Assembly: GCA_905250025.1 (NCBI GenBank)
Contig: CAJNOJ010000245.1
Span: forward strand, 62,001 to 126,000
Source of the DNA: Adineta ricciae
Lineage: Eukaryota; Rotifera; Eurotatoria; Adinetida; Adinetidae
Reading direction: 5' to 3'
Length of the DNA stretch: 64,000 nucleotides
Shown: in pieces, positions 1 to 64,000 of the stretch
How positions within the stretch are numbered: the first letter of the stretch is position 1
Layout of the letters: every line of letters begins with the position of its first letter
Notes under the pieces: generated by a model
Database searches by the model: none
What the model was told of the DNA's origin: nothing
What the model saw: only the letters and a program-made list of their open reading frames with translations
Made by a program: the position numbers and the translations under genes

Positions 1-2
1 CA

Positions 3-2579
3 GAACTTTTTCAAAAACAACGTCCTGTCTCTCATAGCGAACAAATATTCGACACTTCAAAACAAACCAAATACGTTCATCAACCATCCATCCATCACAA
101 TGCTTATATTCACGCGACCGGTGAAGCAAAATATGTTGACGATCTCCCTTCAGCACACAATACACTTCATGGTGCACTTGTTTTTAGTACTAAATGTCAT
201 GCAAACATTTTATCAATCAATGCAGAAGAAGCTGAATCGACTCCAGGTTTCGTCAAATTCTATACATATTATGATATTCCACCGACCGGTTCAAATCGAT
301 TTGGTTCAATAGTAAAAGATGAAGAAGTATTTCCTTCAAAAACTGTGCATTGTATGGATATGGTCATTGGATTGTGTGTTGCAGATACGGAAGAACATGC
401 AAGACAAGCAGCACGATTAGTTCGCATCGAATATGAAGAATTAACTCCTGTGATTCTAACAATTGATGAAGCTATTGAACACGAAAGTTATTTAGGGCCA
501 CCTGGTCAACAAGAACCAGTTTTAGAAACTGGAAATATTGAAAAAGGTTTTAACAAGTCAGATCATGTTCTCGAAGGAACGTTTTATAGCGGTGCTCAAG
601 AACATTTCTATATGGAACCAAATGCTTATCTGGCGCAACCAATCAGTGAAGGGCATTATACACAATTACATCTATATGCATCAACACAAGGAGCAAGTAC
701 AGTTCAAGAATCAGTCGCAGAAGCATTAGGTATTAATAACACTTGAAATTATAATTCTTTTTTGAATATTTTCTTTTCCACGGTTAGGTCTCAATTCGAA
801 TGAAGTCATTTGTCATGTTTTGCGCGTAGGTGGTGGTTTCGGCGGTAAAGAATCACGTAACATTATTCCATGTATAGCAACGGCTCTCGCTGCATACAAT
901 TTGCAACAACCAGTACGTTTGTGTCTTACGCGTGAGGAAGATATGAAATTAACTGGTCACCGTCATCCATTTAAATTTCATTACAAAGTTGGTTTTATGA
1001 AAGACGGTCAATTGAAATCCGTCGACCTTCAACTTTTTGCCAATGGCGGTTGCACAACCGATTCAAGTTTATTGATGCTTGAACGCGCAATGTTACACTG
1101 CGATAATATTTACAAATGTGAAAATATGCGAGTAAGAGGACGCGTCTGTCGAACCAATTTACCAAGTAACACAGCGATGAGAGGATTTGGTGGTCCTGAA
1201 GCTCTCTTAGTAGCAGAAGTGATTATCGATCATATTCACAGTTATTTACAATTGAATGATGATCCATCAATTATACGTGAATTGAATATGTATAAACCAG
1301 GTGAACGTACATATTTTAGTCAAGAGTTAGAGAAGAAAGATTGGCATGTACCGCAAATGTGGAAGAAATTAAAAGAATTAGGACAATATGAACAACGTTT
1401 GAAAGATGTGAAGGAATTCAATAAACAAAATCAATATCGAAAACGAGGATTGAGTATAATAGGAACTAAATTTGGTATTGGAGCACCATCAGCACTGTTT
1501 TTTCATCAAGCTGGTGCATTAGTCACAATCTACAAAGATGGCAGTGTTTTGATAACGCATGGTGGTATGTATTTATCCGATTTATTTACAATTATGTTTA
1601 TTTCTGTGTTTGTAGGCATTGAATTAGGTCAAGGACTTCAAATAAAAATGATTCAAATTACTGCTGAACAACTTGATATCGAAACCGAATTAATTCGTTT
1701 TCACGAAACAGCGACAGATAAAATACCGAATGCAACACCAACTGTTGGATCGTTATCAGCAGATCTGTACGGTCCTGCACTAATCAATGCTTGTGAGCAA
1801 ATAAATAAAAATCTTGCACCGATAAAACGAAAACATCCAGCCTCATCATGGAAGGAATTAATCGAACGAGCGTACCAGGAACGTGTCCCATTGTCCGCAC
1901 ACGGTTTTTATGGTGTACCCGAGAAATTCATAAAGTGTAATTATGCGAAAAATGAAATTAATTTTATGTATTTCACACAAGGAGTCGGTATGAGTGAAGT
2001 AGAGATTGATTGTTTAACTGGTGATTTTCATATTATACGCACTGATATTTTAATGGATTTTGGAAAATCATTGAATCCATTTATTGATATTGGACAAATT
2101 GAAGGTAAGCGACGTTATAAAATACTTGAGATTCGAATCTTTTCTCTCGGTCTTCAGGGGCATTTATGAAAGGTGTTGGTTATTTGACTATGGAAGAACT
2201 CATTCAAGGTGACTCTCAACATTCATGGATATCCCAACCGGGCTCCCTGCACAATGCCGATCCAAATAAATATAAATTACCAATGGCAAACGATGTGCCA
2301 ATTGATTTTCGTGTTACACTTCTAAATGAACATGAAATGAGTGATCAAGCTGTTTGTTATTCGTCAAAAGCAGTCGGTGAACCACCTTTATTTTTATCGG
2401 CAACTGTCTTTTTAGCGATTAAGCAGGCGATTGCAGCTTATCGCACTGGACGAGAACCGTTCCTATTGAACGTTCCATTAACATGTGAACGAATACGAAT
2501 GGCATGCAAAGATGAAATAGTCGATTCCGTTGTTACAGAAGACAAAGATCATATGTTTTATGCATGTGGCAGCTTTTAA
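3..2579 (+). CDS. XDH: Xanthine dehydrogenase, 5' partial (molybdopterin domains)
   Basis: Oxidises hypoxanthine and xanthine to urate in purine breakdown. The four exons seen are 3-729, 788-1564, 1616-2104 and 2158-2579. They join in frame to about 804 residues; the N-terminal 2Fe-2S and FAD parts lie left of the window. The first exon holds the ATGEAKYVDDLP hinge that opens the molybdenum half. Next come VGGGFGGKES, TGHRHPF, TAMRGFGGPE and, near the C terminus, VGEPPLFLSA with the catalytic Glu. Glu in GGFGGKE and Arg in TGHRHPF are the residues that separate XDH from aldehyde oxidase, where they are usually replaced, so XDH is preferred. The intron at 1565-1615 is 51 bases with no stop, so retention would add 17 codons without a frameshift. 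Stop is TAA at 2577. Confidence 0.95.
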
Positions 2580-3510
2580 AGCTATTTTGAATCATTAATC
2601 GAGCCATATTACATAGTTGATTTCAAATTTTCCATCTTCTTTTCAAGAATTTTGTTCTATGGAATAAACTTACATATTTTTTTAAAAGTATTTATCAAAA
2701 TGTGGAATTCTATAAGCAATTTAGATCTCTCATCTCATAGTAGCAAAACTGTAACGCCTTTTTTCATGCTGTCAGTAAAGAAATTCAATTTATTCTTTAG
2801 CAAAATATTACAGCGTTGACTGGATTTGATGTAGTTCATCATACATGCATAGTTTCGAACTTGAACTTAATCATTCAAATATTCGACTGATCATACAAAC
2901 AGTAAACAGCCAAGTAGTTGAATTTCTCAATGCAGTTCCGCCCAGACACAATACTCATTGTAAAATTTCAATTTATTCGTTTAAAACTCTTGCGATCAAA
3001 TCTGTATAGGAAATCTTTTTTCGACTTTGTAAAAAAAACGATAATCTGATAGATGGATAATCATTTCAAATTTGAAAATCTACAACATAACACAAAATAC
3101 GAACACGAATCTAGTAGATATTTTATGGATTTCTTTATATTCATGGTGCGATCCATTTGAATCAGAAGTTGAAAATAGAAGTGAAACTTGAATTCGTCTG
3201 CAATATCCCTGAACATTGTGTTCACAAAGTACGTGAATGTCGGTAAAATGAGGCAAAAATTTGAGAAAGAGGAAACGAATCATAAAATGTGTAGCTCGAC
3301 TTGTCAATATCTGAGTTTGATACAGCTTTTTGGTTGGGGAGACCTTTATGTTTTGTCCATCTATTACACATTTTTGTTCGCTCACATAATGCAATGATTA
3401 ATAGCAAACGAAGGAAGTGAAACACTGACTTACATTGTATATCAAATTGATCGGATATTTATATTGCAAACGCGTTATGAATAATATGAAAAAGAAACGT
3501 GAGTAATCAA
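2580..3510. other. Intergenic, no gene seen
   Basis: AT-rich sequence downstream of xanthine dehydrogenase. It carries only short overlapping frames on both strands with no recognisable motif. The first few hundred bases probably include the XDH 3' UTR. Confidence 0.5.
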
Positions 3511-3651
3511 ATGTCGAATCGTAATGATATGCAAAGCAAAGAAGATCACTTTTTAGAAACAACAAATTTACTTTCGTTGCCGAATGAATTACTACTCGAT
3601 TATATTTTTGTTTATCTTCATTCAACTGATATTAAATGCACAGATGTATAA
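3511..3651 (+). pseudogene. Orphan F-box fragment
   Basis: A 46-codon frame from ATG to TAA contains LLSLPNELLLDYIFVYLHS, a clear F-box start (LPNELLLxIFxYL) of the kind that opens the intact F-box protein at 30305 (FLPNEIIIECFGYLN). It stops just after the F-box, and no LRR part follows in any frame over the next 600 bases. It may be a decayed copy of that family or a first exon whose partner exons are gone. F-box proteins recruit substrates to SCF ubiquitin ligases; this fragment could at most keep the Skp1-binding part. Confidence 0.5.
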
Positions 3652-4301
3652 AATTTCTTTGAGATTATTGTTTCTCGTATGATCACTACTCATTCTTGAT
3701 CATTCACATATATAATTCCAAATTGATATATCAGTAACATCCAATCGGACATACATTTTGCTATTCTCGTATAAATCAAATAAATTTAATATCAAAATCT
3801 CTTCTTATTGAAGCGCTTCGTGTATATCGCCTATCTGAGCTTACGATTCTTCATTTCTCTCCTAGTTTTAATAGAAATGAAGTCAATTAATTGTTTATCA
3901 GCTCGCAGCGTCTCTTCTATTCTAAAGAAAAATCTGGAATGCATAGAAGAACAGTGGGAAAAGTATGGTAGCAAAGAAAAATTGATACTCGATATAACAC
4001 AAAAACACATGCGATTCTTCTTCCAAATCATATTAGAAATGATCTAAATTGATGAAATAAGTTTCATAACATTTCTCTGTGTACCTAGATTAGGTTTTGA
4101 ATACTTAGTCGCAACAAGAAAGATGCCTAGCGTGTTGATTGATATTTCTCATCTTTTTCTTCTACATTAGTAAAAATATTGATTTGACAATTCATTCATT
4201 ACTAAGAAATCCTGCGAACCAAGCACATCATTTATTCATTGAAATTACACAAAAAAGCTCATTCGCAACTGAATTTTTCTAAGCTCATCATTTTGTTGTG
4301 A
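3652..4301. other. Intergenic, no gene seen
   Basis: Short open frames overlap on both strands around 3808-4047, but none shows a domain, splice continuation or convincing start. I see no structured element. Confidence 0.45.
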
Positions 4302-4589
4302 TTAAGTAAAAAACCATATCAATCCTCGACACGTTGATTCTTTGTTTGGTTGACACCGTCTGTTATATCTGCGTATAGCAAGAAAAGCCAAGACAAAGAG
4401 CACAATCAGTAGTATAACAATGAGTACAGGTACACCATATCGAACAATATAATCTTCCGTACAATAATTTCGTCTCTCCGATTGACGTTTACGTCGACGT
4501 CGCACTTGTCTAGGTAGAGGTGTGGCATGTTCATCTGTTATTGCTAAAGCTACTTGTTGAGTATCAGAATCAAATGACATTTCTTTCAA
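4302..4589 (-). CDS. Putative small single-span membrane protein
   Basis: A 95-codon frame not recognised as any family. The first 45 residues are polar, with a strongly basic stretch (RRRRKRQSERR). A single hydrophobic span of about 22 residues follows (VPVLIVILLIVLFVLAFLAI), then a short basic tail with two Cys. Positive charge on both sides leaves the topology open. The start could be the first Met or the fourth residue (MSFDSD). It lies alone between XDH and the kinesin gene. It could also be one exon of a longer gene. Coding status rests only on length and the well-formed membrane span. Confidence 0.45.
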   Translation of the reverse strand: MKEMSFDSDTQQVALAITDEHATPLPRQVRRRRKRQSERRNYCTEDYIVRYGVPVLIVILLIVLFVLAFLAIRRYNRRCQPNKESTCRGLIWFFT

Positions 4590-5897
4590 TTTTAATAAAA
4601 GAAGTACGAATCCGTTGTTGTATAAGTATGATCAGACGTCAATCACTTCACGACTGATTCTTCTTTGACTAAAACGCCTTTTTACAGTTGAATATAATCT
4701 GTTACCATAATCACTGTTTGTCCTGATTCATGTTATTGACATAATTGTAACTCTACCCAATTTCTTTTTTCGTTATTCATGTGTTTTTCAACATTTCAAA
4801 GTCGAGTTCTTCAACTTTTTAAGAAAAATATTACACTCGAAATATTCATGTGTACAAATGTGACTAAACAATCCTTGAGATATTGAATATATTTCCATAT
4901 ATAAACTCGACATTACCGATATTTATTCTCGATTCATTTGTCGTATCAAATTTCAACTATTTTTGTCCTGTTTCTTATTCACATCTCAATTCCTCGATAA
5001 GATGACGCTTTCACATTGACAAAACATTCATTTGCAATTTACACTAATGAAAAGCGACATCAACTATTTTATCATTTGAATCTCTTGTTTTGTTTATCTT
5101 GATTGATTGATAAATGAAAAACAATATTGATTAGAAACAAGATATTTTGATGTGATACTCTTCTCCTTCACAACTATGACTAATGAAAATGCTTCTCATT
5201 TAACTTGTTTTGTTATTTTGAATGTTTTTTTTTGCTCCTGACATGAACGATGACTCAGTTGTATGAATCAGAAAGAGAGAGAGGGAGAGAAGTTAGTTTT
5301 TCTACATCGCAATTATCTCCTATGGTCAAAGAGATAAATCTCGTATTAGAGAAAGAGAAAAAAAGAACGGACATCGAATTAATCACGTCAAGAATGTTTG
5401 AATAAAATATTCTTTAACAAGGTCATATCTCATATTCTTCTTCATCTTCTTTTCATTGTCCACCTTTTCTTTTCTATTTGTGTTATATTGATATCACAAC
5501 TTCTCTTGTAGAGTATACACTTATATACATAAGTATACAAAAGGTCATCTATACTGACGCTGAATAACAAGTCCGTACTTCTTTTTCGCTCGTTCTCCAA
5601 GAGAATGGGAGAAAAAAAAGAAAGCGGTTGAACACTATGAAAAGCGCGCAATTGTCGCCGTTCGTTTCTCGTCTATTTTTTCCTTCTCTCTCTCTCTCTT
5701 CCCTTAGCTTTAACATCTCCACTACTTCGTTTTTTCTCTTTTCTTCTCTCCAGTCAGTCGTTAGTCATATGTTCGGCATCGCTAGTCGAGTGTAGTAGCC
5801 ACAACTACAAACATATACATCATTGTTGTCATCGTCATTCCCACTGTTTCTTGTGTAGACCAATCCAACCAACTGCTGTGGAAATTGATTCGACACC
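4590..5897. other. Intergenic region upstream of kinesin
   Basis: AT-rich, ending in long pyrimidine tracts (TTCTCTCTCTCTCTC near 5690) and the probable kinesin 5' UTR from about 5750. Short frames on the minus strand (5442-5651) show nothing recognisable. Confidence 0.5.
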
Positions 5898-7551
<1,654 letters not shown>

Positions 7552-8357
7552 ACAAAACTTTTTATTTTTTTTATTCATTCACATATCTTATCTCTTCTTT
7601 TTCTTCTACTTCCATTTTCTGCCTTTTATCAATTTGAACATGTGTGTGAAAAATATGAATGATGATTAATCTATGCTTCGACAAAGCCAATAAGTTAATA
7701 ATAAATTTCTTTTCACTGACAGAGAAAATGACATCTTCGCTTACAGATCCTTGAAGATGAAATATTAATCTGTGTAAGAGATTGAGGAATTTACCTACCT
7801 ATAAATGTATTCTACTCATCAGTTGTGCGCTCCTTCAATATGGATCGGTATCGTTCTCCTCCGTGGTGCTAGTCACTATGCAATTATGTAAATCGGAAAG
7901 AAAACGTAGTTTTGACGAATAAATATACAGAGACAGAAGAAACTGGGGTGACCTCTCGCTCTCGGTCAAATTCTCTGTGTTCGTGCACAAGTCCAACAAT
8001 GTGTATAAATAATGAAATTAGTTCGCCTCTCCTTTTCAGATAACTCTCGTTAAATACATATCAAACCGGAAAACATGCAACTATCCTTTTTTTGTTCTTC
8101 ATCAAGATGTTCGTCGTTTCCTTCTAAGTATTCGACGTGACTACTCGTCGCGTTAATTTGATATATATTGTCTACACCGTGATATTCGCTACTAGAGAGA
8201 TGCCGCACATCTCCAATACGTATGAACATATATTTTCTAAATTCTTTCTCGGTGGTTACATTCACTGCCTGGATCCTTTGAGTTCGCTCTCGCTCTCCCC
8301 TTCCTCTATGTAATACATATAATCGTGTTCATTCATTTGTTTCAGTTTGGATAAAGG
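7552..8357. other. Intergenic, no gene seen
   Basis: Kinesin 3' flank with T-rich tracts. Minus-strand frames at 8050-8594 look fortuitous, and one of them runs through the transposon at 8358-8504. Confidence 0.5.
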
Positions 8358-8504
8358 CATTGGCGGGATAGGAGGGGAGAGGCAATTGTCCCCCAAAAAA
8401 ATTTTTTCAGCTATGAATTTGAAAAAAAAATGTCTTAAAGTAGGCATTTTTCTGCAAAAAAAGTGATTATTGCCCCCTAAAAATTGTGATCCGGCCCGCC
8501 AATG
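8358..8504. mobile_element. hAT-like MITE, 147 bp
   Basis: The ends are perfect inverted repeats: CATTGGCGGG at 8358-8367 and CCCGCCAATG at 8495-8504. The flanks are near-perfect 8-base direct repeats, GATAAAGG (8350-8357) and AATAAAGG (8505-8512), differing at the first base. The subterminal parts carry G/C runs and A/T runs in roughly mirrored order (gaggcaattgtcccccaaaa on the left, tattgccccctaaaaa on the right). An 8-base target duplication and CA..TG ends fit the hAT superfamily. There is no transposase, so it is non-autonomous. Confidence 0.75.
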
Positions 8505-8735
8505 AATAAAGGATATCGAATACCACACGCACGAAAATCCTTCCTTTTTTCTCGTAAGCACACGCAACCGAACGCGATGGTATGTATTTTTCATTGGTTC
8601 TCACTTCCTTTGCCTCTTTCGCGTTGCTATTGTTCATTATCGCTCATTCGTAGTCTCCTCCCTTATCTCTTTACTCATTCAGCGTGTCTTTTTCACAAAA
8701 GTATCATACACTGATTAGATCAAATAAGAGAAACG

Positions 8736-9314
8736 ATGGCGATAATAGAGGAGGTAAATAAAAATGACTACGATTAATCACCTTTTTTTAATTTTAGTTG
8801 GAAAAGTTGAAAGAAGATCGCATCCATTTTATCAAGTTACTCATCGGTGAGATCGAAACAGCTGCCCAGGTCGAATAATCCCATGTCGGATCCGAAACAT
8901 GGATTTTCTAAGGGTCATCATAGAACATAGCTAAAAGGATCGCTCATAAAATTTGCAACAACCGACGGGATTTTCCTAGTCAGATTCCGATGCAATTCCG
9001 TTTCCAGGAATCCGATCGGATGGTCGGATCCAGCATCGGATTTGTTGACCTGGATGGAGAATAAAACAAGGGAAAACGTGTTACGATTGTCAACCAACTG
9101 ATTGAGAAATTCCAAATACCGATACAAATCAACAGCAATGTAAGTTTCTCATTTTCCTTCTGTTAATTGATAAAGATTTGTTTCATCATTTTGCTAGTCT
9201 TACTGGTCTATTATAAGTCAAGTCGTACTAATGCCAAGTGCAGCCGAAAACTCTCAAAACTGTAGTGAATTGGCCAAGAGAATTTATTTGGAAGGACTTT
9301 TCTTAGTTTTTTAA
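8736..9314 (+). pseudogene. Possible small gene interrupted by inverted-repeat element
   Basis: Not recognised. A short ATG exon (8736-8753, MAIIEE) ends at a GTAAAT donor. It joins in phase at 8798 to a helix-like stretch (LEKLKEDRIHFIKLLIGEIE), which runs into the inverted-repeat element starting at 8865 and meets a stop there. Beyond the element, a frame reading GKRVTIVNQLIEKFQIPIQI (ending at 9139) is followed by a good donor/acceptor pair (9140-9197) and 38 more codons to TAA at 9312. The pieces have good splice sites but do not connect across the element, as if a host gene had been split. Each piece alone is too short for certainty. Confidence 0.3.
8865..9053. repeat. Inverted-repeat element, CCCAGGTCGA family (copy 1)
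   Basis: The left end CCCAGGTCGAATAATCCCAT is mirrored at the right end; the reverse complement of 9023-9053 begins CCAGGTCAACAAATCCGATG. Both continue to a GGATCCG word. The same CCCAGGTCGAT end occurs at 22276 and, inverted, at 22929. No open frame or clear target duplication was seen. It is probably a MITE. Confidence 0.45.
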
Positions 9315-9997
9315 AAATTACTGTTCTGCTTTATTCAGGTGAATGAATTGAGAAACGGAATCTTCGATTATTTAAAATGTGACTTTCATAGGACGTATTT
9401 TTTAATAAAATACTTTATTTTCTTTTATAGATTAATCTTTATGATCACCTGTTCGTTTCACATGGCATTTACTACAAGAAGTTCACATGAACGTGTTATT
9501 CGATAATTTGTTGACTAGCAAATAAAACTTTTTAAACAAACACCTGAAGAGAATAGTTCAATTTGAAAATTTCGGTTTTGTTACCATCAGCAGCATTTTT
9601 CGAATGTGTATTCTATTGGTGGACATGGCGTACACTTTCACGATTATGACTGTCTTCGCTTAGTACTGTTTCGATATCACTGATGAAATCAGTATTCTAA
9701 TTTCAATCTGATCCGCTAAAAGATCAGAACTGATACAATGAATCATCATTGCGAAGTCTCTCGTCTCGTGAAAGAGCTCATATTTGTCTTTCGTTGCGCC
9801 GAAAAACATCTACACTGTTTCCCATTGAAAAATGACTGATCTAATAGCAAAACGATTTTCGAAAAGGATTGCTGCAGCAAATAAAATGAAAACTTTCTCT
9901 TAAACAGAAACGGATTACAGAAACTAAGATGTGTAAGTCAATAAATGATAAAAATGTAAAACGTTTTATTTAAGGAAATATCAAATTCTTCTTTTTT
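9315..9997. other. Intergenic, no gene seen
   Basis: AT-rich, without motif-bearing frames. It includes the 3' flank of the minus-strand membrane protein gene. Confidence 0.45.
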
Positions 9998-11201
9998 TTA
10001 CAATTGTTGAGGATAAAACCGTTCATCCAGTGGAACATTATACCTAACATCTTCGTTTGAATCGTCTTGTAGGTGTTCGTTTCGAGATCGAAACATAGTC
10101 GACAATGGGCGACGTTGTATCGTCGCCAGCTTTGCTCTTGGTAATGACAATGGTGCTGGAACATCAGAGATTCGATAGTCGATGCTTGGATCTTTTGGTG
10201 GATTCAATAAACTTTCAGTAGGTGCCCATGAACAATCGTAAGATGATAATGTCGACTCGGCATTGTAACGAATTAACATTCTCTAAAGTATAGCTGGAAT
10301 TGAGATGAGAAAGTAAAGAACGGATATTTACTTGTCGATCGATATATTCAGTGTGGGCTTTATTTAATCGTCGAAAGTGAAAAATAGCGATGAAAATACC
10401 ACATAACTTCGAAGAGAAACGTAAGTTTGTGATTAATCATCTTTGAAGAAAAATTTTCGTTTTGAACTAACCGAAACCGTAAGACGAATCACCATAACGA
10501 CAAAGAGAATTTTCACTTGTTTTGATGGTCGATAAATCTAAAGAATATTACAAAAAAAATTGATTGCGTTTTGAATAGAAATCAGTTTACTTGTTGATGA
10601 TGTTGTCTAAGAGAAAGAACAGTAATAATTCCATCAGCAAGTAGCATGACAATCATTAATATTGACCAAAGAAATAAAAGCCATGGCTTACTCTAAGGAA
10701 GAAGCATTTATTCACAACTGATTTATCAAATCGGTCAATATTTTACTAATTGAATTCCACAAAGAAGAAGAATAGTCAGAAGAACGATCAAAAAATAAAC
10801 ACAAAGGGATATCCAGCTAAGACGAATCGTTTCAGGAGATGAGAATATTGACCAAAATATCGTTTCTAAAAATACACAAAATCAACTTGATTTCAACAAC
10901 TACAATGAACTACCGTTTTTATTATCTGTTAAATCAATTGACATCAATGTTGTTACGTCGATTAAAGTATACAACCCGCTGCTAGCATAAACAATCTGCA
11001 AGAAGATCGTGTGAAATGAGTAGAAATTGGTTTTCCTTTACTTACAATGATAATCAAAGCAATAGTTATCGATAGTGTAGACCATTTGATTTTACTGCAA
11101 ATCGTGTAATGATAAGATGTTGGAAGACATGAACAGGTGTAGGGATCGAGTAGATCATTGACGACGCCTGGTGTTATGATATTTTGTCTGTCAGCTGACA
11201 T
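9998..11201 (-). CDS. Four-span membrane protein, 7 exons, family not recognised
   Basis: Exons in coding order are 11046-11201, 10914-10995, 10747-10865, 10591-10692, 10472-10537, 10332-10406 and 9998-10282. They join in frame to about 294 residues. The N terminus is short and Cys-containing (DPYTCSCLPTS). Four hydrophobic segments follow (around STLSITIALIIIIVYASSG, ISLCVYFLIVLLTILLLCG, LLFLWSILMIVMLLADGII and VVMVIRLTVSLCGIFIAIF). The cytoplasmic-looking C-terminal tail of about 110 residues is rich in Arg, Pro and Ser. A segment between spans 1 and 2 carries two possible N-glycosylation-type Asn. The layout resembles small tetraspan families of animals (DUF4728/pasiflora- or LAPTM-like), but no diagnostic motif was seen, so no function is given. 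All introns are 47-83 bases. Confidence 0.8.
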
Positions 11202-14200
11202 TGAATAAGTCAGGAGTGAAATTGAAGAAGTAAGAGAATGTGTTTCGGTGAAATTCTTCCTTCTACCTCTGCCTGTTCGTTTCTGTTGTTTGTAGCACTT
11301 TTCGAATCTTCTATGATCGAAACGAACTAAAAGTAGAAGAGAAAAAAAATAAACAAATCGACTGTTAGATAAATTGATGCCTCGTAGCAATGTGATGTGA
11401 AACTAAGAGAAAGAAAAAGAAGAAAAGAATGAATTTGAATATTTGTACAGAAACTTTTAGTAAACATGTTTGTAAAGTTCGGTTGAATAAGCTTAGATGT
11501 TCTTCATTGACATACATATTTTGAAGGTGAAGTGATAAGCAAGAAAAGGCAAGATATTCATTTTTACTTTCATACAGGTTCAACACTGTTGACTTATCAT
11601 TTAAACCACGGCGTGAACGTAAAGTTGCGAACAAGTAACGCTCATCCTTTGGATTCGCTGACCATTGTCTGAAAGAATTAGGATGATGATCAACGCATTC
11701 ATATTCTCTAAGTAGTCATGATTCAGTAGGCAACTACGCTTAACATGTGACGTCTTTTTTTCTTTTGGCTACATGTAAACGTTCGTTGATAACATTAAAA
11801 CATTTAGAAACTTCAAATAATAACCGATAATAGGAGGAGAGTGGTGATTCGTAAGCAAAACTTTACATATAAAGACGATTTGATGACAAAAGATGATTAT
11901 TGCTGCAAGGAAGTTTAATACTGAATGTGTTTCGAAAAAGTGATCGTGGGAAAGCATACATTAGGTCGTGATTCATTCTATGTATCCTAAAAAAAGGAAT
12001 AAAGCTGTATGATTATTTATTTATTTTTATCCAATATCTGACTGTGTAACTTTCATATTCATATACGCTCGACAGATACCTTGTGGTCAGTCACCAGTAT
12101 GCCTCTGATTCAGCACTATCGGTTGATCGATTTTCCGTATCACATCGATCAGATAATGTAAATAACTTAATTTTTATTAATAGGATATCGGATTAGCGAT
12201 CACATATGGAAGGATATTAACTTTGGTGTACATAGAGACAGATTAATCAATAGAAAATAGTAATACTGGATCCTAAAATATTACAATCGCGTTCGTTAAT
12301 CCTTGCATAGCTTCAAATAAAACTATTAATTTTACTTCAGGAGACAATTACACTTAAAAGAGCATATTATTTCGTCCATACTCTCGAGTTTATATCCATT
12401 GTCAATTTAAAAGTCAAATAAAGTTGCATAGTAACTCAAAGTATATTCGATATGGATTGTTCATGAAACTAGCGAGTCGGTCGGCCACTCATGGCTAGCC
12501 ATGCTAATCCATGACATGTTTCTTCTATCTCTAACATCAATAATACTATCTTTTAGAATTATTTATGGGAACAGCTCCAATCTACTTCTACTCTAATCTT
12601 AAAATGGACGAGAGTCTTTCAACAACGTTGTCCCGATTTGAATAACAGTAATCGATCGCGAAGATAAATAAGCTAACTTTAACTTATCCACATATGTAGG
12701 ATGTGTTGGACACGAATTCGCCTTGGTGGCGATTTCAAGAGAACCAACACTCGTTTCAGATAGAACTCGATGAGCTCTATCGGTTCCATGTCTTATTTAT
12801 CAATTTTGAATACTATACAGCTGAGGGTATGGGTATATAAGTCAAACAAAATCTATTTCTATTCCTATCTAGTCGTTTACTGTCAGACTGATATAGATAT
12901 CTACTTATATTCGGATTGATATTAGTCTCTCGGGGATCGATTTATAATATAAATCGAATTAGGCGACTCACGCTTAACTAGGGCATAACTCTTTGTATTT
13001 CGTCAGTATTGAATGAAAGCTAAATAGGACAAAATAGTCTTTTATATGACATTTTCATGTTCTTATTCTATTATTTTATTCTACCAATCGCTCTTTTATG
13101 CTATTTATGACATAATCGAGCAGATATTTTTATCCAAACGATAAGTAATCAACTAGCTTCTCTATGAAGAGAAGATTAAATCATACCTTATATCTTCTAA
13201 GGATATCCGAGTCTAGACAGTCGAAACTGTCCAGCAGAAGACACAGTACACTGGAAGCAAAAATGGATGTGCGAAACTATTTTTGCAACGAAGTCGAAAT
13301 CGTCTTGGAGGTTTTCTTATAAGCCTGAGATGCTTCTATTGGAATTTTTGTGAGCTGCGCTCTCTTTTTTGGAGGTTTCGTAGTTTTTCTACGAAATCCT
13401 TCAAAAGTTTCATTTTACCTAAAAAATATTTTACAAAACCTTTGTTGTCAGTGGATAAGAGAAGAAAACCAACGTAATGCGTACCGAATGGATAACGTTT
13501 GTCCGCTCTACATAAATGTGAAGTTAGCACAACAAAGTATTATTAATCGACCAAATTCTACCTGAACATTGCAATCGAAGCCGCCAGAGAACTTTGATTA
13601 TGTATATAATTAGAGCGTACAATAATAAGCCAAATTGTACATACGCAAATTTCCTGAGATGGCAGGATCGTATGATGTGCATCACTCTTACAAAACAGCA
13701 AAATGGTGAAACTATGAATTTAGTATTTAATTAGCATTGCCAATCGTTTGAAGAGTATTAGTAGATTTTTTTCTTGTTGTTATCAAAGAAATCAAATCGT
13801 GGTAAATAATTTTAGTAAGAGACTATGAATGCGCATCAATTAAGTAATACAATAGATTTTCAGGCAAGTCATATGAGCAATATGTATTTCAGCAAAGGAA
13901 AAACCGATGCTGAAGAACTAGAACAATGTAGTTCCATTAGTTTCATAATTTATTGCAGAAAACACAATAAAATCCTATGAAACAATATAGCATGTAGCAC
14001 GCTTTACATAAAATGCTATCCTCCACAATTAAATAATAATTCAGGTACTACTTTACCCTTCGTTGTGAATGTTTGCATTTGTATATCACGGTTATTGTAT
14101 TGTAAGAAACTAATCGGCAATTATCTTTTAACAGCACTACGGATGTTTTAAAGTAAGATGCTACAGCGTTCTCGTAGATTTTATGATTATCTTTAAAACC

Positions 14201-15179
14201 ATCTGCTTGGAGATATCGAAAAGCGGCTTAACTTTTCCAATAAACTAAACGTCTTGTTTCCTGAGAGAATCGACAACATTTCTAGTGTTTCGAAGGTTTT
14301 TCACGTTTTCTTATTTAATGAAATACCATGGAGTGATTAATTCATCAAAATGAATTCACGACAAATTGCTAGAGCACCTCGGTGAGGGAGTTGGCATTCT
14401 ATTTATGTAAAAGATGCTGAGTGTTCTAACTCATTCTTCAACACAAAAAAAACAGATATATATATTAGGAGTAGCAAGTTAACGTCACTCCTGCGGTAAA
14501 CCGTAGCTCAATTTTATATTTTGTGGCTTCAAAAAGAAATAAAAGATCATGTAAGTGGTTTTTCAGGTTAACAAACGATCATTTTTTCTTTTATTTATCA
14601 TTGAATACCACTTGGGAAGGATGAACCGAACACACTGAGAGATGCTGCATGAAGCTCTCAGCAAACTATATCGTGAAACTTTTTACAGTCATGTATTTTT
14701 TTTACTGCAAAACGTCAAACGATGCAAATCAATCAGTCAAAACTAACTGGTTAGCATTTAGCGTTCTCGAAAACAAAATTTACATAACCAAAATAAATCT
14801 CTAGTGTAAGATGTAGAGTTTTTCATTTTCCACTATATGTTTTAATTAAAAAATTAATATAGAGATGTTAATTCCTATTGAAGGAAATCGAATCGGCTTG
14901 CAAAAAAGTCAAAGGCACAAAAGATTTCCCGCTTTAATTCTTAAGTTTACCATTGTAAATTTCAAAACAGAATTCACTAAACATACATATTCTAATGCCA
15001 TCTATCTGCGCAAGCCAACAATTCGCAATTGTTGAAATGATTACACGTCATTTGTTTTCATCTTAAACATAAATAACGACACCAACAGCATGAATAATTA
15101 CTTATAAGGAACAACATCATACATTTTTCATCGCTTCCAGTCTCTACGGTACGGTCTGCTGCACGATTGAAATTACAAC
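11202..15179. other. Long region without a recognised gene
   Basis: About 4 kb of AT-rich DNA. Minus-strand frames at 11365-11957 and both-strand frames near 13283-13565 show no splice continuity or domain. Small perfect palindromes are present: CATGGCTAGCCATG near 12502, a 19-base one centred at 12947 (CGATTTATAATATAAATCG), and hairpins GACAGTCGAAACTGTC near 13217 and TTTCGTAGTTTTTCTACGAAA near 13376. The segment 11625-11665 (minus) shares the coding-like words SANPKDERYL with 20648-20685 (plus). I see nothing else. Confidence 0.45.
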
Positions 15180-18116
15180 ATGCACACATTTTCCACATTA
15201 CCCGTCGAACTTGTTTATCGAATTATGGATCATCAAAATGAGCTGACGCTATTTTGTTCAATGCAAAATATTTCCCGGCGGCTCAATCAGATCCTGAGCA
15301 CCTATGAGCGATATCGAGTAAGTTTACTAGGCATCTTAACACTCTTGTCGGTTGTGCTACGTATAAGCCTAATGATATTTGACATCGTAAATTTGCTCAT
15401 AGGAATAGGCACAGTAATTTCATAATCCCCAAACAATCCGATCGAATCAAACAATAACAGTACAAACTCATATGAAATCAAGCATTCTTCCACTCTCTCG
15501 CTCTTATTCTATGTACATGGAGGATGCATTCGCCCGATACGCGACTATGAACGAACAAAACGCTTAGTCATGCGTTACCGTTTGTTTGCTGAGCTACTCG
15601 ATTCATAATTTGCACAAATTAGAACTTTTGAGGGAGCTCATCAACCGAAGCAAACAGCACTGCACAGTTGCTAGACCTATCCCAATACACATTCTTAACA
15701 GGGGTACATCAAATCCAACTCCTACATTTGACAAGAGTAGGACTTCGATTTCCTTCTGACGAGCTTTCGAAAGGGATATTCCAACACAGCACCTCTTCTC
15801 TCAAAGAAATATTCCCTGAACAACAACTGGCATCCTTACTCACACCAAAAGCTGCCATATAGATCCAACTGCTCCCAAAAATCGTCCCCACATATAACTA
15901 TTTCGTATCACATATATTCGACCCAAACTGCCATCGAAGGTTCTCTTTCCTGCTTCCATTTTTCATAATATATCACTCTAATGCAGACACTCATCACACT
16001 AGACCTCGGCGGCAACAGAGTCGGTGATAAAGCAGTACAACATATTGCGGGTGCCTTGCGAACGAATACGGTAATATTTATCTCATTTCCCAGAATATGA
16101 ACCAGTCAGTTTATCTCACACCTACAGACGCTCACCACACTACGCCTCGAGGGCAACGCAATCGATGATAAAGGAGTACAACATATTGCGGATGCCTTGC
16201 GAACGAATACGGTAATTTTGATCTCATTTTACAGAATATAAAGCACTCAGTTTCTCTCACACCTACAGATCCTCGGTACACTACACCTAAGTTGGAGCAC
16301 AATCGATGATGAAGGAGCACAGCACATTGCGGATGCGTTGCGAATTAATACGGTTATACTGATCTCATTTCCCAGAATATACAGCAATCAATTTCTCTCA
16401 CACTTACAGACACTTAACACACTACACCTCTATTCGAACCGAATAGGTGGTGAAGGAGCACAGCACATTGCGGATGCGTTGCGAACGAATACGGTTATAC
16501 TGATCTCATTTCCGGAAGATAAAGTACTCAGTCTATCTCACGCCTACAGACACTCACCACATTACATCTCAGTCGGAGCAAAATCAGTGATAAAGGAGCA
16601 CAACACATTGCGGATGCGTTGCGAATCAATACGGTTATAGTGATCTCATTTCCCAGAATATAAAGCACTCAGGTTCTCTAACACATACAGACACTCACCA
16701 CAGTACGCCTCAGATGGAGCAAAATCGGTGATAAAGGAGCACAACACATTGCGGATGCCTTGCGAATGAATAGGGTAACATTGATCTTATATCACAGAAG
16801 ATGAAGCAGTCAGTTTCTCTCACGCCTACAGACACTCATCACACTAGACCTCGAGGGCATGGAACCCAGTGCTGAAGGGGTACAACACATTGCGGATGCG
16901 TTGCGAACGAATACGGTTATACTGATCTCATTTCCAGAAGATGAAGTACTCAGTCTATCTCACGTCTACAGACACTCACTATACTACACTTCAATTGGAG
17001 CAAAATCGGTGATAAAGGAGCACAACACATTGCGGATGCGTTGCGAATCAATACGGTTATAGTGATCTCATTTCCCAGAATATAAAGCACTCAGTTTCTC
17101 TCACACCTACAGACACTCACCATAGTAGACCTCATCTGCAACGGAATCGGTGCTGAAGGAGCACAGCACATTGCGAATGCGTTGCGAACGAATACGGTAA
17201 TTTTTATATTATTTCACAGCAGATGAAGTACTCAGTCTATCTCATACTTACAGACCCTCACCAGCCTACATCTTCAAAGCAACGAAATCGGTGCTGAAGG
17301 AGCACAACATCTTGGGGAAGCGTTGCGAACGAATACGGTAATTTTGATCTCATTTCCAGAAGATAAAGGACTCAGTCTATCTTGCACCGATAGACACTCA
17401 CCACACTAAACCTCAGTTGGAACAAAATGGGCGCTGAAGGAGCAGCACACCTTGCGGATGTGTTACGGACCAATACAGTAATATTGATCTCATTTCAGAG
17501 AATATGATCCAGTCGGTTTATCTCACACCTACAGACACTCACCACGCTACACCTCGTCTGCACGGAAATCGGTACTGAAGGAGCAGAACACATTGCGGAT
17601 GCGTTGCGAACGAACACAGTAATATTGATCTCATTTCAGACAATATGAAGCACTCAGTCTATCTCACGTCTACAGACACTCACCACACTACACCTCGGTT
17701 GGAGCAAAATCGGTGATAAGGGAGCACAACACATTGCGGATGCGTTGCGAACGAATACGGTAACATCGATCTCATAGCACAGAAGATGAAGCAGTCAGTT
17801 TCTCGCACGCCTACAGACACTCAGCACACTAAACCTCGAATGCAACGGAATCGGCGGTGATGGGGCACAACACATCGCGGATGCGTTACGAATCAACACA
17901 GTAATATTGATCTCATTTCAGACAATATGAAGCACGCAGTCTATCTCACATGTACAGACACTCACCACACTAAAGCTTACGTATAACGAAAAGGATGGGG
18001 AAATAGCGCAACGTATCGACGAGGCGTTGCGAATGAATACGGTAATATTGATGCTGTGTTCGGCGAGGTTGGGAATTTCTGTTTTATCTGATTCTCAGGG
18101 CGTCAAGATGGTGTAG
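15180..18116 (+). CDS. F-box-like/LRR (RNI-type) protein with 15 modular LRR exons
   Basis: Exon 1 (15180-15317) encodes 46 residues starting MHTFSTLPVELVYRIMDH, an F-box-like head, and ends in phase 0. Fifteen exons of exactly 84 bases follow, from 15987-16070 to 17958-18041. Each is one 28-residue ribonuclease-inhibitor-type repeat (TLTTLxLxxNxIGxxGAQHI, then ADALRTNT). A short last exon (18099-18116) adds GVKMV and a stop. All units are open and phase 0 at both ends, giving about 471 residues. Intron 1 (15318-15986) is long; a 64-codon frame inside it (15668-15862) could be an extra exon, but I could not connect it. Some LRR introns start GTTATA, a weak donor. RNI-type repeats bind proteins; the partner is unknown. 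Confidence 0.8.
15987..18041 (+). repeat. Tandem exon-intron array, 141-base period, 15 copies
   Basis: Unit starts are 15987, 16128, 16269, 16410, 16550, 16691, 16832, 16972, 17113, 17254, 17394, 17535, 17676, 17817 and 17958, so spacing is always 140 or 141. Each unit is an 84-base exon plus a 56-57-base intron. Introns are also alike (for example gatctcatttcccagaatat, then ctcactcctacag-like ends). The unit being copied therefore includes the intron. Confidence 0.95.
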
Positions 18117-18610
18117 ATCTGGCAGTGGATTCGATCGAAACACAAGTGATCGTGGATCTGATGGTTCTTTGCGTATATTGGATCTTTTTGGATTGAGAAC
18201 TTAGTAGATATCATTGGTTGTGTGGTTTTCGTGACATTGAGGAGTAGTAAAGGTATAGAAAATGAATTTGTTGTGAGAAGTGAATGTGACCTGAATGTTA
18301 ATGCTTCTTGTTCTGTGAGAAATGTATGTGCATTGGCGGGAATGAATGGTGTAGTTACGAAGGTGTAACGGAGCCGTGTTTGGTAGGAGAGGTGCCATGG
18401 TGCGATGCGTTTATGAGTGATCGTCTCGGTTTGGAGTTTGTTTCTGAGAGGGTTTGATGGACAAGCATTCGCTTTTCGGAAAGAAAGGGTTATGGCGTTC
18501 TAAAATCGGTGACTCAAAAGCTAAATGTTCGTGAGTTTGTCCAATCCAATCAGGTTGCAGCTTTTTATGAACCAATGAAACATTAGAGATGACCATACAG
18601 AAATGATTCA
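18117..18610. other. Intergenic, no gene seen
   Basis: 3' flank of the LRR gene. It is locally GT-rich on the plus strand and has no convincing frame. Confidence 0.5.
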
Positions 18611-19010
18611 CCTGAGGTAATCAAGGTTGAGGATCACAAATGCGATATTAGTTTTCCGTAAAAACTATCTGTCCTGTTTTTGCGACAACGGTTCACTTTT
18701 TTGCAAAAAGAAATTTGTTTGATAAGGGTTGATTGAAAGGTAATCGAGGTCGAGGAACTCGGATCTGAAGTTAGTTTTAACTGATTATTAACTATTAATT
18801 AACTCTAAGTCAACTAGAGATAAATTATTAATGTGCAGGGTAAGCGTTGACCGAGAGGTAAATGACGTCGATGAATTCGAATCTGGTGTTTATTTTAACT
18901 AATAATTAACTTATTATTAACTATGCATAGAATAATAATGTTCACACTAAGGTTTGACCGAAGGGTAATCGATGTCATGGAATTCAAATCTGAGCTTAGC
19001 TTTTTCTTAT
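18611..19010. repeat. Diverged tandem repeat, about 107-118-base period, about 4 units
   Basis: Units start near 18611, 18727, 18845 and 18952. Each opens with a form of TTGACCGAAGGGTAATCGA, then a GAGGAATTCAAATCTGA-like stretch, then TTAGTTTTAACTGATTATTA. The first unit is the most diverged. No protein frame is kept across units. Confidence 0.6.
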
Positions 19011-19195
19011 TCATCAATCTTAGACTTTTTCCTTTCTTCATTCAAAAGAGACATTTTCTGTGTGTTTTATAAATTCTATTGTAGAAGATAGTTGTTTCGG
19101 CGATATTCCCGAATGTGATATGTACGAAGACAGTAGTTTATGGAGCTTACACAAAAAGATCTGGTATATCTTACATTATGATATTAGTAGTTTAA

Positions 19196-20239
19196 CCCTT
19201 TCCAGCCGGGTGTATCCATATGGATACAATTTGCTGTAGGGGACGGGGAGTACGGCATTATTTGAATAGTCGGCCGGAGGGAGGTCGACGAACAACTAGG
19301 CGTTCCTTTTGAAAGTTATTCGAAAGATGAAATTGACAAGAGTCGCAACTGGTACCAGTGGCTTTTTTTTTAAGAAACATGATTGATATCTCTTCGAGCT
19401 TCGAGAATAAGCTATGCGGATTACCAACTTCTTAAATTGAAGAGAACAATAAAATATGTACTGTAAATCACAGTTTTGACGAATTTTGATCATTTCGATT
19501 AAAAACCGACTCAGTATGAACAAGATGCTTTTGTATATGAAAAAATCATAGATACTTTTTATGTATCAACGACTAGGCGTTAGTTTCAGAAGATTCCAAG
19601 AAGCGAAAAGAGTATGAGAAAAACATCGGGACAAATAATCGAATGGGTGGATTATTCAAATGAAATAATTTCTATTTCTTTCTTTTGAGGAATAAAAGGA
19701 TCTGATGATATCATTTCAGAAACGGGCTGGCGGTTACTGTGCCTCGTTACTTATTTTATTTAGTTGAGTGTGCAGTAAAAAGGAACTTCAATATCTTTTA
19801 CACTTCCAGTTAAGTCGATTTTCCTGACTTAGACTAATTCGCGTATCTATAATTTATTATAGGTCTCTTGTCGTCCGGTCATTTTTCGTAGACGTCTTGG
19901 ACAGTTTGAGAAACAACTCATACATTTTCTCTGGATGAAGATGAAAATGAATTATATATGGAACGTACCGTATAGAGCTGGTTCGGTCTGAGTTCACGAT
20001 GGAAGCCAGATTCACCAACGGTTAGACATTTATATGAACAGTTAGGTTGAAAGTGAGAATTCAAAGAACTAGATAATTTGAATGATTTATAAAGAAACTT
20101 GGTTGATACGGTTTGATGAAGGAAATTACCTGATTATTCGTTAGTAAAAACGGAAAGAAGAATGAAATGCGTGATCTAGATTACACTATCCGATGAAGTC
20201 CCACTACCTCTGATGAGAAACCGGCCGATTATGAACGGG
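19196..20239. mobile_element. Putative piggyBac-like non-autonomous element
   Basis: The left end is TTAA|CCCTTTCCAGCCGGGTG (TTAA at 19192-19195). The right end reads GATTATGAACGGG|TTAA (TTAA at 20240-20243). TTAA target sites and CCC..GGG termini are the piggyBac pattern, and CCCTTTCCAGCC resembles known piggyBac ends. Just inside the left end is the perfect 18-base palindrome TGTATCCATATGGATACA (19211-19228). The two terminal repeats match only loosely, and no transposase frame exists in the 1.04 kb, so the right boundary is uncertain. Confidence 0.45.
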
Positions 20240-20243
20240 TTAA

Positions 20244-20894
20244 TTTTTTGCACTGGAAATACCAAACTGATTGTATATGCGTCAACGACTAGACGTTAGA
20301 ATTCCAGATTCGCCGTAGAGTATACGTGTGAGGTAAACTTATCAAGAATCAAAGATTTTTAAAAGGAACTTCGCGAACGCTCAATGAAAATATTCGATAG
20401 GGTATTATTTTCCTGAAAGAATAGAAAAGAAGCAATTGTTAGCTGTGAAACACAGCTCACACTGTACAACTACTCACTGACGAATTCCTAATTGGTTCGT
20501 TTCATGAAAAACGAACAATCTTTGCTTTCTATTAACTCTAATGCGTGACACAGTGTCATGATTCAGCTGAGGACTAGTGACAATCGCAGTGTCTTATGCG
20601 TTTTTCAAACCGTTTGAACATGTTCAGCAGCAGAAAAATTCTTTCCGAAAAGGGTCGGCGAATCCGAAGAATGAGCGTTACTTGTTATATATTTGACGAT
20701 CATATACAAAAATCGAGCTCAAGTACTGCGGAAGGAAAAGGCATTTCGACAAATATTTCATTCATTTGATCTTGAAGAACAGGAAATATTTTCGAGAGAA
20801 ATTCTCTTCTACAAATGAAAATCCTTCATTCTTTTTCACATTAAACGTTGAATAAGATATCTTGGGCTTATGTTTGTAACAGTATAGTGTCAAA
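20244..20894. other. Intergenic, repeat-like, no gene
   Basis: No gene. It contains a copy of the ACGACTAGACGTT word (20285) also present at 19569 and, in altered form, at 19292. The short coding-like word SANPKNERYL (20650-20680) is shared with 11625-11665 on the other strand. Confidence 0.4.
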
Positions 20895-21030
20895 CTCGAA
20901 ACTTGAATTCGAGTATTCAATTATTTGAGAATTCCCGCTGACCGGGCCTTCCGCAGCACCTTGAATCGAAATAATCTCTCAGCAACCTCCGAATACTCCA
21001 ATAGGTGAATACTCGAATTCAATTTTCGAG
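20895..21030. repeat. 25-base inverted repeat with 86-base spacer
   Basis: 20895-20919 and 21006-21030 are reverse complements at 24 of 25 positions (core TTGAATTCGAGTATTCA). This could be a small palindromic element or a strong hairpin. No target duplication is evident. It overlaps the start of repeat copy A. Confidence 0.65.
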
Positions 21031-21632
21031 CTGTACATGTATAGGTTTTCAACACTTGTATTAATACCAGATGGGTTAATACCATTCATAACACCTTCGA
21101 TTCCTGCCATCACCCATGCTCGATCTGTTTGGTTCTGTAAAACAAAAAGTTGTCCTTTTATGGAAATTAGCTTGCACAGAAGAGAAACATCTCTTCTTCT
21201 TGTAGAACAACCAACCCTATCTTCGAAGGGCAATGTGACCTTCTACGCTAACAAAAACCACCTATCTTTTCTCAGGTAGCAAGAGCATAGTGACCAGAGA
21301 AAAGAGAAAAACGTACCATGAATATTACAAACAATGACGATATAGTACAACAGATGAACAATTGAGTATCGTCCTATTTCCTCGAAAATGACGATTTAAA
21401 CGAGATACAATTCACAGCACATCAAAGAGCGGCGTGAGTGCCGCATAATGTGATTTCGATGTTTGATTAGCAGTAGATCGAACAAAGATAAACGATGTTA
21501 TATTAGTCAATAGCCATGACAATTAGTAAGACAACAATAGTGATAACATGCTAAAATGAGAAATAAAGGAAAAAGAACATATCAAATATAATTTGTATCA
21601 AAAAAGGCATTCATGTTTATCGAAATTATCGT
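20979..21632. repeat. Long diverged repeat, copy A
   Basis: It aligns by eye with 22276-23060 in the same orientation. Shared stretches include the ACCTTCGAT region (21090 and 22381), TTATGGAAATTAGCTTGCACAGAAGAG (as two shorter words, near 21155 and 22455), GATCTTCTACGCT-type words (21238, 22532), ACGATGTTATATT (21493, 22817) and GCATTCATGTTTATCGAAAT (21607; 23021 with changes). Minus-strand frames in both copies share LQNxxDR then IEGVxN, so it may once have coded. Confidence 0.55.
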
Positions 21633-22066
21633 ACGATACACTAGCCTGGAAGAATGTGTCACAAGCAGCAAAAGATCTTGTCAAAGGTTTACTAACAGTT
21701 GACCCATCGAAACGTTTGACAATTAAAGATTTATCTCGGAACGCGTGGCTTCGCGGCTCTAGTATGTCAACAATGCATGATCATCTGGTGACGCCCAATG
21801 TTCTTTGCCAAGCATCTCGATCATTGATTGTAAGTTGTTCATTTCTATTTTTGAACTACCAGGATAGAATAAAACAATGATATTTATTCGTCAAGGTTCG
21901 TGCTGTCAATGTGACGATGCGTGCATTTCAAAAAGCTGGTCAATTTCAATTATCATCTGTTATCGATGGCCTTCTTGCTCGTCGTCGTTACACAAAACGA
22001 TCAACTGATTCATGTTCATCGACATCAAGTTCAGCAACAACAACTACAAACTTACCCGATATATAA
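21623..22066 (+). pseudogene. MSK (RPS6KA5-like) C-terminal kinase fragment
   Basis: Two exon-like pieces, 21623-21829 and 21896-22066, join in frame across a normal intron. They encode LAWKNVSQAAKDLVKGLLTV, then DPSKRL, the last helices of the MSK C-terminal kinase domain. A helix (VRAVNVTMRAFQKAGQF) and a basic plus Ser/Thr-rich tail ending in TAA follow, as in MSK tails. The rest of the kinase is absent; upstream is repeat copy A, which ends where the homology starts. It is a truncated duplicate rather than a working kinase, or the 3' end of a gene moved by repeat-mediated rearrangement. A second MSK gene lies at 32698-33354. Confidence 0.7.
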
Positions 22067-22275
22067 CATCGGCTAAATCACGATTGGTAGCAAATATAAC
22101 GCCTCCTGCTCCGCTGCCACTTTCGGTTACTTGTGTGATTGCCAATGACAAGTCCTTTAAAGAAAATATCCATGCGAATGATTATATGAAAGCCGAAAAA
22201 ATATTTAAATTAAAGCTCACGAGATTTGCCACGGAAAATATCTCAACCAACATCCATATCGATTTGTCGCAGTTT

Positions 22276-23060
22276 CCCAGGTCGATCGTTCCGGCGACTG
22301 GATCCGTTGAAATCTGAGTCGGTTTCGGTACAGCTCTTCTCGATTCCAGCAAGTTCCGGCAGGTTCCAGACGCGTTGACTACGCCTTCGATGACCGATAT
22401 GATCCGAACTCGATCTTGTGGATTCTGCAAAAAAAACACAGAGGATTGTATTTTCATGGAAACTACTCTATGCAGAAGAAAAACACCTCTTCCTGTACTA
22501 GAACAGTCATGTCTGAGACGGACAATATGATCTTCTACGCTCAGAAAATTGATCTATCTTTTCTCGCGAAGGAAGAGCACAATGAGCATAAGAAAGAATG
22601 AATCAGACAACAACGGACAAAGTTCACAGCACGCAAATAATCGACTAACTTGTGTGCTCGATCGCCCACTTTTCATGTATGTTGGACGAATGAAAAATGT
22701 TGTCTTTTATATACCCGCGCGTACACAAGCGAGAGAGTGATATCGGAATGATTTTGGTGCCTGACTATAGCAAAATATCGACTGAAAACAATATACCTAG
22801 ATCGAAGAGAGATACACGATGTTATATTGTTCACTAGCCGTGGCAACAAGTACCCAGATTATCATGGCTTGACCGGTTCCGACAGGTTAAGTTCGTTTTC
22901 CAACGATTTCCTTGCCGCCGAATTCCAGCCGGAATGATCGACCTGGGTAAGAGAAAATAGTGATAATATGCTAACATCGAAGAGAATGAAAAAGAAAAAA
23001 TCAAATATATATTGAACAAGGCATCCATGTTAATCGAAATTACGTCAAAGGGGCTGTTGG
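22276..23060. repeat. Long diverged repeat, copy B, with CCCAGGTCGA inverted ends
   Basis: Second copy of the repeat at 20979-21632. It carries an extra stretch (about 22855-22950) absent from copy A. CCCAGGTCGATCGTTCCGGC at 22276-22295 is inverted at 22929-22948 with one mismatch, so 22276-22948 could be a discrete element. The same end sequence marks the small element at 8865. Confidence 0.5.
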
Positions 23061-23486
23061 ATACCTTCATGATTCGTGGATCACACATTGATCGCACAAA
23101 TTTAACTGGTATACATACAGTTTTCTGGAGGCGTGAGCACTGAAAATCTCTATGCTTGAAACCGTTAGTAGATTCTTGTCATCAACCTACATAATCTAAA
23201 TGAAATTGTTTTACTCAATGACCCATTTTCACATTGTTTGCAGAACAAGACTATGGATGAAGGAAGATTTCTCGTTTTCATTGATTGATTGAGGTTGTAG
23301 CTGACATAAAACTATGTATTCACTCGCCTCTTCGGCGTTCGTCAGATAATGATGATAGAAGAACTCTTTTAATATTTCTCATACAAAAGAAAAGGCGATG
23401 TATTTATTTCGTAGAAGTATAAGTACTAAAATCAAGTAGCATATTATTTCTTGGATAAAACTAGAAAATGGTCATAGTTCATTCTT
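23061..23486. other. Intergenic, no gene seen
   Basis: Spacer between repeat copy B and the 3' end of the SDR gene. No motif or frame of interest. Confidence 0.5.
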
Positions 23487-24545
23487 TTATTTACTAGAAA
23501 CCATTTGTTCACTTAACTTCCATAAACGTTCAGCAGCTTCCATATCTGTTGCATGCGGTGCCATGCCTAAAAACCTTTCAGTTGTGTTTACTCCTTTGCT
23601 AATTGCACAATCTTCTAAATATTCTCCACCATGATTTTCAAGTTCAGGTGCTAACGCAGCGTAAACACTAGTCGAAGCACCTTGTTCGATATTTTTGAAA
23701 CCATCAAGAAGTGATCCATCTTCTTTATACCATCCCATTGCACGTTGTTCTTCCACCGGTACATCTTTTTGTAAATTAGTCATTATTCCACCTGGGTGTA
23801 AAGCATAAGCTTTAATTCCTTGTGATTCGTACAACTTGTTCAATTGTTTAGCAAAAAGGATATTCGCCGTTTTACTTTGTGCATAAGCTAACCATTTATC
23901 ATAACTTTTCTCCCAATTCACATCTTCCCAATGGATACCACCACGCTTATTTGCCAATGAACTAACAACAACAACTCGTGATGGGTTGCCAGCTTTGAGT
24001 TCAGGTATGAGACTGGTTGTTAGAAGAAAATGCGCAAGATGGTTAACGCCAAATTGTGATTCGAAACCATCGATCGTCTTTGTGTATGGACATGCCATGA
24101 TTCCTGCATTGCCTATTGGAAGTATCGATCAAAGAGAGGTTAGTCAAAACAAATATACACTTACAAATGAGAATATTGATTGGTAATTTACGAGCTTGAA
24201 ATTGTTTAACAAAGTTTCTGACGGATTCGAGTGAAGTAAGATCCATTTCCATCACTTCGACTTTATTGTTATTTGTAGATCTTTTAATATCCTCTACAAC
24301 TTGTGCACCTTTCTTCATATCCCGTGCGGTTATGATTACATGTGCATTTGCAGATGCTAATGCACGAGCTGTTTCAATACCAATGCCTTAACAGAAGGTC
24401 AAGCTATTTCTACAATGAAGTTTTCAATTGATTTCTTACCTGATGTGGCACCGGTGATAAGTACGATTTTATCGTCTAATTTCGCATTAAGTCCTTTAAC
24501 AATTTCAAGTGCAGTTGATTTAGCATGAAAAGCTGTCGACGCCAT
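23487..24545 (-). CDS. Short-chain dehydrogenase, retinol dehydrogenase/WWOX-like
   Basis: NAD(P)-dependent oxidoreductase, likely acting on retinoids, steroids or other lipid carbonyls at a membrane. Exons are 24440-24545, 24165-24386 and 23487-24112; they join to 317 residues. Motifs in order are VLITGATSGIG (cofactor loop, split by intron 1), DLTSLESVR, NAGIM (split by intron 2), VNHLAHFLLT, VVVVSSLANK (catalytic Ser) and YAQSKTANILFAKQL (catalytic Tyr-x-x-x-Lys). The HPGGIMTNL stretch after the active site is typical of the RDH11-14/WWOX branch. Length matches the family. There is no WW domain and no obvious N-terminal membrane anchor, so this is the soluble type of the branch. It is divergent from the PPR gene, with 840 bases between the two starts. 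Confidence 0.92.
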
Positions 24546-25385
24546 CGTGACAAAGCAATTTTTATATAGGACACAACAATGTTTTTCTTTCTCCTTTTAT
24601 ACTATCACACAATGTTGTGGATTAAATGTCAACGTGCTATTTATTTGCGTTTGTTTCTTTGCTCGTTCTGTCATGAGTATGAACGCAACCAAAGGACTGT
24701 CGAGTACGCGTACGACAAGTATTTTCTCGATCAATTTTGTCATCACTGATATACTGTGAAAGTAGATCTGTTCTTCTTCGTCACGATTGTGTTTTGCCAC
24801 ATGATAAACTAAATGATTAATCTGGATTCACTATATTTCTGCAATTGAAAAAGTCTGATTTTGTGAATCTTAAAATTTGTTTAACATGAAAGAGCGTAAA
24901 CATTCGTTCTAAGAGAAACTGTATCAACGAAAGGAAAGGCCCATGACCAAAGTATGCATTCCCCACCTATCTTGCAATTTTATGCCAAAATTAAGTTAAA
25001 AACCTGATTCATAATATTAGATCATATCATAATTATTTGTTAAAACCTAAGTACTCTATTTGAAGAATTTCTTTTGACTCATTGATCAGATCTGTTCATA
25101 TCACTATGTCGTGTGATATGACACATTATTCTCTATTCGAATATGTGAATAAAAACTGCATGGCAGATGACGCTGATTATTGATGCTAAGGCATGCCTCC
25201 AGATTTCTAATGGTTTATTTTGTTTTTCAGTCATTTCTTTCGATTGGTCAATAGTTTTACTCGAATTTACTTTATGAATTTCGGAAAACGGTCTCGATTT
25301 CGATATTCTCATTTGAGCTGAACTGAATCAATTCATCTCGTTACATTCCAGATCGAAATAGTTGATAAAACAAATCGTCTGTCTG
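24546..25385. promoter_or_regulatory. Divergent intergenic region, SDR and PPR-DYW genes
   Basis: Holds both 5' flanks of the head-to-head genes. I see no TATA box placed convincingly at either start and no protein-coding frame with a motif. Confidence 0.4.
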
Positions 25386-28300
25386 ATGTTGACCAAAATA
25401 GCAAACTATCATCCATCATTTTCGATGATCATTTTTAATCGATCAGCAATTACCAACTCTGTTTTTAGTTTGAGCAATCAAATGAAACTATTGAATGATA
25501 ATAAGCAATTTTCGAAAACACTTCAACTATTTGAAAAATATCGAAAAGATAATAGTGAAAATTTATCAAGTTTGACTATCACACAAGTTTTGAAAGCGTG
25601 TGCTCACTTAAAAGATATTCAATGCGGAAAAATAATTCATGATCGTGTTTCATCACGTATAAAAGATGATCCTTACATCTTAACAGCATTGATTCAGATG
25701 TACAGTAAGTTATCAGATGAGGTTTTCTGTCATATTTTCTCTTTTCATAGTGTATTGTGGTGATGTTACAAGTGCTGAGAGATTAATTGAAAAGTCAATG
25801 ACAAAGGATACACCAATGTATACTGCAATAATGAAAGGTTATACATTCGATCTGCATAGAAATATTGTCTAAGGCATTCAAATTTTAGGTTATTTAAAAA
25901 ATAATCAAGCATATAGAGCAATTGAAGTTTTCCATCAGATAAAGACTCCTAGTGACACAAATCTGATTGTTTTCTTTCAAGCGTGTGCACATCTTGAAAC
26001 ATCAGAAGCATTAAATTTAGTGAAAAAAGTGTTAAACACAATGCCAGCGTCGTTTTATAACAATGAATACCTTCTGTCATCTCTATTGCACACATTAATG
26101 CAACATGGAGATATTAAACATGCTGAAAGCATATTCCATGAGTCAAAACAAAGAACAGCATCAGTGTGTGCGACAATGATGAAAGGTGAGACGTACTATG
26201 TGCTTCGACATATTTAATTAACTTTTGATTTCAGGCTTTATAACAAATGATCAAGCAGATAGAGCAATTGAAATTTTCACTCACATTAGAAAACCTGATG
26301 CAGTCAATTTCATTATTTTCTTCAATGCTTGTGCTAAACTAGGTAGAAAAGAAACATTAAATTTAATAGAAAAAGCATTGAAGGAAATACCATCATCATT
26401 CTATTCGAATCCTCGTCTTGTAACTTCTTTATTGGATGCATTGATGCAATGTAGAGATGTAAGACAAGCGGAAATATTCTTTAATACAACAAAACAAAAA
26501 GTTTTGTCAATGTACGGAGCAATGATGAAGGGTTATGTTACAAACAATCAAGCAGATAGAGCTATTGATCTTTTCAAACAGATCAAACATCCTGATGACA
26601 TCGTTCTTATTATTTTCTTCAATTCCTGCGCTCAATTACGGACTACGGAAGCTTTACATTTGGCAGGAAAAGTTTTGAAAGAAATACCCTCGTCATTCTG
26701 TTCCAATACAAATCTTTTAACATCTGTATTAGATGCCTTGATGCAATGTAAAGATGTTGAACAGGCAGAATCGATATTTAATGCATCGAAACAAAAAGTC
26801 ATGGGAATGTATGGAGCAATGATGAAAGGTTATGTGACAAATAATCAAGCAAATAGAGCCGTTGATCTTTTTAACGAAATTGAACATCCTGATCATGTCG
26901 TTCTGAATCTTTTATTTAACGCTTGTGCTCAAGTACGAACTACCGAGGCCTTGACTTTAGTGAAAAAGATTTATCGGACAATGCCATCAACTATTCATTC
27001 CAATTATTATCTGTTGACTTCTATATTGGATGCATTGATTAAATGTCGAGATACTGCAAGTGCGGAAATTCTTTTTTCGAAAATAAAAAGATCGGTGATT
27101 AACTATGGAAATTTAATGAATGGATTCAATGATGAAAATCAAGCAGAAAAAACAATCAAATTATTCTATCAAATGAAAAACGAAGGCTTTGAAGGCAGTG
27201 TCATCACTTACTTATGTGTCATAAGAGCTCTATCACTAATTGGTGATTATCCATTAGCTCAATCAATAACTAAACAAATTCCCAAATCTATTTTGATCGA
27301 TCGGAAGATTCAGAATGCTTTAATAGATATGTGGGTTAGTTGCGCGACTATTCTTCTTCTCCCCTCGAATGTTAAAATAAAGAACTATTCGTTTAGGGTA
27401 AAACTGGATGTGTCGATAAAGCAAGACAAATTTTTGAAAAGTGTTCCAATCCAGATGGAATTACATACACAGCGATGAGTATGCATTGTTGACGTACCTT
27501 TTTCTATGAGGAACTCGAACAACATTTTTATCTTTAGTTAACAGTTACGCACTAAATGGAATGAGCATGCAAGCCATTGAGCTTTTCTCCCAAACACCCG
27601 AAGAATTCATTAGTGAAGCGACTTATATTTGTGTATTGAATGGATGCTCACACGCTGGTCTTACTGATCAAGCTCGTTCGATTTTTCACGTTATCAAACT
27701 GAAAACAGAACGAATCACGACAGTTATGGTATCTGATCGATAATCATTTTATTCCAAGAGAAAAGTATTTTTCGTTGTAGGTCGATTGTCTTAGTCGTGC
27801 ATCATTATTTGTCGAGGCACAAGAATTGATTGATCAATTCGAACATACACATTCACCTGAAATAGTCATGTACAGTAGGCATCTTTTGTAGTATTTCTTT
27901 CGGTGCAGAATCAAAAATGTCTTTTTTTTACTCGGTTTAGTGGCATTGCTGTCAGGCGCTCGAAATGAAAAAAATAGTGATCTAGCACAAAATGTCTATA
28001 ATCGAATGAAAATATTGTTTCCTCTTACAAAAGATTCGTTAACATCTGCTTCAGTTCTTCTTGCAAATACGTATGCATCAATCGGCGACATTAAAAAATC
28101 ATCAGATATTCGAATGGGATTGCATAGATCAGGTGCAAAGAAGAAAGTTGGTAAATCCATGACTGTAGTTGATGGAGAAGTTTATGTAAGTTCAAACACG
28201 AATGATAGTTTGGAGTAATGTGAAACGATTCGACCGTAGGAATTTCGTGCTCATGACAGATCCCATCCTCGATCAGTTGAAATTTATCATGAAGTGCAGA

Positions 28301-28665
28301 AAATATCTGAGGAATTAATCGCACATGGTCATGAATATGATTCCAGTTGGATCACACGAACAATGGATGATGACGAAAGTGTCGCATCGATTCTATGTGG
28401 TCATAGTGAACGATTGGCCATCGCATGGAACTTTGTAGCAAATCCACATACGAGCAGAATTCAAGTCACGAAGAACTTACGGGTTTGCGGCGATTGTCGT
28501 AAGTACTGATTTGATATTTCGTTAATTTATTAGTTAGCTTTAATTACAGATCGAGCAACAAAGTTGATCGCTGCAATTCGAAGGTGTGAAATCGTTGTTC
28601 GAGACGCATATCGAATTCATCATTTTCACAAAAGTGGACAATGCTCATGTAATGATTATTTTTGA
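25386..28665 (+). CDS. PLS-class PPR protein with C-terminal DYW-type domain
   Basis: PPR proteins bind organelle RNA one base per repeat; plant DYW domains are cytidine deaminases for C-to-U editing. Ten exons (25386-25704, 25751-25837, 25889-26185, 26235-27334, 27397-27478, 27538-27728, 27781-27874, 27941-28185, 28240-28498, 28550-28665) join to 929 residues. PPR motifs fill most of the protein and repeat as a 99-residue block ([14 protein letters not shown]..., ending DALMQC..). An E-like segment leads to [13 protein letters not shown] (HxE zinc/catalytic site), [13 protein letters not shown] (CxxCH) and a C terminus SCNDYF in place of plant GDYW. The Met chosen follows in-frame codons; the basic N terminus could be a mitochondrial signal. 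DYW proteins are known from bdelloids and are thought to be horizontally acquired. Confidence 0.93.
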
Positions 28666-29200
28666 AAGAAATCCCCGTATTACTTTTCCCTATTTGTTCA
28701 AACTTTAATTAAAAAAAGGCAGTTGATTATTAAAATATCTTAATAATGCCGTAGATTGGTTGTGTACAATGCTTCGCGAAATATTCTTGAGGGTGAAGAA
28801 TGGATATATGTGCTCTAAAGGAAGGAAACTAGTGTCAATCAAAAATTTTCTCTTCTCTCACTTGCTTATCTTATTGGATACACAATTTAAAACTCATATA
28901 ACGCAAATCAAACGTCAACATAGTGGTTGCAATATAAGCGAGAGCATTGTCACAACAGAAAACTTCTTCAAAATATTTCTCTTTCCTCGATGTAACCAAT
29001 AGATTTTAGTTTCTTATCAGCATTACGTTCAGTAGAAAAACTATTTTGGATTGAAAAAAATCCTCACCCTTATGATTTAAATCAGTTGACACAACGCCTT
29101 TCAGTGTATTTTGATAATATTTACTAATCCTATGATGCTTGGAAACAAACGAAGATTTACAAAATGTTTCATGTACAATCGAATGCTAATTTTAAACCAA
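28666..29200. other. Intergenic, no gene seen
   Basis: 3' flanks of two convergent genes. The frame at 28760-29002 has no motif. Confidence 0.5.
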
Positions 29201-29596
29201 TTAATCATATTCCATTGATTCAATTTCTGTTGATTCATCCTCGAGATTCAAGCTTTGAAACAATGTAAATGGATCTTTGGTTTGTTGATTAACAATCTTT
29301 TTCGGAGGGGATTGAGGTTTATTAATATAATCTAATGCTTCTGATGCAGCAAGTTTTTCAGCTACTCGCTTTTTTGTAGACCGATCACCAATAAATGTCA
29401 TTCCATCTACTATTACTTCGACCTACGTTACAAGAGAAAATAATTTTTCATTTTCTAAATCTATTCTCACTTGAAACATAGGAGAATGGTCAGGACCTGT
29501 TTTTTCTATCAGAGAGTAAATTGGCAATGGCAGATTTCGTTGTTGACAATATTCTTGAAGACGATTTTTAGCATCATCAACGTCTATAATACTCAT
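29201..29596 (-). CDS. Single dsRNA-binding domain protein
   Basis: Exons 29471-29596 and 29201-29422 join in phase 0 to 115 residues. It opens MSIIDVDDAKNRLQEYCQQR, helix 1 of a double-stranded RNA-binding fold. The strand region LPIYSLIEKTGPDHSPMFQV and VIVDG follow. The closing motif is RSTKKRVAEKLAASEALDYI, whose KKxAE..AA helix contacts RNA. A Ser/Pro-rich, then acidic C-terminal tail of about 40 residues follows. The upstream sequence ends in an acceptor-like TTTTAG at 29617, so more 5' exons (perhaps other domains) may exist. Family (Staufen, PRKRA/Loquacious, ADAR-type or RNase III tail) cannot be fixed from one domain; the sequence alone says dsRNA binding. Confidence 0.75.
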
Positions 29597-30304
29597 CAAT
29601 TGAGAACAAATCTAAAATAGAACGAGATGTATATCCGTATAGAAAATGCACAAGATATGTGCCGTGTTATCTGCCGATTTTTGAATAAAATTTCCTAATT
29701 TTTTCTGAATTTCTAGAGTATAATATACTGATCATTATCAGTATGTAAACCAGACAAAACATCATGTGAGTATTACTATTCTTACGTTTGTCTGTTTTCA
29801 GTTATTCAAATAGGTAAGTAAACTAATGAATTATTTTCATCATTCTGATAAGCATAAACACGTAAAACGTTTAACAGATTTTTTACATTTTGGACTTTTT
29901 TCTTCCTTCTTTTCATCACGTGTCAAATTTATGCGTTCTCCTTGTATTTTAGCAGGACTGTGTTGTTTTGAATTATTATTGAATTTGATAAAAGTACTGA
30001 GAATGAGAGTAGATTAAGATGAGCATGACTTATCAAGTTGTGGCCGGCTGCGTGAAACAACTCTATAAAATTTCGAAAAGGTAAATAGTTGTATAATTAC
30101 AGATATAATCATAACTACCTGAGGAATAAAAAACATTCATGCTGGAAGAGGAAAAAACTCCAATAAAAGGAGAAAAACATCGTAAAACCCCTTGCGTGAT
30201 GTGTAGCTCGTTGATGATGACTATATAACTAGAAAAACGGTCTGAAAAATGTTAAAGGAAGAAATATTCTGGTGTTTACAAGTGAAAAAGTCTTCTGCAA
30301 CTAC
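29597..30304. other. Intergenic, no gene recognised
   Basis: It may hold 5' exons of the dsRNA-binding gene. The frame at 29826-30017 lacks a motif. Confidence 0.4.
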
Positions 30305-31954
30305 ATGATGGAGAACAATCAAACAGTGACTAAATTCGAATTTTTACCGAATGAAATTATAATCGAATGTTTTGGATATCTCAATACTTTAGAAATGTTT
30401 TCTTCATTCGATCAATTAAATTCGCGTTTTGATCAACTCATTGGACGTTTTCCATTACATCCCGATTTCGAAAATTCCCCACAAACAATATCTGAACGAT
30501 TTTGTCAAAAAATGTTAATCGATCCTGAGATGAAACGATACATTCATTCATTAAGTATATCCAACAGCAATCCTAGTATTGATATTCGATCATTTTACGG
30601 GAAGTTTTCATTGTCTGATTTCCCATGTTTACAATCATTAACTTTAACTAAAGTCGAATCGATTAATATGGACAAATTAACAATAATGCTATCTTCTATG
30701 CCTTCGTTGACATGTTTTCGTGTAATTGGTTCCGAAGCTTATAACAACGCTCTCATTTCTAGTTTAGATCATTCGAGAATACGAACATTAACAGTGTCTA
30801 GATTATATGGAGGTTTAACATTTTTATCTAATTTTCAATCTCTGACAAGATTTACTATAAATGCCTGCAGTATACACCAAGTATTTTCAGTGTTAAACAA
30901 TACCTCTAATTTGAAATATCTGCAGGTCAATTGCTTATCAAATGATATAGCAGAATTTGACGAAAAAATTCGTCTACCAGTTGATTCTCTTCGACATTTG
31001 GTTATCAACGAGACTAAATTAAAGTTTTATGATATTCAAATGATATTAAAACTTACACCAAATTTAACTCATTTTACATTATTTACTTATTCACTATGGA
31101 ACTCAGGATGTGCTCAAATGTGGGAGCATGTAATTCACAATGATTTACCGTATTTGAAGGCTTTCAAATTTTGTTTTCAGTATTTCCACAGAGCGAACGA
31201 GCGATATATAGAAGAAGATTTAAAGAAGTTTCAAAGTGATTTCTGGTGCAACGTACATGGTTGGCTGACCGAATATATATTGTCATACGATAGAGCAATG
31301 ATCTATACTGTACCCTACGAATTTCCTACATTGCAATTACCTTATCCTATGGAAAGATATCGTAATACAGTAGTGAACGAAAGAAATACATTCAATAAAG
31401 TAACAGTATTAAAAATTGACGCTGATAGATTACGAAGAATAACTTTCGATGAAGAAAATATCCCCGTGTGGTTTACATATCTATGTAATGTAAAACATTT
31501 AGAGGTTTTACATGAATGTCAATTACATAACCCATTAGTAATGTTACAGATACTGAAAGAAATTCGACAAATATCATCGTTAACTATATCGGCGACAGTG
31601 CTCCAAAAATGGTGGAACAATAATGAATTATGTCAATATTTAAATCAAATGATTCACAAGTTGTGTATGAAGGATACATTACATTTCTCGACACCACGTG
31701 ATATTCTGGAACAGTTCTGTAAATTATTTTCAAATGTTCAACAACTGACATGTACAGTTGATCGTAGTAGTTATGTGTTATTCATCTCAACTCATTTGCA
31801 AAATTTAATATATGCAAATTTTACTTTAACTAGAGACGATATCACAGATGAATCTTTGCAAAACGGCATACTTCGACTAGGAATGAATGTTCACTTTCAT
31901 GTTGATCCAGCTATTTTGCAACGAACATCCATTTCAGTTTATAGAAATATATGA
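30305..31954 (+). CDS. F-box protein of bdelloid-type LRR family, intronless
   Basis: A 549-residue single-exon frame. The F-box is at residues 10-55 (FEFLPNEIIIECFGYLN, then FDQLNSRFDQLIGRFPLH). The rest is a series of irregular leucine-rich units (LQSLTLTKVES, LRHLVINETKL, LTHFTLFTYSL, VKHLEVLHECQ, LTCTVDRSSY). Through the F-box it should bind Skp1 and act as a substrate receptor for an SCF ubiquitin ligase, with the LRR part choosing the target, which is unknown. The start is the first of two adjacent Met codons; in-frame sequence upstream lacks ATG. Many paralogues of this shape are found in bdelloid genomes, and the lack of introns is common for such expanded families. The orphan F-box at 3511 is a likely relative. 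Confidence 0.85.
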   Translation: MMENNQTVTKFEFLPNEIIIECFGYLNTLEMFSSFDQLNSRFDQLIGRFPLHPDFENSPQTISERFCQKMLIDPEMKRYIHSLSISNSNPSIDIRSFYGKFSLSDFPCLQSLTLTKVESINMDKLTIMLSSMPSLTCFRVIGSEAYNNALISSLDHSRIRTLTVSRLYGGLTFLSNFQSLTRFTINACSIHQVFSVLNNTSNLKYLQVNCLSNDIAEFDEKIRLPVDSLRHLVINETKLKFYDIQMILKLTPNLTHFTLFTYSLWNSGCAQMWEHVIHNDLPYLKAFKFCFQYFHRANERYIEEDLKKFQSDFWCNVHGWLTEYILSYDRAMIYTVPYEFPTLQLPYPMERYRNTVVNERNTFNKVTVLKIDADRLRRITFDEENIPVWFTYLCNVKHLEVLHECQLHNPLVMLQILKEIRQISSLTISATVLQKWWNNNELCQYLNQMIHKLCMKDTLHFSTPRDILEQFCKLFSNVQQLTCTVDRSSYVLFISTHLQNLIYANFTLTRDDITDESLQNGILRLGMNVHFHVDPAILQRTSISVYRNI

Positions 31955-32697
31955 ACAACAATTACATACAATTGAGCAATGAACACCTTTTTGAAAGAAA
32001 AATTCAATGCATTGTACAACGATCGAGAATATTCGATATGCTTAATGATTCTTTATATAGTTTCATAAACAATGTAAACGGAAAACTCTGTATTCGATCG
32101 TGATTTTTCTAAACGTCGTCAATCTGTTGTGTGTGACATTTATTTTGTTTTCATCTACGGACGTGTAGGAAAATTAACGTCTAAGAACGCCCTCTCTCTC
32201 TCTCTTTTATCCACACAATTACACGGTATTCGTTCATTCTCTTTCCTCATATTTTTAAGTGAACTGTTTTTTTTTTCTCTTCGGATTCAATTTTGCTTTT
32301 TCCTATTCGTATATTTTCAACATTTAGAACAATCGATAGACACTTGACAATGAAATTGACAAATATATTTTCAATTGTTAATTGATTCCTCTATGAAGAC
32401 TTTGTTTGTTTATAAGAAATATCAATGTTCAAAAATGTTTTTTCTTCGAAGAATTCGACTACTTTATTGATATGAACATAATGTAAAACATGAACGGCGC
32501 TAGTATACATGTTTCATACTGTTCTCCAATCAGACACAAAATACAAGTTGAGACCAACCATCACTAAATGACTCATCTTAATAAACCGAAATAAGAAAAT
32601 TGAACATACGTATGTGAATATATAAACAGAAAAGGTGTTCGATTTGTTTTAGATGATTATGATTAATATTTATCAAAATTAAATATTTCATCGAATC
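31955..32697. other. Intergenic, no gene seen
   Basis: Low-complexity CT runs near 32190. The frame at 32129-32347 looks fortuitous. Confidence 0.5.
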
Positions 32698-33354
32698 ATG
32701 GCATTGAGCGATCTCGTACTGGATTGTAAGTTTATGTCTTCGTGTTCAAATTCAATTTCAAATTGTATCTTTTAGTTTACGAGATGACTAATGCAAGTCG
32801 AGTTGATATGAGTGATTTCGAATTACTTCGTGTACTTGGCACAGGAGGTAAACATTATTTGTATCTGTATGAAGAAGAAAATCATCGATCTTTCTTTTAG
32901 CTTATGGAAAAGTTTTTCTTGTGCGGAAAATAACCGGTGCCGATTTAGGTAAATTATATGCAATGAAAGTTATTAAGAAAGCGGCTATTTTACAAAAAGC
33001 TAAAACAGCTGAACATATTAAAACCGAACGACAAGTTTTAGAAGCTATTCGTCAGATACCTTTTTTAGTATCACTGCATTATGCATTTCAAAGTGATGCT
33101 AAACTTCATCTAGTTATGGGTATGTTTGTATTGTTTTGAATAGAAGAACAGAAAACGAACGTCTGACATTCCTATTTAGATTATGTCAGTGGTGGAGAAT
33201 TGTTTACNCGTCTTCCTCTTTAACCAATACGTCTATACCTCCTCCAACTATTACCAATGGTGAAAAACGTCCATTGACATCACCTACTCATCATCCATTA
33301 GCATCAGTCAATAAAAAAGCGAAGAGATCAGGTACGATAACTATCGATGATTAG
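32698..33354 (+). CDS. RPS6KA5: MSK-type kinase (RPS6KA5-like), middle missing at an N
   Basis: MSK kinases act in the nucleus downstream of ERK and p38 and phosphorylate histone H3 and CREB. Exons 32698-32725, 32776-32847, 32901-33119 and 33180-33207 join in frame. They give DFELLRVLGTGAYGKVFLVR (glycine loop), KLYAMKVIKK (catalytic Lys), HIKTERQVLEAIRQ, then DYVSGGELFT, cut at N 33208. After the N the frame continues into a Ser/Thr/Pro-rich tail with NKKAKRSG (probable nuclear signal) and a stop. Nearly the whole N-terminal lobe partner, AGC tail and second kinase domain (roughly 600 residues by comparison with MSK1) are absent, so the gap length is understated. Exons that should lie in the gap include the kind seen as a fragment at 21623. 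Confidence 0.88.
33208..33208. other. Single-N assembly gap inside MSK
   Basis: Left of the N is the hinge of an AGC kinase domain (GGELFT). Right of it is the extreme C-terminal tail of the protein. Many exons must be missing. Confidence 0.85.
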
Positions 33355-33999
33355 AATCTCTTGTCTTTTTCATTTGTCTCTATCTGAACTATTCACTTCT
33401 ACGTTTTCCCAATCTTTTCTATCTATCAGTTTTGTTGTTTTGAAAACATCATTGTCGTTATCGCTATGACTAATGCTTATGTGTTCATTTATCGTTACTA
33501 TACTTGTCGGATACATGAACGACGATCGATTTCTTTCTGTGCCTGTATGATCGTTTCTTTCTCTCTCTCTCTTTCTCTTGTCTGTTGTATCTGTACTGCG
33601 CCTATTAATCAAAACTGTTCTTTTCTGTTTTCTTTTTCGTTTTCTTCGATTTTTTTGCAATAATTATAACAGGCGACGAATTTTGTGAAAAGAGATTCTT
33701 CATACAAAGATAATCAATTATCAAGCTTTCGTGACCAAAACAAAGTTAAAACTCATAACCATGAATGAAAACATCGCATAAAAACAATACTGTTCTTCAT
33801 CAAAATTCATTAATGCAAACTGTGATGAAGAAAAGAGACATAAACTTCGAACATGTTTACAAAATATCAATAGAAAGTATGTTGCTTCATTCTTTTTATT
33901 GAAAGTCTTTGAATAAGGTATGTTAATATTTTCGAAGGTCAGATCAATCATGTTTCATTTCAGCGCATCTAAATATACACGGCAAAATGAAGAATTTAT
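33355..33999. other. Intergenic, convergent 3' flanks
   Basis: CT-rich low complexity near 33560-33600. No gene seen. Confidence 0.5.
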
Positions 34000-36900
34000 T
34001 TATTTATGAAAACTATTTACTCGATAGAGTATTTCCATTAGTCGATCAGTGACTATTGGAAAATATTGAAATGTATCGTAATATTCCAGTCGCATGGCTT
34101 CGTCTTTTTCATTTTGACAATCGAATTGATTCGGTTTGATAAATCCTAACCAACATACAACCTTCTTTATCATATAATTAAATGCTTCTTGATCTTCGTT
34201 TTGACTTGACTTGACTTTCTTCTGAACGCGTCGAAAATGATCAACTATGATCGATATAAACATATTCATACAGATGAATACAACGAATATAATAAATAAA
34301 ATAAAACAAATCGGACCGAGTATTTGATCAGCTTGATATAAATCATGAACATCAAACTTTAATAATATCATTTCGAAAAGCATCACTGCTGTATGGATCA
34401 GATTGGAACAAGAGAGTATTTTGGATATGAATAATTCATAGAAAAAAATCATGAAACTAAAAAATATAAATGAAAACATGAACATAAATTGAATCAGATC
34501 GTTCTTTGCACTTGACAACGTATCATTAAAAACAGATAAACGTGAATTAAATCGACATAAATGAAGAAGTTTTATCGTACCAAAAAAACAACAAAAACCA
34601 ATAATTATATTGAACATATCATTGATATAAGCGATAAATTGAAGATTGATATACAAATAACCATTTGTATCATGAAAAAGATTCGTAACTCGTTTAATTT
34701 CAACATATCGCCATAGATAGATTGCCATACCAATCCAAGAACATATGATAATCCCAAGTCTAATAAATGACCAACTTTGACAGATATAACCTATTTTCAA
34801 ATGATGAATATCTTGAAACTCTTTAATTATATAATAGATTAGGAATGATATATGTATGATGATGATTATCAGATAAGCAATTGATGTTAAACCTAAAACA
34901 AACATAATTACATTATGAGTTTCATTAATGCATCTAAATCGTCCGAACAAACCTTGAACATAGAAAGGTTCAAAGCGAGTCGATGGGAATATTCCTCCAG
35001 TGGGTAATAATTCCAAAAGAAAACTAACAGATGTGAATATTTGGATGTTAGGATTATATAAACTCATTTGAATAAGAATAGCTCGTGTGTATTGATCTAT
35101 CCATTTGAATTGACGAAGAAGTGAAAGATTTGAACGAAGTTCAGAAAGACAACCTCGAAATTCGTAGACAAATCCACCAGTATTATAAGTTCCATGATTA
35201 CCCACATATGTATATGTATCCAATTCTTGGCTTGATCTATATCTAAATGCATTTAGTATCGATGAACTGTAATTAGTTAAAGTTGAATTCATCCATTGTA
35301 GTCCAAAGGAACGTTTTTCTTCATTCAAATAACTATAATCAACTTCACACGTTAAATTCAACGATTTAGAAACTGAATGTACATGACACAGATCTAAAAA
35401 AGAAAGAATTTTATCTTCATTCAAATTGCATAACATGGAAATGCAGATACAAACCTGCTTTAACACGTAATTGTCTCATTGTTGCCCATCCAATCAATCG
35501 ATTGGATTTATCATCAATAAATCCACTTAAGTTTCTTGGTGCATCTCCATTATACCATTGTTGTGCACGAATATTTTCAACAAAACTGTTCTCTAACCAT
35601 AACCAATACTCACTGATTGTCATAATCTATTCACGTAAAAAAACACAAACAGTTTTAAACAATCATCCTTTTTCGTCATACTTTTGTATAATCATTCATT
35701 GGTGAATTTGGATTCAAAAAGAAATGTCGTAGATGATTTACTTGTAAGAATACGTTTGTATTATAATTGTAATATGCGAGAAAGTAGATAGTTCCAAGAT
35801 AAATAAGATAGAGACCGATTTCTTCAATGATGGCTCGGATACGTATTTGTCGAAAACGTTGATGACGAGCGATAGTGGTTTCTGCTTTGTTCAAACGATT
35901 AATTTTCAAATAAGATAACGAACGATCCTACAGGAAAAGACAACTCGATTTTGAGAAAAATCAAATGTCGTTGACAAACTTCAATCGTATGAATATATTC
36001 TTCATTTCGATTCAAAATATAATCATCAATCGATTGTCTCTGATTATCTTCTTTTCTGAAGCAAATTATTGTAAAAATTGTAATAATCAATATCTAAATC
36101 ATCAAGATATCTTCATTGAAAGTAATTACTTTTCTTATCTTTCATACTTGAAGAGGTTGAGTTAAACAAGCAGATGAGATAAAACCAGCTAGGATTGATG
36201 TTAACCATTTCTGTACTTGTAAATCACCTAATTCAATACTTCGAACAAGAATAAATAAAAGTGATGTGCCAATAAAAAGAAACGATATGCCATATGCGAA
36301 ATAAGTACACCACCAGGGAAATGTTATTTCTCGTGCTTTTCGATTCTCTCCTTTCGATCTTATACGGCGAAAGAATTGAACAAGGAAAACACTCGGAATC
36401 AAGGAAAATATCTCCATTATCATTCCAATGATGACCTATAATAGAAAAATGAAAAGATTTTGAAAAGGATTTTGTTTTGACAACAGAAACCTGCTGTAAG
36501 GAGATGTAAAATGGGCCTATGGTGATACTTATATTGTATTTGATATGTTCTGATTGATTTGCTTCTCTGTAGTATAGAATATTAAATAACATTGTGATGA
36601 AAAAAAGAACAATGCAACATGTACACCGCTGAACACGTGTAAATTTCTTTGATGTTAAGCGACTAAATATTGAAAACCACAAGTGGCGATCGGACAAATT
36701 TTCATAGACTTTTTTCGATAAAATATTCGAATAATTTTGTTTTTCGTTTTCACTTGCAACTGATAAAAGACGTTCGATCTATAAACACGAGAAATGTAGA
36801 AGATGATCGAATTTATGACATTGAGCATAGAGAAGAATTTACAAACAAGATTTCTACAAAGAGAATGGCAGGTGAGAATTCTGGAGGCTTGAAATCTATT

Positions 36901-39900
36901 GTGTCTCACTTAATTGACTATACTCATATCATATCCATACTCTCAAATTTGATTTTGTACTAACCGCTCCATTGTCGTGTTCAACTGCTAACCATCGTTG
37001 ACAAATAAAATAGAACTCTTTCATTGTTTGTAAATCTCGTACGATGATATGCTTTAAAAACCATGAAGCAGCTGAACCTTGACCACTGTTATCGTGCCAG
37101 ATATGTATATATTCTAATGATCCCAATGATCTAAAGGAAAAAGTGTTAAATGAAAAAAATTCAGTTGGATTAGAACGAGATTATCTACTTGGGAGTAGTG
37201 ATAATAAAGGAATCGATTCCTCCACGCTGAAATATCTTTCGATGTGAACTGGAAAATGTTCGAATGCTTGTTTTATCATTTTTTCCAACCATCACAAAAT
37301 GAACCTTATTGATTACAATGAGAGATTTGACAAGAAAAACGTTTCGAGAAGAGAGATTTACTTTCGATTCAGTATTTGCATTTGCACGGAAACCAGTAAA
37401 AACAATGATTTGATAAGCATAACCATTCATTTCGGCTTTACTTGCTAAAATCGACACTTCCAACTAGAAATAAATTTCAAAATCGAACCATTGCACAAAT
37501 CTCAATTGATCTACCTGTTTAAGATCATATTTATCATGAGCTCGAGCATAAACAATTAATACGAAATAAATAAATAAAACGCTGGTGATTGTTACATAAA
37601 TCGTTTTATTTTGAGAGAAACTTGCATGAGCAAATACGTAACTCCAATCAATCGGTGACGGTAATAAATGTAAAGCACCAGCAAGTGTTTCAGCACGTGT
37701 TGAAAAACATTGGGTTTGAACGAGATTTGTCAATGAACCAACCTGAAACGGAATTAACATTCAAAAAGTATTCACTGAATTTTGAGAAATTTACAATTAA
37801 ACCATCGGATAGCCAATTGTTATTCGAATCGAGATAATAGCAACCGGATGTATACAGACGTAATTTGTAATTCGATGAAAAATTGAATGAATTGTTAAAA
37901 CTAATCATGGAAGGATTTGTTTGCATAGAAATATTCGAACAAAGTGCATCAATTTCCATGGAATTCAATTGCCGAAAACCAAATATAATCGATTGATGCG
38001 ATGATACATATTCATTATTGATAAAATATGTATAAAAACTATCATTCATCAAATCTAAAGAACAGAAAGTATCATTTCCAACAATAAATTTACTTTTCGC
38101 CATATTTACCTGATGGACAAAACAACGATCGTCCATCAAATCGATTTAATTGTGGTATATCATCAAATTTATAAATAAACATGTAAGCAAGTTGAATATC
38201 GATTGGATACATTTCGATATGCAAAGATATGCTCAAATTATTCATTCGCGTCAAATTCACATAATGCAAATTGAATGTTCGATTGAAGTTACTCATTGCT
38301 GTTACATTTTGTAAGATTATCGAAGAGAATTGTGCATTGACATCACGAGGAATGAGATATTCAATAGAATCATTCATTTTAGTAGATAAATGTATCTCAT
38401 TGTTATTTAAATCAATCACGGATAATGAAATTAACGTCGAGAGATTAGTATAGGTTGAAGGAGGAGAATTTCCTTTTGGTGCAAGTGGTAACATGATAGA
38501 CTAAAATGAAAATGATCGTGTTTAGTATATGGGTGAAAGAGTTGACTTACTCGAAGTAGAACGATATCTGCGGAATTTTCGATTAGATTTAAATTTGCTG
38601 GAAGTTTGATTCGAGCATTTCCGTTTAATAGAAGGAGCTTATTTGGAAGCGATTCGAATGATAATTTTTCTAATGAAAAGAACATTGATGTTGTGTTTAG
38701 AACTATTTTTTGTCCGATATTTAAATGTATTTCAAATGCAGCTGTTATGGAAGAAATTATCTCAGTCAATTGATGATTGATTGTATTAGCCTTTTCGATG
38801 AAATAGAAAAACAGAATAATTGACGAGATCTTTCTAAGCTGAATGTCGATTTCTTACTGTTTGCTTTTGATAATATCGATTTCTTCCTTGTTGAATCGTA
38901 TTCCAAGAATAATCATCTCCAATTGCAAACAATTCTACTCCGAATACGATAGTCTCGATGACCATAAAAGAGAAATCTTACTTAGATTTGACCAGACTGA
39001 TTCCAGATCAGTATCGTAGTCATCAGGAAGCATATTTGCTCGATTAAAATCAAGATCTAAGATAATTCCTCGGTCTTGTAAAGGTTCATTGATTGCCTTG
39101 GGAGAAAAAAAACGAAATATATCCGAATTATTCCCATCGTCTATTCTTACGGTGTAAACGTTAGCAGCACATTGTACAATCGATTGTGCAGCTTTTTGCA
39201 GCTCTTCGTATGAAATTTGATCAGCCATTGATTGTAAAGCGATTGATAATTGATAACATTTAGTTGATGCTAAGATCTACAAATGAATAATAAGTAGAGA
39301 AAGTATTGAAAGGGAAATTACCGAAGTTGTTCGAGTTAACTCGTTTGGTGCATTTGTTAGTTGTGATAGAGCGGATGATTGTAATGCAATACTATTCCAA
39401 GTTGTTATTGACAGATTTGTTATGTTTGTGATCAAATAATCGCGTACAACAGCATGTTGATTTAGATAATCAGTAAAGATTTTAAATGTTGATACGTTCA
39501 ACGTAGTTGAAGACTGAATTTAGTGATTTAGTGGAAAAGTTAAGTTAAGAAACAAACTTACGAGAAATTGATCAATTATATTTGAAAATGATACGGATAT
39601 ACTTGTGAAAGGAACTCCATCTAGAAATGAAATCATTTGCAATAGGAAACAAGTCCATTTTTATTACTTTTGACTGCATTCTCAGTTTGTTGTTCGCTCA
39701 TCTCATTCAAAAATTCTGATATTAGAGTTACAATTTGTGTCAAACTATTTGCATCTCCATTTGCCAAAAGCTGTGCTATCAAATTTCGGTTAGTCGATTT
39801 GGAATTTGAATGTTCAACAATATCGATAAACGTATTTATTTCGGTCCAATCAAGATAAACGATCACGGGTTGTAACTGTACTTGCGTTATCGCATTCAAT

Positions 39901-42900
39901 CCGTCTTTTATAGAGACAATGATATTTACAATGGATGTATTTGTAATACTCGATGGTAATCGAACTTGAAAACTTGGTGTGTTAGTGAAACCAAGCATAA
40001 TTTGTTTTGTAGAATCAGTTGTGTAGGCTAGAAAGTAAGAAAATATGGAGTTGAAATGATTGAGTGAAGAGAGATATTCACCGTAGAATGAATAATCTTT
40101 GATACCGTTTTCGTCGAACCAATTTGAACAAGTAATTTGGAATAAAGTTATTGTTGTTCCGTTTGGAGGATTGATTGAGCAAGAACCAGATCGTGGTGGT
40201 TGATTCATAACAAAATCTAAGGCACCTAAACTTGGCTTATTGTTGAATGTATAAACAACTTCAAAACGCCAATAAGATCCATTCGTATATTGAGAAAATA
40301 GATGATTTGGTACTGTTAAATTTCTCGTATTCGTTCCTTGAAAAACGATCGGATAGGAGATTATATTAACTTAGAAAAGTATTTACCAAACAATTGACTA
40401 TTATTGAAAAATAAACTCAGTCGGACCCATGTGACGATATTCGTCGAAAAATTGATCGATCCTTGATAAATATTCCATGCTATGTTTGTTAACAGGGTAC
40501 AATTTCCAATACAAACAGAGAATAGCGCTATTTGCGTGGTGGGATTGATATATTGATATTGAAGACTTGCTGAACACATCGTTTGAATAACACAGCTGAA
40601 ACACAAACCATTGTTTGTTATTGTTTGATGAAAATTAACTTACGCGACCGCAATCATCGGAAGTTTAACGTTTTCCACATTGACTGATACATAACCATTG
40701 GCTTGTACATGAGAATTTTCATGATGAACCATATTCACAAGAAATCGATATGTTCTATTACTAAGAAGTGAACCAGCAAATATAATCACTGCTGATTGTG
40801 GAACATCCAAAGAACTGTAACTCCATCCTCTACTGTTATCTAAATGAAAAAGTATATTTATAGACTTGTAAACGATGTATTCGTAGTACGTACTTGATTT
40901 ATTTAAAAAACATGGATGATTTGGCTCTTCAAATGAAATTAATGCGCCATCAATGATCATATTATCCGTATCATCTGTTTGACAATAGTATGTGTAGTTC
41001 CAATTCTATTAGTAGAACATAATAAGAATGTTCCGATTTAAATTAGAAATATTTACAGTTGCATCAAATATATCTGAATCTGGATTGATTGAATATTTTC
41101 CTGGATCTAAGATTAAATCATTTTCATAACTACTGGTTATCACAGAAGTACCATATTGAACGAGATTGACAATAATAGTTGCTGGAATGATTGCAATGTA
41201 TACGGATGACGAAGCGATTATTGTTGCCGTTGAATTTATCATTGTTAAAACTAATTTCAATCGATAAACGCCATAGGGAAGAGTTCGCGCAGGAATCAAA
41301 ATTTGATTTGTTGTTATATTTAATAAATAATTGATATTAACTTGAAATTCACATGATGAAGTACAATTAGTTACAATCCATTGTTTAAAATATGAATGTA
41401 ACGGTGTACAATTATTATTAATGATGTGATTGATCAGAATGTTATCACTTCGGCGATATTGCGCTGGTGTCAAGAGTGACGTATTGTTTGGAAGGAATGA
41501 TATCATTGACGAAAAACATTCTAGATATTTATCTTTAAAATACTTATCACAATTATAGGTTGGATAATTACCCGGTATGATTGACGAAATATTTTCGAGC
41601 TCTGAAATTGTTGTAGATGGTTGAACAGTATCTAATGATGTCGTCATAGTATACTGTTGAGTACCTGTCGATACTTCTAATGTTGTAGAAAATGTGAAAT
41701 ATCAACGATTTGTTCATTCTGCAGTACAAACCTTCGATTGATGTTTGTACTGTTGTAGTTGTATTATTGATGTTTATGGTTGACCTTTTGTCTGTGGAAG
41801 TTTCTGAATATTGTACTGTGGAGAAGAAGCCTAGGTAATTTAAGGTTTTTTTCAAAAAGAAATTTTCAATTATGTGCAATACAAACCTTCAGTACTCTTA
41901 TCAGTATTGATCGTAAAATGCTCATCCGTAGAGAAGTAATTTTCATCGGTTGTAGAAGTTTCTATCGCACTAAACGTCGAATGCTCTAAAAAGAATTAGT
42001 GCTGTAAAGAATGCCAGACTTCGGTCAAATTTGAACTCCGAAATACACACCTTCAGTTGTGTAATTCAGGTTTATAGTTGAAATTTCATCGTTAGTAGTT
42101 TCTACCGTGCTTAGTATTGTCACTTCTGTGTACTGTGTAGTATCCATGAATGTTGATTGCATCGTGGAGAAGTGATCTAAAGAATGTAAGCTTGTCACGA
42201 GTTTTTTTGTATATGTATAATAAAGACCTTCTGTTGAAGCTTGTAACTCTTCAGTTGTATCTTCGTCATATTCAACGGAACTTACGTCTGTAGAAAAAGA
42301 ATCTCCTTCAGTTGTAGAGGAAAGTTGCATCGACTCTAGTGTAGTAATTTCATTGCCAACAAACGAACTGGTTTCGGAAATAGGATCAGTAGAATATGTA
42401 GATGTTTCTGCATAAGTTGTGACGACCTCATTTGTCGTTGTTTGATCTAAATGAAATACGTACTTAAACAGATTTTGTAATAAATAATTGAACTTACTAC
42501 AATTGTTATAAATCAAAGTGAATTTTTGAATTCTCATATTACCATCATCGGTAACATAGATATTACCAAAATGATCAAATGCAAACCAAGATGGATAATA
42601 CAGTTGATCTGATGCTTGTCCATGTGTACCAGTGCATCCTAATAGACATCCAAAACCATCCGGTCCAGATTTTACGATCCGATGGCCACCCCAATCAACA
42701 ATAAAAAGATAATTATTACTATCAACAATAACGTCTGTTGGACCTGTGAGTTGGATCGTACTTGGCGCACCTGTTCCTGCTAATGTTATTCCATCCAGTT
42801 GTCCATAACGAAATTCTTGAATACGATTGTTTGACCAATCAGCTACATATAAATTCAAACTTTTGTCAACAAAGATGCCTTTTGGTAGACAAAGTGTATT

Positions 42901-45752
42901 TGGTGCAGATCCTGCAGTTGCATTACCGGCGACGACAATCCATGCAGATGAAGAATTTGCATCGTTAAGTGAGATTTTTATTACTTGATGAGTATCGAAC
43001 ATGGAACAGTAAAGATAGTTATTTAGAGAAATGAAAATTGCTGTACATGATTGAAAAGCAACAGCATCTATCTTGCTTTCAGTAGCATTCATCGTCCACC
43101 GAGTAATATTACCATCAAAAATATTACTAGTATAAATATCACCATTTATAGTTACGAAAATATTTAGCATTCCTGTGGAATTAGAAGAAATTGTTCTTGT
43201 ACTATTCGCATCACCATTATACCATATTCGAATTGCATTGATATTTCTCATTACCAGGTAAATAGAATCGTTGATATCAACGAAAATTCCACCAAGTTCT
43301 GAGCTAATCGTGCTGTTATCAGCAAATGTTGTGCCATTGGAATTCCACAATGCACCCGAGCAAAATTGTGGTTGATTAAATGACATTTCTATATAATAAA
43401 AACGAATTATAGTACAACTACAAGAAAAAGAATTCACTACAAACCAAACACATCTACAGTCGGTATTGTAAACGTTGCTAGCGTCGACGATGGATCTATA
43501 AATTAAAAATTTTAAGATAAACAATCGATTATTTTCAAGAAGAATTTGTCAATCAGCACCTGCTTGAATAGTGGTAATCATGTCAGAAGATGAAATTGAA
43601 GTGTCGAAAAGAGCATCTATGGAGAAAACAAAATACGAAGATTGATTCAATCAAATTCTTAGAAAAAGAAAAGATTTGTTTGCTTTCATAAAACTCACCG
43701 CACGAATTATTTAAAAACAGAAATTTCTGAACCCGACGATTGCCATTATCCAAAACGTATATATTACCATAACTGTCAAAACTTATGCTTCGAGGATATG
43801 CTAAAGTATCTGCAGTCGATCCAATTGTACCAGTACATCCAACGATGCATCGAAAACCGTGTGGTCCAGATGCGACAACACGAGCTGTATACCATTCAAC
43901 GATGAAAAGATAACCATCGCCATCGAGAACAACTGCTATTGGACCAGCAAGTGAAACTGTTCCTGGAGCTCCATTGCCTGCCACTGTTGTTGCTTCCAAT
44001 TGTCTCGATGGAAACCTTTGTACTCTATTATTTCCCCAATCGGCTACGTATAAATATAAATCCTTGTCCACAAAAATCCCATTTGGCATATTAAGGCTAT
44101 TCGATTCTGATCCTACTGTTCCGTTACCAGCGACAATCATTGATTTGTTTGAGTTGTCGTCTAATAACTTTGCCAAAACTAAATGCTGGATATCCATAGA
44201 ACAATAGATAGTATTATTGACATCAATGAAAAGTCCCATACATTGCCCTAGAACATTAAATACTGATTTACCCTCAGTTGCATTTAAAGTCCATTTATCA
44301 ACTTGACCATTATCTCCATTATCGACATAAATATCACCATTGGCTGTAACAAAAGTAGTAGCCGGTGAATCGAGGTTACCAGAAACTACTCTTGTGACAT
44401 TATCGCTTCCTGCTGGCCATACTTGAACAACATTCATGTCTAATACTGTTATATAAACTGTATCATCAATGTCCACAAATACATGATGTGGACGTGTGCC
44501 AATTACACCACAAGAAGCAAACGTTGTTGCATTTGGATCCCACGCTGCTTTAGAACAAAATTTTGGCTCGTGGAACGAAATAGCTAGATTGATAAAACAC
44601 ACAATAAGTCATTGCAAATCACGTATCACTTATATCATGATATGAACAAAAGATTAGATATTTTAGCATTCTATTCTACGAGTGGTCGATCCGACAAAAT
44701 TACCATGGTATAGTTTTTTATCGAACTAATATGATTATACAGTGTTGCAAACACTTCGACAACATGAAGGTCTACTCAATTAGATCAAATCATCCGTAGT
44801 ACGTAGCAGATGAATATTGTTAATTTCAATCAAACGGTATAGAACACAGTACATAATTTTTTGTCATAATCTGGTAAAAGTATGAGGTCTACACTTATAA
44901 ATATTTCTTCTAATTGTCATATCTATATGAGTATAAGCATATAAAGAAACCTTTTGTTACGACTAGTATATGTCTTCTCAGTGCATATTTTACGTTTCGC
45001 TAACACAAACTTAACACTTAAGCTGCACTCACAAATATCTTCATCTAGCGAATATTTTTAAGAACACGCTAGCCTGTAAACACCGACTCTCCAAGTGCAA
45101 CAATCAAAAGAAGTAATTATGTTTTAGACCTGCCGCTAATTTTATCGCGTTATAATGAGTTCATATGCAAACAGTAATAAAAGAAAACTAATTATTTCTT
45201 TATTCAGCATATTCGAGATAAACGTTATTCAAGCATTGAATTGTACTTCTAAGTGTTTTTCAGTTACTGATTTGATCTATATTATTCTATTGTGTCCTTA
45301 GAATACATAAAGTAAACAGGAAAATACACCTTATACCACGATGTTCAACATCATATGCATCGATTCCACATAGGAATTAATCTTCTCAGTCTTTCCCATT
45401 CTTTCTTCTATGAATCGTCAGAGAAAATAGAATCATTTTTATATGATTATCATACTATAACATAGTTCACAATAATAGCGTACACCTACAATGACGATAC
45501 AGTAATCCATCCAACAGAATACAATTTGAATGGATATTCAAAACAGCAATAATCATTTAAGAAGAAGAGAAAAACAGATGATAATCTGTAGTACTCTCAC
45601 AAGATGTATTTTATCTTATCCCAGTCAATGGATAAAGTTGTATAGTCTTGTATTCTTTCAGCTAAGATTAACTTACCTTCCATAGAATTTCCATTTATGA
45701 AGTAAAATAACCAGATGATATAAGAGACTCGGATCATGATTGATGTAAACAT
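34000..45752 (-). CDS. Polycystin-1-like protein with two N-terminal NHL propellers, 32 exons
   Basis: Thirty-two exons join without a break to about 2971 residues. In coding order they start 45677-45752, 43699-44583, 43560-43616, 43445-43495, 42498-43388 and end 35682-35927, 35455-35626, 34000-35393. Order: signal peptide (1-25); NHL propeller 1 (26-320; LYVADWGNNRVQRF, NIYVLDNGNRRVQKF); NHL propeller 2 (357-653; LYVADWSNNRIQEF); Ser/Thr-rich stalk (654-834); REJ-type region (about 850-1800; NQPPRSGSCSINPPNGTT, DDYSWNTIQQGRNR); GPS (about 1910-1960; SGCYYLDSNNNWLSDG, TQCFSTRAE); first span; PLAT (about 2011-2138; YIHIWHDNSGQGSAASWF); further spans with DRHLWFSIFSR; polycystin TOP domain (LWLENSFVENIRAQQW, GDAPRN); C-terminal six-span channel region. 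Predicted surface receptor-channel, probably self-cleaved at the GPS. Confidence 0.9.
44584..45676 (-). other. First intron of the polycystin-like gene (about 1.1 kb)
   Basis: It separates the signal-peptide exon from the first NHL exon and is twenty times longer than the other introns of this gene. No frame or repeat in it was recognised. It may hold regulatory sequence. Confidence 0.6.
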
Positions 45753-46318
45753 GCGATTGACACTATATTTCTATCGACAACAAATAACCAACATATGAAA
45801 AATGATTGTCTGCCAATTGCATATAGAGTAAACGGAAAAATGAATAGTAGGAAAATATTATTTCATTTTATTTTCAAGATGCATACTAGAATACAATGAC
45901 GTAAAGTCGCTCCGTGAGTAAACTATGAGAAAATTGAAAACATATTCAAGCGGAATATTTTGCAAATGAGAAAAAAAAGCATTGTCATTGTCTAATAAGA
46001 TGTTTTCAACGGTGGTTTTATGGTACCCTTATCCTCAGATACCTTCGCTATACCGATAACTAATGACATGATAGTGTTTGTGAAATTAGTGAAGATTTTT
46101 AGCGATATCGTAAAAGAATTTCAAATGACTTTTTCAACTCGCTAAACTTATGTAAAATCTTTTCTTTGATGAAACGGTCATTATTGTCTTTGTTGAAAAA
46201 AATTTTCATATTTTTTAAGATTTCATCCGAAATATTCAACGAAAGTTTTCTTTTATTTATTCCGTTTTTCGAGATTAAAAAGAGACCTGTTCATAGAGAT
46301 TATTCTGTTGAATATCTT
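45753..46318. other. Intergenic, no gene seen
   Basis: 5' flank of the polycystin-like gene and 3' flank of the claudin-like fragment. Nothing recognisable. Confidence 0.5.
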
Positions 46319-46645
46319 TCATTGGATCATCATGCTTTGAATAGCGTCGGCTATATTAAGTATAACTGGAAGAATCGATAAGATACATGATGCACCTATT
46401 CTTCCTCCATTTTCGTCCTTCGTTTCTACAATAAGACCGATTCCAACGGCAACAGCAATGATTTCACTGATAAGACTAATAGAACATAGTGTAATAAGCG
46501 CACCTGTTGCTATGTATTTATCGGGGATTCTAATTGGAGTGTCGACACAGACTGTTATTCCAACTTTTGATACGCATATTTTCCACAAACCAGTTTTGAC
46601 TGAAATTGGTACCCTAAACATAAAAGCTGCAAATCTTTTGATTTG
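46319..46645 (-). pseudogene. Claudin/PMP22-like fragment
   Basis: After an acceptor-like TTGCAG the frame reads VKTGLWKICVSK, the GLW..C signature of the first extracellular loop of claudin-like four-span proteins. Two hydrophobic spans follow (ALITLCSISLISEIIAVAVG and ASCILSILPVILNIADAI). It then stops, so span 4 and the cytoplasmic tail are missing. No exon with the first span was found in the 500 bases upstream. It is either a broken copy or part of a gene whose other exons I did not recognise. Confidence 0.4.
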
Positions 46646-48936
46646 GTTTCTTCAATGGTGTTCGTCAAATAAATTCCTAGTGAATGTGTTCTGTTTCAAT
46701 GCGAATACTGATTCGAGAGCGAATAACGATTGAACTCATCGAAATACTGCTTCATTTCGTTTACTGTTTGAATGTATCATATTGACATACCAATATCCTG
46801 GATATCTTTTTAAAGACCGACAACTGTATATCCAGAAACCAGAGGAATTTGCTCGATACCAAGCGGGTAACGAGCTTGGTCTGAATGCAATGTCTTCAAG
46901 AGCAAGGGAGAAAATTGCCTCATGTGGCGTTTTTTCGAAGGGTGACAACCTAAGTGGAGAAGATCTTGACTGGTCCGGAAGTTCAAGCTGTTAAAGATGA
47001 GAAGACGCTTCATCAATCGGTCGAGCCTTCTGAAGCACCCTCATTTTGTGCTATGGCTAGTGATCGGACCTGCTCCAGCACTCTCACGTTCTGTTTTATC
47101 TACTGACCGGACGTTCCGTGGTACCCTGATCATCAAGATGGTTGAGAAGGATGTAGTGAATATTTCTGGTACCGAGGTGTTCGATCAAATTCATTCAAAT
47201 TCCTCACCTGTGGTATGATATAATTTGGGTATCGGGTAACGAGATCGGCTGACAAAGTCAATTTAGTTATCCTAATAGGTATCAAAGCGTTCGGCTCTGA
47301 ATACCCAGCACATTGATATTATGACAGCTAAGTAATATGGTAAACTACTTGCAGTTATATGCAAAACAGAAACGATAACCATCGTCATACATGTTCTGTA
47401 CATCGCTCCTCGTTTTTCAAAAGTCATTTTGTCTGCAAGAAGATTTTCAAGCTAAATATATGAAATATTCTAACAGTGTCAAGAATCTACTTATGAAAGA
47501 AGATGTTAAGCCTTTTGATCATCGAAGAGTTTCAGTAGAAGGAAGTGAAAGTGTATCGAACGTTGTCTAGATGAATAACAGAGGAAGGAAAAAGGAAATA
47601 GAATCTCCAAAACGTCTCAAAAATAACTTAACAAAACAAAAACTACGGGATTGAAAAATTCCTTTCATTCAGTTTTAAGTAAGAAAAGATTCAAGAAAAA
47701 AGCTATAATTTTTCGCAATAGATGAAGTGGCTGAAATTGTTTGATATCTTGGATGCCTTGGTTTCTCTCTCGTAGGAGTGTACCGAGACTAAAGTATACA
47801 AAGGGACAACCATGGACATTGAGGACTCACAGAATAGAATGGAAGACGAGGAACGTTGGAAAATGTGTTCTATTTTATATTATGAAAAAAATATAAATTT
47901 GAGGTGAAACAAGTGATAGCACGTTCGAACAATCTTGTTAGAATATCTTTCTATCAAATAAAACTCTATTCGCTACACTTTGTGAGGAGAAAAAATAATG
48001 TTCAAGTTGGATGAGAAATCAAAGGAATATATAGCTTTGTTTTGGTTAACTCATTTCCAGAGCACCCGGTGGATTGTTAAAATAATAATAAAAAGAAAAG
48101 AAAGAAAATCTTATGAGACTTCTTGTTTCCAAATGAAATGTTGATAAACATCAGTTAAATAGAAACATGGTATTGGCGAAGTATAAACTATTTCTCTCAA
48201 TGTTTTTAAGAAACAGATCTTCAAGTGCTTTTCTTTAATTATTACATACAACTGAAGAGATACTTAGAGAGAAATTAGTATTGTTCGAGCCAAATGTTGA
48301 ATTCAGTTATTCAACCGCCAAAGTATTTCAAGCACATAGTCAGTCATACAACTGGTCAGACACACTTCTCAAGTTATTTAATCATATCATCCTATCGTGA
48401 ATAGAATCAAGAAGTCATTTAAACTAACTTTTACCGGCAACACTGGTAACCCTGGCTAGCCCTTTTGCACCCTCAACGTGGACAGACGAGATACAAGATC
48501 ATCGATTAGTGCAGTACTTTATTTTTCGCCGGTAATATATCTGCTCATTTTTTGCTTTTTCTTTAATCGGATAGTCTATCGTAAAAGCACTACCTAAGCA
48601 TAATCTTTACTGACTTTTTGAATGACGTTGACTAGGAAAATCAGTTCTCGATTATCAATATCGTGATGTTCAACGACATTAGTATTAATAAATTCTTTAA
48701 CGATTTCGAGTATTGATTTCGTTGAAAACTTGTATCGGTAAAGGGTGTGTTCTCCTTATCCTGATTATACTCATTAATACTAGTGTGATATTTTTATAAC
48801 TTTTTCTTTTTCTTCTTTCAGACTACATCAACATCAGAAAATCGTTTTAAAAATGTCAAAACCAAATTCTCTCTATAAGTATTTCATCAAAAGAAAATAT
48901 TAACAATCAATCAAACACTTTTAGAAATCAAGCCGA
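46646..48936. other. Region without a recognised gene
   Basis: 46780-47220 is richer in GC than its surroundings and has open frames of about 70 codons on both strands, but no domain was recognised. It may be a relic of a repeat or gene. 47220-48936 is ordinary AT-rich DNA. Confidence 0.4.
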
Positions 48937-51900
48937 CTATTCAGCTGTTAAAAACAGATCCTCGATGACACTTATGATATTTCGTGCTGTAGAAAAGTTT
49001 TGTCTGCCTTCTCGCGGTGAAAAATCTGGATAAAATACTGGTGGCGGTGGTATTGGTTGTTCTATTGACGATTGCGTTTCCGTAATCCTTTGTTCCTGTT
49101 GCCATGCTAATATTTCTGATATTGGTCGAGCACAATGTTCTCTTTTATCAGCTGCTGGAAATTTTAAATCTGCTAATTTCTGTAATCTTAAAATTTGCAC
49201 TGCTTGATCAATTTCTTTGTTCCTACGAATTTCATTCGGCGATAATGAATGTAAATCACTTAGAATTTCCTGTAATTTATGTCGCTGTTTTGCTTTATTT
49301 GTGCAACTACACCAAGGAAAAGAACTCCAAAATTTACTGTCAATATATTCATGCAATGATTGAATTAGTAAATAGAACCAAGCATTGGCATCTGTCCCGT
49401 GATCACTTGTAATATTATTTTCTCTGGCGATCATATTAGCTAGTTGATTTATTAATTGTTTCGATGATTGAAATTCTCGAGTCCCACGGTCATATTCACG
49501 TTCAATAATCGACATAGCAAGGCCAACTAAAATTTGATTAAAAGTAAATCGATGTGTAACCGTGGTGAATATGCAACTTGATAATTCGCGTTTTTCAGCC
49601 ATTATTGCATAAGATTTTGCAAATCCTTGATAAAATAATATCGCACATATTAATCTACCAAATTGCGAACTTAAATTAATTTCACGTTGAATTATATTTT
49701 GAACTTGTGATTGGTTGTCCATATCATTTATACTAGCAGAAACAACTCTACTCTGTTGAGTTGTATTCGATTGAGCTTGTAATGTGAATGGTAAGTGAGA
49801 ATTGACTAGCCAAGGATCATAACTAGGAACCAGAATTACTCGATTACCGACTTGAGAATTCAAAGTGGATTTAAATACATATTTATTACCATAAACAATG
49901 GTCATACAATTTGCAGAACCTTCATTTATTGTATCATAGACTGTTTGATATAAAAATTGATGATCGTCTTTTTTTTCATGATTTTTTCTAATTTCATTAG
50001 CCTTCTCATTTAATTCATCTGCACTAGGCCATCCGAATCCAATAGTAGACCACAGATGATTTGTAGCTTCAGATTTAGCTTTCTCTTTATCGTTAATAAA
50101 GTGTAGACTATTGTAATCGAATAATGCAAAATCAAATTCATCCGTTAGAAAGGGGCCAATACAAATAAAACCGGCATTTTCAGAAGAATTTATATGTTGT
50201 AATAGTAATTGAGATTTTATGGTTTTGAAAGTTGATCGAGGATTTGAATAAATAAAAATAATCAAATCTGTTGTATTCAACCATTGTGTTTCGGGACTAT
50301 GGAATGCGCCATATCGTTCGACATCCCACGTTTGACTTGAATATTTAAATAATTGAAATAATTTTCGATATGCAAGAAATTCAGCTCGATTAACTAGAGA
50401 ATTTGTAACCAATAGTACATCGGTATGAATATTTGATTTAAACGTTGGCACAACTCGAATGCTATTTCTATGTTGTTCAATCTGCATATCACGCAATAAT
50501 AAATCAAGATTCCAAAATAAACTTTCGTAAAGTTGATCAAAAGCATTGTCATCTAACATAATTTCAAAACTAATATGTTTTGTTGATTGAGGTAGGATTT
50601 CTTCATTCATTTTATAGTGACCACAACCATTGGGCGTTATTTGATAAGTATGTTCTCCATTCATAGGTAAAATTTTCAATAAAGGATGAGTAGTTAGTAT
50701 AAATTCTATTGAACCAGCCGAATCCAAACATGTACCGTAGGATCGTGTAGATATATTAGTAAAACGAACTGTTACGATGGCTCGTTCATTGGGACCTAGA
50801 AAGGTTGGAATTTCAATATTTTTAATCTGAATTGGATATTGGCACATTAACGAAGTTGAAAATTCGCTGCCAGAAAACAAACGATTTAATAGATTAATAT
50901 TTGATGTTATTTTTACAGGATGATTGTACGGTTGATTGATTGAAGGAGTGGATGCGGCATTTAGATGGCATTTAAATCGATGATGATCAACTAAAAGTTC
51001 GTTGATATAAGCACCTGGTAAGACACTTACGTCTTCTATATTACTAGAAATATATTCTGTAGATGGAAATGATAATATGGATCCACTGGGCAACGTCATA
51101 GCACCGTTATTTGTCCATTCAATATTTGTAATAAAAAAATCTGAATTGGGCTCATAGATTCCATCGTTATTTTCGTCTGTAATAGTATAAGAACAAATAC
51201 TAGCATGGTACTTATCAGGACCAGTTTCAATTATGTTATCATCTGCATCGACCACAGCATATTGAATTGAACCATTGCTTGCAGTACAACCATCGTGACC
51301 ATGGCGACCATGATTACCTGAGTGACCATCGCTTCCATTAGAACCATTAGTACCAGGCATACCGTCACGTCCGTTGGAGCCATTTGGTCCACCTCTACCA
51401 CCCCATCCACCCTTACCACCGCTCCCACCAGCTCCACCCTTACCATAGTGGCCACCACTTCCATAGTGACCGCCTTTACCATTTAGTCCTGCTCGACAAT
51501 TCAATTCAATTAGCATCAATAATCTAGCATCCAAACTTCGAACTTGGACATGACCGCCAGCACCTGCATTTCCTCCATTTCCGCCAGATCCGCCATTGCC
51601 TCCATTACCTCCGCGCCCTCCTCTTCCTCCATCTCCACCACGACCTCCATTTCCACCAGAAGCACCTTCACCCCTACCATTATGCCCAGCTATACCAGAA
51701 TAACCAGAGCCACCCCGTCCACCACTACCTCCATTCCCACCGCCTCCTCCATGTCCTCCGTCCCCTCCATTGCCTCCTGCAGCTTGTACAAGAATGACCC
51801 CCCTCGAATTAGCTAATTGAAAATTATGATTAACGTCACTAAGATGTTGGACACCATTCCGATCAAAGTTAGCATAATGCTCAGACGAACTGTTTAATGT

Positions 51901-52218
51901 CTGAGATATTTTTATTTTCACATTTAAATTTTCAACTGTTCCGCTCAGCCATATGAATGCATGTCGAGCATCTGTACCATGCTGTCCTGACTGGCCATCA
52001 AATCCATTAGTACCATCACCCCCATCGCCCCCATGAGCACCATCGGTTCCATTACATCCATAATGTCCAGGTGCACCGCTAGGACCAAAATGACCATTTG
52101 AACCTGACTGACCAGCAATAGAGATTGTCTCATCAACACACTTTGTCACAGCTCGTTGACTAACGCTATCCACGTCGAAACGAAAGTTTGATAATTCGAT
52201 ATTACGCATTACACTCAT
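48937..52218 (-). CDS. Intronless glycine-repeat protein with unknown C-terminal domains
   Basis: A single 1093-residue frame. Residues 30-330 hold two or three long runs of Gly-X-X/Gly-Gly-X units (GGNGGDGGHGGGGGNGGSGG) broken by short non-repeat segments such as HAFIWLSGTVENLNVKIKIS. About residues 330-600 look like beta-rich modules (YTITDENNDGIYEPNSDFFI, VRFTNISTRSYGTCLDS). About 600-720 look like a Rossmann-type fold (HTDVLLVTNSLVNRAEFLAY; DLIIFIYSNP; FICIGPFL). The remainder is helical with a Cys pair (WCSCTN) and a Pro-rich end. There is no signal peptide or membrane span, so it is unlikely to be ordinary extracellular collagen. Lack of introns, unlike its neighbours, and the glycine runs suggest possible foreign origin. 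Function unknown. Confidence 0.85.
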   Translation of the reverse strand: MSVMRNIELSNFRFDVDSVSQRAVTKCVDETISIAGQSGSNGHFGPSGAPGHYGCNGTDGAHGGDGGDGTNGFDGQSGQHGTDARHAFIWLSGTVENLNVKIKISQTLNSSSEHYANFDRNGVQHLSDVNHNFQLANSRGVILVQAAGGNGGDGGHGGGGGNGGSGGRGGSGYSGIAGHNGRGEGASGGNGGRGGDGGRGGRGGNGGNGGSGGNGGNAGAGGHVQVRSLDARLLMLIELNCRAGLNGKGGHYGSGGHYGKGGAGGSGGKGGWGGRGGPNGSNGRDGMPGTNGSNGSDGHSGNHGRHGHDGCTASNGSIQYAVVDADDNIIETGPDKYHASICSYTITDENNDGIYEPNSDFFITNIEWTNNGAMTLPSGSILSFPSTEYISSNIEDVSVLPGAYINELLVDHHRFKCHLNAASTPSINQPYNHPVKITSNINLLNRLFSGSEFSTSLMCQYPIQIKNIEIPTFLGPNERAIVTVRFTNISTRSYGTCLDSAGSIEFILTTHPLLKILPMNGEHTYQITPNGCGHYKMNEEILPQSTKHISFEIMLDDNAFDQLYESLFWNLDLLLRDMQIEQHRNSIRVVPTFKSNIHTDVLLVTNSLVNRAEFLAYRKLFQLFKYSSQTWDVERYGAFHSPETQWLNTTDLIIFIYSNPRSTFKTIKSQLLLQHINSSENAGFICIGPFLTDEFDFALFDYNSLHFINDKEKAKSEATNHLWSTIGFGWPSADELNEKANEIRKNHEKKDDHQFLYQTVYDTINEGSANCMTIVYGNKYVFKSTLNSQVGNRVILVPSYDPWLVNSHLPFTLQAQSNTTQQSRVVSASINDMDNQSQVQNIIQREINLSSQFGRLICAILFYQGFAKSYAIMAEKRELSSCIFTTVTHRFTFNQILVGLAMSIIEREYDRGTREFQSSKQLINQLANMIARENNITSDHGTDANAWFYLLIQSLHEYIDSKFWSSFPWCSCTNKAKQRHKLQEILSDLHSLSPNEIRRNKEIDQAVQILRLQKLADLKFPAADKREHCARPISEILAWQQEQRITETQSSIEQPIPPPPVFYPDFSPREGRQNFSTARNIISVIEDLFLTAE

Positions 52219-52901
52219 TGTACGATGTTAGTTAAAATGAGTAAAACCGTGTAGTTTTTGGATGTTATCGGATAAAAATCAACATTCTCACTATTATCTA
52301 CAAAGTTATATATAAATGAGCCGAGCTATTATCTTGATTTTCTTTTCTATACTCACATAAAGTCCTTTATCTATCCGTCGTTTTTATCTTCTCGTTTTTT
52401 CTGATCTATTGTAATACAAAAGAATTTCATCATCATTACGAATGTACCCAGGCAGAGACCGAACCGAGACTCTTGGTCAATCTCGGCTTCAAACAGCGTT
52501 ACTCAGGTTGAGGATGTGAGTGTGGGTTTCAGTGTGACTGAGATACTACTATCATCCATATCCTACCCACCCTCAGTAAATTCTAACGGCAAATAACGCA
52601 TTAGTCGATTGCATGAGCCAACGAGTCGTTGACAAATAATCTAATGATTAGATCCATGAACTAAAGAAAATCATTATCGCGTTAAACGTTGTCACCCATT
52701 TGATTATATCTTTTTAGTAGAGGGCATAGTAACGCTTGTCCCGCGTTACATATAATTTATTCTCATACATCAAATTATTTTAATTGGTTGTCTGTTTAGT
52801 TTTTTTATTTCACGAAAGAGTGAAATGAAGAAAAGACCGTCATTTACTGTTGGTTTACTAGTACAAAGAAAGAAATCAAGAAAGAAGATAATATACATTT
52901 G
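52219..52901. other. Intergenic, no gene seen
   Basis: A GC-richer island at 52440-52600 contains CCGAGACTCTTGGTCAATCTCGG (three overlapping short words: CCGAGAC, TTGGTC and CTCGG), a possible hairpin, and a CTGAGAT..CCCTCAG pair. I could not fold it as a tRNA or match it to an element. Confidence 0.4.
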
Positions 52902-55611
52902 TTATTTGGGACAAAAAAGGAGTGAAGATGTTGTTGCTGTTGAGCGTTTGGAATTCGATCTCAAATATTCATCTTCACTTAGTTGTAAAACATCTGGACG
53001 ATCACGTGCTTGATAAGTTAAACATCTTCGAATGAATAATTTGGCTTCATTAGATACTTGTGGTCGATTAGGAAATTGTACTTCTTTTGCATTTAAGATT
53101 GTCTGATTCTCTAGAATAGCCGCTTGAGATAGATTATGACCATAAGGTTTACGACCATATAAACATTGATAAAAAATACCTAAAACACATTCAAAAGAAA
53201 TTTTTCATTCATCTCAACTATTTATCAAAACTTACATCCAACACTCCATACATCAACTTTTGATGAAATCTTAGGAGGATTTGGTCCTTGAACAAAAACT
53301 TCTGGTGGTAAGTACCAATAAGTACCGGCACCTAGATACACAAAACCAAATAAACATGTACCGAATGAAATGATGCTAATTTACCTTGTGATGTTAGATC
53401 CATTCCATCATCAGCATCAAATGTATCTTCATGCATTTGTTTTGATAAACCAAAATCAGTAATTTTAACTTCACCACTTTGACTCCCTGTGCCTAAAAGG
53501 ACATTTCCCGGTTTTAAATCATAATGTATCTAAAACAAGAGAAAATCAATTCTTAATATATGGAAAAAAAACAAAATTTACCACAGGTGGTTTGATATCT
53601 ACATTGAGATATTTCAATGCATTCACCGTTTGCATGATAATTGATCGTGCTTCTTTTTCCGGAATTGTTTTATTTTGTTTGAGAAAAAAATCCAAATCAT
53701 TTCCATCACAATATTCCAAAACTGTACAAAATGAATTTGTATCAATTTCAAAAACATCAAACAATTTCACAATACCTAAATCAACAAAATAAATCCTCTT
53801 CTTTTGTTCATCACACAACACTCGACTTACGTTTGTGTTCCAAATGTTTATGAATGTTATATTCTCTCAAAGCATGTTTAATATAATTGACTTTTTTTTC
53901 ATCTTTCCATTCTTTATTCAGTTGATGAATTTTACAAGCAACATAACGTTGTTCACATAAGTCAAATGCACGATGTACTTCGCTGAAACCGCCTTTACCA
54001 ATTAATGTTAACAATAAATAACGTTCATTAAGAACATTATTTTGATTAAATCTTGAATGATCTTCATTGTATAAGCGCTTTAATTCTCGTATATGAACAT
54101 TTCTTTCTCGATCGAGTTTTTCTAAATCTTGTGCTAAATCACATTCTTCACGTTTTAATGTCAATTGTCGAAGACGAAGAATCTCATCGTATTCATACCA
54201 ATCTTGTAATGTCATCATCAATGATGATGAACTTGACACTAATGACGAAGATGATGAAGATGAAGAGGAATTTCCACTGTCGTGAGGAATATGATTATCA
54301 TTTAAATAGAATAGATGACCATCATTGGAATTTTCGGATGAAAACTGAAGTTTTTGTTGACTAAAGAAGATAGAAAGAATTAGTTATTTGAAAATTAAAA
54401 GAGAAGAAAGCTGACTTTGTGAATGTTTTGTTTGTTGCAGCTTTACTTGCTCGTTTTGGTTTAGTTGGTGGAACGAATATTGAGTCTTGTAAATGGATTT
54501 GATTCATATCATCAGTGGTTGACGTTGTTACCATCATTTGTTGTTGAATTAAAGCTTTCTTCTTAATCAAATTTTTTCTTTCTTTATCGAGATTTTCTTT
54601 TGCACGCGCTAACTGTTCTTGTGCACGTTGTTTGTCGAGAAAATCAGATCCATCAACCCATTGTTCGACGAAAGAAGTTCCTTGCCGTTGTGTAACAAAT
54701 TGACCCAGACGTAGCCGATTTTCCATCGCTTTATGTCGAGCTTGTTTCTTTTCTAACTGAGATTTTTCGACAAGTAATGAACGTGTTATCAGAAGGCAAC
54801 GTTTTATTGTTTCAATCGTGGATTCATATTGACGTTGAGTTTCCAATTTTGCGGACCGTAATTTATCAATTTCATTTGTCAATTGTTCTTGTTCAAGATC
54901 AAGATGTTGACTAGATGTACAGTTTGAGAATGGACAATCAGCTTGAGTGAGTTTACTATTATTGTTCTGATGCATCACAACTGAACTATCGGGTGGTGTT
55001 AATTTTGGAAAGAACATTGTTAATGGTGCTGATCGTTTCGCAGGAATTGAAGGTGTTAAGAATGTTGAAGAATCATTTGACGGTTGTTTACGTTTTCGTG
55101 GTGTTATATTCATTGAGTTGGACATCGACGATGAATAAGGTGGGGTATGGGATGGTGCTAACAAATGGATTGGTTGAAATGGAATTGGAGATGTTGATGA
55201 GATTTGTTTTGTTGACGATGAATACGAGTACGATGATGATAGACCAGTTACAATAGCATCGGATGATTTTATATAATTATTTCTAAAAAAAAACACATCC
55301 GAAATAATCTGAATGTATCACGATGCGTTCGTTTTCTCTCTTTGTGCTGTTTTTTCTTCTCTCTTAGCACGTTACTGTAAGGAAAGGCAAACATGTTAGA
55401 ATGTACCCGAAATACACTTCGATTTTTGTCATATACGATGAAAATAAAGTGATAATACGTACGTGGGGCAGGGAATAATTAGTTGATCGTACGTTGGAAG
55501 GATTGGTGTTGAACTTAGAGGCAGTATCTGACAATCGTCTTTGTCAGCGACGTTCGGAATCGATCTTCCTGGCCAGTAATAATTTTGATGAGTAAATTCA
55601 GGATTAGTCAT
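52902..55611 (-). CDS. TLK: Tousled-like kinase, 7 exons, apparent frameshift
   Basis: TLKs are nuclear Ser/Thr kinases that phosphorylate the histone chaperone Asf1 in S phase. Exons are 55463-55611, 54416-55282, 53831-54360, 53582-53775, 53384-53529, 53236-53331 and 52902-53179, about 752 residues. The N terminus is Ser-rich with PRKRKQPS. The coiled-coil region contains [20 protein letters not shown], a TLK hallmark, then [77 protein letters not shown] and [20 protein letters not shown]. Exon 53384-53529 has one base too many in the activation-loop coding GGAATGGGATCTAAC (53395-53409 complement), where TLKs read DGMDLTSQ. That shifts the frame into a stop. It could be a sequence error in a GGG run or a decaying copy. 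Confidence 0.9.
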
Positions 55612-56384
55612 ACCAATACTGACAAACTACAACAGATAAACATTGATATAGAAAGATCTAAAGCTATCATCATTATTAATAACACGAAGACGAAGAGAAG
55701 AAGAAAAACTAACGGGAATAGTGTGTATATGCAAATGTAAAAGAAGATCATATGGAAAGAAGAAAAAAAAATGCGGAATCATATGGTCGATGTGTGTGCA
55801 TTTCTCTCTCGTAATGAAACAGAACAAAACGAGAAATAGGAAAGAACATGAGGGAGGGAAACAATCATCACATTTACATCGAAGAAAATAGCAGCTGTAA
55901 GACGCGAACCAGCCTAAAAAAAAATCCGCATCGGAAGAAAAAAAATACGATGATGTTGATAAGCACAACTTATATTAAGATGAGTGACGAATAACAGCTT
56001 CGTCAAATACAAAAAAATCATGACTAAAAGAGAAGAAAAGAAGATTTTTCTTACTTTGAATGAATGCCACTGTGATAATCATGGCTTTTGAAAAAGGATC
56101 GAATGATCATGTGACGATTCGATTTTACCCGACACGTCGATGATGTTATCTAAAAAATGTCGAATAACTATTGTCAGCTATTTGAAAAAGAATTTATCAA
56201 AATTGTTTGACTAAATAAAAAACCAACAACAACAACTCGCACATGTTTAGGTTTTCTTTGTTATGTATTTCAAAGAACGTTCTTTTTTTCTTCTTCTTTT
56301 GTACACATCTGTTCAGTTAGAAATGAAAAAAAGAAAGAAAATCACACAAAATAAAAAATAAATATCACAAACAATAGAATCAAA
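55612..56384. other. Intergenic, TLK 5' and SCAP 3' flanks
   Basis: A-rich and purine-rich tracts (complement CT-rich near 55650-55960). No frame of interest. It presumably includes the TLK promoter. Confidence 0.45.
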
Positions 56385-59038
56385 TCACCGGACAAGAAAT
56401 AATCGTTGGGGTAAATACATTGCATAGATAATATCCGAATTTTGTAAAATTAACGTTTCACTTTGAGATGCATATGTTAGTTTGTCAATATTCATTTCAT
56501 TTTCATCTTTATTTAGATCATTCAGAAATGGTATTCGAAATTGTCGTGTGGATGTTTTACTCGAATTGAGTATATCAGAGATAAAAAGAGAATTCAATTG
56601 AGTATAAAACAAATAATTTGTACGATAAATCGCAAAACATGTGGATGTTACGCCTGTTAATTCATGAAGTAATTGAAGACTTTTGTATGTCCAAATACAT
56701 AAGCGCTTATCTGTACCAAGACTAACGATATTCGACGAATGACCACAGAAATTGATATCGATTATTATTGATGATGGATGAGCATTAGCATTACTTTGAA
56801 CAAGACTTTCGCTATTCCATACACATAGTGTTCCTTGAAAACAGCCACTGACCAAAGTCGTCGGATGATACTAAAGAGCAAAGAAAAAGCACAATTTCTT
56901 GTGAGAATTGACTCTTCATAGAACTTACTGGATCAATCGCAAGACAATTCACAGGTGCTTGATGTTTGTGTAGAGTATGTAATAGAGAACCATTGGAAAC
57001 ATGTGTGACTTTTATTGAATGATCGTCACTACCCGTAAATATCAATGAAGAATTCAGATCGACTTGACAGGTTCGTATTGGCCATTGATGTAGACGTTTA
57101 ATATAAAGTTCTTTAACTAAACCATTGATATATTCAAATGCGATCAGATAACCACGACGTGTTGCAGCTACGATGATCGTTGATGATGCGCGAATAAGAT
57201 GTGTTATTCCGCCAAGTTCGTGATGATAAAAAATGGCGTTTTTCGGTAAATTATTGTTTGGATAAAGTTCAATTTGTCCATCGGAACAACCGAATAAACA
57301 TCGATGTTCATCGATCATTAATGAACACCAAATATGGTTGATTATCTTGTCAGAATATCTTTGCTGTTGATATAAAATTCCACCTGTTTGAGGATTCCAC
57401 ATACAAATCGATCCATTGGAATAAGCGACACAAACAATCGAACCATTCTCTTGGACGCATAATGATTCAACCAGAGTTGTTGATGAAGAAGGTGTTAAGA
57501 TTGTTGGAACGATTGAATGATCACTTTTCACGTAAGATATTGATCGGTGATGAGATGAAATCGATGAAAATGTCGAAGAAAAAAAGAAAAAATAAACGAT
57601 ACTGAATAATGCGAAGCCAAATAATACAATAAAAAGAAGTTCCCAAAGTGCTGTTGAAAATCGGCCATCAATTAATGAACTACTTGAACTGGTTATTGTT
57701 GCATCGAGTAAAGGTCGATGTGATGTCTAAGAAAGAAGAAGACAAATCTCATGAATGTTAATCTATTCACATAATATCACAACTAGTTTAATTTATATAC
57801 TCAATGACCTTTACTCGATTTAGTGTGAGTACAGAATCAAACGAAAAACAGTGTAATCTATTTCGATAACTCACTTTTCGATAGGAAGCTTTGCTTGTGA
57901 AATCCAATTGTTGATCTTCGGAAGATATAATTGGTAAGTAGAGTGATGGCATAATCGTTAAATATCGATTGTCATATGAAATATTGTAAAACGAGAACAA
58001 TGTTGGCCAATGATCATAGGATAAAATTGTGTGCCATTCATAATTCGATAAAGACATGTTGCTCATTAATTGATCTTCAAATGTGCTTTGTGAATCGTAT
58101 GATGATGAGCCATAATGTTCTTTGAGCATTTTTTCCGGAACATAGTCTTTAATTTCTTCACGGTTAATTTGTACTAAAATAAGAAAAAAGGTTTTTTTTT
58201 TTGTTTGAGTCCTACCATTTGTCAAGTTGTTCCTCTTACCATTTTTATGAAGTAAATCAACAATTAGACATGACTTGTAGAAAATCAAAATTACCCACAC
58301 AAGGACAAGAAACATACTTCCACGTTGTAATAAACGATAACGAGCCCATTGAGACTGTTGCTGTAGTTGTCTTCGGTGAGGTAAATGTGGCATTTTCATT
58401 GGTAATGATAACTTAATTTCTTCTTTCTTCTCTTCTAAATTTCGATTCATTTTCTTTCGTACACCAACTGTAAATCTTCGAATGTCGATACTTAGAACAG
58501 CTAACCAGAAATTGATTTGCATTAGAAAATCGATCAATATTCCAATCAATGCTAATTGACAAAATTCTCGAACCGTCGGAACATAAGTTATGAAGCCGAA
58601 CATGACAATAATCAACTCATAAACTAAATGTTTCGATATTGTCCATGATTCAGCACGAAGGGCATGTGCAACACGTTCTCGAACGTCATCATACTGTTTT
58701 TGAGCTTGAGACGATGTTACTGCTCGAGTTAACACAACTAAATTTTCTAATCCAATGAAAATGACCAAGTAGGGAAAGACTTCGCCACCATCAAGACGCG
58801 GTGTCATATAAAACAATGAGGATAATGCTAAGGAAATCAATAGAGAAACAACAATTTGTACAGTTGCTGCTAATGCCAAACCCCATTTCGATTTAACACA
58901 TTCAAATTGACCTAAATATTCAAATGTAACTTCAATCTANCGATTCTATCGAGAAAGAAAAAAGTTTATCGTATGGATGTGTACTGGAGAAATATTTACT
59001 TTTAAATGAATATGAAGTTTAATCAATGCACGAAACAT
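56385..59038 (-). CDS. SCAP: SCAP (SREBP cleavage-activating protein), gap near 5' end
   Basis: SCAP escorts SREBP from ER to Golgi when sterol is low. Exons 58240-58936, 57875-58173, 56929-57726 and 56385-56870 join in frame to about 760 residues. The first opens on the sterol-sensing membrane domain: VKSKWGLALAATV, FPYLVIFIGLENLVVLTRAV, AESWTISKHLVYELIIVMFG, INFWLAVLSIDIRRF. A luminal loop, two more spans and C-terminal WD40 repeats follow (SICMWNPQTGG, LIFTGSDDHSIKV, SGCFQGTLCVWNSES, DKRLCIWTYKSL). An N at 58940 sits next to an acceptor TAG; beyond it a candidate first exon at 59000-59038 (MFRALIKLHIHLK, then GTAAAT) suggests that exons between are lost. The 66-base intron at 58174-58239 has no stop and is a multiple of three. 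Divergent from ATP6V1F. Confidence 0.92.
58940..58940. other. Single-N assembly gap in SCAP
   Basis: It lies directly before the acceptor of the exon that opens mid-protein. The N-terminal spans and luminal loop of SCAP are not in the window except for a possible first exon at 59000-59038. Confidence 0.75.
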
Positions 59039-59318
59039 ATCTATCTAACATAATGCACAGAAGAAAAGTGATGATACACCGTTACACCTCGTTTGAATGC
59101 AAAATTGGAATTCAAGGTCGCACTGTTAATAGTCAATATGTTTCGTAAGAAGTAAAGCTGACAAATTTAGTATCGAAAAAAAAAAGAAAACAATGAAGAA
59201 TGAAATTGATTGACAAATGTTTTCATTGGTGAATGTATTCAACCAATCGGAGAATATTGACTAAACCTTTACATTACATTTCTTGAACAGAACATCAAAA
59301 CAATAGAAAAGATTCATC
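59039..59318. promoter_or_regulatory. Probable bidirectional promoter, SCAP/ATP6V1F
   Basis: 280 bases separate the candidate SCAP start (59038, minus) from the V-ATPase F start (59319, plus). It contains a CCAATCGG box (59252-59259) and CATTGGTGAATG on its left, but no clear TATA. The promoter role is inferred from the divergent layout. Confidence 0.4.
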
Positions 59319-59931
59319 ATGACGAGCAATACTGCGCCAAGCACAGCTGGTACATCACTTTTTGGTGGTAAAAGTAAATTAATGGCAGTTATTGGTGATG
59401 AAGTTAGTAGAAACATTCGTTTTCACTTTTTCTAACTACTATTTTTCAATAGGAGACAGTGACCGGCTTTCTACTGGGCGGTATTGGTGAAATTAGTGCA
59501 AAAACACGGAAACCAAACTTTCTCATCGTTGATAAAAGTTCGTTTTCAAGAAAAATGATTCGATTTTTTTCTCAGTTTCGTATTATATTAGATACAAAAC
59601 TATCGGATATCGAAGAAACATTTAAAAGTTTTCTCATACGTGATGATATAGGAATTATTCTCATTAGTCAATATGTAAGCGTTTTTCATTTATCTTCATA
59701 ATCTTATGCTCTATTTGAAGATTGCTGAGATGATTCGTGGAACTGTCGAAGGTCATGACAAATCTGTTCCTGCAATACTAGAAATCCCGAGTAAAGAACA
59801 TCCCTACGATGCTTCGAAAGATTCCGTTTTACGACGAGCACGTGTAAGTTCATCCAAAATTGACATTTTCTTAAAAACTAAACTTTTGATTTCTTTTCTA
59901 GGGTATGTTCAGTGCAGATGATTTCAAATAG
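59319..59931 (+). CDS. ATP6V1F: V-type proton ATPase subunit F
   Basis: Subunit F is part of the V1 central stalk that couples ATP hydrolysis to rotation and proton pumping into endosomes and lysosomes. Five exons (59319-59402, 59453-59537, 59592-59674, 59721-59843, 59902-59931) join in frame to 134 residues. Motifs in order: [93 protein letters not shown]. These match animal subunit F nearly end to end. The N terminus is about 15 residues longer than usual. The last exon has only nine codons and a stop. Introns are 46-58 bases. Confidence 0.96.
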
Positions 59932-60087
59932 ATACGAAAAGCTAAACGAATTCTATTCTTTGTCTTGTATTCCTTTTTACTCATTCCGATAGATCTCAAA
60001 TAATAATATCAATAATCTATCTATTTATTTTAATGTCATGTATCGCATATCTATTGTAGATTTCTCTGTGAAAAGAAAAGTACAACA

Positions 60088-60582
60088 ATGTTAACAGATT
60101 CTCCGGTCAATTGGCCGTTATTTCTTTTTACCAGTCTAGTCATATGTCTTCGTTCATTTGCTGCACCATTGTGTGTATGGTTTTTAAATAAGTATTATTC
60201 ACCATCATCGGTAATCGACAAACTTACAACAGAATTGAAGGTGATTACGAATGAATTGGGACAAATTTCTCAACAAGATCAATTCGCTGCTTATACTCGC
60301 AAAGAACGGCAACGTAATGCGCTTGTTCAACGTCTCAAAGACGAACGAAATACTATCGAATTAAAACAAAAGAATTTTGTAACTTATATCCGAATGGTAC
60401 TAAACATAGGAACTGTTTTAATGATGATTATATTAACAGTAACAGGTTATCGACACGAATCAGTTCCGTTATTTAATTATCCTTTCTTTCGTTTTCCTTT
60501 AATTCTGTGGATTTTAACGTTGAACACATTTGTAACATCATTGGTAGATATTTATAAAAGACATCAAACGAATGTTTTGTGA
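60088..60582 (+). CDS. GET1: GET1/WRB tail-anchored protein insertion receptor
   Basis: GET1 (WRB) with CAML/GET2 forms the ER receptor that takes tail-anchored proteins from GET3 and inserts them. This is a single 164-residue exon, close to the usual family length. A luminal-side start and first span (WPLFLFTSLVICLRSFAAPL) are followed by a charged coiled-coil (KLTTELKVITNELGQISQQD, then FAAYTRKERQRNALVQRL), which is the GET3-docking segment. Two further spans follow (TVLMMIILTVTGYR and FPLILWILTLNTFVTSLVDI). The ISQQDQFAAYTRKERQ core is the family signature. It starts 156 bases after the V-ATPase F stop on the same strand. Confidence 0.87.
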   Translation: MLTDSPVNWPLFLFTSLVICLRSFAAPLCVWFLNKYYSPSSVIDKLTTELKVITNELGQISQQDQFAAYTRKERQRNALVQRLKDERNTIELKQKNFVTYIRMVLNIGTVLMMIILTVTGYRHESVPLFNYPFFRFPLILWILTLNTFVTSLVDIYKRHQTNVL

Positions 60583-60809
60583 AGATGTATGTTTCTTTTT
60601 TTCCTTAAGTAAATATTCAAAAAACGTTTAGAAAATCCTCTTCGTGGCTTTCCCTTGCGTTGAATGTCAACGATGAACTAATGGATTGGAATTCGTAGAG
60701 TTTAGAAACTGATTAAGAAACCAAGTTGGATAATTTATATCATATCTATCAACGAAAAATCATTGATGAGGATAGAAACGTAATCATTTGTTAAAAGATT
60801 GAGAAAAAT
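60583..60809. other. Convergent 3' flanks, GET1 and homeobox gene
   Basis: Short AT-rich spacer with no feature seen. Confidence 0.5.
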
Positions 60810-61376
60810 TTACCTTTTCGAGCGAAACGATTGTTCGAAATTCTCATTTGATTTTGCTAATGCTGTTTGCAAAGCAAAATAGAAAAATTGTTCCAGTTGT
60901 TGCACTGTTGGATGCTAAATATTCAACATAAGAGATTCTTTACAGAGAGAAAAAAGAAGATGCGTGAATGTTTACAGTAGGAATAGTGGTGGATGGTGAT
61001 GTTAAAATAAAATTCGATTTCGGAGCGGGAACAAAGTCTTGATGGCTATCGGTGGTGAGTTCGTGTAAACCACCAAAATGACCTAATTGATGTTGTTTAC
61101 GCCATTTAGCACGACGATTTTGAAACCATATCTGATAGTAAAAGAAATGAAAAAATTATGAAATCAAAGGAAGAATAGATGTTCAACTTGAATTTTTTTA
61201 TCGGGAAGTTGAGTTATCAAAGTTAAATGTTGTCGAAGTGATAAATCTGGATAATGAGTAATTTGCTCAAAAACATGTTCAAGATGACGAATTTGTTCGA
61301 GATCAAAAACACTCCGTTTTCTCGGCTTTTTATTTGAATCAAATTGCTTGCTACTTTCATCGGTCGTCATGATCAT
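60810..61376 (-). CDS. Paired-like (PRD-class) homeobox protein
   Basis: A probable DNA-binding transcription factor. Exons 61188-61376, 60976-61131 and 60810-60914 join in phase 0 to 149 residues. The homeodomain spans about residues 18-77: KPRKRSVFDLEQIRHLEHVF, then YPDLSLRQHLTLITQLPDKK, then IQIWFQNRRAKWRKQ, split by an intron just before IWFQN as in many homeobox genes. Position 50 is Gln, and the LF..YPD..R pattern is PRD-like; ISX, Gsc and other paired-like classes are possible, but the sequence is too diverged to choose. There is no paired domain. After the homeodomain come a His/Gly-rich stretch and a short C-terminal tail; no OAR motif was seen. The last codons (AAAAG|GTAAAT) could instead be a splice donor to a further exon. 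Confidence 0.85.
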
Positions 61377-64000
61377 TGCTTTGATAATAATAGATTCATT
61401 TGCTTACTGTTCTCTTTATATAATTAAGTCATAAAGATAAGATATATATGAATAAACTTACAGTAAAAGAATTCAATTGTGCTTCATTTTAGATCGTAAA
61501 TCATCACACTAATGTTATAAAATCAGTCGAAGAGATTAGTAAAATAATGTAAAGACAAAAAAAAGCTTCTTTGAAAAAGAAAATAACTTCTTGTTTCAAG
61601 AACATTTCCCTTCAATAATACTTTCACAAGAACATAATTATATTCATTTGATTCTGTTGTATTGCATTATAATCAGTAGTTTTACAAGTCAATTATTTCG
61701 ATAAAAATAGACATTGTGTTTGATTCTGAATCAAAATATCGTTGTTCTCTACGATTTATAAAGTATTTGTTCAACATTATTGATCATTAATCATGTCAGA
61801 ATAAAAATAGTATACAAATGTATCGATAGGAAACGAGCATAAAAACCCGGAAAGCGTAATGATATGCTTTTTGCAGGTAAATTATTTTAAATTCTGTTGT
61901 TTCGAGGGTAATAAGGCATAATATCTGTCATATTTGATTCAATACTCTACTCAATCTCTATAACGATTTCAAATGAAAAATCAATATCACTTTTTCGTAT
62001 TATATTGGACAAATAAAAAGAAATCAAATCAGTTTGCCTAGTTTTGTCGTTTCGCTACACGTTCTGCAATGTCAATTAACACGCTACAATAAATTCTAAA
62101 AATTAGCAGCACTTATTCTGAAAGAAATTCTAATAGGATCTTTTAAAAGTCGATTTTAATTGAAAATGTTTAATCAAGTGAATTTTTCTGTCAACTAATA
62201 TCGTTTTTTGTTCCAAATGACTTGCCTTTGTCAATATTCAAATGAATTCAAATAAACTCGTTGATTATCTATTATTCGATCATAGTGACAAAACAGTAAC
62301 TTTACAGACACACTTCACACGTTTTGTTTATCACACATAAACAGTCCTTTATGAATCATTGTCGATGTTATTCATTTGTTTAAATGTTATGTTCGAATAA
62401 ATTGATTCTCTGGAATAGATTTGAACATATTCAATCAAATCATGTTTAGGAATTTTTCGATCATAACATTTCATACGAATGATTTGTTATATCATACATT
62501 TTAATCTGAAATTTGTCTCGAGTTTATCTCAAGATTCTTCAGATAAATGCATCCGTAAGAAAGAAAATGAAAAAAGACCACTTCAGTACAAGTTCATAGT
62601 ATATAGTATACCAGCATCTGAGAATGTTTTCATAATTCATTGATGCAAAATCTGATACGGCTAGTTGTATTGGGTAAGATCTTTGTCTACAACGACAGTA
62701 ACGAAATTTTTCTAAGATGAATAGAAAGATTTTGCAATTTGGAATGATTTCTAGTCATTTCCTATGTTTTATCACAATTGAGGTTGATGAAATCAAGTAA
62801 TTGAAATAATAATTATGAAAATTCAATTTAAGATTCGAATTATAGTAAATGTTATTCTAAACCTGTTTACAACAATCTAAAAGAATATCAGATGATTTGA
62901 AGATCTATCTTATCTATTGACAAGTTAGTCCTTCATCCTAAAACACATAAATAAATCAAAGAAAATAAATAGTAATTCGAACACATATTCAAGGATGAAG
63001 AGATCTGCTAGAGAATCAGAAATATTTCAAAATCTACACATACATTAGCAACTTATTTTTTGAAAAACATTCGTACATTACACTTCTCATCAGTAAACTC
63101 AACGACCTTATCGATAATAATGAATGATTTCCACAGTGTATTGATTTTTTTTCTCTTTGAAAAAGTAGAACATACCATTTGAACACTTTCTTCTATTCTT
63201 ATTTCAATAAGTCTTCCTCTTGATCATGACTTCAACGTTATTTATATGTTTAAATATAAATGAACATAATTCTGCTTGATGAATTTGAATAATTCTCAAT
63301 TAAACACGCTTAATAAGATTGAGAAGAGTTTCTTCCCGTAGAAAAGTTTAGATTAATAAATGATTGTCTGATAAAATATGCTCGAGAAAATGTTTTCATC
63401 CGTCTTTCTTCTCTCGAAGCCAAAAGAACTGATGGATCGTCATCGAGTCAAGAATGCTCTTTAAAAAAGACTAAAGAACATCTCATCTAACATAATTTAT
63501 TTTCTTCGATCTATGCACGAATGAGCATCGTATGTGTTATTATATGTTTTCAGGTTCAATATTATGGAAAAAAAGAAAAGAATTTCTTCTTCTTTTGTTT
63601 ATTAAATAATGTTGAAAGCGAATGTCAATGATATTCGAAAAAATGATGATTTGATCCGCTTTTCTAATCTTATTAACGATCGATTCAAATAGAAAATCAA
63701 TGAAATTTCAGTAGAAATGATGATTCTCGTCTGAGAAAGGAATGTTCGTTGGTCAAGTTGAACTTTCTCAACGACAAAGAGATCCATTTATTATGTGAAA
63801 TATTCATTTCCCAGTTGACACGTCTGTTTATACTTCTACCTGTTGTTCTTTTCGTATTACTTTCGTTATGAATGAAAATTAATCATCTATTCAATATCTG
63901 CATGTTGTTGATCATTCATTATTCATAAACATAAACTAATCAAAAAGAAAATCTCGAAGCAGTTTTGCTCGACTATGTTACATTACAGAACGAGTATGTT
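61377..64000. other. No gene recognised
   Basis: About 2.6 kb of strongly AT-rich DNA upstream of the homeobox gene. The longest frame (63602-63787, minus) has no motif. I saw no tRNA, repeat array or transposon end. It probably contains the homeobox gene's regulatory region. Confidence 0.5.

Follow-up and report, generated by a model that had tools for sequence, protein, structure and literature searches.

How animals that lack regular sex hold their own against parasites is a long-standing question, and bdelloids are known as a group without ordinary sex. A locus of the bdelloid rotifer Adineta ricciae raises this question in a concrete form: does a gene assembled from a row of uniform leucine-rich repeat (LRR) exons encode a receptor that diversifies, and if so, by which route? 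A preliminary description had called it a recognition gene built to diversify. We analysed the 64,000-nucleotide stretch that contains the gene (hereafter the window, C245:62001-126000) and searched the 130.5-Mb assembly, which comprises 1033 contigs, for its relatives. Positions are those of the window unless a contig is named.

An array of fifteen uniform LRR exons

The gene model has the following parts.

15180-15317 (+): exon 1, 138 bp, encoding a 46-residue head (MHTFSTLPVELVYRIMDHQ...), phase 0, donor GTAAGT
15318-15986 (+): intron 1, 669 nt, ending in CAG, with no coding signature seen
15987-18041 (+): array of 15 LRR exons with a period of 141 (140 after units 4, 7 and 10), each encoding a single RI-type LRR of 28 residues
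LRR exon starts, units 1-8 (+): 15987, 16128, 16269, 16410, 16550, 16691, 16832, 16972
LRR exon starts, units 9-15 (+): 17113, 17254, 17394, 17535, 17676, 17817, 17958
16353-16409 (+): intron after unit 3, 57 nt, without an in-frame stop; its retention would add 19 residues
18042-18098 (+): last intron (after unit 15), 57 nt, without an in-frame stop
18099-18116 (+): terminal exon read from the first AG, GVKMV and a stop, the predicted end of the window protein

All 15 LRR exons are 84 bp long, in phase 0 and free of stops, with AG before and GT after in 15/15, and therefore the skipping of any one of them preserves the frame. The 14 introns between them measure 57 nt in 11 cases and 56 nt in the three that follow units 4, 7 and 10. 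Tandem Repeats Finder recovered the array independently (period 141, 14.1 copies, score 2147) and also gave a period of 422, that is three units (score 2269). A lag of three units is weakly favoured in the window array, at a modest P of 0.04, and the 56-nt introns recur at each third unit. A position-weight model of the unit scored 94-143 at the 15 exons and at best -38 anywhere else in the window on both strands; since it was derived from the same 15 units, only the gap between these scores is informative, and its scan found no further unit-like sequence on either strand of the remainder. In a Pfam scan the encoded protein matched LRR_6 over 13 stretches (E 7.3e-74; 238.5 bits against a cut-off of 23.4), and its PDB matches were ribonuclease inhibitor (1dfj, E 5.9e-29) and the LRRs of NLRs. 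With the LRR_6 cut-off passed, the window protein is an RI-type leucine-rich repeat protein, and the exon read-out, Tandem Repeats Finder and LRR_6 together confirm the preliminary description of 15 open phase-0 84-base exons with one 28-residue LRR each, a 141-base period and 56-57-base introns.

Upstream of the array, the gene model was aligned with 14 relatives (15 sequences). Exon 1 is open and conserved throughout this alignment, and intron 1 carries scattered substitutions and frame-breaking gaps. The ORF at 15632-15862, inside this region, was at first a candidate for a second coding exon but was dropped because of these gaps. The head had been described as F-box-like. The resemblance stands (12.8 bits in the Pfam scan), but the score is below the F-box cut-off of 24.3. 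An F-box-like match was listed for 10/10 members of group A1, one of which is another window ORF, with E up to 5 and a best E of 5.9e-5 that is not attributed to a particular member; a profile search of the PDB with the A1 profile, which includes that other ORF, gave no F-box match. An F-box identity of the head is thus only suggestive.

A large gene family

The gene is a member of a large family in the genome and not a singleton. A DNA search gave 103 matches to head or array, with 40 of 90 candidates scored. At least 69 full-length head copies share 80% identity or more, and none of the 69 contains a stop (150 of 232 candidates scored); no other head match exceeds 72% identity except for two partial matches, one at 97% that a contig end truncates and one at 79% over 24 residues. 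A 22-base exon-end pattern hit the genome 594 times, compared with six hits for the reversed pattern. From 30 loci (the window and L010-L038) we extracted 427 exons, 0/427 with a stop; 391/396 introns are GT-AG and 388/396 are 57 nt long. One LRR per exon with uniform length and phase holds for 15/15 exons in the window, and the 30 loci fit it through a scan that used the window-unit model at a fixed length of 84 bp. Divergent or broken units may be missed by such a scan, which favours intact units, and broken units are therefore under-counted: one divergent or broken unit was missed in L022. L018 spans parts of two genes, and although the assembly contains Ns, the only one inside the 30 arrays lies in L018.

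Further copies stand outside this count. L001-L009 overlap the 30 loci or each other except at two places, a C9 locus (L001/L002), where one of 10 units contains a stop, and a piece of C52 (L005/L006) with three units; part-arrays in L049-L054 add 26 units without a stop.

The last splice acceptor distinguishes the window gene from most of its relatives. An AG two bases downstream of the first AG is present in 27/30 loci and opens the tail RQDGIDLALNSIGEQV... in many of them; read from this second AG, the tail runs RQDG-I/V-DLALN... in many loci, with early stops in several. L037 and L038 have the second AG only, which suggests that it is the family's acceptor. It is absent from the window gene, L027 and L028, and the window protein is therefore predicted to end in GVKMV.

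The missing acceptor, together with the stop in one C9 unit, would fit an array that is non-coding satellite-like DNA or a dead gene. However, not one of the 427 exons carries a stop and the splice sites are conserved. We judged this explanation unlikely from the open frames and splice sites, and consider it very improbable indeed.

Among introns of length 3n in the 30 loci, 348/389 carry an in-frame stop, compared with 59% of shuffles, with the caveat that the introns are related and not independent cases. This excess points to control of intron retention and has no bearing on exon skipping. The LRR exons could allow one gene to yield many receptors by skipping LRR exons, as the main use of their phase-0 84-bp design. 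Skips would be frame-neutral at 15/15 window exons, and splice variants with different LRR exons are described for brown algal LRR-ROCO genes in the available text of PMC11378527. The intron stops are silent on skipping, and we regard it as quite unlikely that splicing is the main source of diversity here.

Turnover of units among paralogs

Comparison of the arrays makes germline turnover of units among paralogs well supported. Unit number ranges from 11 to 19 in the 24/30 arrays retained by a completeness filter that required a head, a tail, regular spacing and the absence of N (L018, L028, L031, L032, L036 and L038 were dropped). Among 359 interior units with a 57-nt intron, the nearest unit lies in the unit's own array in 222/359 and in another array in 96/359, with ties in 41/359; 11.6 own-array cases are expected by chance. 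All 18 of the 18 pairs with three or fewer differences fall inside one array, often at non-adjacent places. The introns behave likewise, with a mean difference of 0.110 within arrays and 0.167 between them. Since exons and introns both cluster within arrays, exon and intron have been copied together, and the proposal that the copied unit is exon plus intron is borne out.

L026 and L029, which lie on contig C7 and form the closest pair, illustrate the process. Their flanks are 96.2% identical upstream and 95.2% downstream, but the arrays hold 17 and 12 units and are non-collinear, with a clear unit correspondence for the first unit only (96%). In L026, 12/15 interior units lie at 0-7 nt (0.95-1.00 identity) from another L026 unit, and near-identical pairs number five at 0-1 nt, or six counting one nearly so. 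Six pairs of L026 units thus differ less than the flanks, so their multiplication postdates the L026/L029 split. The best intron matches across the pair (0.91-0.98) stand at about the flank level; therefore, the difference lies in unit content and not in a higher neutral rate. In a C440 pair, the downstream flank is 95.8% identical over 1300 bp, yet units match at 0.84-0.89 only. Of the 45 pairs whose first introns are more than 0.88 identical, 32 have a best-match unit identity below that of intron 1 and 13 do not.

The C7 and C440 pairs are inverted and were considered as allelic palindromes. They were counted as paralogs instead, because 3-kb stretches about 1.5 kb past the arrays mismatch within either pair; the C7 stretches beyond the arrays match the C440 ones across pairs at 79-93%.

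Diversity at four residues

Diversity among the units is highest at a few residues. In the unit TLTTLxLxxNxIGxEGAQHIADALRTNT, entropy peaks at residues 8, 9, 11 and 6, then 14, and the hydrophobic and Asn positions are nearly fixed. We take residues 6, 8, 9 and 11 to be the outward residues of the inner beta strand (the concave face) in RI-type LRRs. The four were picked after the entropies were known. At codon positions 1 and 2, units of one array differ pairwise by a mean of 0.505 at these residues and 0.087 at other codons, compared with 0.124 in the introns. The ratio to introns at the four residues is 3.65-4.62 (bootstrap over the 30 loci) and exceeds 1 in 30/30. Other codons lie at 0.64-0.79 of the intron level and fall below it in 26/30 loci, which also speaks against a dead gene. 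Pooled over all units, the values are 0.567 for codon positions 1 and 2 of the four residues, 0.195 for the intron core and 0.100 for other codons. Selection is measured here as a ratio of diversity to introns and not by a codon-site model, and constraint on introns would inflate this ratio. The intron value (0.124) is in line with that of third positions in the remaining codons (0.138). Excess diversity at these predicted exposed residues is thus well supported. The preliminary expectation of a constant hydrophobic core and variable surface residues held up, with the residues around LxLxxN varying far above the intron level.

The same data can be read in another way, in which these are ordinary modular LRR genes with structural or housekeeping roles, for example as scaffolds or as adaptors for the animal's own proteins. 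Unit turnover would then be a neutral by-product of tandem repetition, and the variability at exposed sites would come from relaxed constraint together with a local increase in mutation. Several human gene families contain LRRs that are modular by exon (available text of PMC6642158), and tandem units recombine in any genome. Moreover, third positions are diverse at residues 8 (0.62) and 9 (0.61) as well, and raised at residue 6 (0.40). However, relaxed constraint alone should not carry diversity beyond the intron level, and the four residues stand at about four times that level, with an excess in all 30 loci. A plain mutation hotspot is also a poor fit, because diversity is low at the third position of residue 11 (0.07) and at residues 10 and 12 (0.02-0.12). 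The raised third positions can arise from selection on multi-base codon changes, but a certain local increase in mutation may contribute to them too. We therefore consider ordinary LRR genes a rather unlikely account, and diversifying selection on a recognition surface the better one.

The locus and its flanks

Window 22980-30000 has a 96% match on contig C264, which probably represents the other haplotype. No LRR unit was found in the C264 stretches examined (L055, L039, L048), and the difference extends to the whole block around the gene.

11630-20686: gene-containing block, 9.06 kb, absent from the C264 stretches examined (including L055, C264:84900-92600)

The block ends in a 50-bp inverted repeat (11630-11679 and 20637-20686, 88% identity), and the adjoining window 7976-11605 is inverted in C264. 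Both insertion and loss are possible origins of the difference between the window and C264. The idea that units vary in number without frameshift holds among paralogs (11-19 units in 24/30 arrays), but length variation between alleles was not found. For one C182 flank, a search for a second copy elsewhere in the assembly gave only partial matches, at 65% and 70%.

A block of this kind raises the possibility that a mobile element carries the gene as cargo, and that copies of the gene spread by transposition and not by selection for diversity. In favour are the 9.06-kb block itself, which encloses the gene between inverted repeats and is lacking in C264, and the case of Adineta vaga, where an LRR gene may have been moved by a Penelope element (available text of PMC3846280). 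Several observations weigh against this. No target-site duplication was seen at the block ends. Window 18467-20686, which abuts the gene unit and whose right end is the 50-bp inverted repeat, is a separate 2.2-kb dispersed repeat, with pieces 86-92% identical to copies elsewhere (L040, L041, L042). Other copies of the gene share more upstream sequence and have the 50-bp motif at another place and in the other orientation. No transposase or other element protein was recognised by eye among 20 open stretches of at least 110 aa in the flanks of ten neighbouring loci. Finally, transposition would explain dispersal and not the diversity at four residues. Mobile cargo thus seems an unlikely account of the family.

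Two further features of the flanks were observed. In several family copies (L056 and L057, at C1:218000-225700 and 230800-238600, and L053), a 50-bp motif like the inverted repeat, in the opposite orientation, lies some 660-850 bp upstream of the 5' edge that the copies share. A stretch of about 400 bp that lies downstream of the gene in L058 (positions 15-464; C7:1023400-1026400) recurs at 83-91% at at least 34 further places, with 40 of 351 candidates scored and many of the places on contigs with family copies; the dispersed unit therefore seems larger than the gene.

The window also holds other genes, with PPR, NHL, polycystin channel and LRR among its contents. A PPR-like protein with a 297-bp (99-residue) tandem repeat lies at 26225-27478 (PPR_2, E 4.6e-25), and 26230-28670 has relatives at 67-80% on C461, C887, C371 and C1. 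A long Gly-rich collagen-like protein with DUF7932 lies at 48937-52218.

Comparison with known systems

The closest precedent is the LRR-ROCO genes of brown algae. In Ectocarpus and Saccharina, the available text of PMC11378527 describes tandem arrays with one fixed-length LRR exon each, exon shuffling and positively selected concave sites. The arrays described here share one LRR per fixed-length exon, tandem organization, unit shuffling and excess diversity at the residues that we place on the concave face. They differ in repeat class, phase and partner domain: LRR-ROCO exons are 72 bp long in phase 2 and encode 23-residue LRRs, whereas those of the present family are 84 bp long in phase 0 and encode 28-residue RI-type LRRs, and the algal LRRs are joined to a ROC-COR GTPase, whereas here a 46-residue head precedes them and the Pfam scan of the gene's protein found no ROC-COR domain. 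A gene organization of this kind is thus already known from brown algae.

Vertebrate NLR and ribonuclease inhibitor exons, in the available text of PMC6642158, likewise encode RI-type LRRs with strict modularity and borders at the same place in the repeat; that text describes no turnover of units inside an array. However, NLRP3 exons are 171 bp long with two LRRs, compared with 84 bp and one LRR here, and NLRs carry NACHT; the Pfam scan found no NACHT domain in the head or the LRR protein, which is therefore not an NLR receptor by this measure. Apart from the LRR family, 40 NACHT matches were found genome-wide, 38 above the cut-off and many in open frames longer than 1000 aa, by a search that also matches 11/14 control genomes (over the cut-off in three); none of the 40 lies on contig C245.

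In the zebrafish NLR-B30.2 family, as far as the available text of PMC4852459 describes it, a large family also shows positive selection in one recognition module, with gene conversion. That selection is reported in B30.2 and not in LRRs, whereas here the excess lies within the LRRs. The variable lymphocyte receptor of the lamprey type is assembled somatically from flanking donor cassettes, whereas the assembled gene here is already complete. Adineta vaga has a large LRR family, one gene of which was possibly moved by Penelope, in a genome where PPR, TPR and NHL families are abundant as well; the contents of the window (PPR, NHL, polycystin channel and LRR) fit this list of expanded families in part (PMC3846280, available text), which mentions neither exon arrays nor unit number nor selection. 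A telomere motif, sought as a sign of a bdelloid, gave forward/reverse counts of 20/37, close to the 23/36 of the control. Among the titles and abstract openings listed by searches of an open-access library, from which most subscription journals are absent, none describes such arrays in rotifers.

Discussion

A germline-diversifying family of RI-type LRR recognition genes is the best reading of these data, and we consider it probable. The earlier view of a recognition gene built to diversify gains from the germline turnover among paralogs and the excess diversity at four residues; it loses in that the F-box score is sub-threshold and allelic length variation was not found.

According to this proposal, a small conserved module would form the N terminus of the protein, and the 28-residue RI-type LRRs behind it a horseshoe. 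Each repeat has an 84-bp phase-0 exon to itself, along with an intron of about 57 nt. Since the exon sets both the length and the frame of its repeat, recombination can add, remove and reorder repeats while the protein stays intact. The paralog comparison shows such gain, loss and reordering to have taken place in the germline, and substitutions would then have been favoured at residues 6, 8, 9 and 11, the presumed concave face. The likeliest role, we infer, would be the recognition of changing partners, for example parasite or microbial proteins. The head would link whatever is bound to a shared pathway, which might be ubiquitination should the head prove to be an F-box. Expression, partner binding, an immune role and F-box function are thus predictions from the DNA. 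As a bolder and more tentative extension, which may well not hold, the family could be a repertoire of dozens of loci in which cassettes are gained, lost, reordered and exchanged under selection on the concave face, with a germline and possibly a somatic or splicing generator, as a bdelloid system parallel to and independent of LRR-ROCO.

If this reading is right, an animal lineage has evolved an exon-cassette receptor under strong diversifying selection, apart from those of brown algae and vertebrates. In bdelloids, this would bear on how animals without regular sex keep pace with parasites, and the question would become testable, because the number and order of units can be read for each clone by long reads.
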